The translations under genes and the position numbers were made by a program. A stretch of DNA of 64,000 bases, taken from the NCBI RefSeq assembly GCF_000317285.1, contig NZ_AJLN01000116.1:558001-622000 (forward strand). Reading direction: 5' to 3'. The notes below the pieces were generated by a model. That model was not told where the DNA came from and did no database searches. It saw nothing but the letters and a program-made list of their open reading frames with translations. The DNA is from Chlorogloeopsis fritschii PCC 6912 (GTDB lineage Bacteria; Cyanobacteriota; Cyanobacteriia; Cyanobacteriales; Nostocaceae). This document shows positions 1 to 64,000 of the stretch, in pieces. Numbering within the stretch: the stretch's first letter is position 1; every line of letters starts with the position of its first letter.

Positions 1-1428
1 GTTCTTCTCAAGATTGGCACAGAAGCTATACAAAGTAGCTTTGATCGCACGAAGAACACATCTTTGCAAAAAACACCAAAAAATGTACTACACGTTGCTA
101 CATCAGTAAAAGGCATAGGTGGACATTCCAGAATGATTTGGCGATGGATTCAGCAGGATACACAGCGATCGCACTCTGTGGTACTCACGCGGCAGGAACC
201 GCTCAAGGTGCCTCGTATGTTAACAGACGTTGTGACTAACAGTCACGGTAGTGTATGTGTACTCAACAACACTATTGGCAGTCTTGTTTCTTGGGCCAAA
301 AGACTACGTGAAATTGCTGCTTCTGCAGATGTAGTTGTGCTCCATACATTATGCGATGATGTAATTCCAAGCATTGCATTTGCTAATGAGGAGCAATCAC
401 CACCGATTGTTTTTGTAAACCATGCTGACCAATATTTTTGGCTGGGAGCTAGTATCAGCAATGTTGTAGCAAATCTCCGCAAGTCTGGAATGACCCTATC
501 AAAAGAGCGTAGAGGCGTTGAAGCAGAGCGCAATCTACTACTTCCTATAATTTTAAATCCCACACATAGAACACTTTCTCGAACAGAGGCAAAGCGACAG
601 CTTGGTCTTGATGAAAGCAACATCTTAATTCTCTCAATCGCTAGATCAGTTAAGTACAGAACTATCAACGAAAGCAGCTTCGCTGATGTGCATATTCCAG
701 TGTTAAAACAATATGACCGAGCTATTTTGATAGTCATTGGCCCAGGTAATAGTGAAGATTGGTCTTCAGCTATCGAGCAAACTCAAGGAAGAATAAGAGT
801 CTTTCAAGAGCGTGAAGACACCGCTGTTTTCTTGCAGGCAGCTGATATCTATGTTGATTCTTTTCCAATGCCCTCGACTACCTCACTCCTAGAAGCCGGA
901 AGCTATGATTTGCCCTTAGTTAGTCGCTTTCCCTACTCCGATGCATCAGATATCCTTAGTGCCGATGCACCGGGTATGGATGACAATCTGATTCGCGTGC
1001 GTAATCTTGAACAGTATACCGAGGTTTTGTCGCGCTTAATTGAAGATGAAAAATTCAGGCTGTCATTAGGGGAAGCAACCAAGAAATGCATTGCACAAAT
1101 GCATACGGGAGATGGTTGGCAGCACTTGTTGGAAGACATATATACTCGTGCTGCTAATACGCCTAGACCTAAGTTAAATTTAACTGCTGCGGTAATGGAC
1201 ACAATGTTTCTTAGCGAGCCTGATGTCTTGTTGCCACGGGTCTTTTCTCAGAAAGACATTGGCGTTGGGGAGTTGATTCAATCCCGTCTTCGGCTTATGC
1301 CATTCACTCAAAGATTACATATTTGGAGTGAGTTAATCAAAAAGCATGGGTTTGGTCAGGTTAGTCTCTTACTACCTGAGTGGTTTTACTTACGCTACTA
1401 CTCGCGCTTACGAGAAATGAGGCTGTAA
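1..1428 (+). CDS. Glycosyltransferase (GT4-like), 5' end probably outside the window
   Basis: The protein resembles GT-B fold glycosyltransferases. An N-terminal Rossmann segment (VLHVATSVKGIGGHSRM) is followed by a C-terminal nucleotide-sugar half with a D-S-F-P-M-P-S-T-T-S-L-L-E-A-G stretch like the E-x7-E region of GT4 enzymes. It probably transfers a sugar onto a lipid-linked polysaccharide intermediate at the cytoplasmic face. The first usual-looking start is a TTG at 64, but the frame has no stop back to base 1 and the upstream codons read like coding sequence (LLKIGTEAIQSSF), so I treat the gene as cut by the window edge. It is the first of a plus-strand run of glycosyltransferase genes. 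Donor and acceptor cannot be told. Confidence 0.72.
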   Translation, partial: VLLKIGTEAIQSSFDRTKNTSLQKTPKNVLHVATSVKGIGGHSRMIWRWIQQDTQRSHSVVLTRQEPLKVPRMLTDVVTNSHGSVCVLNNTIGSLVSWAKRLREIAASADVVVLHTLCDDVIPSIAFANEEQSPPIVFVNHADQYFWLGASISNVVANLRKSGMTLSKERRGVEAERNLLLPIILNPTHRTLSRTEAKRQLGLDESNILILSIARSVKYRTINESSFADVHIPVLKQYDRAILIVIGPGNSEDWSSAIEQTQGRIRVFQEREDTAVFLQAADIYVDSFPMPSTTSLLEAGSYDLPLVSRFPYSDASDILSADAPGMDDNLIRVRNLEQYTEVLSRLIEDEKFRLSLGEATKKCIAQMHTGDGWQHLLEDIYTRAANTPRPKLNLTAAVMDTMFLSEPDVLLPRVFSQKDIGVGELIQSRLRLMPFTQRLHIWSELIKKHGFGQVSLLLPEWFYLRYYSRLREMRL

Positions 1429-1477
1429 AAATGTATTTCTATTAGTAAAGTTCAGGATTAATATAACACCGGAAATT

Positions 1478-2656
1478 ATGAAAGAAAAAATAGTCTGCAC
1501 AATTATTACAAAAAGTTACTTAGCTCATGCACGAGCATTAGCAAACTCGCTGACTGAAAATAATCCTGATATCAAACTATATGTTTTGCTAGCAGATCAA
1601 ATAGACGGATACTTTGATCCTGAACAAGAACCTTTCAATTTAATTCGACTCGAAGATTTACCAGACCAGCAAACAGTCCAAAGAATGTGCTTTTACTATA
1701 CGCCATTTGAATTATGCTGTGCATTGCGAGGAATGCTACACAAATATATTTACGAAAATGAACTTGCACGTTTATGGTTATTTTTGGACTCTGATATTAT
1801 AATTTACAATTCGCTTGAAGAAATATTTCAGCAACTTGAAACAACTTCTATTTTATTAAATCCACACCTAGTAGCTCCTATTAATCATGCTAATTATGAT
1901 GTGCTAGAAGTAAGAATTCTAGGGTCTGGTGTTTACAATGCAGGTTTTCTTGGAATTAAAAGAACTGATGAAGCTGGAAAGTTTATAGAATGGTTCAATC
2001 AAAGACTTAGCCACTATGCCTTTCAAAGAAGAGGCGAAGGAGAAATGAATTTGCTTTTCGTAGATCAATTATGGCTAAATCTTGCTCCTACTATATTCAA
2101 GGAAGTTGCATTATTAGTTCATCCAGGAGCTAATGTAGGATATTGGAGTCTAGTTTCAAATTCGATTTACAAGAAAGATAGTAACTATTTTATCAATGAT
2201 AAACCTGTATTGTTTATCCATTTCACTGGATGGGATATATCTCAACCTTCTATCGCTTCTAAATATTTACCATCTGAAAAGAATACAAGTATTTGGGAAG
2301 AAATAGGAAATAAATACAAGAAAGTTTTATTAGAATGTGATTACGAAGAGTGTAAAAAATATCCTTATGCCTTTAATTTATTTAGTAATGGCAAAATTAT
2401 TACTCCAGCAATGCGCTACTTTTATTATAAACTTATAAATAAAAATTCAAAAGAATTACAAGCAAATCATATAGAACCTTTCAAAAGTTATGATGATTTG
2501 TATTTCGGTATTTATAAAGAAAAAATAGAAAGTTTTTTATGTAAAGTTTTAAGAATATATGAGTATGATTATTTAAATGCCAAACTATATCAAAAATTCA
2601 GAAAACCCATTATTAATGAGATATTAAATAAATTTTCCAGATTTTCCCAAAAATAA
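1478..2656 (+). CDS. Glycosyltransferase with DxD motif (GT8-like, nucleotide-diphospho-sugar transferase)
   Basis: The 392-residue protein opens with a GT-A type start (VCTIITKSYLAHARALANSL) typical of GT8-like and stem-cell-wall nucleotide-sugar transferases. Around residue 105 it carries WLFLDSDIIIYNSL, whose D-S-D is a metal and nucleotide-sugar binding DxD motif. A later H-F-T-G-W segment matches the His-containing region near the end of GT8 catalytic domains. The C-terminal 100 residues are Lys- and Tyr-rich and have no recognisable domain. It lies 49 bp after the preceding glycosyltransferase and 27 bp before the next. The GT-A fold is well supported; the exact CAZy family is inferred. 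Confidence 0.75.
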   Translation: MKEKIVCTIITKSYLAHARALANSLTENNPDIKLYVLLADQIDGYFDPEQEPFNLIRLEDLPDQQTVQRMCFYYTPFELCCALRGMLHKYIYENELARLWLFLDSDIIIYNSLEEIFQQLETTSILLNPHLVAPINHANYDVLEVRILGSGVYNAGFLGIKRTDEAGKFIEWFNQRLSHYAFQRRGEGEMNLLFVDQLWLNLAPTIFKEVALLVHPGANVGYWSLVSNSIYKKDSNYFINDKPVLFIHFTGWDISQPSIASKYLPSEKNTSIWEEIGNKYKKVLLECDYEECKKYPYAFNLFSNGKIITPAMRYFYYKLINKNSKELQANHIEPFKSYDDLYFGIYKEKIESFLCKVLRIYEYDYLNAKLYQKFRKPIINEILNKFSRFSQK

Positions 2657-2683
2657 TTTCAAGCTCTTTAAAGACTATTTATA

Positions 2684-3775
2684 ATGAGAATAGTTCACAT
2701 AACTCCAACTTATTTTGACAATTCATCAGTCATAGGTGGTGGCGAACGCTATCCAACAGAATTAGCCTCATGGATGTCAAAATTTGTAGACACTACTCTT
2801 GTCAGTTTTTCTTCAGTACGTAAATCTTATCGTCAAGAGACTCTCAAAACAGAGATTTACCCTGTTAAATATTTAATTCATGGTAACAAGTCAAATCCTC
2901 TTAGTTTCTCATACTTAGGCTCAATTTTAAATGCAGATATAGTACATATTCACCATATTTATACTTTGGTTTCCGATCTAGGTTGTCTGACTGCTTTTTT
3001 GCTGGGTAAACGAGTTTTTGTCACAGACTACGGTGGAGGAGGAAGTCTAGTACTGAACCAGAAACTACCAGTTTTCCAATGCTATAAAAACGCGATCGCC
3101 TATTCTCGCTTTGGCTTAAACTTTATTCCTAAAGAACTACAAAAAAAGGCTGTTTTGATTAAAGGAGGCATTGATACAGATAAATTTTGCCCCAATCCAT
3201 CCTTGAGGAAGAAAAACAAAATTTTGTATGTTGGTAGAATCTTGCCCCATAAAGGTATCAATTATTTAATTGAAGGATTTCGCAGCTTAAATCGCCCAGA
3301 TTACAAGCTTAAAATTGTTGGCAGAGTTTATAATGAAGAATTTTACCAATATCTCAAACAATTAGCAGAAGGTGTGTCTGTAGAGTTTGTTCATGATGCA
3401 GACGATTTAAAATTGCTGCATGAATACCGCACTGCTTTAGTAACAGTTTTACCTTCAGTTCACACTGACTGTTATGGTAACTACAGCCCTGTTCCAGAAT
3501 TAATGGGCTTCACTTTGCTAGAATCTCAAGCTTGCGGAACTCCAGCCATCTGCACAGATGCAGGAGCAATGCATGAGTTTGTAGATAATGGAAATACTGG
3601 TTTTGTTGTCAAGCAGAATTCAGGGGAGGCGATCGCTGCTGCTCTCAGTCAAATTATTAACTTATCTCCAATGAAATACACCGAATTTCAAGCCCGTTGC
3701 CGTGAATGGGTAGAATCTCTAAGTTGGTCAATGGTTGTTCAGAAACATTTAGATTTTTATAAAAGTACTAAGTAA
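2684..3775 (+). CDS. Glycosyltransferase family 4
   Basis: A 363-residue GT-B enzyme. The N-terminus MRIVHITPTYFDNSSVIGGG and the following GERYPTELA are the GT4 acceptor-side loop. The C-terminal half has ILYVGRILPHKGINYLIEGF (donor-binding start of the GT4 domain) and a late PELMGFTLLESQACGTPAIC segment carrying the E-x7-E-type signature. It is a soluble or membrane-associated cytoplasmic enzyme predicted to extend the repeat unit of the exopolysaccharide. It sits in the operon-like glycosyltransferase run, 23 bp before the next gene. Confidence 0.88.
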   Translation: MRIVHITPTYFDNSSVIGGGERYPTELASWMSKFVDTTLVSFSSVRKSYRQETLKTEIYPVKYLIHGNKSNPLSFSYLGSILNADIVHIHHIYTLVSDLGCLTAFLLGKRVFVTDYGGGGSLVLNQKLPVFQCYKNAIAYSRFGLNFIPKELQKKAVLIKGGIDTDKFCPNPSLRKKNKILYVGRILPHKGINYLIEGFRSLNRPDYKLKIVGRVYNEEFYQYLKQLAEGVSVEFVHDADDLKLLHEYRTALVTVLPSVHTDCYGNYSPVPELMGFTLLESQACGTPAICTDAGAMHEFVDNGNTGFVVKQNSGEAIAAALSQIINLSPMKYTEFQARCREWVESLSWSMVVQKHLDFYKSTK

Positions 3776-3798
3776 TTTTTGTATAAGGTAATTTTGCC

Positions 3799-4899
3799 AT
3801 GCGATCGCTTCGCATACTGATAGCTACACATTCTCCTCTTTCTACAGAATTTGGTGCCGGTCAAATGGCGATTAATCTAGCAGAAGCATTTCGGGAACAA
3901 GGACACGACGTGACTTTGTGGTCTCCTTATCCGATGCCTAACATGACTAGGTGGTGGCAAGGTCTTCAAAGTCTTCAACTGATGCGGTCAAAGCTAGATG
4001 AGTTTCTTGAGAGTCAGAAACCCTTTGATATAATTGATTGCTATGCTCCATTTATTACCAAAAAAGCTAGCAGAGCAGGCTTAGTAGTAGCTCGTAGTGT
4101 TCAACCTGAGATTTTATACATACTCTCTCAAATAAATAATTCACAAGAAACAGGTCTAAGAAAATTAGCCTTACTGCCATTCAGTTATTTGTTTTCGATA
4201 GCACACTTATTTTTATTAATACAAGCATGGGGAAGGGCAAAATATATTCTTTGCCTCGGTAGCCTAGAACTTCAATGGATGAAGAAATGGTTTCCTTGGT
4301 GGAGAAACAAGTTAACTTATTATAAAAATGCACTTTCAAAAACCGATCAAGTAGAACTAGCTAAAGTCCGCCTAAATCGAAAAAAGAATCAGAAAGAAGG
4401 CACTAGATTTCTGTGGATAGGGCGTTGGGTTGCCCACAAAGGAATTAAAGAACTTGTTGATTTTATAGTTAAAAGAGCGGCATCATATCCCCAAGACACT
4501 TTTACAATTGCTGGATGTGGTAACAATGCTGAAAAAGATTTTCCAATTGAATTAATTCAATCAGGTACAGTAAAAATCCTACCTTCATTTGAAAGAATTC
4601 AGCTTTACTATCTTCTTGCTAATCATGATATGGGTTTATTTACAAGTAGAGTTGAAGGTTGGGGACTTGTGTTAAATGAAATGCTAGAGTCTGGAATGCC
4701 TGTTTTTGCAACCCCAGCAGGAGGAGTACTTGATTTGCAGCAATTCTCGAAGGATATGCTAAGAAAATTTCCACCTCCATTAGGACAAATATCCAATGAA
4801 CAAATAATTTCCATGTGTATGGACAATTATTACAGTATATTTTCATGGGAAACGATAGCAAAAAATTATATTGATTTTATAGGAAATAATATTGTTTAA
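3799..4899 (+). CDS. Glycosyltransferase family 4
   Basis: A 366-residue GT-B protein. The N-terminus RILIATHSPLSTEFGAGQMA is the GT4 loop, followed by FLWIGRWVAHKGIKELVDF (donor-domain start) and a GWGLVLNEMLESGMPVFATP segment (E-x7-E region). A hydrophobic stretch near residues 128-148 (LALLPFSYLFSIAHLFLLIQ) suggests close membrane contact. The start codon overlaps a HIP1 palindrome (ATGCGATCGC), with a weak purine-rich site (TAAGGTAA) upstream. A 228-bp gap follows, so a new transcript could begin before the next gene. Confidence 0.85.
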   Translation: MRSLRILIATHSPLSTEFGAGQMAINLAEAFREQGHDVTLWSPYPMPNMTRWWQGLQSLQLMRSKLDEFLESQKPFDIIDCYAPFITKKASRAGLVVARSVQPEILYILSQINNSQETGLRKLALLPFSYLFSIAHLFLLIQAWGRAKYILCLGSLELQWMKKWFPWWRNKLTYYKNALSKTDQVELAKVRLNRKKNQKEGTRFLWIGRWVAHKGIKELVDFIVKRAASYPQDTFTIAGCGNNAEKDFPIELIQSGTVKILPSFERIQLYYLLANHDMGLFTSRVEGWGLVLNEMLESGMPVFATPAGGVLDLQQFSKDMLRKFPPPLGQISNEQIISMCMDNYYSIFSWETIAKNYIDFIGNNIV

Positions 4900-5000
4900 C
4901 CGATAGTATTATTTTTCCACTTACAAACATAATTAACTCAATCATTTTTAAAGAGTTAATATATTAAGTACAAAAATTGATGAAATTTAAACCAGCAGTA

Positions 5001-5034
5001 TTAAGCCTTGGAAAGTTTAAGCCTTGGAAAGTTT
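5001..5034 (+). repeat. 16-bp tandem duplication in intergenic gap
   Basis: The unit TTAAGCCTTGGAAAGT occurs twice head to tail (5001-5016 and 5017-5032), followed by the first TT of a third copy. It lies in the 228-bp gap before the 5128 glycosyltransferase. It may be replication slippage or paired operator sites; nothing here decides. Confidence 0.8.
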
Positions 5035-5127
5035 TGCCACTGAACTTGCCTAAAACAAATCCTCTAGTGTTAGTTCCGTAAACAACAGAAAAGCATACCA
5101 AATTTTGCCTTTAAAAGCAGACATAAT

Positions 5128-6336
5128 ATGAAAACTCCGTATATCGGCATCCTAATGGAAAGCCCGATTCAGTATCACGCACCACTGTTTCAGTTTTTAG
5201 CAAAGGACAGTCGCTTTCGCTTGAAAGTGATGTATATGTCTCAGCGAGGAGTGAAACCATTTTATAATCGACAACTAAACTTGACCCTGCATTGGGATAT
5301 TCCAGTTTTGGAAGGTTATGATTATTTATTTTTAGATAATCACTCTCCGATTACTGACGACGGTGAAAGTTTTTGGACTCTTTTGAACTTAGGAGTTCAC
5401 AACACTATTGCCCAAGAAAAATTTGATGCGGTTTGGGTACATGGTTATGCATATGCAACTTGTTGGTTAGCACTTTTAGCCTGTCAAGCAAAAGGGATAC
5501 CCCTATTTTTGCGAGGAGAAAGCGAAGACTTTTTCCCTCGATCCAAATGGAAAACAAAGGTTCGCGATCTAGGGTTATCTGTTTTTCTGAAGCGAATTGC
5601 AGCAGCTTTATATATTGGCTCCTACAACCGAGAATTTTATCTCAATCACCATGTCCCAGAAGAACGTCTTTTCTATGTACCTTATAATGTCGATAATGAC
5701 TGGTTTAATACCCAAACACCAGAGCGTCTAGAATTTCGTAAGCAAGTGCGGGCTGAATTAGGGCTGGATGAAAACACAATAGTTTTCATTATGGCTTCCA
5801 AACATCGTCCAGACCGTTATCCAATGGATGTTGTCCAAGCATTCTGCCAAATCCCAAAAGAACTCAATACAGCTTTACTGGTGCTAGGAGATGGTGTGCT
5901 GCGACCAGAATTGGAAACTTATGCTCAAGCTCATGCAGATGGGCGACGCATTCACTTTTTAGGTTTAATTCCGCAGTCAAAATATCCTGGTTATTTAGGG
6001 ACAGGTGATATTCTCATCCACCCATCTTCAGAAACTTGGGGATGCGCAATTAATGAGGGAATCTCTGCTAGTTTAGCGGTCATTTCATCCGATCAAGTTC
6101 TGGGATGGAGAGATATGGTCTATCCAGAAGTCAACGGTTTGATTTACCCCTTCCACAATGTAGAAGCACTAGCTCAGTGTATTCTATCTTTAGCTCAACA
6201 ACCAGAACGGGTGCAACAAATGCGGCAAGCATCGCGTAAGTTGAGCGAAGAAATGGATTTTGGAGTTTGTGCAGATGGCATAGCAATGGCATTAGAGCGT
6301 TATTCTAAAGCCGCTGTCAACTACACTGCTCAATAG
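5128..6336 (+). CDS. Glycosyltransferase family 4
   Basis: A 402-residue GT-B protein. The N-terminus is an unusual GT4 start (YIGILMESPIQYHAPLFQFL). The middle has RLFYVPYNVDNDWF, the usual linker before the donor domain, and the C-terminal half has VFIMASKHRPDRYPMDVVQAF and ETWGCAINEGISASLAVISS (E-x7-E region). It resembles GT4 enzymes of cyanobacterial capsule and exopolysaccharide loci. A 56-bp gap leads to the methyltransferase gene. The family is confident, the specificity unknown. Confidence 0.87.
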   Translation: MKTPYIGILMESPIQYHAPLFQFLAKDSRFRLKVMYMSQRGVKPFYNRQLNLTLHWDIPVLEGYDYLFLDNHSPITDDGESFWTLLNLGVHNTIAQEKFDAVWVHGYAYATCWLALLACQAKGIPLFLRGESEDFFPRSKWKTKVRDLGLSVFLKRIAAALYIGSYNREFYLNHHVPEERLFYVPYNVDNDWFNTQTPERLEFRKQVRAELGLDENTIVFIMASKHRPDRYPMDVVQAFCQIPKELNTALLVLGDGVLRPELETYAQAHADGRRIHFLGLIPQSKYPGYLGTGDILIHPSSETWGCAINEGISASLAVISSDQVLGWRDMVYPEVNGLIYPFHNVEALAQCILSLAQQPERVQQMRQASRKLSEEMDFGVCADGIAMALERYSKAAVNYTAQ

Positions 6337-6392
6337 TCAAGTCATTTTTGGCTTTGGTGTGCACAGTTAAGATTTAATTAAAGGAGACAGCA

Positions 6393-7112
6393 TTGGTACA
6401 AAATACTGACTCAATATCCACTACACTAACCACAACAACTGCAACAGTTCCTCCAATTGCTGTTGGTTCATTTAGAAAACTTCTGCCAAAATTACCGAAA
6501 CCAGCCAAAACCCTCTCTCTACTTGATGTTGGTTGTGGACAAGGCAATTATCTTCCCTTTTTTGCACCTGATTCTGTTGGCTTAGAACTGAGTGATACAG
6601 AGTTGCACAAATGCCGTGAAAAGAACTTAACCGTTTACAAGTGGTCATTTACAGATACCTTCCCTAGTGAATTGGCGGGTAGGCAATTTGATGCAGCAAT
6701 GCTCAGTCATTTTTTAGAACATGTTTTTTCTCCACACTTAGTTTTGTTGGAAATAAGGAAGTACCTTAAATCTGAAGGACTGCTGATTATCCACTGTCCT
6801 ATTGTGAATCCGCTCACAGGAATTTCCGATCGACTTGCTCGTCGATATGGTTGGCAGAAAGGCTTTCATGGCGCATTGTTTGGCGATCATATCAACTTTT
6901 TTACTGCTACTACCTTGCGTTATACCTGTGAAATGGCTGGCTTTAAAACACTTTATTTAGGTAGTCCTTATTTACCAAATTTCTTAGCTAAATTACTTCT
7001 TCCTTTCTGGCCATCAGCTTGGTTGATTTGTCAAAAAATTGATAATTATCAATACAATCATGAATCCTGTAAGTCATTAGACGAGCAAGGTAATATTTTT
7101 TGGAGAATTTAA
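6393..7112 (+). CDS. Class I SAM-dependent methyltransferase
   Basis: A 239-residue protein with the glycine-rich SAM-binding motif LLDVGCGQGNYLPFF near residues 43-57, motif II around FDAAMLSHFLEHV and motif III around LLIIHCP, as in the Methyltransf_11/23 group. Inside a glycosyltransferase operon it may methylate a sugar of the repeat unit or an activated intermediate; the substrate is inferred only. The start is a TTG 8-10 nt after AAAGGAGA, a good ribosome-binding site; no nearby ATG fits. Only 12 bp separate it from the next gene, so the two are probably cotranscribed. Confidence 0.82.
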   Translation: MVQNTDSISTTLTTTTATVPPIAVGSFRKLLPKLPKPAKTLSLLDVGCGQGNYLPFFAPDSVGLELSDTELHKCREKNLTVYKWSFTDTFPSELAGRQFDAAMLSHFLEHVFSPHLVLLEIRKYLKSEGLLIIHCPIVNPLTGISDRLARRYGWQKGFHGALFGDHINFFTATTLRYTCEMAGFKTLYLGSPYLPNFLAKLLLPFWPSAWLICQKIDNYQYNHESCKSLDEQGNIFWRI

Positions 7113-7124
7113 AGGTAAACAATT

Positions 7125-8330
7125 TTGGCTGGAATTACTATTGCTTATAGTGGCGTTCACCAAATGTATCAAGTTGCCCTAGCTGCTCAAGAATTAGGAT
7201 GTCTGGATCACTTTTTCTGCTCCTTAATTGATGCACCAGGTAAGTGGGGCGCTTTATTTACCAAAATTTTTGGACGCGATCGCTTGGTTAATCGGTGGCG
7301 ACCAGAACTTGATACTAAACGAGTAACCGAATATCCTTGGCCTTTTTTACTCCAATTGATTAAAAAGTTTTCTAAAGGAACTCTTGTTCCTGAAGTTTGG
7401 GAAGATACTAACAATGCATTTGATGTTTGGGCGGCTCAACAGCTGAAAAAAGTTGATAGTTGTTTATTTGTAGGAGGAGAAACTTGTGCTTTACGGTCTT
7501 TAGAAATTGCTCAGGAGCGCGGAATAAAAACTCTTTTAGACTGCCATCAAGTACATCCAGATTTTTTGGATAGAGTTATAGCTGAGGCTGCATCAGATTT
7601 GAGTATCTCAGTTCCTGAAACTATAGATACTCCAACTTGGCGAAAACAAAAACTACGAGAATTTGAACTTGCAGATTTTTTACTTCTAATTTCCGAACCT
7701 CAGAAGCGGAGTTTTTTAGAAGCAGGCTTTTCTCCTGAAAAATTGGCAACAATCACATTATGGGCAGATACAAGTATTTTTTACCCTCCACCAGCACCAA
7801 TTAATAAAAATCCTAACGTATTGCGTGTATTATTTGTAGGCGGGCTTTCTTTACGTAAAGGAGTCCCCTACTTATTACGGGCAACTGAGTTATGTGGTTC
7901 AGATGTACAACTGACTTTGATCGGTTCCAAAACCTCAGAAATCAATGATTTTTTGAACAAAGCAGAAGGCAAATTTAATTATGTACCAAGTATGACCAAA
8001 GCCCAATTGCGAGAATATTATTGGCAGTCGGATGTCTTGGTCTTACCTTCTTTGGTTGATACCTTTGGCTGGGTGGCAATGGAAGCAATGGCTTGTGGTT
8101 TACCTGTGATTGTTAGCGAAAACTGTGGCGTTCCTGTTCCAGATGAGAGCTGGCGAGTGCCAATTATGAATGCTGAAGCGATCGCCAAAAAACTTTTAAT
8201 ATTGCGAGACAATCGAGAGTATTGTGCAAGTCTAAGTGAAATAGCAGCAAAATTTTCCCAACAATTTACTTCTAAACTTTACCGTGAAAAATTGCAAGCT
8301 TTATTCAAGCAAATTTTGTTACAACGATAA
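7125..8330 (+). CDS. Glycosyltransferase family 4
   Basis: A 401-residue GT-B enzyme. A start of TTG at 7125 with AAAGG upstream gives MAGITIAYSGVHQMYQVALA. The donor domain begins at VLFVGGLSLRKGVPYLLRA and carries DTFGWVAMEAMACGLPVIVS, the classical GT4 E-x7-E region. The L-x-C-H-Q-V-H-P-D-F segment in the N-terminal half matches glycosyltransferases found with capsule methyltransferases. It follows the methyltransferase after 12 bp and precedes the next gene by 23 bp. Confidence 0.87.
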   Translation: MAGITIAYSGVHQMYQVALAAQELGCLDHFFCSLIDAPGKWGALFTKIFGRDRLVNRWRPELDTKRVTEYPWPFLLQLIKKFSKGTLVPEVWEDTNNAFDVWAAQQLKKVDSCLFVGGETCALRSLEIAQERGIKTLLDCHQVHPDFLDRVIAEAASDLSISVPETIDTPTWRKQKLREFELADFLLLISEPQKRSFLEAGFSPEKLATITLWADTSIFYPPPAPINKNPNVLRVLFVGGLSLRKGVPYLLRATELCGSDVQLTLIGSKTSEINDFLNKAEGKFNYVPSMTKAQLREYYWQSDVLVLPSLVDTFGWVAMEAMACGLPVIVSENCGVPVPDESWRVPIMNAEAIAKKLLILRDNREYCASLSEIAAKFSQQFTSKLYREKLQALFKQILLQR

Positions 8331-8353
8331 CTAACAAGAATTAATCTCGTCAG

Positions 8354-9463
8354 ATGATTGTCCAGATTGTGCCACGATTGCCTCCATTTACTACCGGAGT
8401 CGGTGATTATGCACTAGCATTAGCCAGGCAATTACGTCAAGACTTTGGGATTGCAACTTACTTTGTAGTGGGCGATCCCAATTGGAATGGAGCTACAGAG
8501 GTAGAAGATTTTCCCATTAAAAGAGTTAACGAGCGTTCAGCAAAAGCCTTGACTTCCGTCTTAGCAGAATTTTCTTCCTCTACTAAGATACTCCTACATT
8601 ATGTAGGTTATGGTTATGCTCCACGAGGTTGTCCTTTTTGGTTGGTAGACGGGCTGCGGCAATGGCAAATCAAGGAGAGTAAAGGTACTTTAGTTACCAT
8701 GTTCCATGAACTTTACGCTGCTGGTTACCCGATTTGGAGTAGTGGATTCTGGACCGAACCAGTGCAAAAGTATCTTGTGGCTCGTCTTGTCAGTATTAGC
8801 GATCGCGTTATTACTAACAAGCCTGAGTACGCAAAGGTACTGCACAAACTTTGTCCAGGTAAAAACCAGCAAATTCCTATTTTGCCCGTTTTTTCAAATG
8901 TTGGTGAGCCAGAAAAAATATTACCGCTAGCTGATCGAAAGCAACAGCTAGTGGTTTTTGGTGGCGCTGGGAATCGATTAAAAGTTTATGAACAATCGGT
9001 ATCTGCTCTCAAACGTGTTTGTCGAGAACTAAATATTCAGGAAATTATTGATATCGGCCCGCCGCTAAATCTATTAATACCTGAAATTAATAATATTCCT
9101 GTAGTGACGTTAGGGCAACAATCTGCGGAAAAAGTAAGTGCTATCCTTCAAAATTCATGGGTAGGTTTTTTCAACTATCCTCTTGACTTTTTAACCCGCT
9201 CAACTATATTCGCTGCCTATTGTGCTCATTGTGTTATTCCAGTTGGCACAAGCTATTACGCTTGGGGAAAAGAGCAGGATGGATTAGAGGAAAACAAGCA
9301 TTATTGGTTAGTAGATCGCCAAACTGAAGAATTGAACTTATTTTTAGGAGACGCGATCGCTAAAAATGCCTATAAATGGTATCAAGACCATAATTTAACT
9401 ACTCAAGCGAAATGTTTTGCAAACTTGCTTGAAAAATCTCTTGTTGATGTGCAGCACAAGTAA
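8354..9463 (+). CDS. GT-B-like glycosyltransferase, divergent
   Basis: A 369-residue protein starting MIVQIVPRLPPFTTGVGDYA, the GT4-type acceptor loop (PxxxGVGDYA). The C-terminal half (LVVFGGAGNRLKVYEQSVSAL, then VTLGQQSAEKVSAILQNSWVGFFNYP) keeps the fold pattern but lacks the usual E-x7-E segment; a T-R-S-T-I-F-A-A-Y-C stretch stands in its place. It could be a divergent transferase or an inactive accessory paralog. Position within the run (23 bp after its neighbour) supports a part in the same polysaccharide pathway. Confidence 0.65.
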   Translation: MIVQIVPRLPPFTTGVGDYALALARQLRQDFGIATYFVVGDPNWNGATEVEDFPIKRVNERSAKALTSVLAEFSSSTKILLHYVGYGYAPRGCPFWLVDGLRQWQIKESKGTLVTMFHELYAAGYPIWSSGFWTEPVQKYLVARLVSISDRVITNKPEYAKVLHKLCPGKNQQIPILPVFSNVGEPEKILPLADRKQQLVVFGGAGNRLKVYEQSVSALKRVCRELNIQEIIDIGPPLNLLIPEINNIPVVTLGQQSAEKVSAILQNSWVGFFNYPLDFLTRSTIFAAYCAHCVIPVGTSYYAWGKEQDGLEENKHYWLVDRQTEELNLFLGDAIAKNAYKWYQDHNLTTQAKCFANLLEKSLVDVQHK

Positions 9464-9627
9464 CCGACTGATACTTATGACTGAATTTCCATAAACTACA
9501 AGTATTTTTTAGGAATTTGATTGATATCGTATTAGAGCAATTCTAATCCCTTTTTTCTTGAGTAAATTTAATAAATTTGGTTTTGCCTGTAGCCTCCACA
9601 GCTTTTAAATTATCCAAATTAAGTTTT

Positions 9628-10638
9628 ATGAAAATTTTAATATATTCATCTGTATTTTATCCAAGTATAGGTGGTTTAGAAGCGATTATATCTGCTTTAG
9701 CCCACGAGTTTACCTTCCACGGTCATCATGTCAAGCTGGTTACACATACCGTTACAGACCAAACTGACAATTTCCCGTTTGAAGTAATTCGCTGTCCCAC
9801 AATTAATCAATTCCTAAACTTAACTCGTTGGTGCGATTTGTGCTTTCATGGTTGCATAAGCCTAAAAGCAATTTGGCCTGCTTTACTTCTTAGAAAACCT
9901 TTGGTAGTTACACATCAAACATGGTATCGATATCCAGGAACTAAAATAACCTGGCAAACGGCGCTGAAGCACTGGATAACACGCTTTGCTACTAACATTG
10001 CACCTAGTGAGGCGATCGCTGCCCTACTTCCAGTTCCTGTTACAGTTATTCCCAACTCCTACCGTGATGATGTGTTTTACGAAATCCCAGAAGTTAACCG
10101 CAACCAAGATTTAGTTTTTCTTGGCCGTTTAGTTTCAGATAAAGGAGTTGATTTACTTCTCAACTCACTAGCACTACTTAAGCAGCAGAATTTACAACCC
10201 AACTTAACAATTATTGGTCAAGGGCCAGAAGAACCTAATCTTAGAAAGCAAGTACAAACTCTTGGAATTGTAGATCAAGTTAAGTTTGTAGGTACTCAGG
10301 TTGGAGAAGCTCTAGCTCGACTGCTGAATTCTCACAAAATTTTGGTTGTACCCTCTCAATGGCAGGAGCCATTTGGCATTGTTGCTTTAGAAGGAATTGC
10401 CTGTGGCTGCATGGTAGTTGGTTCAGCACAAGGTGGATTGAAAGATGCCATAGGCCCATGTGGAATGACATTTCCAAATGGAAATATAGAAGCTTTGACT
10501 CAGATTTTAGCCGATCTACTTCGCAATCATGCCAAACTAGAGATGTATCGAGCAAATCGAGAAATTCATTTGGCAAGACATCGTAAAGATTATGTTGCTA
10601 AAGCATATCTCCAAGTTATGGAAAGAATAGCGCAATGA
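9628..10638 (+). CDS. Glycosyltransferase family 4
   Basis: A 336-residue GT4 enzyme: KILIYSSVFYPSIGGLEAI at the N-terminus, LVFLGRLVSDKGVDLLLNSL at the donor-domain start, and EPFGIVALEGIACGCMVVGS carrying the E-x7-E region. I chose the ATG at 9628; a TTG at 9577 in the same frame would add 17 residues that do not look like family sequence. Its stop overlaps the start of the next gene by 4 bp (ATGA), which argues for translational coupling with the polymerase/ligase-like gene. Confidence 0.88.
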   Translation: MKILIYSSVFYPSIGGLEAIISALAHEFTFHGHHVKLVTHTVTDQTDNFPFEVIRCPTINQFLNLTRWCDLCFHGCISLKAIWPALLLRKPLVVTHQTWYRYPGTKITWQTALKHWITRFATNIAPSEAIAALLPVPVTVIPNSYRDDVFYEIPEVNRNQDLVFLGRLVSDKGVDLLLNSLALLKQQNLQPNLTIIGQGPEEPNLRKQVQTLGIVDQVKFVGTQVGEALARLLNSHKILVVPSQWQEPFGIVALEGIACGCMVVGSAQGGLKDAIGPCGMTFPNGNIEALTQILADLLRNHAKLEMYRANREIHLARHRKDYVAKAYLQVMERIAQ

Positions 10639-12047
10639 ATTTAATATTTTTTGCTCTACCTTTTCTATTCATTTCAGTTCTTGCCGTCACTAATCTAAAT
10701 TGGCGGCAGTTAGTGAAGATAGTATTATTTTTAGTTATTATTGATGGCGCTTTACGAAAGTGGATTTTACCCCAAGCTAGTAATTTAATTTATCTTTTGA
10801 AAGATGTTATTTTGATTTGTGCTTATCTTAAATTTTTTATTTTTACTTACAAAAAATATCCCCTGATTACAAATAAGTACATTTCTATTGCTCATATATT
10901 TTTTGCTCTTGCTTCAACATGGCTATTTTTTCAGTCTTTTAATCCTGATTTGGGGTCGCCAATCATTGGCATATTTGGTCTTAGCCGTTATATCTTGTAT
11001 GTCCCCTTGATGTGGTTAATTCCTTATCTTTTTGATTCGGAAAAAGACTTTTATCAATTTGTACGCAACTATCTTTTGTGTTTAATTCCAGTTTGTGTTC
11101 TGGGAATTTTTCAATTTTATAGTCCGCCTTCTAGTTTTATCAATATTGCTCCAGGAGGAGCAGAAGCGGCTGAAGCGCTTCAATTTGGAGACAGTAAAAT
11201 TCGGATATCTAGTACATTTGCGTTTAATAATATTTATACAAGCTATTTAGTAGTTTGTTTTGGCTTTTTACTCCCATTTATCATAGAGCAGAAAAAAACT
11301 CACTTTGTCTGGAAAGCTCTTACTTTCTTAGAACTGTTCTTGATGATAGCTAATTTATTTATGACAGGCTCTCGTGGAGTAATTGTATATTGTAGCCTAA
11401 TTTTATTAGGTTATCTTGGTGTCAAGAGTTTTGATAATTGGGCAACAATTGTGAAATCACTCAGAAAATTTGCTATTCCTGCTGTGATAGTAATGATTAT
11501 ACTGCCTATTTGGTTTGCTCCAGCAATTGATGCCTTTTCCAGTCGTAAAACTACTTCAAAAGAATTTTCCGAGCGATTTGGAGCTACTGTTTACATTCAA
11601 TCTGATTCCTCCAGCAAGTCTTTTTTTGATGGGTATGGTACTGGTGCAACCCAGTCAGGAAATCAGGCTCTAAGAAACATTTTTTCCTTGCCTGCTGGTT
11701 TAAATCCTCCACCTGCTGAATCTGAAATATACCGTGTCACTCTTGAAATTGGGTTAGTGGGTCTTATATTGTGGTATGGAATGCGTATTTCTCTTTTGGT
11801 AGCGCTTTGGTTCGTATATCGAAAACTCCAGAGTCCTTACCTAAAAGACATGGCATTGATTGCTTTGCTCATTCATTTACAGTTGCTACCTGGTCAGGTT
11901 GTTGTTCATCCAGTGGCTAACGTTTATTACTGGTTTTTAAGTGGTTTTATATTTTTGTTACCTTGTTTAGAAATAAAAAACATTTATGACAATCAATGTT
12001 TATCTATGTTTACTGCCCATAGAGAAGCTATAGACAAGCAGAATTAA
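10635..12047 (+). CDS. O-antigen ligase/polymerase-like membrane protein (Wzy_C type)
   Basis: A 470-residue polytopic membrane protein with about ten hydrophobic segments. A central MTGSRGVIVYCSLILLGYLG segment is the conserved pattern of the O-antigen ligase (Wzy_C) superfamily, and a large loop with FDGYGTGATQSGN follows, as expected of the periplasmic catalytic loop. Members polymerise or ligate undecaprenyl-linked repeat units at the periplasmic face. The gene overlaps the previous one by 4 bp. Sequence alone does not separate polymerase from ligase. Confidence 0.8.
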   Translation: MNLIFFALPFLFISVLAVTNLNWRQLVKIVLFLVIIDGALRKWILPQASNLIYLLKDVILICAYLKFFIFTYKKYPLITNKYISIAHIFFALASTWLFFQSFNPDLGSPIIGIFGLSRYILYVPLMWLIPYLFDSEKDFYQFVRNYLLCLIPVCVLGIFQFYSPPSSFINIAPGGAEAAEALQFGDSKIRISSTFAFNNIYTSYLVVCFGFLLPFIIEQKKTHFVWKALTFLELFLMIANLFMTGSRGVIVYCSLILLGYLGVKSFDNWATIVKSLRKFAIPAVIVMIILPIWFAPAIDAFSSRKTTSKEFSERFGATVYIQSDSSSKSFFDGYGTGATQSGNQALRNIFSLPAGLNPPPAESEIYRVTLEIGLVGLILWYGMRISLLVALWFVYRKLQSPYLKDMALIALLIHLQLLPGQVVVHPVANVYYWFLSGFIFLLPCLEIKNIYDNQCLSMFTAHREAIDKQN

Positions 12048-12087
12048 ATTGATTATTTGATTGCGTAAATAAAATTGATAAATACAT

Positions 12088-13245
12088 ATGAAAAACAATA
12101 GCAAAATACTACATCTGTGGTTCCCAAATTTATTTGATTTTAAGGGAGGTATACAGGTTTATCTACAGGATGTATTGCAAGGATTAGGTGAGCAGTTTCC
12201 AGAATGGAAAATTAAAGTTTATAACAAGCTCGATCAAGGTAAAAACGAAGAAAGTATGAATGGGCACAATATCTCATTCAAATATTATGGAAGTACACCT
12301 AATTATTTACAAACTATACATTTTGCTTGGAGTCTCTTGACAGGTGCATTAGTTGAACGACCCAATTTAATTATCGCAGGTCATTTAAACTTTGCTCCTG
12401 TTGCTTATTGGATTCATCTATTAACACGTATTCCTTACTGGATATTGGTTTACGGCGTTGATGCTTGGGATGTTAAAGATCCAATTAAACAGAAAGCTTT
12501 AAAGACTGCAGCAAAAATTGTCTCAATTAGTGGATATACAAGCGATCGCCTACTCAAAGAACAAAACCTAGATCCCAATCAAATTTCACTGTTGCCTGTA
12601 ACTTTCGATGCTAGTCGATTTGAAATTGCTCCCAAACCAAAATTCCTACTAGAACGATACGGTTTAGCTCCAGATCAGCCGATCATCTTAACTGTAGCTC
12701 GACTAGCTCGTGATGATGGCTACAAAGGATATGACCAAGTAATTCGAGCATTGCCACAAATTCGGCAGCAAATTCCCAACATTCACTATTTGATAGTAGG
12801 CAAAGGCGATGATCGTCATCGAATTGAGCAACTTGTGCAAAGTCTCAACTTGCAAGATTATGTAACTCTCACCGGATTTATTCCCGATCAAGAACTTGTT
12901 GCTCACTATAACTTATGTGATGCGTTTGCAATGCCCAGCAAAGGCGAAGGATTTGGTATTGTTTATCTAGAAGCCTTGAGTTGTGGTAAACCGACTTTGG
13001 GAGGAAACCAGGATGGTGCGATTGATGCACTTTGTCACGGCAAACTAGGAGCTTTGATTAATCCAGATGATGTAAATCAGATTGCTGAAGTTCTCATCCA
13101 AATTTTGCAAGGCACATATCCTAATCCTTTAATTTATAATCCTGAAGCTTTACGCCAGAAGGTGATTGATACCTTCGGATTTGCACAATTTAAACAAACC
13201 CTTGTTGAACTCATGAAAATATCACCTATCGGATCTAATTCATGA
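12088..13245 (+). CDS. Glycosyltransferase family 4
   Basis: A 385-residue GT4 enzyme: LHLWFPNLFDFKGGIQVYLQ at the N-terminus, ILTVARLARDDGYKGYDQVI at the donor domain, and GEGFGIVYLEALSCGKPTLG (E-x7-E). This run resembles the PimB/WcaI-like subgroup. Forty bp separate it from the polymerase gene, and its stop overlaps the next start by 4 bp. From memory of gene order it could correspond to a glycosyltransferase of the hormogonium polysaccharide set of Nostoc punctiforme (the HpsO/HpsP type); I have not verified that. Confidence 0.9.
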   Translation: MKNNSKILHLWFPNLFDFKGGIQVYLQDVLQGLGEQFPEWKIKVYNKLDQGKNEESMNGHNISFKYYGSTPNYLQTIHFAWSLLTGALVERPNLIIAGHLNFAPVAYWIHLLTRIPYWILVYGVDAWDVKDPIKQKALKTAAKIVSISGYTSDRLLKEQNLDPNQISLLPVTFDASRFEIAPKPKFLLERYGLAPDQPIILTVARLARDDGYKGYDQVIRALPQIRQQIPNIHYLIVGKGDDRHRIEQLVQSLNLQDYVTLTGFIPDQELVAHYNLCDAFAMPSKGEGFGIVYLEALSCGKPTLGGNQDGAIDALCHGKLGALINPDDVNQIAEVLIQILQGTYPNPLIYNPEALRQKVIDTFGFAQFKQTLVELMKISPIGSNS

Positions 13246-14453
13246 GAATTCTCCACGTTACTCCTTCTGTTCCTAAGGTACGGGGTGGTACTAGCCAAGC
13301 TGTTTTAGATATGGTTCGAGCATTGCAAGTAAACAATGTCGATGCTGAAATTGCCACCACCAACGACAACGGCGATGCCTTGCTTAATGTTCCTCTACAA
13401 CAGCGGATTGAATATCAGAAAGCACCTGTCTGGTTTTTTAATCGCTTTTCACCAACTGTCAAACCTGTTAGAGAATACGCCTTTTCTTGGCAGTTAACAC
13501 AATGGCTGTGGCAGAATATGTCCCAGTACGATCTTGTACACGTTCATGCCCTTTTTTCCTACCCATCTACTATTGCAATGGCGATCGCCCGCCTGCAAAA
13601 TCTACCTTATATTGTTAGTCCACACGGTTTATTATGCGAGTGGTCTTTACAACAAAGTACGCGTAAAAAGCAAATTTACTTGCAGTTGATTGAACAGGCG
13701 AACCTGAATGACTGTCGGGGTATACACTTTACCTCCGAACAGGAACAGCAGGAAGTTTCTAAACTAAGACTGGGTGTACCTAGTTTTGTATTACCTCTCG
13801 GACTTTCCTTACCACAACAGATTCCCGATGCCCGTGACAAACTGCGACAATGCTTCAATATCCCAGTAGACGAACCTATAATTTTGTTTTTGTCTCGTCT
13901 GCATCCAAAAAAGGGATTAGATTTGTTGATTTCGGCTCTTAGTCAACTAACTCATCATCGCTTCACTTTTATTTTGGCAGGCAGTGGAAGCCCGGATTAC
14001 GAAGCCCATATTAAATCGCTGCTTCTTTCTCATGGACTAAGCGATCGCACCCGTGTTGCCGGATTTGTGGAAGGTGAGAGCAAAAGTTTATTGATGCAAG
14101 GCGCAGATTTATTTGCGCTCACTTCTTATTCTGAAAACTTTGGTGTAGCAGTCTTAGAAGCTTTAGCAGCAGGTATTCCTGTTCTGATCACTCCTGGTGT
14201 GGCACTTGCTTCTATGGTTGAACAACACAAGCTTGGTTACGTTCCACAACAGGATGTATCAGCGATCGCGAATGCCCTTGATAATTTTATGAACTCTCCT
14301 CAATTAGCTAAACAGATGGGCGATCGTGCTCGTCAATTTGTCTTGGAGAAATACACTTGGGATAAGATTGCTGGTCAAATGATTGATAGCTACAGGAAAA
14401 TTCTCAACAAAGATACTCGCTACGCCTCGACAGCTAAACCTTCTGTGTTCTGA
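13242..14453 (+). CDS. Glycosyltransferase family 4
   Basis: A 403-residue GT4 enzyme: RILHVTPSVPKVRGGTSQAV (acceptor loop), IVSPHGLLCEWSL, ILFLSRLHPKKGLDLLISAL (donor domain) and ENFGVAVLEALAAGIPVLIT (E-x7-E). It overlaps the previous gene by 4 bp (ATGA), so the two transferases are likely translated together and act in consecutive steps. A 125-bp gap without obvious structure follows. Confidence 0.92.
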   Translation: MRILHVTPSVPKVRGGTSQAVLDMVRALQVNNVDAEIATTNDNGDALLNVPLQQRIEYQKAPVWFFNRFSPTVKPVREYAFSWQLTQWLWQNMSQYDLVHVHALFSYPSTIAMAIARLQNLPYIVSPHGLLCEWSLQQSTRKKQIYLQLIEQANLNDCRGIHFTSEQEQQEVSKLRLGVPSFVLPLGLSLPQQIPDARDKLRQCFNIPVDEPIILFLSRLHPKKGLDLLISALSQLTHHRFTFILAGSGSPDYEAHIKSLLLSHGLSDRTRVAGFVEGESKSLLMQGADLFALTSYSENFGVAVLEALAAGIPVLITPGVALASMVEQHKLGYVPQQDVSAIANALDNFMNSPQLAKQMGDRARQFVLEKYTWDKIAGQMIDSYRKILNKDTRYASTAKPSVF

Positions 14454-14578
14454 GCAATTCAGCGCGCCACTTTCGGAACGCTCCAAACTCCGTTGTCGGG
14501 TGGGGGATGATCTAAAGCTTGCTGTAATTCTGAAAAAAGATCAGAAGCTAGAAAACCATAACAGCTTTTCTAAAATTG

Positions 14579-15367
14579 ATGCTTAAAAATATTACTCCTC
14601 TAATTCTCACTTACAACGAGGCACCTAATATTAACCGTACTCTTCAAAAGCTCACTTGGGCATCGCAAATTATTGTTATTGACAGTTACAGTACAGATGA
14701 AACTCTGGAAATTGCCGCTGCTTACTCTCAAGTTCAAATATTCAAGCGTAAATTTGATACTCACGCAACGCAGTGGAACTATGGTTTAGAGCAAGTTACT
14801 TCCCCATGGGTGCTATCTCTAGATGCAGATTATATTGTTTCAGATGAGTTAATTGCTGAAATAGAAGCTTTACCAGTGGATAGCCAGATAAATGGATACT
14901 TTGCTAAATTTAAATATTGCGTTTTTGGCAAACCACTAAGAGGTACAATACTTCCCCCTCGACAAGTACTGTTCCGTAGAGACAAGGCAATTTATATAGA
15001 TGATGGCCACACTCAGCTTTTGCAGCTAACTGGCAAATCAGCAATGCTTTCGGGATATATCAATCATGATGATCGCAAATCCTTAAGTCGTTGGTTATGG
15101 GCGCAGGATCGCTATATGAACGTTGAAGTTAAGAAATTCTCGGAAACTCCAGTAAATGAATTAAGTTTGGGCGATCGTATTCGCAGACAGAAGATTTTTG
15201 CTCCCTTTATTATCTTATTTTATTGTCTAATTTTCAAAGGAGGAATCTTAGACGGATGGGTAGGTTGGTACTATGCTTTTCAGCGAATGCTAGCTGAAAT
15301 CCTGTTATCAATTCGCTTGATTGAATATGAAAAATTGAATCCAAACCGAGTTAACAATGATAGATGA
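14579..15367 (+). CDS. Glycosyltransferase family 2 (WaaE/KdtX-like)
   Basis: A 262-residue GT-A enzyme beginning MLKNITPLILTYNEAPNINR, then IIVIDSYSTDETLEIA, and LSLDADYIVSDEL, which holds the D-A-D metal-binding motif. The later DDGHTQLLQLTGKSAMLSG and H-D-D-R-K-S-L-S-R-W segments match the LPS-core beta-glycosyltransferase subgroup. A hydrophobic stretch near residue 210 may anchor it to the membrane. A TTG lies just before the chosen ATG. The stop overlaps the next gene by 4 bp. Confidence 0.88.
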   Translation: MLKNITPLILTYNEAPNINRTLQKLTWASQIIVIDSYSTDETLEIAAAYSQVQIFKRKFDTHATQWNYGLEQVTSPWVLSLDADYIVSDELIAEIEALPVDSQINGYFAKFKYCVFGKPLRGTILPPRQVLFRRDKAIYIDDGHTQLLQLTGKSAMLSGYINHDDRKSLSRWLWAQDRYMNVEVKKFSETPVNELSLGDRIRRQKIFAPFIILFYCLIFKGGILDGWVGWYYAFQRMLAEILLSIRLIEYEKLNPNRVNNDR

Positions 15368-16383
15368 AGAAAAAATTTCATAAATATCGTAAGTATAAAA
15401 TAATATTCATATTGAGCGTAGTTTCTCTAGTAACTATTGAAATTTCTTTGAGACTTTTATTTGGACTAGGTAATCCTGTTTTGAGCGAAGCTGATAGTTA
15501 TACAGGTTATCGTTTTCAACCTGATCAAAAAGTTGTTCGCTTTGGTAAAAGAATAGAATATAACCAGTATTCTCAGCGTTCTAAACCCATAACTCTACAA
15601 AAACCAAAGGAAACGTTGAGGATTTTAATGATTGGAGACTCAGTTCTCAATGGTGGCAATCCTATTGATCAAAAACAAGTAATTACCGAGCAATTACAAG
15701 CTAAACTAAAAGCTGCAGTGCAACCTACAGAAGTTTTGAATGCTTCTGCTGGTTCATGGGGAATTGGCAATCACTTAGGTTATTTAAAAAAGTTTGGTAC
15801 TTTTGATAGTGACGCTGTAATTTTGCAAATTGGTAGCCATGATTTGACTCAACCTACTAGTACAAGTGAACGTGTAAGAAATGACCCCAACTATCCCACT
15901 CTACCTCCATTATCAGCAATTCAAGAGGCTGTTAATCGTTACCTACTCCCACGAATATTAGAAAACACTAACTTCAACCCATTTTCTAATCAAGAAATTC
16001 CTCATATTTCATCTGCACAAGTGGATCAACAATTTCAAAAAAACATGGAAGCTTTCAAAGCAGCAGTCAAACTAGTGCGAGACAAAAAAATACCAATTTA
16101 TGTACTTTTTACACCTAATCGTTATGACTTAATTCCAAAACCTGCTACTCCACCTTACAAACCTGAGTTTAGGCAAGTGCTTAAGTCTTTACAGATACAA
16201 GTATTTGATACTCATGAAGCTTGGTCTAAGCTTCCTTCTAATGTTGTTGCAACTTACTTTCGAGATGAAGTTCATTTGAATGAAGTCGGTAATCAAGCGG
16301 TAGCAAACTTAATTTTTCAACGGCTTTGCATTCAGCAAACATTTCAAGGTTGTTCTTTAGCGTTACCTGGACATACTCCTTGA
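15364..16383 (+). CDS. SGNH/GDSL-type hydrolase, membrane-anchored
   Basis: A 339-residue protein with one N-terminal hydrophobic segment (residues 12-36, signal anchor) and the SGNH blocks: G-D-S at residues 91-93 (nucleophile Ser), a Gly in ASAGSWGIGNH, LQIGSHDLTQ in the block III position (His replaces the usual Asn), and D-E-V-H-L near the C-terminus (catalytic Asp and His). Members remove or transfer acyl groups on polysaccharides. It overlaps the GT2 gene by 4 bp, and the WcaF-like acetyltransferase lies two genes downstream, so O-acyl editing of the polymer is the natural inference. Confidence 0.82.
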   Translation: MKKKFHKYRKYKIIFILSVVSLVTIEISLRLLFGLGNPVLSEADSYTGYRFQPDQKVVRFGKRIEYNQYSQRSKPITLQKPKETLRILMIGDSVLNGGNPIDQKQVITEQLQAKLKAAVQPTEVLNASAGSWGIGNHLGYLKKFGTFDSDAVILQIGSHDLTQPTSTSERVRNDPNYPTLPPLSAIQEAVNRYLLPRILENTNFNPFSNQEIPHISSAQVDQQFQKNMEAFKAAVKLVRDKKIPIYVLFTPNRYDLIPKPATPPYKPEFRQVLKSLQIQVFDTHEAWSKLPSNVVATYFRDEVHLNEVGNQAVANLIFQRLCIQQTFQGCSLALPGHTP

Positions 16384-16389
16384 GGGATC

Positions 16390-16956
16390 ATGAGCAATTT
16401 CCATCACCATATTAAAAAATATTGGATTGTTGCTCTAGTTAGTTTTCTTCTCTGTTTGCTGCTTTCTATTCCTGCACGTTTAGCGATCGCTTCCTATCAA
16501 GCTCCCCGTCCTCAAGCTATTCTGATGCTTGGTGGTACTGTATTAGGAGAACGGGAAGAATTTACTGCCGAATTTGCTCGCTGGTATCCATCCCTGGAAA
16601 TTTGGATTTCTTCTGGCTTACCTCCTAACAAAATACGTAAAATTTTTCAAGCCACAGGAATATCAAGCCAACGTCTTCACTTGGATTACCGTGCAGTTGA
16701 TACGGTTACTAATTTTACTAGTCTTACATTGGATTTTAAGCACAAGAGAATACAGCATCTTTACTTAATCACCTCTGACTATCATATGCCGCGAGCTAAG
16801 GCCATAGCAGTTCTTATCCTTGGCAGTCAAGGTATCACCTTTACCCCCCTGTCTGTCCCATCAAATACACCCAAAGAATCTATCTTCCCTATCCTTCGCG
16901 ATATTACACGTTCCCTACTTTGGATTTTTACAGGTTATACCGGAGCCAGTCTTTAA
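16390..16956 (+). CDS. YdcF/ElyC/SanA-family (DUF218) membrane protein
   Basis: A 188-residue protein with an N-terminal membrane segment (residues 14-32), then AILMLGGTVLGEREEF, LEIWISSGLPPNKI, and LYLITSDYHMPRAKAIA, the conserved blocks of the DUF218 family. SanA and ElyC are known to affect envelope permeability and lipid-carrier-dependent polymer synthesis in enteric bacteria; the reaction is not known. It begins 6 bp after the SGNH hydrolase and ends 17 bp before the acetyltransferase, so it probably belongs to the same transcript. Confidence 0.85.
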   Translation: MSNFHHHIKKYWIVALVSFLLCLLLSIPARLAIASYQAPRPQAILMLGGTVLGEREEFTAEFARWYPSLEIWISSGLPPNKIRKIFQATGISSQRLHLDYRAVDTVTNFTSLTLDFKHKRIQHLYLITSDYHMPRAKAIAVLILGSQGITFTPLSVPSNTPKESIFPILRDITRSLLWIFTGYTGASL

Positions 16957-16973
16957 ACTTCTTTGCCCATACT

Positions 16974-17528
16974 ATGCATCTAGATTGCTACAGCGTCGGT
17001 ACTTATAGTCCTGGTGCACCCTACTGGAAGCAACTTTTGTGGTATCTTTTAGGGTCGCCTTTGTTACAAAGCCGTGTGCTTGTATTTTCCACTTTTAAAG
17101 TTTGGCTACTTCGCACCTTTGGAGCGCAAATAGGTAAAAACGTTCGTATTAAACCGGGAGTGCGGGTAAAGTTTCCTTGGCGATTAATAGTCAGAGATCA
17201 TGTGTGGATTGGCGAAGATACTTGGATCGATAATCTTGCTCCTGTCACAATCGAAAGTCATGTTTGCCTATCTCAAGGTGTCTATCTCTGCACAGGAAAT
17301 CACGATTGGAGCCATCCTAATTTTAAACTAATCGCTGCACCTATTTACATTCAAGAGAGTAGTTGGATTGCAGCCAAGGCTGTAATTGGTCCGGGAGTTA
17401 CTGTTGGTAGGGGAGCAGTGCTTACTTTGGGAGGAGTAACTGGTTGTTCCTTAGAACCGATGACAATTTACATGGGTAATCCGGCTCAACCAATTAAACC
17501 AAGAAAATTGGCTAGCAAAAACACCTAA
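16974..17528 (+). CDS. WcaF-like putative polysaccharide O-acetyltransferase (left-handed beta helix)
   Basis: A 184-residue protein of the colanic-acid WcaF type. The start HLDCYSVGTYSPGAPYWKQL is characteristic, followed by hexapeptide-repeat sequence (IGKNVRIKPGVRV, IGEDTWIDNLAPVTI), G-N-H-D-W-S containing the catalytic-type His, and WIAAKAVIGPGVTVGRGAVL. It should acetylate a sugar from acetyl-CoA in the cytoplasm. I use the ATG at 16974 rather than a TTG at 16920, because the latter overlaps the preceding gene and family homology begins at MHLD. The family name HpsU exists for a hormogonium-polysaccharide acetyltransferase of this kind; correspondence is likely but unverified. Confidence 0.88.
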   Translation: MHLDCYSVGTYSPGAPYWKQLLWYLLGSPLLQSRVLVFSTFKVWLLRTFGAQIGKNVRIKPGVRVKFPWRLIVRDHVWIGEDTWIDNLAPVTIESHVCLSQGVYLCTGNHDWSHPNFKLIAAPIYIQESSWIAAKAVIGPGVTVGRGAVLTLGGVTGCSLEPMTIYMGNPAQPIKPRKLASKNT

Positions 17529-17556
17529 CACTTAGCTAACCTCAAAGCTAGTTAAT

Positions 17557-17584
17557 GGTGGGTTAAGGCTATGCCTCACCCACC
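17557..17584. terminator. GC-rich stem-loop between convergent genes
   Basis: GGTGGGT (17557-17563) pairs with ACCCACC (17578-17584), and GGC/GCC pair inside around a TAT loop. It lies between the stop of the acetyltransferase and the stop of the minus-strand gene, as a shared terminator would. There is no strong T-run. A similar hairpin at 24194-24221 shows that it belongs to a dispersed repeat family. Confidence 0.55.
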
Positions 17585-17632
17585 CTACCGAAATGACTGT
17601 AAAGTATATTCAGTGTATATGAAATAGAAACT

Positions 17633-19585
17633 CTAAATAACCTCATCAAAGGAAAACATAAACGGATTTCCATTAACAGGATTAGAAAAACCGTGTTGGA
17701 AAATCATTTTCTCTCCATTTGGCCCGACTAAGTTCAACTGCTCACCGTTGGGATTGAGTCCGTCATCTACCATGTAGTTAACAACTTGTTTTCCGTTAAA
17801 GTCCATCACTGTTAGGACATTAGCGTACACCGCCTTACCCGGCCCAGACCCGCCGTATCCAGCTTGATCTAACGACACTGTGACATTAACAGGATCTTTG
17901 AGACGAGAATCGCGCAAGACTGCGTTGACTGTACCATCGTAGTATGTGTAGTGAATACTACGATCGCCACGACTGACGATATATAGGTCATCGCCCGATG
18001 TACTGGTAAATCCATGAAACATCTGCACTGGATTTTTACCAACTTTGAACGACTTCAATGGAGTGTCAGAAACAGCAGCAGTACTCCTTGGAAGAATTAG
18101 TGACTCAACATCATACATCCGCACAGTGCCATCCATTGAGGCTACATATCCTGTCTTAAGAGGCTTGAATTCTTCACCATTCCATCCTGACCTTGGAGTT
18201 CTAACACTATTCCACCAGTTTCCTGTTGCTACTGCTGTTGGCTGCTCAATAGTCAGTACTTTCGATACAACAGGCTTTTGCTTAGGTGCGTGACTAAAAG
18301 TATATGGCCATTGATTAGAAGCTTGACCTTCGTTCTTGGTTTTGTCGAACTTCTCCTGAGTAGTCAAATACATCATACGGTAGTACCGTAGCAGGGGACG
18401 CAGGTCGATAAATGCAACCTTATTTTCTGCTCGTGAACTGACGATTGCATATCCTCCTTGAGCAGTCTTCTTCCAGTAGTCATCTCCCCATGCAGCATCC
18501 CACCGGGCGTTATACCAGGTGTCACGCACTGATTGGAGGTTAAAATCGTCGTTTTCATTGTCGCTATAGCCGCGAGGATTTCCAAGTCTGAGAGCCACGG
18601 TCACGTCGATCGCATTTGGTGCAGCAAATGGTAGATCCACAAATCCCAACAGCTTGAGTCCTGTCACAGTCGGCCATCCTGGGATTCCCCAGTAAAACCT
18701 TTTCTCCTGTGCCATTTGGCGGTTCTTCACTGCTAGTACTGCTACCTGTCCCTTGCGGTTTGCTGTATCCCAGACTGTTACTAAAACAAACTCATTGTAG
18801 TTAGTAACTGCCATCGCCGTCGGAACCTTATCTTTTGGCAACTGTGTTGAAATGTAGCTGAACCCTTCGGAAGTATACGGGTCATTTCCAGTTCCACTAA
18901 TTCCTATTAATCCATTCTGGAAGGCTAAAAACCCAGTCACGGAAGCACCGCCAACTCCTCTAGCTGTTGCAATTGGGGGTAACGGAAGTGAACTACCAAA
19001 GGTCTCGGAAAATTTCTTCACTGCTGGAGTTGTTGGAGTACTGATGGTATTTCGGTTCCACCAATCAGGCTGCCATTCTGGACGAATTCTCAAGCACAAC
19101 CCATTGTCGGTGAAGCTTTGGACACCATCGGAAGTTCGCATATTTGATGAGCCGAACTGATACTCAGAAGGCGCATTCGCATCTGGTGAGAACAGCATCT
19201 GACCTGACATCATCCAGCCTGCTCCCGGATCGCCGTCTTCCCCCGGATCAACTCGGCACCAATTGCCAGCGTTGATGCGAATAATGCCATCTTTATAGGG
19301 ACTATATACTTGCGGAAATGATTCTTCGGTCGCATGAAAGTCACTGTATTTCGGACCGAAACGGTAATCAATCATTTCGCGCTTGTGATAATTCTGCGCT
19401 ACTTTGGTGTATTCTTGCCAGTTTATCGTTCCATCGGCGTTAAGTATCCGCTCTTTCCATGTCATACCAGCACTTGCAGGCGTTTGTGCAAACGTGATGC
19501 CAAACCGTTGGGTTGGAAGTATGCTCACCTGCATTGAGACTGTGGTTAAAAAAACCGATATCGCTATATTAATTAATCTTCGCAT
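17633..19585 (-). CDS. Exported protein of unknown function
   Basis: I do not recognise the family. The 650-residue product has a signal peptide (RRLINIAISVFLTTVSMQVS, with cleavage probably after I-T-F-A-Q), so it is periplasmic or secreted. The body is rich in Gly, Asn, Asp and aromatic residues, with many short beta-type segments such as GYVASMDGTVRMYDVESLIL and DDLYIVSRGDRSIHYTYYDG. This suggests a beta-propeller-like fold without clear repeat motifs. An in-frame TTG at 19642 would add 19 residues, but the ATG at 19585 places the signal peptide correctly. It is convergent with the polysaccharide locus and has a long upstream gap. Confidence 0.72.
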   Translation of the reverse strand: MRRLINIAISVFLTTVSMQVSILPTQRFGITFAQTPASAGMTWKERILNADGTINWQEYTKVAQNYHKREMIDYRFGPKYSDFHATEESFPQVYSPYKDGIIRINAGNWCRVDPGEDGDPGAGWMMSGQMLFSPDANAPSEYQFGSSNMRTSDGVQSFTDNGLCLRIRPEWQPDWWNRNTISTPTTPAVKKFSETFGSSLPLPPIATARGVGGASVTGFLAFQNGLIGISGTGNDPYTSEGFSYISTQLPKDKVPTAMAVTNYNEFVLVTVWDTANRKGQVAVLAVKNRQMAQEKRFYWGIPGWPTVTGLKLLGFVDLPFAAPNAIDVTVALRLGNPRGYSDNENDDFNLQSVRDTWYNARWDAAWGDDYWKKTAQGGYAIVSSRAENKVAFIDLRPLLRYYRMMYLTTQEKFDKTKNEGQASNQWPYTFSHAPKQKPVVSKVLTIEQPTAVATGNWWNSVRTPRSGWNGEEFKPLKTGYVASMDGTVRMYDVESLILPRSTAAVSDTPLKSFKVGKNPVQMFHGFTSTSGDDLYIVSRGDRSIHYTYYDGTVNAVLRDSRLKDPVNVTVSLDQAGYGGSGPGKAVYANVLTVMDFNGKQVVNYMVDDGLNPNGEQLNLVGPNGEKMIFQHGFSNPVNGNPFMFSFDEVI

Positions 19586-20412
19586 TTCTAAATTACAGGT
19601 ATGGTGGGACTTTGAATTTTTTTGGCAAAAAAGTACCTCCAAACTTTGCTGAATAAGGCAAATACATCAATCGGTATTAAAAATCCTTAAATCCAGTGAA
19701 TCAAAGCAAGGTGACTAATCAATGTAAAACTCATGCCAAATTGTCAGTTGGGGCAATTTTGAGCTAGTTGTTTACAAAGTTCCAGTAGCTACTGAGGTTG
19801 TATTGCAACGAGAGTTAATTTAGCACTGGGGGATCGCAAATGCCCTCAGAGAATTTTCGTGCGAAAATTTACGTACACAAATTTAGAAATTATTAAGCTG
19901 TTGACAGTAAATTTACGTATATAACAAGGAAAAGAAAATTGACCGTGAAAGATTCAAAGAACACAGAGTAAGCAATTATGATTTCCGTTTGTTATGACAG
20001 CATTGTAACACTTTGGATTTAGTTATTTAGGTAGTTTAACTATATACATAGGTAATATTACCACAGTATGCTTTGGATATACTTACAAAATATTTATATA
20101 ACATCGAATCTTTCTTAGTTTTATCTTTACAAAGCGAGCAAAAACATTATCGAACTACAGCACAGAAGTTTAGCTGATTCAATCTATTTTTATTAAAAAT
20201 AGTTGTATTTTATACAGTGGGATCAAGATCATCAAAATCCCAATGAGCTAAACGTTTGGCTCCAAAATTACGAGAGTGAAGCGTTAAGCTTGATGAGTTA
20301 TGAAAGGGCGATCACCTCGCTTTGATCTGCGGCTTCCAGGGATTTGTTAGACTGATCACACCAGGATATTTCAGTCAAAGTTTCCGGAAACGCCAGCACC
20401 AAGAGGCTACTC
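19586..20412. other. Intergenic region between divergent genes
   Basis: No coding sequence is supported here. The stretch separates the unknown exported protein (minus strand) from tldD (plus strand), so it should hold promoters for both. It contains a perfect dyad at 19852-19869 and two copies of AATTTACGTA (near 19867 and 19909). A TTGACA at 19901-19906 has no well-spaced -10 box. Confidence 0.5.
19852..19869. promoter_or_regulatory. Perfect 8-2-8 inverted repeat, possible operator
   Basis: AATTTTCG, a TG spacer and CGAAAATT form a perfect dyad in the divergent gap, about 270 bp upstream of the exported-protein start and 540 bp upstream of tldD. The compact symmetry suits a dimeric repressor site. 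No cognate regulator is evident nearby. Confidence 0.4.
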
Positions 20413-21885
20413 ATGCTCACAAATACCTTACTTCTGTCTAAACAACTTCCCACCCTGCAATACTCTTCCACCCCAGAAAGATTCGATGAAACCTGGGAAG
20501 CTCCTTTGGCAACCCTTCTCGGATTAGGGCGTGCTGCTGGCGCTGACTTCATCGAATTTTTTTTAGAGCGTGTCAACTATATTAGCTGCCTTGCAGAAGA
20601 AGACACCATCACCAGCATTACACCGCGTCTTTCTACTGGTGCAGGAGTCAGAGTATTTAAAGGGCACGGCGACTGCTATGTTAGTACAAATGACCTTTCG
20701 TTTGCAGGTTTGAAAGCAGCTCTAGAAAAAGGTCTTTCTATTTTAGGATTACAACTACCTGCACCTAACGCTTTTATCCCAGAAATCAACCTGGAATTAC
20801 TTAGAGACTATGCCACCAAAAGAGGCAAAGATAGCTGGTTGCCTCTGTGTAGCTCCATCCGCGAAATGGGAGAAATTCTCCTTGAGAGCACTGCCCAATT
20901 ACAAAAAAAAGCTAGCCACATCCAATCACGTCGTGGCACCTATTTCCGTGACTGGCAAGAAGTTTTAGTCGCCGCCAGTGATGGTACTTTTGCCCGTGAT
21001 ATTCGCCTCACCCAGTCAGTGGGATTAAGCTTGCTGTGCGCTGAGGGTGCCCATCGCGCTTCTATGGGCGAACGAGGTGGTAACACTAGCGATCCAAATT
21101 TCCTCAAAACCTGGGATTATCAAGAAGCGGCAGAGCAACTTGCCGAATCGACAGGTAAAATGCTCTATGCCGATTATGTGGAATCAGGTACTTACCCCAT
21201 TATCATGGCGAATCACTTTGGCGGGGTAATTTTCCACGAAGCTTGCGGACACTTGCTGGAAACTACACAAATTGAACGCAAAACCACCCCATTTGCTGAC
21301 AAAAAAGGTGAAAAAATTGCCCACGAAAGCCTAACTGCTTGGGACGAAGGACGGACAGAAAATGCCTTCGGTACAATTGATATGGACGACGAGGGTATGC
21401 CTGCCCAAAGAACTTTGTTGATTGAAAAAGGCGTTCTCAAAAACTTTTTGGCAGATAGAGCTGGTTCCTGGCGCACCGGGCACCCCAGAACAGGTAGCGG
21501 GCGGCGTCAGAGTTTTACATTTGCGGCTGCAAGCCGGATGCGTAACACTTACATTGCTCCTGGAGAATACACAACAGAAGATTTATTCGCCTCTGTTGAT
21601 AAAGGTATTTACTGCAAAAAAATGGGCGGCGGCAGTGTTGGTGCTACTGGGCAATTTAACTTTGGTGTAGATGAAGCTTATTTGATTGAAAACGGCAAAA
21701 TTACCAAACCACTCAAAGGAGCAATTCTCATCGGTGAAGCTAAGGAAATAATGAATAAAATTTCTATGTGTTCTCAAGATTTATCTTTGGCACCGGGTTT
21801 CTGTGGCTCTATTAGTGGCAGTATCTACACTACGGTAGGACAACCACACATTAAAGTTGACTCGATTACTGTTGGTGGACGCTAA
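20413..21885 (+). CDS. tldD: TldD/PmbA-family metalloprotease TldD
   Basis: A 490-residue protein with the TldD metal motif H-E-A-C-G-H (H-E-x3-H) in [18 protein letters not shown], followed by the conserved [20 protein letters not shown] and SGSGRRQSF-type segments near T-G-S-G-R-R-Q-S-F. TldD and TldE form a heterodimer that degrades unfolded peptides and matures some ribosomal peptide products in E. coli; the metal sits in TldD. The pmbA/tldE partner follows after 23 bp, as is usual, so the two are an operon. The ATG start gives a slightly longer N-terminus than E. coli TldD. Confidence 0.93.
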
Positions 21886-21908
21886 ATAATTTTGGATTTC
21901 AGATTTTT

Positions 21909-23249
21909 ATGCCTAATATTAACGAAATAGCAAACCATGCCAAGGACAGTGCTAATAAACTTGGCATTAAAAAATTCGATATCTATGGATCGATAGTAGA
22001 TTCAACGAGTGTCCAAGTAGATCAAGGTGAGCCTAAGCAAGTCAAAGCCTCAAATCTTTCTGGTGTCACCGTGCGTGTTTGGAATGAAGATCGGACAATG
22101 GGTGTCACCAGTACAACAGATGTAGATCCCAGAGGACTGGAATTAGCTTTAGAAACTGCCTACGAAGCTAGTTTCTTTGGCGTGAAAGAAAATGTGCCGG
22201 ATTTTAGCCCACAAGCAACTATCCCTATTACTCATCAATCCGATCAAAAATACCCACAAGCTCCTGTTGCTCAACTCATAGAAAATTTGCTGACAGCGGA
22301 GAAAGAACTACTTTCAATTCATGCGGCTATCAAAGGAGTGCCTTATAACAGCTTGGCGCAAAGAGATATTGATAGGTTCTATCTCAATAGCGAGGGTGCG
22401 ATGAGAATTGAGTCTCACTCCCTGGCATCAATTTATCTTTACACCAAAACGGAAGAAGAAGGGAAAAAACCTCGCAGCGCTGGTGCTTTTAGAATTAATC
22501 ACAGTTTAGACACTCTTGATATCAATGGTTGCATTCAAGAAACGGCTGAGAAAACTATCAGTCACCTAAATTATGAAAAAATTAAGTCTGGTAAATATAC
22601 AGTTGTGTTCTCACCAGATGCTTTTTTAAGTCTTTTGGGTGCTTTTTCTAATTTGTTTAATGCTCAAAATATTTTGGACAAACAAAGCCTATCTACCCCT
22701 GATGATTTAGGAAAGCAAATTGCTTCTCCTCTACTTTCAGTATGCGATGATGCACTGCATCCAGCTAATGTAGGTGCAGAAACTTTTGATGGTGAAGGAA
22801 CTCCTACTCGTCGAGTTTCGCTGATTGACAATGGTATTTTGACAGGCTTTCTCCATAGCGCAGGTACTGCAAAAAGACTAAATGCTCAACCAACAGGTAA
22901 TGCTAATATAGGGGCTAAAGTAACCATCAGCCCAAATTTTTACCATATTTTTGCAAGCGCACCTGCTGATCAAGAACTAAGCCTGGAAACAACTGAAAAT
23001 GTAGTTTTTATTGATGATTTACAGGCTCTCCATGCTGGTGTGAAATCCTTACAAGGCTCCTTTTCACTGCCGTTTGATGGTTGGATTGTCAACAAAGGCG
23101 TTAAGACAAGTATTGAATCAGCAACAGTTGCTGGCGATTTTCTACAACTCCTCAAGTCAATTATTTTTGTGGAGAAAGAAGCGGAGTTAACTCCAGCAGG
23201 AGTTTGCCCCAGAATTTGGATTGATGAATTGTCGATTACTGGAGAGTAA
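21909..23249 (+). CDS. pmbA: TldD/PmbA-family protein TldE (PmbA)
   Basis: A 446-residue partner of TldD. It carries PmbA features: the N-terminal D-I-Y-G-S-I-V-D-S-T-S-V-Q-V segment, GVTVRVWNEDRTMGVTSTTD, TFDGEGTPTRRVSLIDNGIL (matching the catalytic-chamber loop), and F-D-G-W-I-V-N-K-G near the end. It lacks the H-E-x3-H motif, as TldE proteins do, so it depends on TldD for metal. The two genes are almost certainly cotranscribed. It converges on the pentapeptide gene 143 bp downstream. Confidence 0.92.
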   Translation: MPNINEIANHAKDSANKLGIKKFDIYGSIVDSTSVQVDQGEPKQVKASNLSGVTVRVWNEDRTMGVTSTTDVDPRGLELALETAYEASFFGVKENVPDFSPQATIPITHQSDQKYPQAPVAQLIENLLTAEKELLSIHAAIKGVPYNSLAQRDIDRFYLNSEGAMRIESHSLASIYLYTKTEEEGKKPRSAGAFRINHSLDTLDINGCIQETAEKTISHLNYEKIKSGKYTVVFSPDAFLSLLGAFSNLFNAQNILDKQSLSTPDDLGKQIASPLLSVCDDALHPANVGAETFDGEGTPTRRVSLIDNGILTGFLHSAGTAKRLNAQPTGNANIGAKVTISPNFYHIFASAPADQELSLETTENVVFIDDLQALHAGVKSLQGSFSLPFDGWIVNKGVKTSIESATVAGDFLQLLKSIIFVEKEAELTPAGVCPRIWIDELSITGE

Positions 23250-23392
23250 AATTGAGGTGCAGAGGTGGGTTTAGGAGATATATGTCAGTTTGATTGAAGA
23301 CATTATTAACTAAACCTGCCTATATTAAGGCTATATTAAAATTAGAGTTTTCAACTTGAGGTTGATACTTGCTAATTTTTGGCTAATCATTT

Positions 23393-23836
23393 TTACTCTT
23401 CTCCTCCGACACCAAGATTAATGTCAAAACCATCCGCTCCACTGATATTTGTGCCAATCATAATCGCTCCATATACTTGAGCATTATATAAGTGAGAATC
23501 ACTTAAATCAGCATTGCTGAGATTGGCGTTATTGAAGGTAGTACCGCTAGCAAAAGTTTGTGCTAAGTTAGCAGATTTTAAATTCGCACCAGTTAAATCT
23601 GCCCCTTCTAGGTTTGCACCTTCTAAATTTGCACCCTTTAAATTAGCATTCCGCAAGTCTGCACCAATTAAGTGAGCACCGCTGAGGTTGGCACCTTTTA
23701 AATTACATCCGTAACACTCTCTAGTTTCTAGCAGACGTCGAACATTATTAACAGTATTTTCTGCTTTTACTGGAACTGAGGCAAACATAGATATTGTACT
23801 TAATAAAGCTGTTGCGGTCAAAGCTCTTAGTTTCAT
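23393..23836 (-). CDS. Exported pentapeptide-repeat protein
   Basis: A 147-residue protein with a signal peptide (LRALTATALLSTISMFASVP, cleavage likely after V-K-A) and about fifteen A(N/D)L-x-x repeats from residue 44 onward, for example NLKGANLEGANLEGADLTGA. Such repeats form a right-handed square beta helix. In cyanobacteria many exported versions exist with unknown roles, probably protein-protein scaffolds in the periplasm or thylakoid lumen. C-Y-G-C precedes the repeats and could form a disulfide. It stands alone, with long gaps on both sides. Confidence 0.85.
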   Translation of the reverse strand: MKLRALTATALLSTISMFASVPVKAENTVNNVRRLLETRECYGCNLKGANLSGAHLIGADLRNANLKGANLEGANLEGADLTGANLKSANLAQTFASGTTFNNANLSNADLSDSHLYNAQVYGAIMIGTNISGADGFDINLGVGGEE

Positions 23837-24228
23837 ATTTATTTCCTTCTCAGATTTATAAACTCACTAATCAAACTATTATTTAGACTTAATTTTGAAT
23901 TAATAAACCAAATCTTTTATTCAACTTTATCAGTATTATTTCTCGAATTTTAGAAATAATACATCTTACAATTGGAGGAATTAAAAGGTAAGAAGTAAAA
24001 GGTTAAATAAATTTAATTATTCCTACTATAGTTAGATGAGGTATGTGCAATTCATAAGTTATTTAAAAAGTCTATTCTGTAAAAAAGAATAGTTGAATCA
24101 AAATATTGTAATTAATAACTATCTGAAGTAGTTATTAGAAATCTATCTATAGAGATATTGCTTTTTGTAAATAATTAAATACATGAAAATAATGGTGGAT
24201 TAGGTCTAGCCCTAACCCACTTTATTAG
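23837..24228. other. A+T-rich intergenic region
   Basis: No gene is supported. Purine-rich AAAAGGTAAGAAGTAAAAGG occurs near 23981-24000. The right end holds the hairpin listed separately. It lies between the starts of the pentapeptide gene and the end of the ArsR-Clp gene, so the left part should contain the pentapeptide promoter. Confidence 0.5.
24194..24221. terminator. Stem-loop after the ArsR-Clp gene
   Basis: GGTGGATTAGG pairs imperfectly with CCTAACCCACT-type sequence around TCTAG, 8 bp past the stop of the minus-strand gene at 24229. It closely resembles the hairpin at 17557-17584 and is flanked by T-rich sequence. It may act as a terminator. Confidence 0.5.
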
Positions 24229-25086
24229 TTAAGTCAATGCTCTTCGCAGGCGTTGTTCAAAAGCTATCAAATCTACACCCAGGTTTTGCAAAATCCTAAT
24301 TGCTGCTCCCCCTGCTGTACCTTTAGCTCCTTCTTTAAGGATGCCTAAGAGCAAATGTTCTGTGCCAACATAATTGACGCCTAGTTGTTGTGACTCTTCT
24401 ACTGCTAGTTCTAACACCCGCTTGGCTCTGGGTGTGAAGGGGATATCCACAGGTGTTAATCCTCTGCCTCTACCAACAATTTTTTCTTCCTCTATCTTGA
24501 CGTTTTCCAAGTTCAACCCTGCGGAGGAGAGAAACTGTGATGCAAAGTCGCTACCTTCACTAACTAGTCCTACCAAAAGCTGTTCGGTGCCAATATACCT
24601 ATGTCCCAAGCGTCGAGATTCATCTTGGGCAATATCGATGACAGTGACAGCTTCTTGAGTGAATCTTGCAAAACCCTCAAGGTAGAATCTGTCTGAGATA
24701 AACCCAAAAATTCTTGCAGAGATAGACTCAAAAAACCTTTCAAACATAAACCCTTCCTGTGTCGATGCATTGTTGGCTGCTGTTAGGGTGCGATCGCTTC
24801 GAGATTTCCCAGTATAAAGAAAGGACAGCAAATCCTCCATTGTCTCAGCATTGGCTGAGTACCATAGAAATTGCTTCTGTTTTCGACTATTTACCAACCC
24901 CTCAATTCGTAGCTTCTCCAAATGATGCGATAAGGTTGAATTCGGAATTTTTAGCTTTTCCTGAATCTCGCCTACAGTCATCTCCTCCGGATAAGCCGCA
25001 AACAGCAGCCGCATAATTTCTAGCCTTGGCTCCGAACCTAATGCAGCAAAGATATCTGCATAACGAGCCGTTTCTGTATTTTCCAT
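24229..25086 (-). CDS. ArsR-family regulator fused to a ClpC-type N-terminal domain
   Basis: Residues 7-92 form an ArsR winged helix (FAALGSEPRLEIMRLLFAAY, then IPNSTLSHHLEKLRIEGLVN as the recognition helix). Residues 141-280 form two Clp_N repeats that read like ClpC: FTQEAVTVIDIAQDESRRLG and GTEQLLVGLVSEG, then PFTPRAKRVLELAVEESQQL and GTEHLLLGILKEG. There is no AAA+ ATPase domain. A segment E-G-F-M-F-E-R-F resembles the ClpC start and is separated from the repeats by about 20 hydrophobic residues. ClpC N-domains bind adaptors or substrates, so this domain may sense protein-quality signals; that is inference. A dyad sits directly upstream of the start. Confidence 0.87.
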   Translation of the reverse strand: MENTETARYADIFAALGSEPRLEIMRLLFAAYPEEMTVGEIQEKLKIPNSTLSHHLEKLRIEGLVNSRKQKQFLWYSANAETMEDLLSFLYTGKSRSDRTLTAANNASTQEGFMFERFFESISARIFGFISDRFYLEGFARFTQEAVTVIDIAQDESRRLGHRYIGTEQLLVGLVSEGSDFASQFLSSAGLNLENVKIEEEKIVGRGRGLTPVDIPFTPRAKRVLELAVEESQQLGVNYVGTEHLLLGILKEGAKGTAGGAAIRILQNLGVDLIAFEQRLRRALT

Positions 25087-25106
25087 ATTTCTAGAATAAT
25101 AGAAAT
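25087..25106. promoter_or_regulatory. Dyad next to the ArsR-Clp start, possible autoregulatory operator
   Basis: ATTTCTA and TAGAAAT form a perfect 7-bp inverted repeat with a 6-bp spacer, ending immediately before the start codon at 25086. ArsR-type repressors usually bind imperfect dyads overlapping their own promoter or leader. The position argues for autoregulation; a chance A+T-rich palindrome remains possible. Confidence 0.5.
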
Positions 25107-25358
25107 AATAGGAATGTCAACACTACAGTTTTTTGTAAGGTGGAGAGAAGTCCTGTAGTGAGGCAGTGCGCCCTTGCAGGTTAAGCGCGTTGTAGCAACT
25201 GCCGTAGACGCGGAGCGGGTAAGCGAAAGTAAGGGTTTCCCGCGCCCAGCAAACTTCGGAGCATCGCTCACCAATATCTAAAATGTTTACCAAATCAGCT
25301 TTGACGCGCAATACCCACCCTACTGAACTGGCACTTTAAACCCAATCCCCAGTCCCTT

Positions 25359-26351
25359 TTACGCTACTTTACCGCTACCAATTAAATACAGCAGTGCCAT
25401 ACGCACGGCAACACCGCTAGTAACTTGTGTTTGAATGAGGCTAAATTCGGGATCGTCCATTAAATCCGAGCTAATTTCGACACCACGGTTAACCGGCCCT
25501 GGATGCAGAACTTTGACGTTAGGCTTGCACAGTTGCAGCTTTGAGCGTGTAATTCCAAACATTTGATGGTATTCTCGTAAAGAGGGCAGTAAGTTTGCAC
25601 TCATGCGTTCTTTTTGCAGGCGCAGCGTCATAACAAAGTCAGCATCAATTAACGCAGGCTCCAATTGCCAATGGAGAAACAGCTTACCGGGTCTATCTTT
25701 GCCGTAATCTGCAAATAATTTGGGTAGTAATGTGGGTGGTGCTGCTAAATGCAACTCGGCTCCAGTTGCAGTTAAACTCCAAATATTTGACCTGGCTACT
25801 CGCGAATGTAGAATATCACCAACAATAGCAATTTTTTTATCTTTGAGAAGTTCAAGGCGGGGATGATCTGGATCGAGAAGAGTACAAATAGTAAATAAGT
25901 CTAACAGCGCTTGGGAAGGATGCTCGTGTTGACCGTCGCCAGCATTGAGGACACTGACTTTTACACCAAGACGATCCATTTCTTCGGCGATCGCATTAGG
26001 TACTCCTGCCTCTTTATGGCGAATGACCATGATATCAGTTCCCATAGCCAAATAAGTCTTGGCTGTATCGAGAATAGTTTCTCCTTTAGTCATCGAAGAA
26101 GTGGCGCTGGCAAAGTTCAACGTATCTGCTGAGAGACGTTTGGCAGCAAGTTCAAAGCTGCTACGAGTACGGGTTGATGGCTCAAAAAATAAATTCGCCA
26201 CTACCTGTCCCTGCAAAGTTGGCACTTTCTTTGTCCGTCGTGATAGCACCTCCTGAAAACTAGCAGCAGTTTGCAAAACAGTATCGTACTCAGCTGGGGT
26301 GAAATCAGCTAGGGAAAGAATGTGGTGACGAGTCCAATTAGTACTAGGCAT
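25359..26351 (-). CDS. pyrB: Aspartate carbamoyltransferase catalytic subunit
   Basis: A 330-residue protein catalysing carbamoyl phosphate plus aspartate to carbamoyl aspartate, the committed step of pyrimidine synthesis. It shows the carbamoyl-phosphate loop [11 protein letters not shown], the S-S-M-T-K-G-E loop, [24 protein letters not shown], and [17 protein letters not shown] (aspartate side). Length matches bacterial class B/C PyrB. No pyrI or pyrC lies next to it. The start is ATG at 26351; the upstream gap contains several hairpins. Confidence 0.96.
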
Positions 26352-26401
26352 AAATAGCTATTCACTTTTATGTAGAGACGCGAACTGATCTCTACAGTTT
26401 T

Positions 26402-26518
26402 TTTGATCGGGTCGAGAGAATTTATTACTACTACATTCTCCTTCAATTTAGGAGGATAAGACGGTTGAAATCACAAATTATCTGATATTTGTGTTTATAA
26501 TCACTTCACCCGATCAAA
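26402..26518. repeat. 11-bp inverted repeat flanking 95 bp upstream of pyrB
   Basis: TTTGATCGGGT (26402-26412) and its exact complement ACCCGATCAAA (26508-26518) bracket 95 bp just upstream of pyrB. They could be ends of a very small mobile element, arms of a long leader structure, or two inverted regulator sites. Confidence 0.5.
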
Positions 26519-26566
26519 CAACCGTTATCTACCTCAATACTAGCGTTATTGAAATAACACCGTACC

Positions 26567-26644
26567 AATTCATGCCAATGAATTACACTTAAAGTGTTCT
26601 GGTACCTTTCCAGGGATGAATGCGCTCGCACACCAATTCATCCC
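26567..26644. repeat. Cluster of three consecutive palindromes
   Basis: Three inverted repeats follow one another: AATTCAT/ATGAATT (26567-26584), ACACTT-A-AAGTGT (26585-26597) and GGGATGAAT/ATTCATCCC (26613-26644). They lie about 90 bp past the stop of the minus-strand GT2 gene and before the pyrB leader. A terminator cluster or folded dispersed repeat is likely; no long T-run is present. Confidence 0.55.
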
Positions 26645-26731
26645 TTATACTCTAGTTAAATAATGAACTGGCCAGCCTGATTTTCAACTCACTGAAATTT
26701 ATGCTTTCATTAATACTGGTGATAATCAAGA

Positions 26732-27769
26732 TTATTTGACGATTTCATTGCTCAAAAGTTTTCTATTACCACCAAACGAAATAGTTAATCTTGCTAATTT
26801 ATTAGTAGCATTAGATACAAGTAATTGTGATAGCTTGATTAATTTGTCATATCGCTCTGCACCAAGCAACTTTAGTAAGTTGATAGTAAAGTTTAAACGC
26901 ATAGATTTCCAAGAATAGGCTAGTTGAGGAGAATAACTAATTGCTTTGTTATACAAACGACTTGCCTCATGAGAATCCCTTTCTATGCTTCTTACGCGTT
27001 GTTGAGCATGGTAGAAGTAAAGCCGACCATAGCTATAATTCTTTAAATACTGTAGTTCTGGTGAGACATAGGAAAAAATTTTTTCGATCGCAACACCACA
27101 ATCTTGCATTGCAGCTTGCCAGTTTGAAGTCATGCTATTAGAATGCTTGCGGTAGTAAGTTAGTGGTTCTTTAATTACCTTGAAGCGGTAGCGTAAACCA
27201 ATCCGAACCCACATATCCCAGTCAGCCGCGATCGTGAAGCTTGGATCGAACACTCCTACTTCTTCAAAACAGACACGACGAACCATTGCTGAACTGCCAC
27301 ATCCAATAATGTCTTGCTCCAAAATTTGTTTACGCACATCACCTTCGGCATGAAACTTAACAATGCTGTGCCTGTGAATTAATCCTCCCATATCCCTAGA
27401 GTGCTCATCGATCAAAGTCACCCAGTTATATACCAGACCTACCTCCGGATTTTCATCTAGAACCCTTACTTGTTTTTCCAACTTTGTAGGATCCCATAAA
27501 TCATCAGCATCCAGAAAGGTGATGTACTCACCTTGAGCATGAGCAATACCCCGATTCAAACCTCCGGGAATACCCCGATTTTCCTGAGAAATCAGTTTGA
27601 TTCGGGGATCGCCTAATTGAGTCACCCACTCTACAATATTATCCGTACTTCCATTATTAATTAATACTAATTCAAAATCGGTAAAACTTTGCCACAGCAA
27701 AGTTTCCATTGTTTGCGGCAGATAAGCCATTGCATTGTAGGCTGTCATCACCACAGAAACTTTAGGCAT
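26732..27769 (-). CDS. Glycosyltransferase family 2
   Basis: A 345-residue GT-A enzyme: PKVSVVMTAYNAMAYLPQTM, LVLINNGSTDNIVEW, and YITFLDADDLWDPTKLEKQV, which contains the D-A-D-D metal motif. SFTIAADWDMWVRIGLRYRF is the typical acceptor-side E/D-D-W block. The C-terminal 100 residues are helical and may include a TPR-like piece (YNKAISYSPQLAYSWKSM). It is close in type to the GT2 at 37612. The orientation is opposite to that of the two big loci, and 189 bp separate it from the oxygenase upstream. Confidence 0.92.
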   Translation of the reverse strand: MPKVSVVMTAYNAMAYLPQTMETLLWQSFTDFELVLINNGSTDNIVEWVTQLGDPRIKLISQENRGIPGGLNRGIAHAQGEYITFLDADDLWDPTKLEKQVRVLDENPEVGLVYNWVTLIDEHSRDMGGLIHRHSIVKFHAEGDVRKQILEQDIIGCGSSAMVRRVCFEEVGVFDPSFTIAADWDMWVRIGLRYRFKVIKEPLTYYRKHSNSMTSNWQAAMQDCGVAIEKIFSYVSPELQYLKNYSYGRLYFYHAQQRVRSIERDSHEASRLYNKAISYSPQLAYSWKSMRLNFTINLLKLLGAERYDKLIKLSQLLVSNATNKLARLTISFGGNRKLLSNEIVK

Positions 27770-27958
27770 AGGTTCAACTTAACTCCTGCATTGCTTGTGC
27801 ACTAGATGAAATGGGAATATAAACAAGCCGTCACCTGTAGCAGGCTGACAAAATGCATCCTCTACTGGGTGATTTATAGATAGCTAGTACTTCTGAACCA
27901 ACTTTTAGATTTGCACACCTAAAGCAGTACTCAAGACTAAAGTCAGTAAGCCAGGTGT

Positions 27959-28819
27959 TTACAAATCTGCGTAAGCTGGTTTGGGTACAGAATCGGCTAC
28001 CAATCGATCTAGATTGGGATAGGTTTGATCACTGTATTGCGTACACTCTGCTGGTCGCTTTGGAGATGCAGCTGTGTATACAAAGAACAGAGCAGAACGT
28101 TCTTCTGAACGCAACGTACCATGATGCAGAACATTGGCTGCATCCACAAAAATAACTGTACCTGCTAGGCCTGAACACTTTTTCCAAGCTGATGTTGGAA
28201 TTATTGGTGTCAATTCCTCATCGGCAATCCCAAACATCGCTGGTCTTTTTGCAATATGGTTAATCTTCCATCCCTGCCAAGACCAACGAGATGTTAAAGA
28301 CTTGGAAATGTACTCAAACGGCCCTGTTTTCTCGTCTACATCATTTAAGTAGACAATAATCTTTACTACGCGACGATCTTCTATATCCCAATGCCATCTT
28401 TGGATGCCACACTGTTCAATGCTGGGAAAGTCCCTACGCAGATGAACGCCTTGAAATTTTACTGGCAACCCGATATGGTTTTCTGCAATCTGAAGAAGTC
28501 TATCCTCTAGACCCCATTGTGAGAATTCTAGCAGATTTGTGACAGTGCAGATTTGTGGTTCAACTTGCACCGAAGGCTCAGTGCTTGCTGCTGCCATGAT
28601 TTCCAGAGACTTCTTGGCAGCTTGGAGTAAATTAGGTGTGGAGAGCAAACCCAGTTCTGTTAAAGAGGTGACATATGCACCTTCTTTTTTGAGTCCATCT
28701 ACAATCAGGCGATCGCTCGAAGAAACGTGAGGTATTTTTGTGCTGTGTGCAAGCAGAGATAATATATAAACACATTCAGAGCATAAATCTAAAAATTTAG
28801 TAAGGATTTTGTAAAACAT
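27959..28819 (-). CDS. Phytanoyl-CoA dioxygenase-like Fe(II)/2-oxoglutarate oxygenase
   Basis: A 286-residue protein with a plausible double-stranded beta-helix metal triad: H143-x-D145 in QRWHWDIEDRR and a distal His in NVLHHGTLRSEERSALFF (H232 or H233), followed by Arg241 in the place that binds 2-oxoglutarate. VKIIVYLNDVDEKTGPFEYI is the characteristic strand pair of the PhyH-like group. The N-terminus has a hydrophobic stretch with several Cys. The substrate is unknown; location beside polysaccharide genes permits, but does not show, action on a sugar or lipid. Repeats upstream may regulate it. Confidence 0.75.
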   Translation of the reverse strand: MFYKILTKFLDLCSECVYILSLLAHSTKIPHVSSSDRLIVDGLKKEGAYVTSLTELGLLSTPNLLQAAKKSLEIMAAASTEPSVQVEPQICTVTNLLEFSQWGLEDRLLQIAENHIGLPVKFQGVHLRRDFPSIEQCGIQRWHWDIEDRRVVKIIVYLNDVDEKTGPFEYISKSLTSRWSWQGWKINHIAKRPAMFGIADEELTPIIPTSAWKKCSGLAGTVIFVDAANVLHHGTLRSEERSALFFVYTAASPKRPAECTQYSDQTYPNLDRLVADSVPKPAYADL

Positions 28820-28900
28820 AAAAATTTAATCAATGAGATATATTCAGATAGATATATAAGTTTAAATCCTGTCATACCTGACTCTTGGTGAAAAGTACTT

Positions 28901-28947
28901 TAATTAATCTTTAATCTGACTGAGCTAATTTAACTAATCTTTAATCT
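28901..28947. repeat. 30-bp-period direct repeat upstream of the oxygenase
   Basis: TAATTAATCTTTAATCT (28901-28917) recurs as TAACTAATCTTTAATCT (28931-28947) with one mismatch. An internal CTTTAAT motif also recurs at about 11 bp. This resembles the direct-repeat layout of response-regulator sites such as Pho boxes, but the consensus does not match well. Confidence 0.5.
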
Positions 28948-29209
28948 ATTGGAGATAATATTGGAAAAACTCAAATTTTAGCGAAAAAGCGGGTCAAAAG
29001 GCCTTGTCAACTCAGTTACCAGTTTCAATTTGAGCTTTATTCTTAACAAAGATTTTATAAAGATAAGGTAAAGTTTGCTATTTAATTATAAGAATAAGCA
29101 ATTAGTGTAATTACAAAGAAAGGCAGAGGGTCGAGGGCAGAAGGCAGAAGGTTAAGAGTATCAATTAAAAATGCGTGTTCTGGGTTGAAAGCCCAGTTTC
29201 AAACAAAAA

Positions 29210-29240
29210 TTATACCGAGACTGCTTGCAGCGAGGTATAA
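29210..29240. repeat. Nested hairpin in the intergenic region
   Basis: TTATACC (29210-29216) pairs with GGTATAA (29234-29240); inside, CTGC pairs with GCAG around a TT loop. It is followed by the GC-rich repeat sequence, so it may be one end of a dispersed non-coding element. Confidence 0.45.
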
Positions 29241-29746
29241 AACGTCCTTGTAACAATCCCACTATGAGTAAGGGTGGGTTCCCTTCTGCCAAGCCCCATG
29301 CTTCAAGTCGGCACTAGACGCGTTCGCCGTCAGGCGTTGCGTTAGCTAGCGGCTACCCTCCGGTAAGCCGCAAGGGCGCAGTGGCTCCTCTGCCTCCAGC
29401 ATAGCTGCCTTCTGAATCTAACAACGTATTTAAAAACTCCTGCGAGAGTTAGTCATCGGTAGCTAACTGAACGAGTAAATTCAAAAATTTGGCAAGTGAA
29501 AGGATTTTTATCATCCCTTCTATAGCTTTTGTGATTGAAAACTCAATTCCCAATAACCAATTATCTTGAAAAGAAGGTATCTATTATTACTACATTAGCT
29601 TCCGGTCATGTTCAGCGCTAGAAATTATATTTAGGTATTTGTAAGCCTCGCAGCAGATTTCAATAAATATATTTTGCCTTAATTAATGTATTCAAATCAA
29701 TTCAAGTCAAATCAGTACTCGGAACGAGAGACAGACAACATCCATA

Positions 29747-29824
29747 TGGATAGCCTAGTGGATAATTTTACCTTTTTCAAGGATGATGTCTGCATTAGAG
29801 CGATGTAACCATCAGATAGTATTT
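29747..29824 (+). promoter_or_regulatory. Conserved upstream element, copy A (before the Wzz-like gene)
   Basis: The block begins TGGATAG, then GTGGATAATTTTA, then GGATGATGT in the middle, and ends GTAACCATCAGATAGTATTT. The same order and spacing recurs at 37434-37512 and 42501-42580. The GGATA boxes are 12 bp apart and the final GATAGT box starts 67 bp after the first. The start codon at 29983 is 158 bp further on. It is probably a promoter or activator site shared by polysaccharide genes. Confidence 0.65.
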
Positions 29825-29982
29825 ACAATTGCTATTTGAGTTTAATAATTTCATGAAGACTTACTGATTCAAAGCCTTAAGCTACTAAAGCGTAAGTTTG
29901 GAAGTATAGTATATAGAGGCAATAGCACAACAGCACTTAGGCTCTAGAACTCCGCCAGTTCCCGAAAATAGAAGGATTTTGA

Positions 29983-31413
29983 ATGACTAAGTACATAGAG
30001 GTCTCTGCATACCCTGGCAAATCAATAGCGAACCAAGGGCGTTGGCAAAATTACTTACTTCTAGGCATAGCTACGAATCTAGCCCTTTGGGTATCAGCTT
30101 TACTGTATATAAAGCTCACACCGCCATCGTATACAAGTTATTCGGCTGTTAGTTTGCCTGGAGGAGGTTCAAACGCTAGTTTAAGCATACCAAATATTGG
30201 TCAGGCTTCCTACGAAAGTTCGTCTCCTTATTCTGCTAGTGCTGCTGTAGATCCAAGAGAGAACTACAAGTTTCTTGCTGAGAGCGAACCTGTACTGAAG
30301 GCAGCAGCAGAGCAGCTCGATATGTCTTTGGAAGAGTTTGGAAAACCCCGGTTTAAGGTAGTACCAAACACTACAGTGATGAGTGTTGAGTTCAATGGTG
30401 CTACTCCCGAAGAAGCTCACAAAAAATCCATAGTTTTTTACAAAGCCTTTGAATCAAAGCTTAATCAGCTTAGATCGCAAGAAAGCGTTCAAAGAGAGAT
30501 AGGTTCACAAGTTACTCTTAAATCTTCCCAAAAGAAGTTAGAAATCGCTCAAAAGCGTCTTTCCGATTACAAAGCGCGTTCTGGTTTGAATTCTGAGGCT
30601 CAGATCAGCGATCTGACAAGCAATATTGAGCAGCTACGCAGACAACGAGCGGAAATAGTGGCTCAACAGCAACAAGCTACTGCTCGTTTAAGACAACTGT
30701 CGGCTAATTTAAAAGTATCTTCTGACCAAGCTACAGATGCTTTTAGTCTTCAAACAGATCAGATATTTCAGCAGAATTTAAAAAATTACAGTGATGCTAG
30801 TGCTGCTTTAGTTGTTTTAGAATCGAAGTTTTTACCCGATCATCCTACAGTAGTTGCAGAGAGAGCCAAGCGAGATGCTGCTCAACAAGCATTGCTAGAA
30901 AGAGGACAAAGCCTTTTAGGACGTCCAGCCAGCTTAGAAAACTTAATCAGTCAATTAAACGTAACTACCAACAACAGCAATGGTTCGTCTCGTGAAACTC
31001 TTTATCAACAATTAGTTACAGTCCAGTCTGAGCAAAAAGGACTGACAGCTCAAGCTCAAACGATAGATCGGCAGCTTGCTGAACTTGAGAACAGACTTAA
31101 AAATCTGGCACAGCAGCAGACTACCTTAGATGCTCTCAAACGAGATTTACAAGTGGCGGAAGCAGTCTTTTCTTCCACTTTAACCAGGCTGGATCTTGGC
31201 AAGTCGAATGCCTTTGGTTCTTATCCACTGATTCAGTTGGTTACAGAACCAACATTACCTGATAGTCCCAGTCAGCCAAAGAAAACATATGCTTTTCTGG
31301 GTGCGGCTTTAGGCTCCATTTTTGCAACTACTGGTATAGTATTACTTTGGCAGCGCGATCGCCGCAGGACTTTAATGCGCTGGCGTGAGGAAAAGCCTTT
31401 GATATATGAATAA
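29983..31413 (+). CDS. Wzz/GumC-type polysaccharide co-polymerase (chain-length determinant)
   Basis: A 476-residue inner-membrane protein with two transmembrane segments, near residues 24-44 (LLLGIATNLALWVSALLYIK) and 438-458 (YAFLGAALGSIFATTGIVLL). Between them is a long periplasmic coiled coil (residues about 150-250 and 330-400, rich in Q, L, K and E). The P-D-S-P-S-Q-P-K-K motif before the second segment is the Wzz proline-rich signature. There is no C-terminal tyrosine kinase domain, so it is a PCP-1/GumC-like protein needing a separate kinase or none. It starts the second polysaccharide locus and is preceded by element A. Confidence 0.87.
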   Translation: MTKYIEVSAYPGKSIANQGRWQNYLLLGIATNLALWVSALLYIKLTPPSYTSYSAVSLPGGGSNASLSIPNIGQASYESSSPYSASAAVDPRENYKFLAESEPVLKAAAEQLDMSLEEFGKPRFKVVPNTTVMSVEFNGATPEEAHKKSIVFYKAFESKLNQLRSQESVQREIGSQVTLKSSQKKLEIAQKRLSDYKARSGLNSEAQISDLTSNIEQLRRQRAEIVAQQQQATARLRQLSANLKVSSDQATDAFSLQTDQIFQQNLKNYSDASAALVVLESKFLPDHPTVVAERAKRDAAQQALLERGQSLLGRPASLENLISQLNVTTNNSNGSSRETLYQQLVTVQSEQKGLTAQAQTIDRQLAELENRLKNLAQQQTTLDALKRDLQVAEAVFSSTLTRLDLGKSNAFGSYPLIQLVTEPTLPDSPSQPKKTYAFLGAALGSIFATTGIVLLWQRDRRRTLMRWREEKPLIYE

Positions 31414-31610
31414 ATTGAACATATTCAGTATCTCAAAATTAAGTAGTTTGGCAATTTAATTAGAACCTAGAGTTATTAACTGCTTGGAGTCCAGTAAATT
31501 TCAAAGTCTGTTTTTTAACGGACAGTTGTAGCAGACTTTGTTGTTTTGCCAAAAAAGTTATGGTGCCAATCCATGTCCATCTATTGCTTGTTTGACTAAT
31601 GGAGATCAAG

Positions 31611-32891
31611 ATGAAACCAAATAACTTTCCTGAGAAAGTAATATGGTACAGCATTATAGGCACCTATATCTTCTACTTTACTGGTTTGCTCTATTTTGTT
31701 GCAGCGTTTGTCGGTTGGGTTCTAACATTCTACTTACTTAAAAAGTGGTGGGAACAAACGGAAAGAACTCCCATAGACCAAAGAATTAATGTTCCTTGGT
31801 TAGTCTGGGTGTGGATAGTGTGTATGTTAGCAATGGAAGTTGCCTTAATCATAGGTCATATAGATTTTAATCTGGGAATGGCAACTATGATTAAATCTAC
31901 CTTAGGCTGGGTAAGAGGATGGGCACTTTGGGCACTACTTCCGCTGATTGCTTGTTTAAACGTCCGCCCGCAGCTAGTCTCTCGTGCTGTATGCGTACTT
32001 TGTCTTCAAACTTTAATTCTTTTTCCTTTTTATTTTTCTGCTTACTTACTTCATATACCAACTCCATGGTACACCGTGCCCTTAAATGTATTTGGCGGGC
32101 CACCTGCTGCCTTTACCATCGCACCCTACCTATTTGAAGCAGAAACTGGTACTTTCCGGATTGGATTTTTTGCTCCCTGGGCAGCGGCTATAGGGTTTGT
32201 TGGAGCTGTTTACTTCCCCTTATGTATGTATGAAAAAGACAAACGTTGGCGATGGATTGGGATGGCAGCTTCCTTTTTGATGTGTTTAGTCTCAGGTTCT
32301 CGTTTGGCTGTTTTATCTGTTTTCATAGCTTGGCTGATTCCAGAAGTGATAGCTAATTTACACCGTCCTTTTCTTTTGTTCATAGCTAGTGGTTTAAGTG
32401 TAGTAACTGGTATTTTTTACCAAAATATTCTTGATTCGATTGAATTTTTATATGGAGGGTTTAGAAATCTGCGTAAATCTTCCAGTGAGGTTCGAGAAAA
32501 TCTTGATAGAATTGCTATTTATCGTTGGTCAGATGCACCTATTACAGGACATGGTACTACTGAGCCAGGGCCCCATTTAGTGCAATTTATGCCAATTGGT
32601 ACTCACAATAATTGGACAAGTCTTTTATTTCTTAAAGGAATTGTTGGGTTTTTTGCACTTGCAATTCCGATGGTATTTAGTTTTATTGATTTGGCTGTGA
32701 AGGCACAAAAAAGCTTAGTAGCTAAAATAGCTTTACGAATATTTGTAGCTATATTTTTAAATACATTTGCCGATACGATAGAAGTTTCGGTATATCTGAT
32801 TTGGCCTGCCGTAGTTTTTATGGGTATGGGTTTTCAAGAGCAGCAATCAAAAACAAAAAATACTTATAGTTATTCTAATGCGATGAGCTGA
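31611..32891 (+). CDS. O-antigen ligase-like membrane protein
   Basis: A 426-residue polytopic protein with about ten membrane segments. LMCLVSGSRLAVLSVFIAWL is the conserved block of the O-antigen ligase/Wzy_C superfamily, and YRWSDAPITGHGTTEPGPHL matches its following periplasmic loop, with H-N-N-W further on. It may polymerise or ligate the polymer. GGAG at 31601-31604 sits 6 bp before the ATG at 31611, so I prefer that start to the ATG at 31599. It lies 197 bp after the Wzz-like gene. Confidence 0.8.
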   Translation: MKPNNFPEKVIWYSIIGTYIFYFTGLLYFVAAFVGWVLTFYLLKKWWEQTERTPIDQRINVPWLVWVWIVCMLAMEVALIIGHIDFNLGMATMIKSTLGWVRGWALWALLPLIACLNVRPQLVSRAVCVLCLQTLILFPFYFSAYLLHIPTPWYTVPLNVFGGPPAAFTIAPYLFEAETGTFRIGFFAPWAAAIGFVGAVYFPLCMYEKDKRWRWIGMAASFLMCLVSGSRLAVLSVFIAWLIPEVIANLHRPFLLFIASGLSVVTGIFYQNILDSIEFLYGGFRNLRKSSSEVRENLDRIAIYRWSDAPITGHGTTEPGPHLVQFMPIGTHNNWTSLLFLKGIVGFFALAIPMVFSFIDLAVKAQKSLVAKIALRIFVAIFLNTFADTIEVSVYLIWPAVVFMGMGFQEQQSKTKNTYSYSNAMS

Positions 32892-33029
32892 AAAAATAAG
32901 TTATAAGTAACAATCCAAATAAAAATCACAAAAAATATTAAGTAAATCCAGATAATTATTGTGTTTATTATTAATTATTTAAAGCTTATTTAGGTAATTA
33001 GTATCAAAAGAACCAATATAGTAACTTAT

Positions 33030-34160
33030 ATGACATTATCGCGATCTAAGTTTATACGATTGGGACTTCTTTCTCTGTGCTGTGGACTTACAATTCCCAA
33101 GTGCACTCAGCTTGTAAAGGCAACGAATAGACGTGGATCTACAGTTAAAGCTAGCCGATTAAAGATGCTATCTAAAGGTTTCAATCTTGGACGCTGGCGA
33201 GTAATAGAATTTGCAGATAAAGGAGATGATATAAAAGCAACTCTATTGCAATATAAACGCTTGGGTTTAACTTACACCAGACTACCGATAGTTTTATCTA
33301 GATTTTTTGATGATAAAAATCCCAGTGTTTTAAAGAAAGATTATCTCCCGGCTTTGGATGCGATCGTTCAGATGCACATGAAAGTAGGACTAGGAATTAC
33401 TATATGTCCTTTTGATGCTCCAGATGAATTGTATTCTAATCCTGCTGTAGTTGAAAAGTATGTAGCTTTCTTTAAAGCTTTTGCTGCTCACTTTAGCCGC
33501 ACCAATCCAGAAAAAGTATTTTTGGAAGTTTTAAACGAACCTTCAGCAGAAACTCCTCAAGCTTGGGACAAAATTCAACTGAAACTAATTTCAGCAATTC
33601 GTTCGCAAGCGCCCAATCATACAATCATTGCAAGTTCCAACATGAGGGTTACTAAAAATAATTGGAATAATCTGAGGGGACTCCTGAAGACTCAAATTGT
33701 AAATGACAAAAACGTAGTATATAATTTCCACTTTTATGAGCCGTTTATCTTTACACACCAAGGAGCTGAGTGGGGATGGAAAGCTTTAAAATTTATGAGG
33801 GGAATTCCTTACCCTTCTAATCCTCAAACAGTTGCACCTATATTAAATCAGATTCGAGATCCCCAAGCTAAACGGGCAGTAGAATATTATGGTAAGGAAA
33901 AATGGAATAAAACTAAGTTATCAAAAGAATTGTCATTAGTTGCGAATTGGGCAAAGTCTCATGAAGTTCCTGTTATATGCAATGAATTTGGAGTAATACA
34001 ATCAGCAAGTGTGCCTAGAGATTCCATGCTTCGCTATTTGAAAGATATCAGACAAATCTTAGAATCTCATGGTATTGGTTGGAATCAATGGTTCCGGGTT
34101 AATTTGCGCGATCGCGAAATTATCCAAGCACTTGGACTTAAACCTTTAATAAATCCCTAA
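33030..34160 (+). CDS. Exported glycoside hydrolase family 5 (cellulase-like)
   Basis: A 376-residue protein. An N-terminal export signal (residues 1-22, with S-R-S-K-F-I-R-L-G resembling a weak Tat motif) is followed by a GH5 catalytic barrel: general acid/base E170 in FLEVLNEP and nucleophile E319 in VPVICNEFG, plus the conserved NFHFYEPF His-Tyr strand. GH5 enzymes cut beta-1,4-linked glucans or mannans. Within a polysaccharide export locus it may trim or release the nascent polymer in the periplasm, as cellulases do in cellulose-synthesis clusters. A 364-bp gap follows. Confidence 0.88.
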   Translation: MTLSRSKFIRLGLLSLCCGLTIPKCTQLVKATNRRGSTVKASRLKMLSKGFNLGRWRVIEFADKGDDIKATLLQYKRLGLTYTRLPIVLSRFFDDKNPSVLKKDYLPALDAIVQMHMKVGLGITICPFDAPDELYSNPAVVEKYVAFFKAFAAHFSRTNPEKVFLEVLNEPSAETPQAWDKIQLKLISAIRSQAPNHTIIASSNMRVTKNNWNNLRGLLKTQIVNDKNVVYNFHFYEPFIFTHQGAEWGWKALKFMRGIPYPSNPQTVAPILNQIRDPQAKRAVEYYGKEKWNKTKLSKELSLVANWAKSHEVPVICNEFGVIQSASVPRDSMLRYLKDIRQILESHGIGWNQWFRVNLRDREIIQALGLKPLINP

Positions 34161-34240
34161 TTTCTCTACATCTAGAAGCATCAACTTAAGAAAATAGTAT
34201 TGTAAAGCTTAAAGAGATAAGGTGCTGATTATTACTTAAT

Positions 34241-34262
34241 TTGCACAAATATTGCACAAATA
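34241..34262. repeat. 11-bp tandem repeat between the GH5 and flippase genes
   Basis: TTGCACAAATA occurs twice head to tail (34241-34251 and 34252-34262), one helical turn apart. It lies about 260 bp upstream of the flippase. It suits tandem regulator binding, but slippage could also explain it. The rest of the 34161-34524 gap is A+T-rich, with a small ATGCC/GGCAT hairpin at 34434-34449. Confidence 0.55.
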
Positions 34263-34524
34263 TTTTTGACTTTATCTTGATTTTACTAGATAACGAAAAA
34301 GACTATACTAAATTTATTTTGACTGCTTATTTTTCAGAAAACTATATTAAAAACATAATTTCTTTAACTCGTCTTTGCATTTTCAAGACAGTTTTTCGTT
34401 AAATTAATTTACTTTAATGATAAACTGTACGAGATGCCTGAATTGGCATTTATTATCACATCTTTTCGTCTGTTTATAGCAATAGTTGGAGAAATTTTAG
34501 ATTCATAATTTGTAAGGTAATGAA

Positions 34525-35805
34525 ATGCTAATCAATAAGCTAAAGCAAAAATTAAGCAATCAATTTATTCGCAATGTGGGTTGGCTGGGAGGAGCAGAGT
34601 TAGCGAATCGTATTTTTCGCTTAGGAACAACTTTTACTTTAGCTCGTACATTTAGCCCCCATGATTATGGGTTGGTAGCCATTATTATGACTGCCAATGA
34701 ATTTGCAAAGGTTTTTGCTCTCCGTTCTGGAATTGGCCCTAAGATAATTCAAGCCAATCCAAAAGATTTACCAGCAATCTGCGATACGTCATACTGGCTG
34801 AATTGGGTTTTGTGTGGATCGCTTTTTGTCATTCAGTGTATTGTAGCCTTTCCAATGGCTTGGTTTTACAAGGATCAACAAATTATTTTGCCTATCTGCT
34901 TTAGCGCTTTATTCTACTTGATGTTACCAATGTTCTTGGTTCAAAGCGCACTGATTGAACGAGAAAATCGACTTAAGATAGCAGCTCTATGTAACGTTAT
35001 TCAGTCATTGCTTGTCAACATTTTGACAATTGCTCTAGCTGTAGTGGGATTAGGAATGTGGGCTGTAGTTGTACCCATTGTTCTAACCACTCCAGTATGG
35101 ATAGTAATTATTTTGAAAAATCATTCTTGGCGTCCCCCAAAGTCTTTTAAGCTTGATAAGTGGCGTGAAATCATTGATTTTGGGAAAGATATACTAGGCG
35201 TTGAATTACTAGCTAGACTCAGATCTAATATAGACTACTTAATCATTGGTCGTTTTCTAGGGCTTGATGCACTAGGGATATATTATTTCGCTTTCAATGC
35301 TGGATTAGGAATTAGTCAAAATGTGGTGAACGCATGTACCGCAGCTTTATTTCCTCATCTTTGTGAGGTTAGTGGAAACTTTGAGCGGCTTAAAGAGCGA
35401 TATTTTAGTAGTCTTAAATCTACCGCCACTATTGTAGTTCCGCTCATTCTTTTGCAGTCAAGCTTGGCTCCCTTTTATGTGCCAATTGTTTTTGGCCAAA
35501 AATGGGTATCGGCAGTGCCAATTTTAATACTTATTTGCCTTTCCGCTCTGTCACTTCCTCTTTACAATACAGCTAGTCAATTACTAAACGCGGTGGGGAA
35601 AACCCAGATTAATCTTTACTATAGTTTGATTTATACTGAATTATTCGCTGTAGCTTTGTTAATAGCTGTTAAATTTGGAATCTTATGGGTGGCTGCATCT
35701 GTACTGATTTGTCAGTTAGTGGTTAATTCAATTTTCAGTGTTTGGGCTATTAGAAATATCTTCAGAAAAAGCTCTAATCTTTCATTGACAAATATCAAGT
35801 CATAA
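34525..35805 (+). CDS. Wzx-type oligosaccharide flippase (MOP superfamily)
   Basis: A 426-residue protein with about twelve predicted membrane segments and the MOP-flippase N-terminus (FIRNVGWLGGAELANRIFRL, then TTFTLARTFSPHDYGLVAII). LLARLRSNIDYLIIGRFLGL is the typical mid-protein motif of Wzx/lipopolysaccharide biosynthesis proteins. It should translocate undecaprenyl-linked repeat units across the inner membrane for polymerisation. It converges on the GT61-like gene, with 142 bp between stops. Confidence 0.88.
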   Translation: MLINKLKQKLSNQFIRNVGWLGGAELANRIFRLGTTFTLARTFSPHDYGLVAIIMTANEFAKVFALRSGIGPKIIQANPKDLPAICDTSYWLNWVLCGSLFVIQCIVAFPMAWFYKDQQIILPICFSALFYLMLPMFLVQSALIERENRLKIAALCNVIQSLLVNILTIALAVVGLGMWAVVVPIVLTTPVWIVIILKNHSWRPPKSFKLDKWREIIDFGKDILGVELLARLRSNIDYLIIGRFLGLDALGIYYFAFNAGLGISQNVVNACTAALFPHLCEVSGNFERLKERYFSSLKSTATIVVPLILLQSSLAPFYVPIVFGQKWVSAVPILILICLSALSLPLYNTASQLLNAVGKTQINLYYSLIYTELFAVALLIAVKFGILWVAASVLICQLVVNSIFSVWAIRNIFRKSSNLSLTNIKS

Positions 35806-35947
35806 GAGAAAAGCAGTTTTGCCTTCACACATCAATTTTCATTTGTATGCTGTTTACATTTTCTTGGATCGCCCCTTCTCAACTCAATGCAAGCTATTTT
35901 CAGGTAATTAATGGGGGCGATCGCAAATCCGCTTCTTTTCTTAACCT

Positions 35948-37183
35948 TTACATTAACATATCTATCATAGCAATCAACCTTTCTATATTGACTTGGATGT
36001 TCCCGTCTTCTTTACTCAAATTATTATTATTAGGATTGGTTAAACAACCATACTGAAACCCTAAAGTTCTAGCTATTGCTGCAAAGTTCAGAGTTGGTGG
36101 AGTTTCACCGCAGATTTCAATTACTTTAGCATCTGTACTATAAATAATATTGCTTAATCCTGCTCCATGGGGTGCAATGATAAATTTTGCTTGAGAAAAC
36201 AGGTTTATTTGTTCCGCTAAACTTAACTCTTCTAATATATAACTCCTAAAATTATAGGACTGCAAACACTCATATACTTGAGATTCATTTAAAATCCGTC
36301 TGCCTACTGCTTTTCTTCGAGAAATATAAACATAGGGATGTACATCTTTATTTAAAGTACAATTTTTCCGAATATATTGTTTCAGTGCTTCTGCTACCCA
36401 TCTACAACCCTGAGGAGAAGTATATCCACTATATGTATTATCATCTTGATACAGGTTTCTAAAGCTGGGTACGATCAGTTTTCTAACTAGTGTTTTTTGA
36501 TTTCTCCAAAATATAAAATCTTCGTCTTGATATCCCAAGTACTTAAGTGATTCTATCTGCCACTTATTTGGTTCACTGTGAATAATCAAGGGAACTTTTA
36601 AACCTGTTTTGTTTTCAAAGTATTTTATTCCTTCTAATCTAGTTAAAGTATTTATGACCCACTGATAGTAGTTATTATGATTCCAGCTGTTGATTAGGGA
36701 ACAGGCAATGGGTAATTCTTTAGAGGACTTAGACATATAATATGATGTCAATCCTCTTAAAGAAATACTATCTGCTGTATGCAAATAAACATTGTTACAA
36801 TAATAAGGAACACTGGTTTCTCTGATGAATTCTCCTTGCTCAGTTAAACCAACAGCATATTTTCCTATCAAATAGACGTTATTAATTTCAAAAACATGAG
36901 GACTTGATATCTCACATTCGCGAAACTTTAACTCTTCTTTCACCTCAGAAGGTGTGTCTTCTAAATAATATGCATCCACTAATTTTAAAACTTCTGGGTG
37001 ATGATATTGATAGCAATTATTTGCTCTGGTTATTAAATCTTTACGATTCAATTCTTTTAGTTTTTTTGATTTTAATAAATAATCTATTAAAGGCTTACGA
37101 AATTTAGCTTTAATATTCATTCTGTATAGAATACGATTTAACTCTCTTAAGAATTTAATCTTTTTTAATTGTTTCTTGAGCAT
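35948..37183 (-). CDS. DUF563/GT61-like glycosyltransferase
   Basis: A protein of about 411 residues ending in the GT61 signature region: YVYISRRKAVGRRILNESQV, LEELSLAEQINLFSQAKFII and APHGAGLSNIIYSTDAKVIE (the H-G-A-G-L motif). In the middle, SWNHNNYYQWVINTLTRLEG matches the H-N-Y-Y/W block. GT61 enzymes transfer sugars such as xylose or GlcNAc. I prefer the ATG at 37183; a TTG at 37234 would add 17 residues. It is transcribed opposite to the rest of the locus and diverges from the GT2 gene at 37612. Confidence 0.82.
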   Translation of the reverse strand: MLKKQLKKIKFLRELNRILYRMNIKAKFRKPLIDYLLKSKKLKELNRKDLITRANNCYQYHHPEVLKLVDAYYLEDTPSEVKEELKFRECEISSPHVFEINNVYLIGKYAVGLTEQGEFIRETSVPYYCNNVYLHTADSISLRGLTSYYMSKSSKELPIACSLINSWNHNNYYQWVINTLTRLEGIKYFENKTGLKVPLIIHSEPNKWQIESLKYLGYQDEDFIFWRNQKTLVRKLIVPSFRNLYQDDNTYSGYTSPQGCRWVAEALKQYIRKNCTLNKDVHPYVYISRRKAVGRRILNESQVYECLQSYNFRSYILEELSLAEQINLFSQAKFIIAPHGAGLSNIIYSTDAKVIEICGETPPTLNFAAIARTLGFQYGCLTNPNNNNLSKEDGNIQVNIERLIAMIDMLM

Positions 37184-37433
37184 AATAATAAACCAATTGA
37201 ATTTAGTAAGTTTTATTGCAAAATATTTTTGCAATGAAGAAAAATCTGCGTAATAATTCAGGTTTGATGGGGCGGCTTTATATAATTTGAGTAGAAAATC
37301 TCTAGTTTTATCAAAGTTTGAGCTTCCATTGCCGCTAAGAATCTACTCCAAAACTACTGGTATAGTCTATCAGTGGAGACAGTTTTTGTGAATTTACCGA
37401 TATCGTTAGCGCTTTAGGTACACCACTGCTTAG

Positions 37434-37512
37434 TGGATAGCCAAGTGGATAATTCTCCAATCTCTGGGATGCTATCAGCAAAAGATGTGATCATAGCCTG
37501 CAGGTAGTATTT
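37434..37512 (+). promoter_or_regulatory. Conserved upstream element, copy B (before the GT2 gene)
   Basis: TGGATAG (37434) is followed 12 bp later by a GGATAA box within AGTGGATAATTCT, then GGATGCTAT in the middle, and the block ends ATAGCCTGCAGGTAGTATTT. Layout matches copies A and C; the last box starts 68 bp after the first. It ends 99 bp before the GT2 start codon, in a divergent gap with the GT61-like gene. Confidence 0.63.
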
Positions 37513-37611
37513 CCATACATATATTAATAATTACCCTACGTATTAATGGTACAGCTAAAGTTGTGACTAAAAATTTAAAGTCAGTAACAATTAATGCTAA
37601 GTCGTTAAACA

Positions 37612-38634
37612 ATGAAAAAAGTTTCTGTAATTGTTCCAGTTTATGGAGTCGAGAAGTACATAGCTGCTACAGTCCAATCTGTTTTGGATCAGACATATAA
37701 AAATTTCGAGCTTCTCATTATCGATGATGCTTCTCCTGACAGAAGTGTAGAGATTTGTGAGCAATTTACAGATCCCAGAATTAAAATTATTCGTCAGGAA
37801 AACCGAGGACTCGCTGGAGCAAGAAATACTGGGATTCGTCATGCTCAAGGGGAGTATTTAGCCTTTTTGGACGGAGATGATTTGTGGCTGCCCGAAAAGC
37901 TAGAAAAACACGTTGCTCATCTAGAAAAACTACCAAATGTCGGTGTTAGCTTTAGCCGTTCTGCTTTTGTAAATGAAGCAGGAGAACCTCTAGGCACATA
38001 TCAGATGCCCAAACTTAAGGGTATTACCGTACCCCACTTACTTTGCCGCAATCCTGTTGGTAATGGCTCTGCTCCGGTGATTAGAAGGGAAGTTTTTGAA
38101 GATATAAAGTACCAAGACAATCTCTATGGTCAAGTAGAAGATTTTTATTTTGATGAAAGCTTCCGCCAATGTGAAGATATTGAATGTTGGATTCGGATCG
38201 GGATTCAAACAAATTGGCAGATGGAGGGTATTCCTGAGGCTTTAACCTTGTATCGGGTAAATTCAGGCGGACTGTCATCGAATATGCTCAAACAGTTCGA
38301 TTTTTGGGAAAAAGTCATGGAAAAGACGCGCTCTTATGCCCCAGAAATAGTTGATAGATGGGAGCCTCTAGCCAGAGCTTATATACTGCGGTATTTGGCT
38401 CGTAGGGCAGTACGTTTGCAAGATGGTTCTATGGCTGTAAAAATGATGAATCAAGCTTTGAGAACTAATTGGCGTATTTTATTTGAGGAGCCACGTCGTA
38501 CCCTGTTGACTTTGGCTGCTGCATATCTTCTTGTACTATTACCTGAGTCTTTTTATAACTCCATTGAGTCTGTTGCTTTAAAAAGCACGGGAGCTACTCA
38601 AAAACGTCGTATTTTGCAGGATCAGTCTAGTTAA
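37612..38634 (+). CDS. Glycosyltransferase family 2
   Basis: A 340-residue GT-A enzyme: KVSVIVPVYGVEKYIAATVQ, LLIIDDASPDRSVEICEQF, and YLAFLDGDDLWLPEKLEKHV with the D-G-D-D motif; CEDIECWIRIGIQTNWQMEG is the acceptor-side block. A C-terminal hydrophobic segment (LLTLAAAYLLVLLPESFYNS) may attach it to the membrane. Resembles, and is probably a paralog of, the GT2 at 26732. Element B lies upstream, and about 1 kb without a gene follows. Confidence 0.93.
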   Translation: MKKVSVIVPVYGVEKYIAATVQSVLDQTYKNFELLIIDDASPDRSVEICEQFTDPRIKIIRQENRGLAGARNTGIRHAQGEYLAFLDGDDLWLPEKLEKHVAHLEKLPNVGVSFSRSAFVNEAGEPLGTYQMPKLKGITVPHLLCRNPVGNGSAPVIRREVFEDIKYQDNLYGQVEDFYFDESFRQCEDIECWIRIGIQTNWQMEGIPEALTLYRVNSGGLSSNMLKQFDFWEKVMEKTRSYAPEIVDRWEPLARAYILRYLARRAVRLQDGSMAVKMMNQALRTNWRILFEEPRRTLLTLAAAYLLVLLPESFYNSIESVALKSTGATQKRRILQDQSS

Positions 38635-38692
38635 TCACTGTGAATTTATGATGCGGAAACTGTTGCTCCTTTGCTGGAACAGCAGTTTATGA

Positions 38693-38937
38693 TTAACCGA
38701 TATTGAGCGTGACAGGGGTTGTAGTTTTGTTTACCTCGCCGATCGCCACCACTACACTCTGAGCGAGCTACATTCTAGCTGCCGTTTGTAACTGCCACAC
38801 CCCTTGCATCTTCACAACCAGTTGCTCAACAGCACAAATGCACTAATTTTGATTCTGTAGATCGTGTCTCCAAGCATTGGTGCGATCGCGTTGATTTGAG
38901 GTTCTGCACTTGCCAGTTTGATTTGATAATAGCTATT
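38693..38937 (-). pseudogene. Decayed coding fragment (unidentified)
   Basis: Read on the minus strand, one open frame (from 38937) gives NSYYQIKLASAEPQINAIAP and continues MLGDTIYRIKISAFVLL. A second frame then gives VVKMQGVWQLQTAARM, an in-frame TAG, and LAQSVVVAIGEVNKTTTPVT ending in TAA at 38693-38695. A frameshift and one stop thus break a protein-like sequence of about 80 residues. I do not recognise the family and no start codon is evident. It may be a gene relic. Confidence 0.35.
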
Positions 38938-39655
38938 TCATTTAATTATTTAGTTTGAAGATAATCAGGTTAGAGTAACAAAATCAAATCTTTACAAAAG
39001 CGATATAGTTTTCAGATAGCAAAATCAAATCTTTATAAAAGTGCTCGCATAAAACTGAAAAAACAGTAAAAACTTACCTATTCTTACTGTGTATTAATAA
39101 TATATCAGTAAAAAAAGTATATTATAATTAGTATATTTTTAGTAACTCATATAAATGTAATAAATACTGAAGCAACTACTCCCTCCCACTTACGGGAATT
39201 ATAGACTTTATGTGAATTTATAAAATAACCTCTAGAATTAAGTTGAAAAATTAGGTGTTTTTTTTTACTTTAACTATGTTTTTGTTAGTGTATAAATAAA
39301 GCCTTAAGTTGTTGGCTTTAGATAGATAGTCAAAAAATATCAAGTCATGTAGACGTTTACTTAAACTCTTAGCTTTGTAATAATGTTCCCTATTGTCTAC
39401 ATGATTAGTACTATGATTCTTTTCAACGCAATTTTGCTTGTATCTTCCCATCTCAGACAGCCTAGTTGTAAATGAGGTTATGATTGAAGCACAAACATGA
39501 CTGCGTGTAGTATTATGTACCGATGCGCAGCCTTCCTTAACTAGCTAATGATGATTGTTGCTAAAAACCTGATATTTGCTGAGGTGTTTGTAATAATAAA
39601 CACGCCAGCTGATAATCATTTATTAATTTAATTATGCTCAGAAACCTGTCAGATA
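38938..39655. other. A+T-rich intergenic region before the histidine kinase
   Basis: No gene is supported; a 66-codon minus-strand frame at 39251-39451 lacks coding character. A 24-bp direct repeat is listed separately. The remainder is A+T-rich, with short runs such as AGTATATTATAATTAGTATA near 39116. It probably contains the kinase promoter. Confidence 0.5.
38979..39043. repeat. 24-bp direct repeat with 41-bp period
   Basis: CAAAATCAAATCTTTACAAA begins at 38979 and recurs with T for C near its end at 39020; 22 of 24 bases match over the full copies (38979-39002 and 39020-39043). The 41-bp spacing is close to four helical turns. They may be paired binding sites about 620 bp before the kinase gene. 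Confidence 0.6.
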
Positions 39656-41155
39656 GTGTTGACTATTAAGTTGCTGCGTTGCCTGGCTTTATCGACTCCA
39701 AAAAAGCATTTATTTGCGCCATTATGCACCAGCTTTGTGATACTGGTGTCTTTAATAGTGGTGCAACAATGCTTAAACCTATGGACAGCATTGCTCAGTC
39801 AAGACGCAGCTGAGCGGGTAAATCGTACTCTATTAGTGGAGCGTGAGGCAGAACGTCTGCTGAATGCTGTAATAGATGAGCAAAGAGCATCACCAGGTAA
39901 CCACAACAAAGAAGAAATTGCTGTTCGCAGCAGTCTCAACCGTCTATATTGGCTTTTGCAAAATAACCCTATCCAAATTAAACAACTCGATAGAATTAAA
40001 AACACTTATAATCGCTGGCAAAGCCAGCTAGTTCAAGGAACACTCTCTGACTCTGCCAACGGCAATAGCTTGATAGAAAAGAACCTATTTGATTCTCTAC
40101 GCGCTCAAATTCGGATTTTGCTTATGCACGAAGAGCTGATGATGGGCGAACGCAAACATCGTTTGCAGCAACTTTACCACATTAATACAGTTGTGAACGT
40201 CTTTTGCACAGTAGTTATTGTCGCAGGAATTACCTTAAATCTTCGACTTTTACATCAACGAGTTGAAGTTCCTTTACGTAAGTTAATAAAGGTAGGAGAA
40301 GCTTGGCGCAAAGGTCAAATGGACATTCGATTTGAATATTCATCTCCAGATGAAATCGGTCAATTGACACAAGTTCTCAACGAAATGGTAGCTCAGGCTA
40401 GAGAGCGCCAGCAACGCATTGAGATGCGTAACCAACAGCTTGAGGACATGATTTCTGCTCTTTCCCACGATCTGCGCACTCCCTTGCTTGCAACCCGCGC
40501 TACCTTAGACGGCATGGTTAAAGGAGCTTTTGGGCCTGTAAGCTGTGTGTGGAAAGAAGTATTTCAAGAATTCCGCCAAGCTAACGAAGATCTTCTCAAG
40601 CTTGTTGAAGCCCTATTGGATGTTTCTCGCTATGAAGCTGGTTACGGCACTCGCTTGAACTATGAACCTCTAAACTGGGAAAAGATTTTTGTCAAAGCAA
40701 TTGCCCAGATCAAAGCTACTTCAAAGCACGAGCCAATCCTAATCTATAAAATTTCTCAGCCATTACCAATTGTCTATGGTGATGAAGTAGAGATTAGACG
40801 GGTTGTACAAAACCTACTTGATAACGCTGTTAGAGTGAGTGAACCGAATAAAGAAATTTTCCTTCAGGTAGCATCCTTTGGGAAAAACCAAGTAAAGGTT
40901 TCTGTGCGAGATTATGGTTCAGGAATTGCGCCACAAGAAAAAGAACGGCTCTTCCACCGCTTCATTCAAGGACGAGGGCGACGTGGTAAATCGGGACTTG
41001 GTTTGTACTTGTGTCGTCAAATTATCGAAGCTCACGGAGGTACGATTGGTGTTGAAAGTACCCTCTTTGAGGGTAGTACCTTCTGGTTTACTCTGCCAAT
41101 CGCTAGAATCCAGGGTGCATCCGAGCACAAAAAGCAGATACAGGAGGAGGAGTAA
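39656..41155 (+). CDS. Sensor histidine kinase (TM-sensor-TM-HAMP-HisKA-HATPase)
   Basis: A 499-residue kinase. Membrane segments lie near residues 20-42 and 177-200 and bracket a helical periplasmic sensor. A HAMP linker follows (VPLRKLIKVGEAWRKGQMDI), then HisKA with H271 in ISALSHDLRTP, and HATPase with N box NLLDNAVRVSE, G1 V-R-D-Y-G-S-G-I and G2 GKSGLGLYLC. The start is GTG at 39656 or TTG at 39659; an in-frame stop lies just upstream and no ATG fits. The stop overlaps the response-regulator start (TAATG), so they form a two-component operon. Location between polysaccharide genes suggests a regulatory role there. Confidence 0.92.
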   Translation: MLTIKLLRCLALSTPKKHLFAPLCTSFVILVSLIVVQQCLNLWTALLSQDAAERVNRTLLVEREAERLLNAVIDEQRASPGNHNKEEIAVRSSLNRLYWLLQNNPIQIKQLDRIKNTYNRWQSQLVQGTLSDSANGNSLIEKNLFDSLRAQIRILLMHEELMMGERKHRLQQLYHINTVVNVFCTVVIVAGITLNLRLLHQRVEVPLRKLIKVGEAWRKGQMDIRFEYSSPDEIGQLTQVLNEMVAQARERQQRIEMRNQQLEDMISALSHDLRTPLLATRATLDGMVKGAFGPVSCVWKEVFQEFRQANEDLLKLVEALLDVSRYEAGYGTRLNYEPLNWEKIFVKAIAQIKATSKHEPILIYKISQPLPIVYGDEVEIRRVVQNLLDNAVRVSEPNKEIFLQVASFGKNQVKVSVRDYGSGIAPQEKERLFHRFIQGRGRRGKSGLGLYLCRQIIEAHGGTIGVESTLFEGSTFWFTLPIARIQGASEHKKQIQEEE

Positions 41156-41835
41156 TGCTTGAAAAGCAAGAACACAGAGATGTGCGAATTCTACTTGTTG
41201 ATGACCACACTTTGATACGCCGAGGCATGAAAGGGCAATTTGCTTTAGAGCCTGGCTTTAGTGTAGTTGGAGAAGCAGGTGATGGGCCACAAGCTATTGA
41301 ATTGGCTGCCGAGCTTCAGCCGGATGTGGTTTTGATGGACATCGATCTGCCAGCCATGAATGGAATTACAGCTACACAAAGGATTAAGAGCGATCGCACT
41401 GCCACTCGGATTCTTGCCTTGAGTGCTTTTGATGACGATACGCAGGTGATCGGAATGCTTGCTGCTGGAGCAGATGGTTACTGCCTTAAGACAATTGAAT
41501 GGGAACAGCTCGTTGCTGTGATTCAATTGATCCTCCAGGGCGGTGCTTATCTAGATCCTCACATCGCTCAGAAAGTTGCCCGGATGCTCAAGCCTACTAT
41601 AAGTCATAACCAACCAGCTCCCACATCTGAACCGATCCAACAATCCATTCTCAGCAACCGCGAGCGTGAGATACTCAAACTAATTGCCAAAGGATATTCA
41701 AACCAGGAAATAGCTGAAGAACTCTACCTTTCACTAGGAACAATCAAATCTTACGTGCGGATGATTCTCAACAAACTTAGCGTTGACGATCGCGTACAAG
41801 CAGCAGCTCTGGCTGTGCGTGAAGGTTTAATTTAA
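41155..41835 (+). CDS. NarL/FixJ-family response regulator
   Basis: A 226-residue regulator: receiver domain with acidic pair D16-D17 (LLVDDHTLIRRG), phosphoacceptor D62 in VVLMDIDLPAMNG, Ser/Thr and Lys switch positions in ILALSAFDDDT and GYCLKT, and a C-terminal LuxR helix-turn-helix (LSNREREILKLIAKGYSNQE, then LSLGTIKSYVRMILNKLSV). It overlaps the kinase by one base (TAATG), so it is its likely partner. LuxR-type output implies DNA binding as a dimer. The targets are unknown; the shared upstream elements A-C are obvious candidates. Confidence 0.94.
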   Translation: MLEKQEHRDVRILLVDDHTLIRRGMKGQFALEPGFSVVGEAGDGPQAIELAAELQPDVVLMDIDLPAMNGITATQRIKSDRTATRILALSAFDDDTQVIGMLAAGADGYCLKTIEWEQLVAVIQLILQGGAYLDPHIAQKVARMLKPTISHNQPAPTSEPIQQSILSNREREILKLIAKGYSNQEIAEELYLSLGTIKSYVRMILNKLSVDDRVQAAALAVREGLI

Positions 41836-42128
41836 TAGTAAGAAAGAAATTCCTGTAAACGAGTATATAGTTCTGTAGGTGTAGTAACTAATGATAAATC
41901 CTCATCTGTGGGTTGCTCTGACCACAAAATATAGGGCTGAAATATCCGAAAATCTCCGAGTATTGGCAGACATAAAACAAAAACGTGAGGGGCAAACAGA
42001 GTAACCTCTTCATTGTTTGGAATACCGTAATAGGGAAACACCTCTAAACTCTTTTTTAGACAGTAGCTGCTGACGCGCTGCACGGTGCGAACGTTGCTAC
42101 CAATCACCATAATTCGATGCCTCTCCAT
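41832..42128 (-). CDS. Small protein of unknown function, perhaps receiver-like
   Basis: A product of about 98 residues from the ATG at 42128 (MERHRIMVIGSNVRTVQRVS); an ATG-less extension to 42197 is possible. The start, R-I-M-V-I-G-S-N, and TLFAPHVFVLCLPILGDFRI mimic a receiver beta-strand pattern but lack the acidic pair and phosphoacceptor Asp. It could be a degenerate receiver or unrelated. Its stop overlaps the response-regulator stop by 4 bp, convergently. It is divergent from the WecG-like gene. Confidence 0.5.
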   Translation of the reverse strand: MERHRIMVIGSNVRTVQRVSSYCLKKSLEVFPYYGIPNNEEVTLFAPHVFVLCLPILGDFRIFQPYILWSEQPTDEDLSLVTTPTELYTRLQEFLSYY

Positions 42129-42197
42129 GGCAGCTTTTCCATCGCAACTACAAATTAATTGGATATAACGTGCATACTGGATTTTTGCAAGATACAC

Positions 42198-42866
42198 GAG
42201 AGACTTTTAAAAATAAATAGAGCAGTTGTTAGACAAGTTTTTCGACCTTACGCCTTAATAAATTAAAGATCTTAAAATACAAATTCTTACAAGTTTCCAC
42301 ATTGCTTAGACGACAATTCTTGATTGCACAAGAGCAAAATTTAATAAATTATGCAATTCCTATCAGAGTTATCTAGCATGGTAGTCTTTTTTCACTCAAA
42401 ACTTAAGCTAGTTTCAGAATGCAAACACAGCATTATTATTTGCTGCATACTTTGAATATGATTAGTATGAAGCTTGGATTTTCTCCACACTAGAGCCAAG
42501 CGGATAGTTAAGTGGATAATTTTATCTCTCCATCAGGATGCTGTACATTTCAGACTCTAAGTAGCCATCTGATAGTGTTTTTCATCACTGTCTGAGGAGG
42601 ACACTGTACGAAGATTTGCAGATCGGTATCTCAAATCTTTATCAAGTGGTTATTAGGTGAGGATGTGATGCAAGTATGCCAAAAGTCCCCATATATATGA
42701 TATGAATTTCAATCCTGTTACAGGCAATGATTGTCAAAAAAGCAGTCGAACTGGCTTGATATGAAATTTAAGCACAGAACTGTATGTAAGATTCGGTGGT
42801 AGCATGGCGCTGCCTGTTCTCTGAATTTTGTTATCGCCGAATTTTGGATGATGAGGTTCACATTAT
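42198..42866. other. Divergent intergenic region with element C
   Basis: There is no gene. It holds element C at 42501-42580 and separates the small minus-strand gene from the WecG-like gene. The rest is A+T-rich without clear repeats. Confidence 0.5.
42501..42580 (+). promoter_or_regulatory. Conserved upstream element, copy C (before the WecG-like gene)
   Basis: CGGATAG (42501) is followed 12 bp later by a GGATAA box within AGTGGATAATTTTA, then GGATGCTGT in the middle, and the block ends GTAGCCATCTGATAGTGTTT. The last box starts 69 bp after the first, matching copies A and B. It ends 286 bp before the start codon at 42867. Confidence 0.65.
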
Positions 42867-43739
42867 ATGGCAGACCGAGTTAGGTTTCTCAACACCTTTT
42901 TTGATCGTACGTCTTCGGATGAGGCAACTGAATCATTACCAGCAGGGTTAGTAGCTCGCCAGAATGATTCTATCTATCAAGATTTAAATGACACAGAAAA
43001 AGTTAAGCTTCTAAATATAGAAATAGACAATTTATCTAAGGTGGAAGTTTTACAGAATCTCAAAAGTGGCGTTGTATTTACGCCTAATGTAGATCACCTG
43101 ATGAAATTGCAGAATGATCGAGAATTTCTCGATGTTTACAGCCGTGCTGAATATAAACTGTGTGATAGTCAAATTCTGCTTTATGCATCTCGATTCTTAG
43201 GTAAGCCAATCAAGGAGAAAATTTCCGGTTCAGATTTGTTTCCAGCTTTTTATAACTTCCACAAAAAAAATGAACGTATCAAAATATTCTTGTTAGGTGC
43301 AGGTGAAGGTGTAGCTTATAAAGCTCAACAGAATATAAATGCTAAAGTTGGCAGAAATATTGTTGTAGGTTCACACTCGCCTTCATTTGGATTTGAACAA
43401 AACGAAAAGGAGTGTCAGGAAATAGTTGAGATTATCAAGCGATCCGGAGCAACAGTCTTGGCAGTTGGCTTAGGTGCACCTAAACAAGAAAAATGGATAT
43501 ATAGGTATAAAGACCAATTACCTAATATTAAAATCTTTTTGGCGATCGGTGCTACTATCGATTTTGAAGCAGGTAACATCAAGAGATCTCCCAAGTTTAT
43601 TAGTAATCTGGGATTAGAATGGTTGTATAGAATGGTAGCCGAACCCAAAAGATTGTGGAAAAGATACTTGATAGAAGATTTGCCTTTTTTCTGGCTAATT
43701 TTACAACAAAAACTGAATTTCTATAACAATGGTGAGTAG
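42867..43739 (+). CDS. WecG/TagA/CpsF-family glycosyltransferase (GT26)
   Basis: A 290-residue enzyme. After a nonconserved 40-residue leader come FTPNVDHLMKLQNDREFLDV (the T-P-N-x-D-H substrate motif), YKLCDSQILLYASRFLGKPI with the catalytic-type Asp, VLAVGLGAPKQEKWIYRYK, and GNIKRSPKFISNLGLEWLYR. Members transfer N-acetylmannosamine-type or glucose residues to lipid-linked GlcNAc-type acceptors as peripheral membrane enzymes. The C-terminal M-V-A-E-P-K-R-L-W-K-R-Y is the membrane-binding tail. Element C upstream links it to the locus. A strong terminator follows. Confidence 0.94.
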   Translation: MADRVRFLNTFFDRTSSDEATESLPAGLVARQNDSIYQDLNDTEKVKLLNIEIDNLSKVEVLQNLKSGVVFTPNVDHLMKLQNDREFLDVYSRAEYKLCDSQILLYASRFLGKPIKEKISGSDLFPAFYNFHKKNERIKIFLLGAGEGVAYKAQQNINAKVGRNIVVGSHSPSFGFEQNEKECQEIVEIIKRSGATVLAVGLGAPKQEKWIYRYKDQLPNIKIFLAIGATIDFEAGNIKRSPKFISNLGLEWLYRMVAEPKRLWKRYLIEDLPFFWLILQQKLNFYNNGE

Positions 43740-43816
43740 TGAGGAGTAGATCTACAAACATAGAAATTCTACAAAGGGCAAAAATCTTCAAAGTCTAAAG
43801 TAGTTAGAAAAAAGTA

Positions 43817-43846
43817 AAAACCCTTACGCTAAATAGTAAGGGTTTT
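43817..43846. terminator. Rho-independent terminator, usable from both sides
   Basis: AAAACCCTTAC (43817-43827) pairs perfectly with GTAAGGGTTTT (43836-43846) around an 8-nt loop, with a T-rich 3' side and an A-rich 5' side. It lies between the stop of the WecG-like gene and the stop of convergent psbM, so it serves both. Confidence 0.88.
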
Positions 43847-43863
43847 ATTTTATAAACAAGATC

Positions 43864-43980
43864 CTAAGTATCTTTTTTACCTTCGCGACTAGCTGTCTGG
43901 ATGTAAAGGATGATTAAAAAAACAGCGGGAACCAGCACGAATAAGATGCTGGCTACAAACCCCAGGTCATTAACCTGCAT
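43864..43980 (-). CDS. psbM: Photosystem II reaction centre protein M
   Basis: A 38-codon frame translates [20 protein letters not shown] and ends [12 protein letters not shown]. This is PsbM: a single membrane helix (residues 6-28) at the photosystem II dimer interface in the thylakoid. Length is close to the family norm of 33-38. It is followed by the shared terminator and lies 133 bp from the ferredoxin-like gene upstream, in the same direction. Confidence 0.95.
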
Positions 43981-44113
43981 AGCAGAAAAGCCTCTCTTAG
44001 ATTCCAGTCAACAATCTTAGGATAGCATCATTGCGACCTGACTGAATCATGAGTAATGAGTATAAACTTGAAAGTTGCGAGTAGATCGGTTGGAAGTATT
44101 AAATTCATCAACT

Positions 44114-44410
44114 TTAAGGCTTCGTAACCACGCTTACGGGGCCATTGACTAAAGTTTGACATGCAAGGCGATAATTAGCAGGCTTTTTTTTCAATAAACG
44201 GTTTTCTACCTCTGTAGGAGGCGAAAGATTTTCCCTTCCTTCAACAATTTCGACGATGCAGGTGCCACATTGACCGTAGCCACCACAATTCATCATCTTT
44301 CCCCAAATTTTATAAATGTCAATGCCATTTTCTAAAGCTTTGAGTCTCAGATTAGCACCATCCGCAGCTATAACTTCTTTATTCTCTTTAACGAATTTTA
44401 TGTTACCCAT
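44114..44410 (-). CDS. 2Fe-2S ferredoxin-like protein
   Basis: A 98-residue protein with the plant-type 2Fe-2S cysteine pattern: C42, C48 and C51 in [11 protein letters not shown] and C84 in YRLACQTL (C-x5-C-x2-C...C). The C-terminal cysteine spacing and charge differ from photosynthetic PetF (the loop has G-G-Y-G-Q in place of the usual R-A-G-A/S), so a different electron donor role is likely. It lies directly upstream of psbM on the same strand, an arrangement I recall in other cyanobacteria, which hints at a photosystem-related role. Confidence 0.9.
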
Positions 44411-45065
44411 AGTTCATATCTCGTTCACTGTTAGCCTGGCTGTGACTTAGAGTTTTGACCTGGTTTAATGGAATTTGTTATCCATTATATATAGAAAATT
44501 GTTACATTTGATTAAGAAATATGAATTTTATTAAAGATTTACTTTCAAGATTTTCAAAAACAAGATTACGTGCTAAGTGCGATCGCGTAATATTAGGAAG
44601 CTAGTGAATCTATAAACTGTGGCGAGCGTAGTTACTTAGTCTTATATAATACAGTTTATTCCAAAATCATACGAAACCAAATATACTTTCCCAATTCTTG
44701 CGTATTTACACGGAAGACAATCTAAAAAATAAGTTTTAAAAGATTATTACTGTCTTTAACTACTACTGAGCATCAATTGTGGCAAATTTAGCTTGTATCT
44801 AGCCCATTATCAGTAAAATTCGTTAATTTGTGTATATGATTCGCTGATGTTTGAGCGGCGATGTTATCAGTCTGAAAGCTTTTTAATCTGTTAGCCCTTT
44901 GACTGAAAAGCATCTATCAAAGAAGCTATTAAGTAATTAAGAACACAAGAAGCGTATATATACGGTAAGTATAAGATTTATAGCATACCGTTAGATATAC
45001 ATTTATTAACGAGTTTTTAGTGTAATTGGTCAATCTTGGACATTTTGATATTTTTTATATTTCTA
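44411..45065. other. Intergenic region upstream of the exported barrel-like protein
   Basis: There is no gene. It should contain divergent promoters for the ferredoxin-like gene and the 45066 gene. Sequence is A+T-rich; a HIP1-like GCGATCGCG occurs near 44579. No clear operator or repeat is visible. Confidence 0.5.
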
Positions 45066-46085
45066 ATGAACAAAGAAAGAAAAATTAGTGCTAGCCCTAG
45101 TTCCCATGGTTTCAGAGTAAGTTATGTGCGAAGTGTGTGCTTGGGTTTATTAACTACACTGGCAGTAACTTTTTCCGTAACTACAAGTATCTCAGTAAAT
45201 CGTGTTTCTGCTGCCAATGTTACAAAAGAAAGCTCTGCATTAAAAAAGTGGATAGCAAAAGCAAAACAACGTCAAAATATTCGCATTACAAAAGATACCA
45301 ATCTAATTGCTCAGCTCACTTCTCCTGGAGTTGGCGACAGCTTAAGAGAGCTAAATCAGTTACGTCAAGAGCTTTTAATTGATCCTGTTGTAATAGAAAC
45401 AAGACGTGTCATAGCTCCTAGTTCTACTGCTGGCACTCCTTCAGCCTATGGTGCAAGTTGGGGACAAGCTTACATAGGAGGTGGTTTGTACTTGCCTTTT
45501 GACAACGATCGCATTGATGGTTCGGCTGCTGTTGGTTTTGGTTTAGGAGATGCAATTAAATCTGTAGGTGTTGAAATAAACGCAAATATTACTAGTGTAG
45601 GCGGTGGCGATAATTTCGACTTTGGCGACAGTGGAGGGATCGGTTTTAAACTACACAAATATTTTTCTGATCGTACAGCAGTTGCTGTTGGTTGGTCAAA
45701 TCCGATTAAATGGGGAGATAACAATGGTACAAAAGATACTATTTATGGAGTAATTACTAAAACGTTTGATTTAGAGCCAAATAATCCTAAAAACAAACTG
45801 CCCATAACTCTTTCAGCTGGTGTTGGCAGCGGCATTTTTCGTTCTAAAGGAGCGATCGCTGCCGATGAAAATACCCCGAATTTTTTCGGTAGCGTAGGTT
45901 TACGAGTCATTCCAGAAGTTTCTTTAGTTACTAGTTGGACTGGAAATAGTCTCAATATAGGTGCTTCCTATGCTCCTTTCAAGAAAACACCCATAGTAAT
46001 TAACACGATCTTGACGGATCTTACCGACAATTTTGATAAAGGCACTGGTTTATCTGTAAGTGCAGGCTATGTTTTCCAGTTTTAA
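45066..46085 (+). CDS. Exported protein, probable outer-membrane beta-barrel
   Basis: A 339-residue protein with an N-terminal signal peptide (VCLGLLTTLAVTFSVTTSIS, cleavage likely after V-S-A-A) and a C-terminal half of alternating, Gly-rich amphipathic strands (for example AVGFGLGDAIKSVGVEINAN and GIGFKLHKYFSDRTAVAVGW). It ends in S-A-G-Y-V-F-Q-F, a terminal aromatic like the beta-barrel assembly signal. No pore or enzyme family is recognised. I use the ATG at 45066; an upstream ATG at 45036 would put hydrophobic residues before the signal. The 46129 gene follows after 43 bp and may be its partner. Confidence 0.7.
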   Translation: MNKERKISASPSSHGFRVSYVRSVCLGLLTTLAVTFSVTTSISVNRVSAANVTKESSALKKWIAKAKQRQNIRITKDTNLIAQLTSPGVGDSLRELNQLRQELLIDPVVIETRRVIAPSSTAGTPSAYGASWGQAYIGGGLYLPFDNDRIDGSAAVGFGLGDAIKSVGVEINANITSVGGGDNFDFGDSGGIGFKLHKYFSDRTAVAVGWSNPIKWGDNNGTKDTIYGVITKTFDLEPNNPKNKLPITLSAGVGSGIFRSKGAIAADENTPNFFGSVGLRVIPEVSLVTSWTGNSLNIGASYAPFKKTPIVINTILTDLTDNFDKGTGLSVSAGYVFQF

Positions 46086-46128
46086 AGTCTAACTTCTGTA
46101 TTAATTAATAAAGTAAAATGCAAAAGCA

Positions 46129-46812
46129 ATGAATAAGCACAAATTGCCCTTGACTGTTGGCATTATATTATTGGTTTTAGGTTTTATTGTTGGCGTTGCG
46201 CCGATGAAAGCTAATGCTGGTAAAGCTGTAATTGGAGGAACAAGTGAAGATTCTTCCAGTTTTTCCGGTACTAACTTCCAATTTCCTGGTACTAATGCAT
46301 TAGTTGAGGTAAATAATCAAATTCTTGTTCCAGCAGTAATTCAGCAGCTGATTAATCAACAGGCAGGCGCGATTGTAAAAAATGCAAATACAGGCAATGC
46401 AAACGGATCTCAAAAAGGTGTTATGGGCTTGCTTCTAGCGTGTTCCTTTGACGGGAGTGACGCGATTAATCAACTACAGATTTCTCTGTCTAATTCAGGA
46501 GCTTCTCAAATCCCCACTCAAACTCTTGTCAAAGCTTTAACAGGATTATTTAAATATTCTGCACCTTCATTAAAACAAAAGCCCAGTCTTTCTAGTGTTG
46601 AAGCGCAACCGAGAGAAGAAATCAACTATTGTCATTCTGATGAAAATTACGATCAAATGAGCGTAGATGTTACTCAACTCCTTGCTGCTATCAATGCTTA
46701 CAATAACATTGTTCTCAAAAGTGATTTAGCAACTTTGAAAAAACTCTCCAAAAATTCAGATTTTATTGAAATTGGTAAAGTTCTTAAAGAACTAAGAACT
46801 ATTTTGATTTAA
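46129..46812 (+). CDS. Exported protein of unknown function
   Basis: I do not recognise this 227-residue protein. It has a signal peptide (LPLTVGIILLVLGFIVGVAP, cleavage likely after A-N-A) and a Ser/Asn/Gly-rich segment (residues 40-60), then LLLACSFDGSDAINQLQISL and a helical C-terminus. It lies 43 bp after the probable barrel protein, so the two are likely cotranscribed and may cooperate in the envelope. A large hairpin follows its stop. Confidence 0.72.
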   Translation: MNKHKLPLTVGIILLVLGFIVGVAPMKANAGKAVIGGTSEDSSSFSGTNFQFPGTNALVEVNNQILVPAVIQQLINQQAGAIVKNANTGNANGSQKGVMGLLLACSFDGSDAINQLQISLSNSGASQIPTQTLVKALTGLFKYSAPSLKQKPSLSSVEAQPREEINYCHSDENYDQMSVDVTQLLAAINAYNNIVLKSDLATLKKLSKNSDFIEIGKVLKELRTILI

Positions 46813-46834
46813 AGCTACAAACTAGAGTAAATAA

Positions 46835-46881
46835 CTGTTGCAGTATCTATTTGGAAAATAGATACTAGATATCGGCAACAG
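46835..46881. repeat. Long stem-loop after the exported-protein pair
   Basis: CTGTTGC (46835-46841) plus AGTATCTATTT (46842-46852) pair with AAATAGATACT (46856-46866) and, across an 8-nt bulge, GCAACAG (46875-46881). The result is an 18-bp interrupted stem with a 3-nt loop, 22 bp past the stop. There is no T-run directly after it, so it may protect the mRNA 3' end rather than terminate. Confidence 0.65.
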
Positions 46882-47169
46882 AGAAATGATAGAAAAGTAT
46901 TTTTATACCCTTTTCGTGGGCTTTTTTGCGTTGAATCTAGTTCAAAATTAATAATACTGTTGGTGTATTTAAAGTGCGTTAAACTCTCTGATTCCTTTTA
47001 TTCTCTTGAGAAAACTTTAAGATGAATTTAGGAATTCGAGCTTCGCACTACCAACAGTATCTTTGTGGCTAGGTGCTTTTTAATATGAAATGCACCAGGC
47101 TGTAATGTTATGTTTCAATGGGTTGTGATAGAACCACTTTAGTAGAAATGGAATATTTCGTACCTATTT

Positions 47170-47307
47170 TTACCTGAAACCTACGGCTGCTTGCCAAACA
47201 AAAGCTAGCAACAAGAAGAAAACAGGTATGACAGGCAAAACATCTACCAATGGGTCAAAGATTTGAAATGCCTCAGGCAATTTTGCTAAAAAAAGTGCTG
47301 CTTCCAT
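47170..47307 (-). CDS. psbK: Photosystem II reaction centre protein K precursor
   Basis: A 45-codon frame translates [20 protein letters not shown], then [20 protein letters not shown], ending A-V-G-F-R. This is PsbK, with an 8-residue leader before the mature K-L-P-E-A start and one membrane helix. It binds near CP43 in photosystem II. It lies downstream of tgt on the same strand; the TTGGTCA repeats and other sequence sit between them. Confidence 0.96.
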
Positions 47308-47382
47308 TTTTATTTAAATCCACCTTTCCAACACAGCTTTCAGAATTGAGAAATATCTTAACACGGCTTGGACATCAATATA

Positions 47383-47410
47383 TTGGTCATTGGTCATTGG
47401 TCATTGGTCA
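47383..47410. repeat. Four tandem TTGGTCA heptamers (STRR-type)
   Basis: Four perfect copies of TTGGTCA stand head to tail, a heptanucleotide repeat of the STRR kind known from heterocyst-forming cyanobacteria. They are followed by a C/T-rich stretch that runs into the 3' end of tgt. A related sequence occurs on the other strand near 62238-62290. Confidence 0.9.
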
Positions 47411-47451
47411 TTAAATTATTCTCCTTGTCTCCTTGTCCCCTTCCCACTCCC

Positions 47452-48600
<1,149 letters not shown>

Positions 48601-48635
48601 TTAAGCTAAGTTTGGTGAACTTAATTAAACATAAC

Positions 48636-51600
48636 TTATCGCTTGACCTCTTCATCTTCCACTGCTCCTAAAGCTTTGAGCGTGGCAATAGTTGCTGCGG
48701 TTAAGCCTGTAACGCCCGTAATGTTCATGCCTTCATAAGGTCTTGGAATTCTCAATGTTTTGAGACATTCTCCTGTCTGAACATTCCACAACTTAATGGT
48801 TTCATCTACGCTGCCACTGATCAACGTTTGCCCATCAGGACTGAAGGTAACTGAACGTACCCAGCTAGTATGTCCTGTTAAAGTTTTAAGGCATTCTCCA
48901 GAGTTAACATCCCATAGTTTGACAGTTTCATCCTGACTTCCGCTAGCTAAGAAATTACCTTGAGGACTAAAAGCAACCGAAAATACCCACATCGTGTGTC
49001 CCTGTAAAGTGTTGATGCACTTTCCATCGATATCCCAAAGCTTAAGTAGACCGTTATCATGACCGCTAGCCAGCATTGTTCCATTAGGACTAAAAGCGAC
49101 TGCCATCACCTTACTATCAATTTCTGGTAAGGTTTTGAGGCATTTTCCCGTGCCGCTTTCCCACAATTTTATAGTTTTGTCATCACTACAACTAGCAAGT
49201 ATCAAACTGTCAGGACTAAAGGCAACTGACCAAACATAATTGGCATGACCTTGCAAAACTTTTAAGCACTCGCCAGTGCAAATATTCCAAAGCCTTATAG
49301 TTGAATCTTGAGCACCGCTGGCTAGAATCTTACCTTGAGGACTGAAAGTTAGTGCCCAGATCAAGCCGTTGATATGTCCTTGTAACCTCCTCAGACACTG
49401 ACCAGTAACGACATCCCAGAGTCTAATGGTTTCGTTATCCCCACTAGCTACCATTTGACCATCAGGACTGAAGGCGACTGACCAAACCCACTTGTTATGC
49501 CCCTGTAATGTCTTGAAGCATTGACCAGTTTGAATATTCCAAAGTCTTACTGTTGAGTCAAAACTTCCACTGGCTACCATTTGACCATCAGGGCTACAGG
49601 CAATTGACCAGATGGCACTGGTGTGTCCTTTCAAGGTCTTGAGGCACTGACCGCTCTTGATATCCCAGAGTTTTACAGTTTGGTCAAAACTCCCACTGGC
49701 TAAGATTTGACCATCAGGACTAAAGGCAACTGACCAGACCAAATCAGTATGTTCCTGCAACGTCTTACAACATTGACCAGTTTGAATATTCCAAAGTCTT
49801 ACTGTTGAATCAAAACTCCCACTGGCTATCATTTGCTCATCAGGACTACAAGAAATTGACAAAATGCCGTTTTCGTGTGCCCGCAATGTCTCAAAGCATT
49901 CACCCGTACTAACATTCCAACGCCTCATCGTGCTGTCTAAACTACCACTAGTTAGTGTCTGGCCATCTGAGTTAAAGACAACTGACCAAACCCAATTAGT
50001 ATGTCCTTGCAAAGTCTTATAGCATTCACCCGTACTAACATTCCAGAGCTTGATTGTGTAGTCAAAACCGCCACTAGCTAAAGTTTGACCATCAGGACTA
50101 AAGGCGACTGACCAAACCCAATTAGTATGTCCTTGCAACGTCTTAAGACATTCACCTGTACAAACATCCCAGAGTTTTACAGTTTGGTCATTACTTCCAC
50201 TGGCTACGATTTGACCATCAGGACTAAAGGTAACTGACCAAATCAAATCGGTGTGTCCCTTAAAGGTCTTAAGGCATTGACCTGTCCTAACATCCCAAAG
50301 TCTTACGGTTCGGTCAAAACTGCCACTGACTAGTTTTTGACCATCGGGACTAAAATCAAGGGACGGTATCCACATGCTTTTGTCATGTCCCTCCAACGTC
50401 AAAAGAGGTTGAGCATCCTGAACTCTGAATAGACGAATCTGACCATGAGTGTCACCTGCTGCGAGAATTTTGCTATCTGGACTGAAGGCGACAGAATTAA
50501 TTCCACTGAAACATTGGGAAAAAAGTGATTTAGTAAACTCACAATAAGCAAAGTTGACTTCAGCCAAATTCATACCTTGAAGATAAGTTTGCCAAATCGC
50601 CAAATTGGAAAAATCATAACCTCTTAAATCCGTTTTCAGTTGGCAGAGGAGATTGAGAACATTCCCTGCTGCATATCCTAATTTGAGTGAAGATGTGCGC
50701 AACTTAGCGAGAATCTGAGTTAGTTGAGTTTCAAGACGGCTTTGGTTCCCCAAAATATTGATTAACTTCTTGATCAGAGGTTGGAGAATCAAACGAATTT
50801 GAGCTTCCCTGATATAGTCTTTTGCTAAAGCTTTGAGCAAAGCATAGTTGTTAAACAGTTCAATGTTCTGAGTCTTAATTTCTTCAGAAACTTGTTGAAT
50901 AAATACTTCTGTTATGTACTCGATTAGCACAGGTTGGAGCGTGAATGCTGCTGCGCTTCTTTCCAGAGGTAATCGTCGTGTTAGCGATTGCAGCGTATCT
51001 GTGACTCTTTCTTTAGCTTCTGGTACGAGAATATCGTCTTTGAGTTCTGAAAGTGAAATTGGCTCGCGATTAATTGCCAGCCAGTATATAATTTCTTTTT
51101 CTGGCTCTGAAGTGCGCTCAAAATGCCAGTTTAACAAATCTCGCAAATCATCAAAAACTGGTTTTCCTTCTTGGAGAAATTGAGAAATATTTCCTCCAAA
51201 AACCTCTTGAAGATGATTTGCAGCCAGTTCTAGGGCTAAAGGATTGCCATTATAGAATTTAATGAGTGTTTGCCATTCTGCATCTGAGCCAGAAAAATCT
51301 CCTATTTCTTGAAAAATTTTTTGTCCATCTAAATAATTTAAACCGCCTAATTCAAGTAAATGAACAGGATGGGTTTTGCCAGCCATTCTTACCAAATTGT
51401 GAGGTTTTTCCCGACTGGTAAGCAGCAAGCAGCTTTGATGGGGGACTTCTCCAACTTGCTGGAAAAGTTGACCGTATGCTTCATATCCCTGGCGATATAG
51501 CCCAGCGCGTGAAGCGAAGCGATCGCTTTTAAGCGAATCGCCTTTTTGTAAAATCGTCTCCACATTATCCAGAATCAGCAAACAGTGGTGTGCTTGTAAA

Positions 51601-52235
51601 TAATGCAGCAGTCGCGAAATTTGCGTTTCTGTGGTGTTGGCAAACTCCGTCTCCTGCTGGTTGGAGAGGAACTTAATTAAGTCTGTAAGAATATCTCTTG
51701 GTGGTGGTGCGTTGAGGAGACTTCGCCAAATCACGTATTCAAATTCATGCTGAATCCCCTTTGCCAGCTTCAGTGACAAATCTGTTTTGCCAATTCCTCC
51801 CTTACCCAATTTGACTGATAGCTGGGTTTTACCAATTCCTCCTATCCCAACAATTACTACTAACCGACAGCATTCTTGAATAATCCATTGTTCTAGCGTC
51901 GCTAATTCTTCAGTTCGTCCAAAAAACACAGGAACATCAGGTGCATCTCCCCAATCTCGGCGATGGGTAGGAGGTGTTAAGTTTTGGCAACGTCGCTCTA
52001 GTTTTGTCCTAAAAGTCTTTTTAGTTATTTTTTCTTTGCAAACTTCTGAAATTAATTTCCATAACTGATAGCCAACATCCTTGACATACTGCAAGTTATA
52101 GCGAAGATAGTTGGCTATTTCTTCATATTTTTTATCTTCCCAAGATCCTTTTAATATGACTTTTTGTAACTCAGTTAGCTTATTTCCTGTCTCAACTTCT
52201 ATCCAGTTGATGATTTCGTCATAGTCATCGTTCAT
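48636..52235 (-). CDS. NB-ARC STAND protein with 14 WD40 repeats
   Basis: A 1199-residue signal-transduction NTPase. Residues 1-70 form a helical N-terminal effector-associated region like that of other cyanobacterial NB-ARC proteins. NB-ARC starts near residue 102 ([17 protein letters not shown]). The P-loop is doubled: [14 protein letters not shown] (132-145) and [14 protein letters not shown] (146-159). [11 protein letters not shown] is Walker B. Fourteen WD40 repeats follow from about residue 578 (units such as [20 protein letters not shown]), enough for two seven-bladed propellers that may sense a ligand. Such proteins act in stress or defence signalling in multicellular cyanobacteria; the trigger is unknown. 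The C-terminal tail [15 protein letters not shown] is typical. Confidence 0.93.
51759..51842 (-). repeat. 42-bp in-frame tandem duplication of the P-loop
   Basis: Two adjacent 42-bp units in the NB-ARC gene encode [14 protein letters not shown] and [14 protein letters not shown] (residues 132-159). The units have diverged at several silent and replacement sites, so the duplication is not brand new, and both keep the G-K-T core. Confidence 0.85.
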
Positions 52236-52301
52236 AGCCTCTAAGTTGGCAAAGTATTTGAGTTTAATTTCATCTTACCCTTGATATTTCTTCGCGATAC
52301 C

Positions 52302-52332
52302 CGACTTTTCCGACTTTTCAATCCGACTTTTC
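52302..52332. repeat. Three CGACTTTTC nonamers upstream of the NB-ARC gene
   Basis: CGACTTTTC occurs at 52302-52310, 52311-52319 and 52324-52332, the first two contiguous. It lies 67 bp upstream of the NB-ARC start codon, a position suited to a regulator site. Confidence 0.65.
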
Positions 52333-52432
52333 TGCCTTTACGGGATTTGGGAACTTTTAAGAACATGGTTAACAGGTAAAAACGAATCAGAGTTTATTGC
52401 AATTAACTGGAACAAAAATTTGCTTTCAGGTA

Positions 52433-52450
52433 AATTGAGTCAACTCAATT
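52433..52450. promoter_or_regulatory. Perfect 8-2-8 dyad in the STAND divergent region
   Basis: AATTGAGT, a CA spacer and ACTCAATT form a perfect inverted repeat about 200 bp from the NB-ARC start and 375 bp from the NACHT-pair start. It is a plausible operator. Confidence 0.45.
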
Positions 52451-52645
52451 ATCAGGAGAACAACGATTTCAAACATTGGGTAGTGTTGTAGATATGTCGA
52501 TTTGTAGGGATCATCCCAATTTTTGAAAAAGATAAAAGAAAAAGATTACTTCGCGATAGCTTCTCGCGAATAAGCTTGGTTTCATTAAGGGAGCAATTCG
52601 TCTTCTTCCTGTTAAGAGCCATAACTAATGTCTGCTAAAGACTCA

Positions 52646-52676
52646 GGGTGAGGGCGAGCATCACTCGCCCTCACCC
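52646..52676. repeat. 13-bp GC-rich perfect hairpin
   Basis: GGGTGAGGGCGAG (52646-52658) pairs perfectly with CTCGCCCTCACCC (52664-52676) around CATCA. It is GC-rich against A+T-rich flanks and 150 bp upstream of the small gene. It could be an intergenic dispersed hairpin or an attenuator. Confidence 0.7.
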
Positions 52677-52825
52677 CTCTATTAGATTGATTCTCATTCT
52701 GATTTGAGTTGGAAGAAAAATTAAAACTCCTGTATTAAGTAAGCGATCGCTCATCCACCAACTACTTTTGACCACACCCCTCCCAAAGAAACAGTAAACT
52801 ATTCAACACTGTAGGTAATGCAGTC

Positions 52826-53257
52826 ATGTTAGAAGAAAAGTCTTCACAATCAATGAGCTTCAGTGGCGGTCAGTTTTCAGGTGTTCAATTTGGGCAAGCA
52901 GGTCGAGACCTGGCTCAAATTCAACACAATAGCCAAGATGACGCTGAGAAACAATTAACACCAGACGATGTAGTTGAGCTGATAGGACAAATTGAAACCT
53001 TGTTTTGGAATTCAGGTTTGCCAGGGACTCAAAAAGAAAAAGCTATTAAACATCTAGAGACCGCTAAAGAAGAAGTAAAAGCAATCGAACCTGACAAGGA
53101 CTTTGCCGTCAAGAGTTTAGAGCGAGCTACTAAAGTCCTTAAAGACGCAGGCGACACTGTAGTAGCAAGTCAAGGACTGTGGCAAAAGCTAGAACCGATT
53201 GCCAAGCAATTAGCACCTTGGTTTGGAATTGCAGCAAAAACTCTTTTGGGACTGTAA
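52826..53257 (+). CDS. Small protein paired with the NACHT gene, with a possible amyloid-like N-terminal motif
   Basis: A 143-residue protein of no named family known to me. Residues 11-33 read SFSGGQFSGVQFGQAGRDLA and then Q-I-Q, a Gly/Gln-rich beta-prone segment. Residues 40-120 are charged helices (LTPDDVVELIGQIETLFWNS, KAIKHLETAKEEVKAIEPDK). The end, LWQKLEPIAKQLAPWFGIAA, is an amphipathic or membrane-seeking helix. VQFGQAGRDLAQIQ resembles RHIM/PP-type motifs (V-Q-F-G) and aligns with residues 23-36 of the NACHT protein that starts 11 bp after its stop. The two genes are surely cotranscribed. A downstream effector or adaptor role is inferred. Confidence 0.8.
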   Translation: MLEEKSSQSMSFSGGQFSGVQFGQAGRDLAQIQHNSQDDAEKQLTPDDVVELIGQIETLFWNSGLPGTQKEKAIKHLETAKEEVKAIEPDKDFAVKSLERATKVLKDAGDTVVASQGLWQKLEPIAKQLAPWFGIAAKTLLGL

Positions 53258-53268
53258 GTGAATGAGTG

Positions 53269-54924
53269 ATGAACCAGCAGCCACCTCTCGATTCTACTCA
53301 ACGACTTAATATTGACAATGCCTCAATCCAGGACAGTCAAATTCTTCAGGCTAGACGTGATCTGATTCAGATTCACAAGCCGATTGTTTATCTGACTGTC
53401 GGCGATAAAATTAATATCTCTGACCAGTTTGGTCGGGTACATAGTACAGTAAACCCCTTTTCGAGGCCAGAAGACCGAAATCGGAAGGTTTTACTTAATA
53501 AAGTAAAAAAAATCTGTAGTGAGGTACTGGAGAATTCATTACATATCCATGCACTTATTGAACTTGGTTTAGAAAAGCGTCTAGACGCAGTTAAACAATC
53601 TTTTAGTGAAGTGCAGGAGATCTGTGAATACAGTAAACGAGCTTTACCCTCCAATGTAGGAGTTACAGCAGTATTCAATCAAATGGGAGAGGGAGGCACT
53701 TTACTAATTTTAGGGGAGCCCGGCTCTGGCAAGACCACAACTCTAGTGAGACTGACGCTGGACTTGATTAGCCGTGCTCAGGAAGACTATAACCGAACGA
53801 TTCCTGTTGTGCTTAACTTATCCTCTTGGGCTCGTGAGCGGCAAACCATTGCAGATTGGATAGTTCAAAGACTGCAAATTTCATATGGAGTCTCCAAAGC
53901 TTTGGGTAAATTCTGGGTTGAAGAACAAAAACTGCTACTTTTGCTAGATGGTTTGGATGAGGTTCGAGCGGAGTGTCGCGAGTCCTGCGTTCAAGCAATC
54001 AACAAGTTTCTGCAAAAGTACGGATCAACAGAAATAGTGGTATGTAGCCGTGTCAGAGAATACGAAGCTCTTTCTACCCATCTTAAACTTCAAGAAGCTA
54101 TCTGCATTCAACCGCTAACACCTGAGCAAATTAAGCAGTATTTTGAGAAGGCAGGCGATCAATTAGTTTCTGTAAAAACGCTAATCGATACAGATTCCAC
54201 GCTACACGAGTTGGCAAAGTCTCCTCTAATGCTTAGCATAATGACACTTGTTTATAGGGGAGTGTCAGTTACAGATTTACTGAATTTGGGATCAATTGAG
54301 GAACGTCGCAAAGATTTGTTTAACAAATACATTGGACGAATGTTTGAGCATCGAAACGCCAATCAACAGTATTCAAGAAAGCAAACTATGCACTGGCTGA
54401 TTTGGCTAGCGAAAAGGATGTCTCAATTTTCTCAGGCTATATTCTTGATTGAAGAAATGCAAGCAGTTTGGTTACCAATTTTTGGTTTAGCAACTATGCT
54501 AATACTTGGATTGGACAAAAAAAATGAGGTTGATAGCAGAACTGTTCCAAATCAGGGAATCTGGAGGTCAGTAAACAATGCTAAAACTTTGTTTGTCACC
54601 ATTGGGCTACTAGTCGGGCTACTTGTAGGAGTTGCTCAGGTGGGAGATATATTAGACAAACTAATTTCTGGGCTAGTAAATGGGCTAATTTTTGGCACAG
54701 GTAGTGCTTTAATTGCTGGACAAGGTTCAGGTATTGCTTGCGTTAAACACTTTATCCTACGTTGTCTTCTTTGGCTTAGTGGGCATATACCTTGGAACTA
54801 TGCCCACTTCCTTGATTACGCCTGTGAGCGCATTTTTCTCCAAAAGGTTGGTGGCGGTTACATCTTTGTCCATCGTATGCTACGCGAACACTTCGCTCAA
54901 ATGGGTATGGTCAAAAGTAGTTAG
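53269..54924 (+). CDS. Membrane-spanning NACHT-domain STAND NTPase
   Basis: A 551-residue protein. Residues 23-36 (SQILQARRDLIQIH) match the motif of the preceding small protein. Residues 70-125 form the helical linker usual in cyanobacterial NACHT proteins (NRKVLLNKVKKICSEVLENS). NACHT: Walker A G-E-P-G-S-G-K-T-T at 149-157, Walker B in LLLLLDGLDEVRAECRESCV, sensor C-S-R in IVVCSRVREYEAL. The C-terminal third carries two or three membrane segments (TLFVTIGLLVGLLVGVAQVG and following) and ends in the family tail YIFVHRMLREHFAQMG. No repeat sensor domain follows, so it is short. I prefer ATG 53269 to GTG 53266. Sensing at the membrane is inferred. Confidence 0.9.
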   Translation: MNQQPPLDSTQRLNIDNASIQDSQILQARRDLIQIHKPIVYLTVGDKINISDQFGRVHSTVNPFSRPEDRNRKVLLNKVKKICSEVLENSLHIHALIELGLEKRLDAVKQSFSEVQEICEYSKRALPSNVGVTAVFNQMGEGGTLLILGEPGSGKTTTLVRLTLDLISRAQEDYNRTIPVVLNLSSWARERQTIADWIVQRLQISYGVSKALGKFWVEEQKLLLLLDGLDEVRAECRESCVQAINKFLQKYGSTEIVVCSRVREYEALSTHLKLQEAICIQPLTPEQIKQYFEKAGDQLVSVKTLIDTDSTLHELAKSPLMLSIMTLVYRGVSVTDLLNLGSIEERRKDLFNKYIGRMFEHRNANQQYSRKQTMHWLIWLAKRMSQFSQAIFLIEEMQAVWLPIFGLATMLILGLDKKNEVDSRTVPNQGIWRSVNNAKTLFVTIGLLVGLLVGVAQVGDILDKLISGLVNGLIFGTGSALIAGQGSGIACVKHFILRCLLWLSGHIPWNYAHFLDYACERIFLQKVGGGYIFVHRMLREHFAQMGMVKSS

Positions 54925-54988
54925 TTGAGTGCTCTCTCCTAAACGGGTGGCCAGGTTTAAGATTATCCTTATTTTCCCAAGATCATAA

Positions 54989-55150
54989 AAGTTTTGTAAC
55001 TCAAATGACAATGGGGATAACGACGAGTATAAATCTCTAGAAGCTCGTTTTAGCCCTCCCAGTTATGGGATCGGCTCTCAAGATGTCACTGCTGGGAATG
55101 AGTACGAGCTTGAGTTTAAGATCCAACAGGTGGAAATCATCAGACAGTAA
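54989..55150 (+). pseudogene. Remnant 3' end of a coding sequence downstream of the NACHT gene
   Basis: A 53-codon open frame without a start codon reads NDNGDNDEYKSLEARFSPPS, then YGIGSQDVTAGNEYELEFKI and Q-Q-V-E-I-I-R-Q before TAA. Its composition is that of a real protein C-terminus. A stop codon lies directly before it in the same frame. I do not know the family. It may be the relic of a third component or of an effector gene once linked to the NACHT pair. Confidence 0.45.
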
Positions 55151-55233
55151 TTATCATGTACTGCAGTGTCAAATAATCCAATTGGACTGGGTGCTTTTTA
55201 ACTCCGGACTCAAGTGCGTAGCAGCTTAAAATT

Positions 55234-57405
55234 TTAACCCTGAAAGTGGCGGATTACCTCAGCAACGGATTTGGCTTGAGCGATCGCACCTTTGGGTGTG
55301 TGTGGCCGATCGCCATCAAAAATTTCCGAAATGGAGCCAAGACAAGCATCACTGCACAGGTGTTCCAGCAATGGTTGCCAGCTAAAGGGCAGTGGTTCAG
55401 TTGGGTAAAAACGCTGCCAAGCCCTGATATAGGGGCCTATTAACCAACTCCAAATTGTACCTTGATGGTAGGAGCGATCGCGTTTTTCGGAATTGCCTGT
55501 ATATTTACCAATGTACTCTGCATCAGTTGGATCGAGAGTACGAAGACCGTAGGGTGTAAGTAAGCGATCGGTTGCCGTTTCTAGGATCTGACGCCCTTGC
55601 TGTTCAGAAAACGCACAATGGGCGAGGGAAAGTGCAATCACCGCATTAGGGCGTATTTGAGAATTGCGGCGATCGTCTGGCTCAATGGTGTCGTACAAAT
55701 AGCCAAGCTGGGAGTTCCAAAACTTTTGCAGTGATTCTTTCACCTGTTGGGCGTGCTGGCTGTAACGTCGTGCTTGTTTAGCTAGACGGCTTGGTTCGGG
55801 AATAGCTTCTTGCTCGCTCAATATTTCTGCCCATCGAGAAGCCCAACACAAAGCTGAATACCACAGCGCATTAATTTCCACAGGTTTACCGCGACGAGGT
55901 GTCACAGGCTGCCCATCAACTATCGCATCCATCCAAGTGAGGGCGACACCACGAGCATCCCAACCAACTAGCCCATCCATCGAATCAACTTGGATGTTGT
56001 AGCGCGTACCACCGATAAAAGCTTTGTAGATTTGCTGCACTACGGGGTATTGCTCTGTTAAAAATTGCCAGTCTTGGGTAGATTCCAGGTACAATCCTAG
56101 AGTTTCAATCCACCATAGCGCTGCATCAATACTGTTATAAAAAGGTTCGCTATCTACATCTGGCAACGCATTGGGAATTAAACCGTGGCGACAGTGAAAC
56201 CCCAGAGAGCGTAAAATATCTTTTGCCAAACTAAAACGCTGCGGAACTAAAGCCAAGCCCGGTAGAGCAATCAAGGTATCACGCCCTTTGTCACCAAACC
56301 AATGGTAACCAGAAATAACGGTAGGGCTAGCAATTGAACTGCGGTAAACGATAAATTGATCGCCTGCTCGTAAAAGTTGTTGCCAAATGGGGGATTGGGG
56401 ATTGGGTAAATAGGCTGAGGAGCAGGGAGCAGGGAGCAGAGGGGAAGAAATTTCCCCCATGCACCCTACACCTTTTCCCCCTACTTCTTTCCTAGTCCCT
56501 AGTCCCCAGTCTCTAGTCCCTCCCTGCTCCCGTCCAAAAATTTGGCAAAGCCGCTCTTGCTCTATTTCTATGGCTTCTGCAAAACTTTCGTCGGTAAGGA
56601 TGCTCTGAAATCTGTCGGGAAAACCGACTTTGGCTTCCACCGTAACTGCATCTCCGGGGCGAAGAGTAACTGTTAGGTAACCAGGGCTGTAGAGATCTTC
56701 GCGATCGCTCAATCCCCGCCTTGTTTCCTCTGGTAAATGATAATTCCAGTACCAAACTGCATCTGGTTGATATCTACCATGAGTCCAGCGCAAGTGCCAA
56801 GGTGTTCCAAAATGCCCTGCATCAATTGCTTGCAGGCACACTTGCTTCTGACCAAGTAATTGGGAAAAATGTAAATCTGGAATTGATTTTTGCTGGTTGT
56901 GAAAGTCGCGATCGCCTATCAACAGTCGCAACTTCAAAATCGCAACATCATTACCCTCATAACGATAATGAATTAAAAGGCGATGACTCAAACAAGAGGA
57001 TACAGAAGCACCAGAACCTAAAGACGTAGAGAATTGATCCACTGCATCAGAAGTTTCTGCACTTTCTAACCCATAAGGCATGATAATCTGCCTGCTTAAC
57101 TGCCAGTTGTCTTCGCCCCAAGTCCATTTGGGAACAGGGTTGATATCAAAATAGCGTAGCAGTTCGTAGCCCGTTGGGTCGAGCTGACCAAAGCCCCAAA
57201 AATTAGTTCCTAGTGCTATAAGTTGCTTTGGCAGTTCTAAGCTCGCTTCTAGATGCGAAAGCAGCAGTGTACGCCCAGAAGGCGGATTAGTAGCAGCAAA
57301 CAGCCAACCATGATAGGTGCGAGTGCGAACATCTGAAACGGTACCACTAGCAAAACTTCCCAAGCCATTTGTGAGCAACCATTCTCTCGTATCTAAATCT
57401 ACCAT
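55234..57405 (-). CDS. Amylo-alpha-1,6-glucosidase (glycogen debranching-type enzyme, GDE_C)
   Basis: A 723-residue protein with the bacterial GDE N-terminal domain (LLTNGLGSFASGTVSDVRTR, T-Y-H-G-W-L) and a C-terminal six-hairpin glycosidase domain (ISGYHWFGDKGRDTLIALPG, VDSMDGLVGWDARGVALTWM, YHQGTIWSWLIGPYIRAWQR). It should hydrolyse alpha-1,6 branch points during glycogen breakdown, although cyanobacteria also use GlgX. Residues about 293-340 (GGTRDWGLGTRKEVGGKGVG and following, to L-P-N-P-Q-S-P) are translated from a C/G-rich repeat inserted in frame between the two domains. If tolerated, the insert forms a surface linker. Confidence 0.9.
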   Translation of the reverse strand: MVDLDTREWLLTNGLGSFASGTVSDVRTRTYHGWLFAATNPPSGRTLLLSHLEASLELPKQLIALGTNFWGFGQLDPTGYELLRYFDINPVPKWTWGEDNWQLSRQIIMPYGLESAETSDAVDQFSTSLGSGASVSSCLSHRLLIHYRYEGNDVAILKLRLLIGDRDFHNQQKSIPDLHFSQLLGQKQVCLQAIDAGHFGTPWHLRWTHGRYQPDAVWYWNYHLPEETRRGLSDREDLYSPGYLTVTLRPGDAVTVEAKVGFPDRFQSILTDESFAEAIEIEQERLCQIFGREQGGTRDWGLGTRKEVGGKGVGCMGEISSPLLPAPCSSAYLPNPQSPIWQQLLRAGDQFIVYRSSIASPTVISGYHWFGDKGRDTLIALPGLALVPQRFSLAKDILRSLGFHCRHGLIPNALPDVDSEPFYNSIDAALWWIETLGLYLESTQDWQFLTEQYPVVQQIYKAFIGGTRYNIQVDSMDGLVGWDARGVALTWMDAIVDGQPVTPRRGKPVEINALWYSALCWASRWAEILSEQEAIPEPSRLAKQARRYSQHAQQVKESLQKFWNSQLGYLYDTIEPDDRRNSQIRPNAVIALSLAHCAFSEQQGRQILETATDRLLTPYGLRTLDPTDAEYIGKYTGNSEKRDRSYHQGTIWSWLIGPYIRAWQRFYPTEPLPFSWQPLLEHLCSDACLGSISEIFDGDRPHTPKGAIAQAKSVAEVIRHFQG
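56388..56530. repeat. Repeat sequence inserted in frame within the debranching-enzyme gene
   Basis: About 143 bp contain purine/pyrimidine-biased short repeats on the plus strand, such as GGAGCAGGGAGCAGGGAGCA and GGGGATTGGGGATTGGG, then CTAGTCCCTAGTCCCCAGTC. They resemble the intergenic short-repeat sequences near 47411-47460 and 62220-62290, but here they lie inside a gene without breaking the frame. Confidence 0.75.
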
Positions 57406-57546
57406 TTGCTACTCAAAATCGTTATGAGTATGATATAGTTGTAACAGTTCGTAATTAAGCTGTCAGGGCGTGGACAGGAAAGCGTTACCTGTACACAAGT
57501 AAAAAGCGGGCAGCTAGACACATATAAGTTCAAGGAGAATTAGTAT

Positions 57547-58146
57547 ATGTCAACAGAAGGATGCCTCCGCGTTGGTCAAAGCGCTCCCGACTTTACAGCC
57601 ACAGCTGTAGTAGATCAGGAATTTAAGACGATTAAACTTTCCGACTATCGCGGTAAGTACGTCATTTTGTTTTTCTATCCCTTAGACTTTACCTTTGTTT
57701 GCCCTACTGAAATTATTGCCTTCAGCGATCGATACGAAGACTTTAAAAAACTTAACACAGAAATTCTAGGTGTTTCCGTTGATAGCGAATTTTCTCACCT
57801 AGCCTGGATTCAAAGCGATCGCAAGGCAGGCGGTGTTGGTGATTTGAATTATCCCCTTGTTTCCGACATCAAGAAAGAAATTAGCACTGCTTATAACGTC
57901 CTCGATCCTGCAGCTGGCATTGCTTTACGCGGCTTGTTCATCATCGACAAAGATGGCGTTATTCAGCACGCTACCATCAACAACCTAGCTTTTGGTCGTA
58001 ACGTTGATGAAACTCTGCGGACACTGCAAGCTATTCAGTACGTGCAGTCTCATCCCGATGAAGTTTGCCCTGCTGGTTGGCAGCCAGGCGACAAAACAAT
58101 GGTTCCCGATCCTGTCAAGTCCAAAGTGTACTTCGCTGCTGTTTAG
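57547..58146 (+). CDS. Typical 2-Cys peroxiredoxin
   Basis: A 199-residue thiol peroxidase. Peroxidatic C52 lies in [20 protein letters not shown] and resolving C174 in [10 protein letters not shown]. The [13 protein letters not shown] loop (sensitive G-G-x-G) and a C-terminal tail without a clear Y-F helix are present; the tail ends V-Y-F-A-A-V. It reduces hydrogen peroxide with thioredoxin or NTRC as reductant. AAGGAG lies upstream of the ATG as a good ribosome-binding site. A terminator hairpin follows. Confidence 0.96.
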
Positions 58147-58171
58147 TACAGTGGCAAACAGATAAATCATC

Positions 58172-58214
58172 ACCACAGATAAACATAGAGATAACCTGTC
58201 TATCTGTGGTTTTC
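58172..58214 (+). terminator. Rho-independent-type terminator after the peroxiredoxin gene
   Basis: ACCACAGATA (58172-58181) pairs exactly with TATCTGTGGT (58201-58210), then TTTTC. The loop is 19 nt. It lies 26 bp past the peroxiredoxin stop. Confidence 0.75.
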
Positions 58215-58260
58215 TCATTTAATATTTTAATAACATTTTTAAAATTATCAGGAAGAAAAT

Positions 58261-58812
58261 ATGTTGACATCTACTAATTTTAGCGGCTTATTAAATGAAC
58301 GTTTTTTTAGAAATTTTCTACCAATTCCAGCCAGCAATCAGTTACCGCTAGAATTTTTAACACCGGACTTTCAACTACCGGATATTACTAATGGCACTTT
58401 AGTAAAATTGTCAAATTACAGAGGCAAAAAACCTATATTATTAGCCTTTACGCGTATTTTTACAGAAAAACAATATTGCCCCTTTTGCTATCCACATATC
58501 AAAGCATTGAATGAAAACTACGAGCAATTTCAAAATCGGGGCATAGAAATTTTAATGATTACTAGTACCGACGAAAGGCAAAGCCAAATAGTTGTCAGAG
58601 ACTTAGGCTTAAAGCTACCACTACTAAGCGATCCTACTTGTCGGGTGTTTCGTTTATATAAAGTTGGGCAAGCTCTGGGAGCGCCTTTGCCAGCGCAATT
58701 TGTACTAGATAAAGAAGGCAGACTTCGCTACAAACATTTGTTTTCTTTCTTGGATCATAATGCCAGTGTAGAGACTTTGCTAGAACAATATGATTCATTG
58801 GTTAAGAGCTGA
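58261..58812 (+). CDS. AhpC/TSA-family peroxiredoxin-like protein
   Basis: A 183-residue thioredoxin-fold protein: PDFQLPDITNGTLVKLSNYR, then KPILLAFTRIFTEKQYCPFC, with C73 and C76 forming a C-P-F-C pair, and RDLGLKLPLLSDPTCRVFRL. The active-site context (R-I-F-T-E-K-Q-Y-C-P-F-C) differs from the T-x-x-C of classical peroxiredoxins and looks more like AhpC/TSA-family thiol oxidoreductases (the PRXL2-like type). Which thiol is catalytic is uncertain. It lies 114 bp after the 2-Cys enzyme, across a terminator. Confidence 0.82.
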   Translation: MLTSTNFSGLLNERFFRNFLPIPASNQLPLEFLTPDFQLPDITNGTLVKLSNYRGKKPILLAFTRIFTEKQYCPFCYPHIKALNENYEQFQNRGIEILMITSTDERQSQIVVRDLGLKLPLLSDPTCRVFRLYKVGQALGAPLPAQFVLDKEGRLRYKHLFSFLDHNASVETLLEQYDSLVKS

Positions 58813-59150
58813 TTGTCCAAATCCCTTTGGTGTAGGTAGAAGTGGCTTGAGAATAACTTGAGTGAGAATTGTTAATAGCGCACCTCGATCGCTCCTTTAA
58901 TGAACGTGCAGAAAGCTTTCGCGCTTTATTTGCTGTAGTTGATAGCGTGATCGCATCTGCCGAGAAATATAGTACAATTGTACCAAATTCGATATATTTA
59001 CTTTCAGCCTCTATCAACTCAAATTCCTGCTACTGAGTGATTGAGTAGTTATTATTGCGGGAATTATTAGTATATGGTGACTCATTTTGTCATGGCTTGA
59101 TTCAAAGCTGAGGCTCGAAAAATAAGCAGATAGGAGCGTAAATAAAAAAT
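58813..59150. other. Intergenic region, no feature recognised
   Basis: There is no gene and no repeat of note. A minus-strand frame here lacks coding character. The right part probably holds the promoter of the 59151 gene. Confidence 0.5.
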
Positions 59151-59876
59151 ATGGAAATTAAATTGGGGTTTGGACAAATTCCAAAAAGTCAATATATTTT
59201 TGTCAATAGAGAATCCGATTACTGTTGGTATATGCTCTCCGAAGATAAAAGACAAATACCGATTTATGATAAAGCTTTAACTGGGGTGGTTACAGGGATA
59301 GAAGTTAACAAAAAAGTTGAAACTTCATTTGGAGAAGCTGAAAAAACGGATTTATCTATTTTGGCAGATAAACCTTATATTATTCGCTCAGGCAGTGATT
59401 CTTACTTTTCTAAAAGTTTGTTACTTTCTTTGGATATTCTTACTTTTGAACAATTGCGTAAACCACTCACTATCACTGTCAGTCCTGGGGAGAAAAACAT
59501 AGTCTTTTGTACAATTTACGACCCGGAAAATTATCGAGCTATAGATGTTAATTGGGACGGACATAAAGAGCTGAATTGGCAAGCCTTAGGGGAAAAAGTA
59601 AGTCTAAAACTCAATCAACTTCATAATTTTAGTCAAAAGCATACAGAAATTTCTGAGCATTCAACAATAGCTCAACTGCATGATATGATGATGCTTCAAA
59701 CTGACATTTACTTAGTGCAATTAGGCTGGACGAAAGAGCAGGGTAAGCAGTTTTTGCAGCAGAAGTATGGCAAGCGATCGCGTCATCAACTTACGGATAC
59801 TGAACTACTGGACTTTATGATTGTTATTTTTGAGACTTTACGCGCTCAGGCGATCGCTCCTCCCAAAGCCAGCTAA
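59151..59876 (+). CDS. Conserved-looking protein of unknown function
   Basis: A 241-residue soluble protein with no named family known to me. The N-terminal 130 residues are beta-rich (QIPIYDKALTGVVTGIEVNK, LADKPYIIRSGSDSYFSKSL, PLTITVSPGEKNIVFCTIYD). The C-terminal 60 residues form a small helical domain (LGWTKEQGKQFLQQKYGKRS, then R-H-Q-L-T-D-T-E-L-L-D-F-M) like the helical tail attached to some single-strand annealing and phage recombination proteins. A nucleic-acid link is a weak inference. It ends 16 bp from the convergent GHL10 gene. Confidence 0.7.
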   Translation: MEIKLGFGQIPKSQYIFVNRESDYCWYMLSEDKRQIPIYDKALTGVVTGIEVNKKVETSFGEAEKTDLSILADKPYIIRSGSDSYFSKSLLLSLDILTFEQLRKPLTITVSPGEKNIVFCTIYDPENYRAIDVNWDGHKELNWQALGEKVSLKLNQLHNFSQKHTEISEHSTIAQLHDMMMLQTDIYLVQLGWTKEQGKQFLQQKYGKRSRHQLTDTELLDFMIVIFETLRAQAIAPPKAS

Positions 59877-59892
59877 TTTGTAGCATATTTAC

Positions 59893-61392
59893 TCACTGTG
59901 CGCGGCAAAATTTGCGATTATTATCATGCTCCGGGTATTGCCAAGAATAAGCAAAATGGCTTACTCCTCTTTGTCGTGGTGCAAATTGGCGAAGCGCTTG
60001 CATTTGCGTTTCTAGGGGCGGGCGGCCATTTACAGATTTACCCCACTCACCAGCTATAGCCGGAATTACCTGCGTACCAGACTTTGCTGTGTTTAATACC
60101 TGTTTGACTTGTGCGGCAATACAGCTAACATTACCGCAATTAGCATAAGACATGGGATGCCATTCCAATGAACTTGGGAATCTATCCCAAGGCTGCAAGC
60201 GAGAATCAAACCCTCGTCCAACATTTTGGTTGGCATCAGGAAAAAATACTACTCCCGCAGGAATGCCAAGCTGTTGAGCTGGATAGGCTGCTAGGTTTAC
60301 AAAATCCAAGATACCTTGCATGGCGTGAGCAACAGAAAGCTGCCATAACTCCATTTGTAATTGTGGCTGTCTTTGTTCTGGAGGCAGAATTGACTTTTGC
60401 TCTATTGGTGGGTTGCGCCCCTGCCATAGGGGTTCTCCTTCTTGAGGATAAAGTTTATCAACTTCAGCAATGTCCCCAGCTGTGATGTATCCCTTAGTCA
60501 AAAAGCGCCGAATAAATTCTTGTCCTTTATTATTCTGCGCTCGTTGAAATAAAGCTTGTTGGGTGGCTTCACTATACAGCCACAAATCTGTAACTTTGGT
60601 AGCGATGGAATCACTTCCTGCCTGGCGAGGATAGCGGATGTAGTCAAATAGTATCCCGTCCGGACGACGACGTATTACCTCTTGTACCATTTGGTAATAG
60701 TCGCGTTTTGCTTGCATATTGTAGGGGTCGATGAATACTTGCGAGCTATTATCTACAACATATAAGCTTGTTTGACCTTTACCATTGCGAGCGATCGCTC
60801 CTTCGCGATCGCGGCGTTGGGCATAAGTATAGCCAAAATTTGTTGTAAACATCCAAGCATAGACTTTAAGACCCCTTTCTCGTCCTTTTTGAATTGCTCT
60901 TAAAAGCAGATCGGTTTGTTCTGCTCCTGGAGTACGAACTACAGAAGGCCAAACTGTGGGGTTATTCGCCGTTGGCAATAGCACTTGCCCGTCGTAAAAT
61001 GCTTCCAAGTAAACTTGGTTATAGCCCCGGTTGACAATCCGATCCATAACGTGTTCGACTTCTCCTGGGCGAGTATCACAAGGGTACAAACGCAACCAAA
61101 TTGCTTGAACTTGAGGCCAGTTCCGATTTCGGCATTCTTGTAAAGTTTGTGCGTGTTGTCGCAGCAGTTGCTGATATCTATTTTTAGCTTCTTGATTGCC
61201 TCTTAGTCCTGACAAACGTAAGTTTTCTTTTTCTCGCGCTTGTGCCGCCGAGATCTGGCAAAGTTGGTTTACTTGCGCCTGCGCTGGTTGAATTCTAAAG
61301 TCAGGAACCAGCAAGGTACTACTAAGAATGGCAGCGCCTAGACGTAGCCAAAAGAACATTGTTTTTGCAGTATTCAAGGAACACTCGGACAT
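59893..61392 (-). CDS. Exported glycosyl hydrolase-like family 10 (GHL10) protein
   Basis: A 499-residue protein with a signal peptide (residues 12-40, cleavage likely in Q-P-A-Q-A-Q-V). A barrel domain follows: QAIWLRLYPCDTRPGEVEHV, YNQVYLEAFYDGQVLLPTAN, RERGLKVYAWMFTTNFGYTY, and RRRPDGILFDYIRYPRQAGS, the D-x-I-R-Y-P block of the GHL10/DUF187 group. It probably acts on a polysaccharide or peptidoglycan sugar chain in the periplasm. An alternative ATG at 61359 would also keep the signal peptide. Cys-rich C-terminal loops (N-C-G-N-V-S-C) may form disulfides. Confidence 0.87.
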   Translation of the reverse strand: MSECSLNTAKTMFFWLRLGAAILSSTLLVPDFRIQPAQAQVNQLCQISAAQAREKENLRLSGLRGNQEAKNRYQQLLRQHAQTLQECRNRNWPQVQAIWLRLYPCDTRPGEVEHVMDRIVNRGYNQVYLEAFYDGQVLLPTANNPTVWPSVVRTPGAEQTDLLLRAIQKGRERGLKVYAWMFTTNFGYTYAQRRDREGAIARNGKGQTSLYVVDNSSQVFIDPYNMQAKRDYYQMVQEVIRRRPDGILFDYIRYPRQAGSDSIATKVTDLWLYSEATQQALFQRAQNNKGQEFIRRFLTKGYITAGDIAEVDKLYPQEGEPLWQGRNPPIEQKSILPPEQRQPQLQMELWQLSVAHAMQGILDFVNLAAYPAQQLGIPAGVVFFPDANQNVGRGFDSRLQPWDRFPSSLEWHPMSYANCGNVSCIAAQVKQVLNTAKSGTQVIPAIAGEWGKSVNGRPPLETQMQALRQFAPRQRGVSHFAYSWQYPEHDNNRKFCRAQ

Positions 61393-61751
61393 ACGTAAAA
61401 GTAGAATTACAAATCAATATCGACTCCAACTCATATGAATGAGGAAGTATATAAAAATTCCAGCTCAATTAAGTAGAGAGCTTAAAGCCTACTTTTGAAG
61501 ACTTCCAAACCCCTATTTCTGTTGCCGCTTTTTACTTTTTATTTCATTTGCAGGAGATCGGAGTAAAACATCTACACGTATTTATTGTTAATCTTTTACT
61601 AAGTAACAATACATAGAAATCTTGAAAAATATGGCATTAGATTTAACAATGGTATCTATAATAAATTTTAGTAAATATTTCCCAGCCAAAAATCCATAGT
61701 CTACATCCAGTGATGTTTGACTATGGACTTTGAAATTTACATAGCGGATAG
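61393..61751. other. Intergenic region upstream of the GHL10 gene
   Basis: There is no gene. The region is A+T-rich, with no convincing repeats or hairpins; it presumably holds the GHL10 promoter and the psb27 3' end region. Confidence 0.5.
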
Positions 61752-62150
61752 TTAAGCGCCACGCATTAGTGCCGCCTCAACTTGCTTGAACTCCTGCTCT
61801 AACCGATTCTTAAGCTTCTGTGGAACAGGACGATTGGGGTAAGAACTGTAATGTCCGGCAAGGGAGTTGAGGGCGGTTCGCATGGTTGTAAAGGAATTTA
61901 GTCCAGCAACAGAACTGTCCCTTTGATACCGAGCTGCAAAAGAGTTAATTTGTTGACGCGCTTCTGCTTGCGCAGCAGATTGTTCTGGTGAATTGTCTGG
62001 TATATCTAGGGTATGTCTCAAAGTATTAACTACATTCAAGGTATCTTGGCGATAATCACCACTCAAACCATCGGGACTACCGGAACAACCCATTAAGCCG
62101 ATCGCTACAACTAAAACTAGGGCTAGCAGACGTGACCAATAGCGCTTCAT
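61752..62150 (-). CDS. psb27: Photosystem II assembly lipoprotein Psb27
   Basis: A 132-residue protein with a lipoprotein signal (RLLALVLVVAIGLMGC; lipobox L-M-G-C, modified C22) and the Psb27 four-helix body: GDYRQDTLNVVNTLRHTLDI, QQINSFAARYQRDSSVAGLN, TMRTALNSLAGHYSSYPNRP and RLEQEFKQVEAALMRGA. It binds CP43 in the thylakoid lumen during assembly and repair of photosystem II. I use the ATG at 62150; a frame extending to 62180 would put extra hydrophobic residues before the signal. Confidence 0.96.
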   Translation of the reverse strand: MKRYWSRLLALVLVVAIGLMGCSGSPDGLSGDYRQDTLNVVNTLRHTLDIPDNSPEQSAAQAEARQQINSFAARYQRDSSVAGLNSFTTMRTALNSLAGHYSSYPNRPVPQKLKNRLEQEFKQVEAALMRGA

Positions 62151-62221
62151 AAGCATTATGTAAAACAATACGTAAATCAACGTCCATCCTATCTTGGATT
62201 GGTATCCTGGGGATCATTCTG

Positions 62222-62290
62222 GAGGAGGGGGGAGAAAAGGGAGTGGGGGACAAGGAGACAAGGAGAATAACTAATAACTAATGACTAATG
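62222..62290. repeat. Dispersed short-repeat block abutting cofH
   Basis: GGGAGTGGGGGACAAGGAGA continues as CAAGGAGAATAACTAATAAC and TAATGACTAATGACC. It matches the reverse complement of 47395-47460 next to tgt, including GACAAGGAGACAAGGAGAAT. The last V-I-S-H residues and stop of CofH are encoded by its AGTCATTAG-type repeat. Confidence 0.75.
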
Positions 62291-63423
62291 ACCACTTTCT
62301 GATAAAGAGTATCCCGTTGTTGATAAGGTCTTCCTATGGAAGCGATCGCTGCTTGTAAGGTTTCAACTTCCATGCAGGTACCACCAATAGCGCCCGCCAT
62401 TGTGGTGATATGTTCCTCCATTAATGTGCCGCCGATATCGTTACAGCCCCAATTTAAGGCTTCAGTTGCACCCACAAGCCCCAACTTTACCCAACTTGGT
62501 TGATGATTGGGAATCAAGTTTCCCAAGTAAATTCTGGCTACAGCAGTGAGTAAAAGTGCATCAGCTAACACTGGCTGATCGCGTCCAACACGACGGCGTA
62601 ATGGTTTTGGCGCTTCTTGTCCAACAAATGGTAATAAAATAAACTCAGTAATCCGGGCTGGATATTCTTGATTGATGGCTGTTTGTTGGAGCGATCGCAA
62701 TTGTTCTAAGTGTCGAATTTGTTGTTCTGGTGTCTCTATATGCCCCGACAGCATGGTGCTAGTGGTGTACAAACCCAATTTGTGAGCCGTACCCACTATT
62801 TCTAACCAAGTGGCTGTGTCAATTTTTTCTGGACATAGGATACGTCTGACTTCATCGTCTAAAACCTCAGCAGCTGTTCCTGGCATGGAATCGACACCAG
62901 CATCTCGCAAAGCAGCTATCACCTGAGCATACGTCAGCCCGTCAGTTCTAGCTATGAATTGTACTTCTTGAGGAGAAAAAGCGTGCAGATGCAGATGGGG
63001 GAATTCCTGCTTGATTGTTTCTACTAGCTTGAGATAATACGGCAAAGATTGACCGTTGATTGTTGCTTGTGGATTTAATCCCCCTTGCATACAAATTTCT
63101 GTTGCACTTCGCCGTTGTGCGTCTTTTGCCTTCTCCAAAATTTGCATCCAATCTAACCAGTAAGCACCTTCCTCGCCTTCATCCCGTCGAAAAGCGCAGA
63201 AGCTACAGTGCTGCTCGCAGATATTTGTAAAATTGATGTTACGGTTGATTACGTAGGTAACGGTCTCACCTACTTGTCGTTGACGCAATCTGTCAGACGT
63301 AGTACGAATGGCAGCGATCGCTTTTTGGTCAGTCTGTTTTAATAACACTACTCCCTCTTCGGGAGATAAATTGTATCCAAGTAGGACACGGTCAAGAATT
63401 GCATCAACAGTGGTGCCTATCAC
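62278..63423 (-). CDS. cofH: FO synthase subunit CofH (5-amino-6-(D-ribitylamino)uracil-tyrosine transferase)
   Basis: A 381-residue radical SAM enzyme with the cluster motif C69-x3-C73-x2-C76 ([12 protein letters not shown]), [60 protein letters not shown], and [20 protein letters not shown]. With CofG it makes the deazaflavin FO, in cyanobacteria used mainly as the 8-HDF antenna of photolyases. CofG is not in the window. The start is a GTG at 63423. The last four residues come from a repeat. Confidence 0.95.
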
Positions 63424-63916
63424 ATCTAATCCCGAAATCCTAAGAGATGAATTTGATTGATAATTTATCTATTAATTAGATTATACTTCTTGACCAAAAC
63501 ACCAGAGAACCGATTCTCACATAAATAGGTAAATTTTCTCTGCTTTGGCTTGCTTTTATTTGTATCTAGCTAGACTGACTGGCGGATTGACTCAAATTTT
63601 CTTTTACCATCTATCTTATTCAGTACTCTGTGCCATTCATAATTAAATCAAACTTCAAGAAATGCTGCTCAGAGTTCACTTGCTTTTTCTATTCAGTTTG
63701 CGTCTAACATTTTTTCTGCTTGAGAGCAAATGCTTATAAACGTTTAGATAATAATCAATATATCTAATTTAAAAGTAACTAATATAGTGATAAAATCAGC
63801 GTTTAATAAAGCAGTAACAGCATAATTATAGAATTAATAATATGTTTGTATATAAAGAAACTTAGTTTACTAAAAATTTTTATTAAATCAATCTTTCGCA
63901 ACTACGACCCTACTTC
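63424..63916. other. A+T-rich intergenic region at the right end
   Basis: There is no gene. It is a divergent gap between cofH and the partial gene at 63917, so it should hold both promoters. No motif is convincing. Confidence 0.5.
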
Positions 63917-64000
63917 ATGAGTATTAAGCAACCTAATTTATTACTACCAGCACCATCAGGAGATTTGCAGATTTCAGAATTACCTTCTGCAACCTCGGAT
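63917..64000 (+). CDS. Start of an unidentified gene, cut by the window edge
   Basis: An ATG at 63917 opens a frame to the last base: MSIKQPNLLLPAPSGDLQIS and eight more codons. No function can be told from 28 residues. Confidence 0.5.
   Translation, partial: MSIKQPNLLLPAPSGDLQISELPSATSD

Follow-up and report, generated by a model that had tools for sequence, protein, structure and literature searches.

The window, that is, the 64,000-nucleotide stretch of the Chlorogloeopsis fritschii PCC 6912 genome that was analyzed, contains a polysaccharide cluster in which three plus-strand genes are each preceded by a copy of the same element. The genes encode a Wzz/GNVR-like polysaccharide chain-length protein (29983–31413), a family-2 glycosyltransferase (GT2; 37612–38634), and a WecG/TagA/CpsF-type glycosyltransferase (42867–43739). 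Other genes of the cluster encode a 430-residue protein that belongs to no Pfam family, a GH5 protein, a Wzx-type flippase (34525), and a GT61 protein (35948, minus strand). The cluster also holds a sensor histidine kinase (39656–41155, plus strand), a NarL/VraR-type response regulator (41155–41835, plus strand) that we propose as the protein that binds the element, and a small gene (41832–42197, minus strand) that lies tail-to-tail with the regulator.

The kinase has a CHASE3-HAMP-HisKA-HATPase_c architecture, with a CHASE3 domain that is weak here and clear in the orthologues; HisKA and HATPase_c are present, that is, the phospho-acceptor domain is intact, and the gene overlaps that of the regulator in the order kinase-regulator. 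By Pfam, the regulator consists of Response_reg and GerE domains, that is, a receiver and a LuxR/GerE helix-turn-helix; its nearest solved structures are those of VraR and NarL. The small tail-to-tail protein is predicted to adopt a receiver-like (pseudo-receiver) fold (pLDDT 88). Its closest structural matches are receiver domains, and the CikA pseudo-receiver ranks within the first twelve. On reading its sequence we find no acidic phosphorylation pocket; because the predicted fold is receiver-like and this pocket is missing, the protein may be a third signaling component.

The three copies of the element, E1–E3, are all on the plus strand. E1 (29739–29820, upstream of the Wzz-like gene; model match 81.7 bits, E = 1.7e-22) contains dyad A (CATCCATATGGATA, 29739–29752), dyad B (TAGCCTAGTGGATA, 29751–29764), box 3 (GGATG, 29781–29785), and box 4 (TAACCATCAGATAGT, 29806–29820). 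E2 (37426–37508, upstream of the GT2 gene; 65.3 bits, E = 2.0e-17) contains dyad A (37426–37439), dyad B (TAGCCAAGTGGATA, 37438–37451), box 3 (GGATG, 37467–37471), and box 4 (TAGCCTGCAGGTAGT, 37494–37508). E3 (42493–42576, upstream of the WecG-type gene; 88.9 bits, E = 9.3e-25) contains dyad A (42493–42506), dyad B (42505–42518), box 3 (GGATG, 42536–42540), and box 4 (TAGCCATCTGATAGT, 42562–42576). Read directly, the GGATAG, GGATAA, GGATG, and GATAGT boxes start at 29748, 29760 (+12), 29781 (+33), and 29815 (+67) in E1 and at 42502, 42514 (+12), 42536 (+34), and 42571 (+69) in E3; in E2, where the last box is GGTAGT, they start at 37435, 37447 (+12), 37467 (+32), and 37503 (+68). An earlier, sequence-only reading of this DNA had described these ordered boxes with their fixed spacing; every position matches, and the three 20-base tails are exactly as it quoted them. 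That reading gave the element a length of ~79 bp: a shared block is indeed present, but conservation extends over ~130 bp, from ~9–14 bp upstream of box 1 to a −10-like stretch.

The core of the element, GGATAGNNNAGTGGATAATT, has exactly three matches in the window versus none in 100 dinucleotide-preserving shuffles, and the three exact matches in the organism's own 7.75-Mb genome are all located at E1–E3; on these counts, a chance origin of E1–E3 was rejected. When up to two mismatches are allowed, the genome yields four additional matches versus one for a reversed control pattern, and these additional matches look like chance. Two-mismatch core matches (L004–L007) without the remaining array were dropped, as were one-mismatch matches with the same deficiency (e.g., L012, L024, L027, and L032–L036).

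When 218 genomes of the same family were searched with the core, the loci that came up proved to conserve the entire array, beyond the core alone. A sequence-only model gives strong matches in 39 of the 218 genomes, mostly packed in one locus per genome (matches with E values of ~0.001–0.1 were counted as noise); a second model (R2), built from 48 diverse copies of which several were drawn from genomes later scored, gives 110 matches at E ≤ 0.001 in 40 genomes. Among 72 distinct full-length copies from related cyanobacteria, box 2 lies 12 bp from box 1 without exception, box 3 lies 32–35 bp from box 1 in 69, and box 4 lies 67–71 bp from box 1 in 71.

The placement of the element was counted for 88 copies, collected from 40 fetched cluster regions and the window. 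A same-strand gene lies downstream of 85 copies and none is inside an ORF, although 80% of the scanned sequence is coding; thus, in the scan of the own genome and its relatives that had been proposed at the outset, the element is not randomly placed and is kept at orthologues. The genes that follow the copies are orthologues of the Wzz-like (23 copies), WecG-type (22 copies), and GT2 (16 copies) genes, a gene for a 404-residue protein (7 copies), and others. The observation that E1–E3 occupy divergent gaps and are aimed at plus-strand genes holds in the window; in other genomes the orientation of the upstream neighbor is random (45 opposite, 41 same), so the divergent setting is incidental. 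The mean identity of copies within one genome is 56%, which equals the value for copies from different genomes that precede different genes (also 56%) and is below that of same-target copies across genomes (61–71%). Therefore, the copies are not recent duplicates; as judged from these identities, they are old and have been kept separately. Together with the invariant 12-bp step, this strongly supports the proposal that spacing is constrained. The family-wide conservation, the placement before same-strand genes, and the copies unlinked to the cluster (vide infra) strongly support the initial suggestion that the blocks define a regulon.

The core of the element consists of two overlapping dyads, TAkCCA-NN-TGGATA, one around box 1 and one around box 2, which share the 12-bp register of these boxes. 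In a palindrome scan of 50 diverse copies that covered all centers and gaps, with arms scored over 6 bp, these two dyads are among the strongest palindromes; 1 of 300 column permutations matches the best dyad in strength, and none of 300 matches the 12-bp-spaced pair. At the 12-bp offset, 7.8 of the 12 positions of the unit are identical, versus 2–3 at other offsets. Box 4 reads TAgCCATcAGATAGT; in an outgroup genome (G390) it is TATCCA-AT-TGGGAG, that is, the same dyad. The target promoters thus carry putative inverted-repeat operators with a 2-bp gap, a NarL-like form seen over the 6-bp arms that were scored.

Directly after box 4 of E1 is a candidate promoter for the Wzz-like unit, TTTACA-16-AATAAT (29822–29849, plus strand). 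This site ties for the best in its region and matches 10 of 12 positions; the match is no more than suggestive because promoter matches across the region are not in excess over shuffles, and neither E2 nor E3 has a clear core-promoter match comparable to that of E1. If the site is used, box 4 of E1 is centered ~43 bp upstream of the predicted transcription start.

The distribution of the element follows that of the regulator. An orthologue of the regulator (76–96% identity) is present in 37 of the 218 family genomes, and all 37 have strong elements; two genomes have the element only, none has the regulator only, and 179 have neither, although p-values for this co-occurrence are inflated by shared descent and physical linkage, which they ignore. 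The two exceptions (G087 and G181), in which the best homologue of the regulator is 45% identical, are assemblies of many contigs. In an even, phylum-wide draw of 386 genomes, the protein search recovers five, and the element search recovers exactly those five; the model contains sequences of three of these (G000, G034, and G205) and of a near-identical relative of a fourth (G222), and G390 did not contribute to it. In the mapped clusters, the kinase-regulator pair adjoins the array, also at loci with other cargo genes. A paralogous kinase-regulator pair (72% identical) in G035 has no element nearby, a point against assigning the element to the regulator.

Elements that are unlinked to the regulator precede sugar-related genes. 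In PCC 7702 (G034), the regulator is located at 4.10 Mb and elements are also found at 0.37 Mb and 1.43 Mb, the latter before a glycosyltransferase gene. In the own genome, model R2 finds a degenerate fourth copy on another contig (G000:C135:27087; E = 5e-8); it precedes a gene for a 393-residue protein with weak similarity to the glucuronyl C5-epimerase and GH88 families.

We propose, with a probability of about 0.83, that each block serves the cluster's own two-component system as operator array and promoter region, through which the polysaccharide genes would be controlled. Because the element is found almost only with the sensor-regulator pair, it is most likely the landing site of that pair; the initial suggestion that the linked two-component system is the regulator is strongly supported by the co-occurrence and by the symmetry of the operator. 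We infer that the membrane kinase senses a signal and phosphorylates the regulator, which would then dimerize and bind the overlapping dyads 12 bp apart; two further sites are probably also bound, namely box 3, of the GGATGCTGTC type, and box 4, which immediately precedes the core promoter. Recruitment of RNA polymerase to the promoters of the Wzz, GT2, and WecG genes would follow. Given the putative −43 position of box 4 in E1, the regulator would most likely act as an activator that contacts RNA polymerase.

Three other explanations of the blocks were weighed. The element could be the operator of another DNA-binding protein, with the linked regulator merely traveling with the cluster. Linkage alone could yield the co-occurrence, the two genomes with elements and no detected regulator orthologue are as this explanation would have it, and there are recurrent neighbors (e.g., a GAF-type kinase); however, in the fetched loci the regulator is the DNA-binding protein that recurs with the element, including loci outside the family with different cargo, elements unlinked to the cluster occur in genomes that have the regulator, and the geometry of the dyads is of the NarL type, so we regard another binding protein as unlikely.

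We consider it very improbable that the boxes are promoter elements for a hormogonium sigma factor (SigJ, SigC, or SigF), a proposal for which the Nostoc-type host and the polysaccharide targets speak. The J-box of SigJ, GGGaAtacT, is an extended −10 (PMC6495340). It is described as widespread in cyanobacteria, and such promoters resemble the present case in that a cis-element is shared in filamentous cyanobacteria; the two differ in sequence, length, and distribution. No J-box-like site (≤2 mismatches) is found in the three upstream regions, an array of well over 70 bp with repeated dyads is unlike a sigma promoter, and the element is present in 39 of the 218 family genomes; the SigJ cascade raised in the sequence-only reading is therefore not borne out. 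For SigC and SigF no consensus has been published (PMC6495340), so the sequence does not decide against these two factors. A structured leader RNA (a riboswitch or antitermination element) of the polysaccharide genes has equally little probability. Such an RNA would account for a long conserved block before polysaccharide genes, and boxes 3 and 4 are mutually inverted, which would permit pairing (in 83% of cells with G-U included); nevertheless, there is no covariation (83.0% pairing versus 82.8% for shuffled partners), RNAalifold finds no compensated pairs, the folding z-scores of the blocks are unremarkable (−2.1, −0.3, and +0.6), and there is no match in Rfam.

The proposed control by the linked two-component system has parallels in known members of the regulator family. 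Dimeric NarL binds 7-2-7 inverted repeats and activates Escherichia coli ogt from −44.5 and −77.5 (PMC7419079), VraR occupies −75 to −50 and −46 to −26 of vraSR (PMC6612188), and the LiaR/CesR operator is TCAGHCTnnAGDCTGA (PMC4447274). As in the cluster described here, these systems have dyadic operators with a 2-bp gap and several sites per promoter, one beside the −35 region. The two overlapping dyads at a fixed 12-bp step, the CHASE3-HAMP-HisKA partner kinase, and the attached pseudo-receiver gene set the present system apart from these NarL/FixJ-family systems, and the LiaR/CesR sequence is unlike TAkCCA-NN-TGGATA. The regulator is 36–42% identical to Firmicutes regulators, including those of staphylococci and enterococci, and no element is found near the Firmicutes regulator loci; with this identity, the differing operator, and the lack of the element at those loci, orthology with VraSR or LiaSR was rejected. 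The synechan cluster of Synechocystis 6803 (XssS/XssR/XssQ) likewise has a two-component pair inside a cyanobacterial polysaccharide cluster and a motif common to several gene fronts; however, that motif is AAGTTXXAC, to which the STAND protein XssQ binds (PMC8205485), whereas the long dyadic array described here is tied to the response regulator itself, and no STAND protein is reported among the cluster genes scanned.

A literature search returned no report that connects the operator sequence to cyanobacterial response regulators, and none on a LuxR-family regulator of Nostoc polysaccharide clusters. On the comparisons made here, the predicted regulon is new, of the known NarL/FixJ two-component kind, and well supported. 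The control of large Nostoc-type polysaccharide clusters, which bears on sheaths, desiccation survival, biofilms, and soil crusts, is poorly known; the outcome of our analysis is a named regulator, a predicted operator, and a predicted list of targets in ~40 species. The array also clearly exemplifies an operator whose target genes changed but whose internal spacing was retained.

Outside the family, a protein search of named genomes identifies orthologues of the regulator. At four outgroup loci (L136, L141, L146, and G390), the gene downstream of the array is a small one (DITEQIYQLVKQW...) whose product, scanned in the L136 copy, has no Pfam match, and no homologue of the window's polysaccharide genes is found near the array; this suggests that the polysaccharide genes were recruited to the array later. 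Somewhat short of even odds, we suggest that the kinase, the regulator, the tail-to-tail pseudo-receiver, and the array form a portable control cassette that is old within cyanobacteria, with the pseudo-receiver as a third signaling component; its array, which stands before the small gene in the outgroups, would have been re-wired in Nostoc relatives to polysaccharide operons and in some cases to operons of the AMP-binding or polyketide type. In Pleurocapsales LEGE 06147, a Coleofasciculus MAG, Aliterella, Gloeocapsopsis, and a Pseudanabaenaceae MAG, the element or its core follows closely behind the regulator gene; in a Leptolyngbyaceae MAG, it is ~3 kb from the regulator on the other strand. 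The hits of a loose dyad scan (≤3 mismatches, single loci) are mostly chance, and the scan was relied on solely in a Gloeobacterales MAG, for a GGATAGACATGTGGATATCC core that adjoins the pseudo-receiver gene and lies beyond both the regulator and this small gene.

The small minus-strand gene at 41832-42197, which lies tail-to-tail with the response regulator gene, is kept at nearly all regulator loci, including those of the outgroups. Its product gives an AlphaFold model with a pLDDT of 88, and the nearest structures found by Foldseek are receiver domains and the CikA pseudo-receiver; the product is predicted to be a pseudo-receiver.

In many clusters, the kinase-regulator pair is also repeatedly adjoined by a GAF-domain histidine kinase (~410 aa; e.g., L110:12408-13646, in another genome) and by a Sortilin/BNR-repeat protein (~706 aa; e.g., L115:6486-8609); neither was seen within the window. 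One genome, G035, encodes a second, 72% identical kinase-regulator pair (L201:23-2178) that adjoins a sugar-transferase-like gene, with no element nearby.

The genes downstream of the array vary. At two loci, each from a different genome, AMP-binding/ACP or polyketide-synthase-type genes replace the polysaccharide genes (L112:9456-16301 and L084:7570-10344). In genomes outside the family, the array is followed by a small gene beginning DITEQIYQLVKQW (L136:10956-11309, L146:11145-11531 and L212:1649-1906), which may be the older target; a Pfam scan of the L136 copy returned no match.

In the window, the interval separating the WecG-type gene from the plus-strand ORF that follows it contains a minus-strand ferredoxin-like ORF (98 aa; 44114-44410), and a WD40-repeat protein (1199 aa; 48636-52235, minus strand) is encoded beside a queuine tRNA-ribosyltransferase gene.
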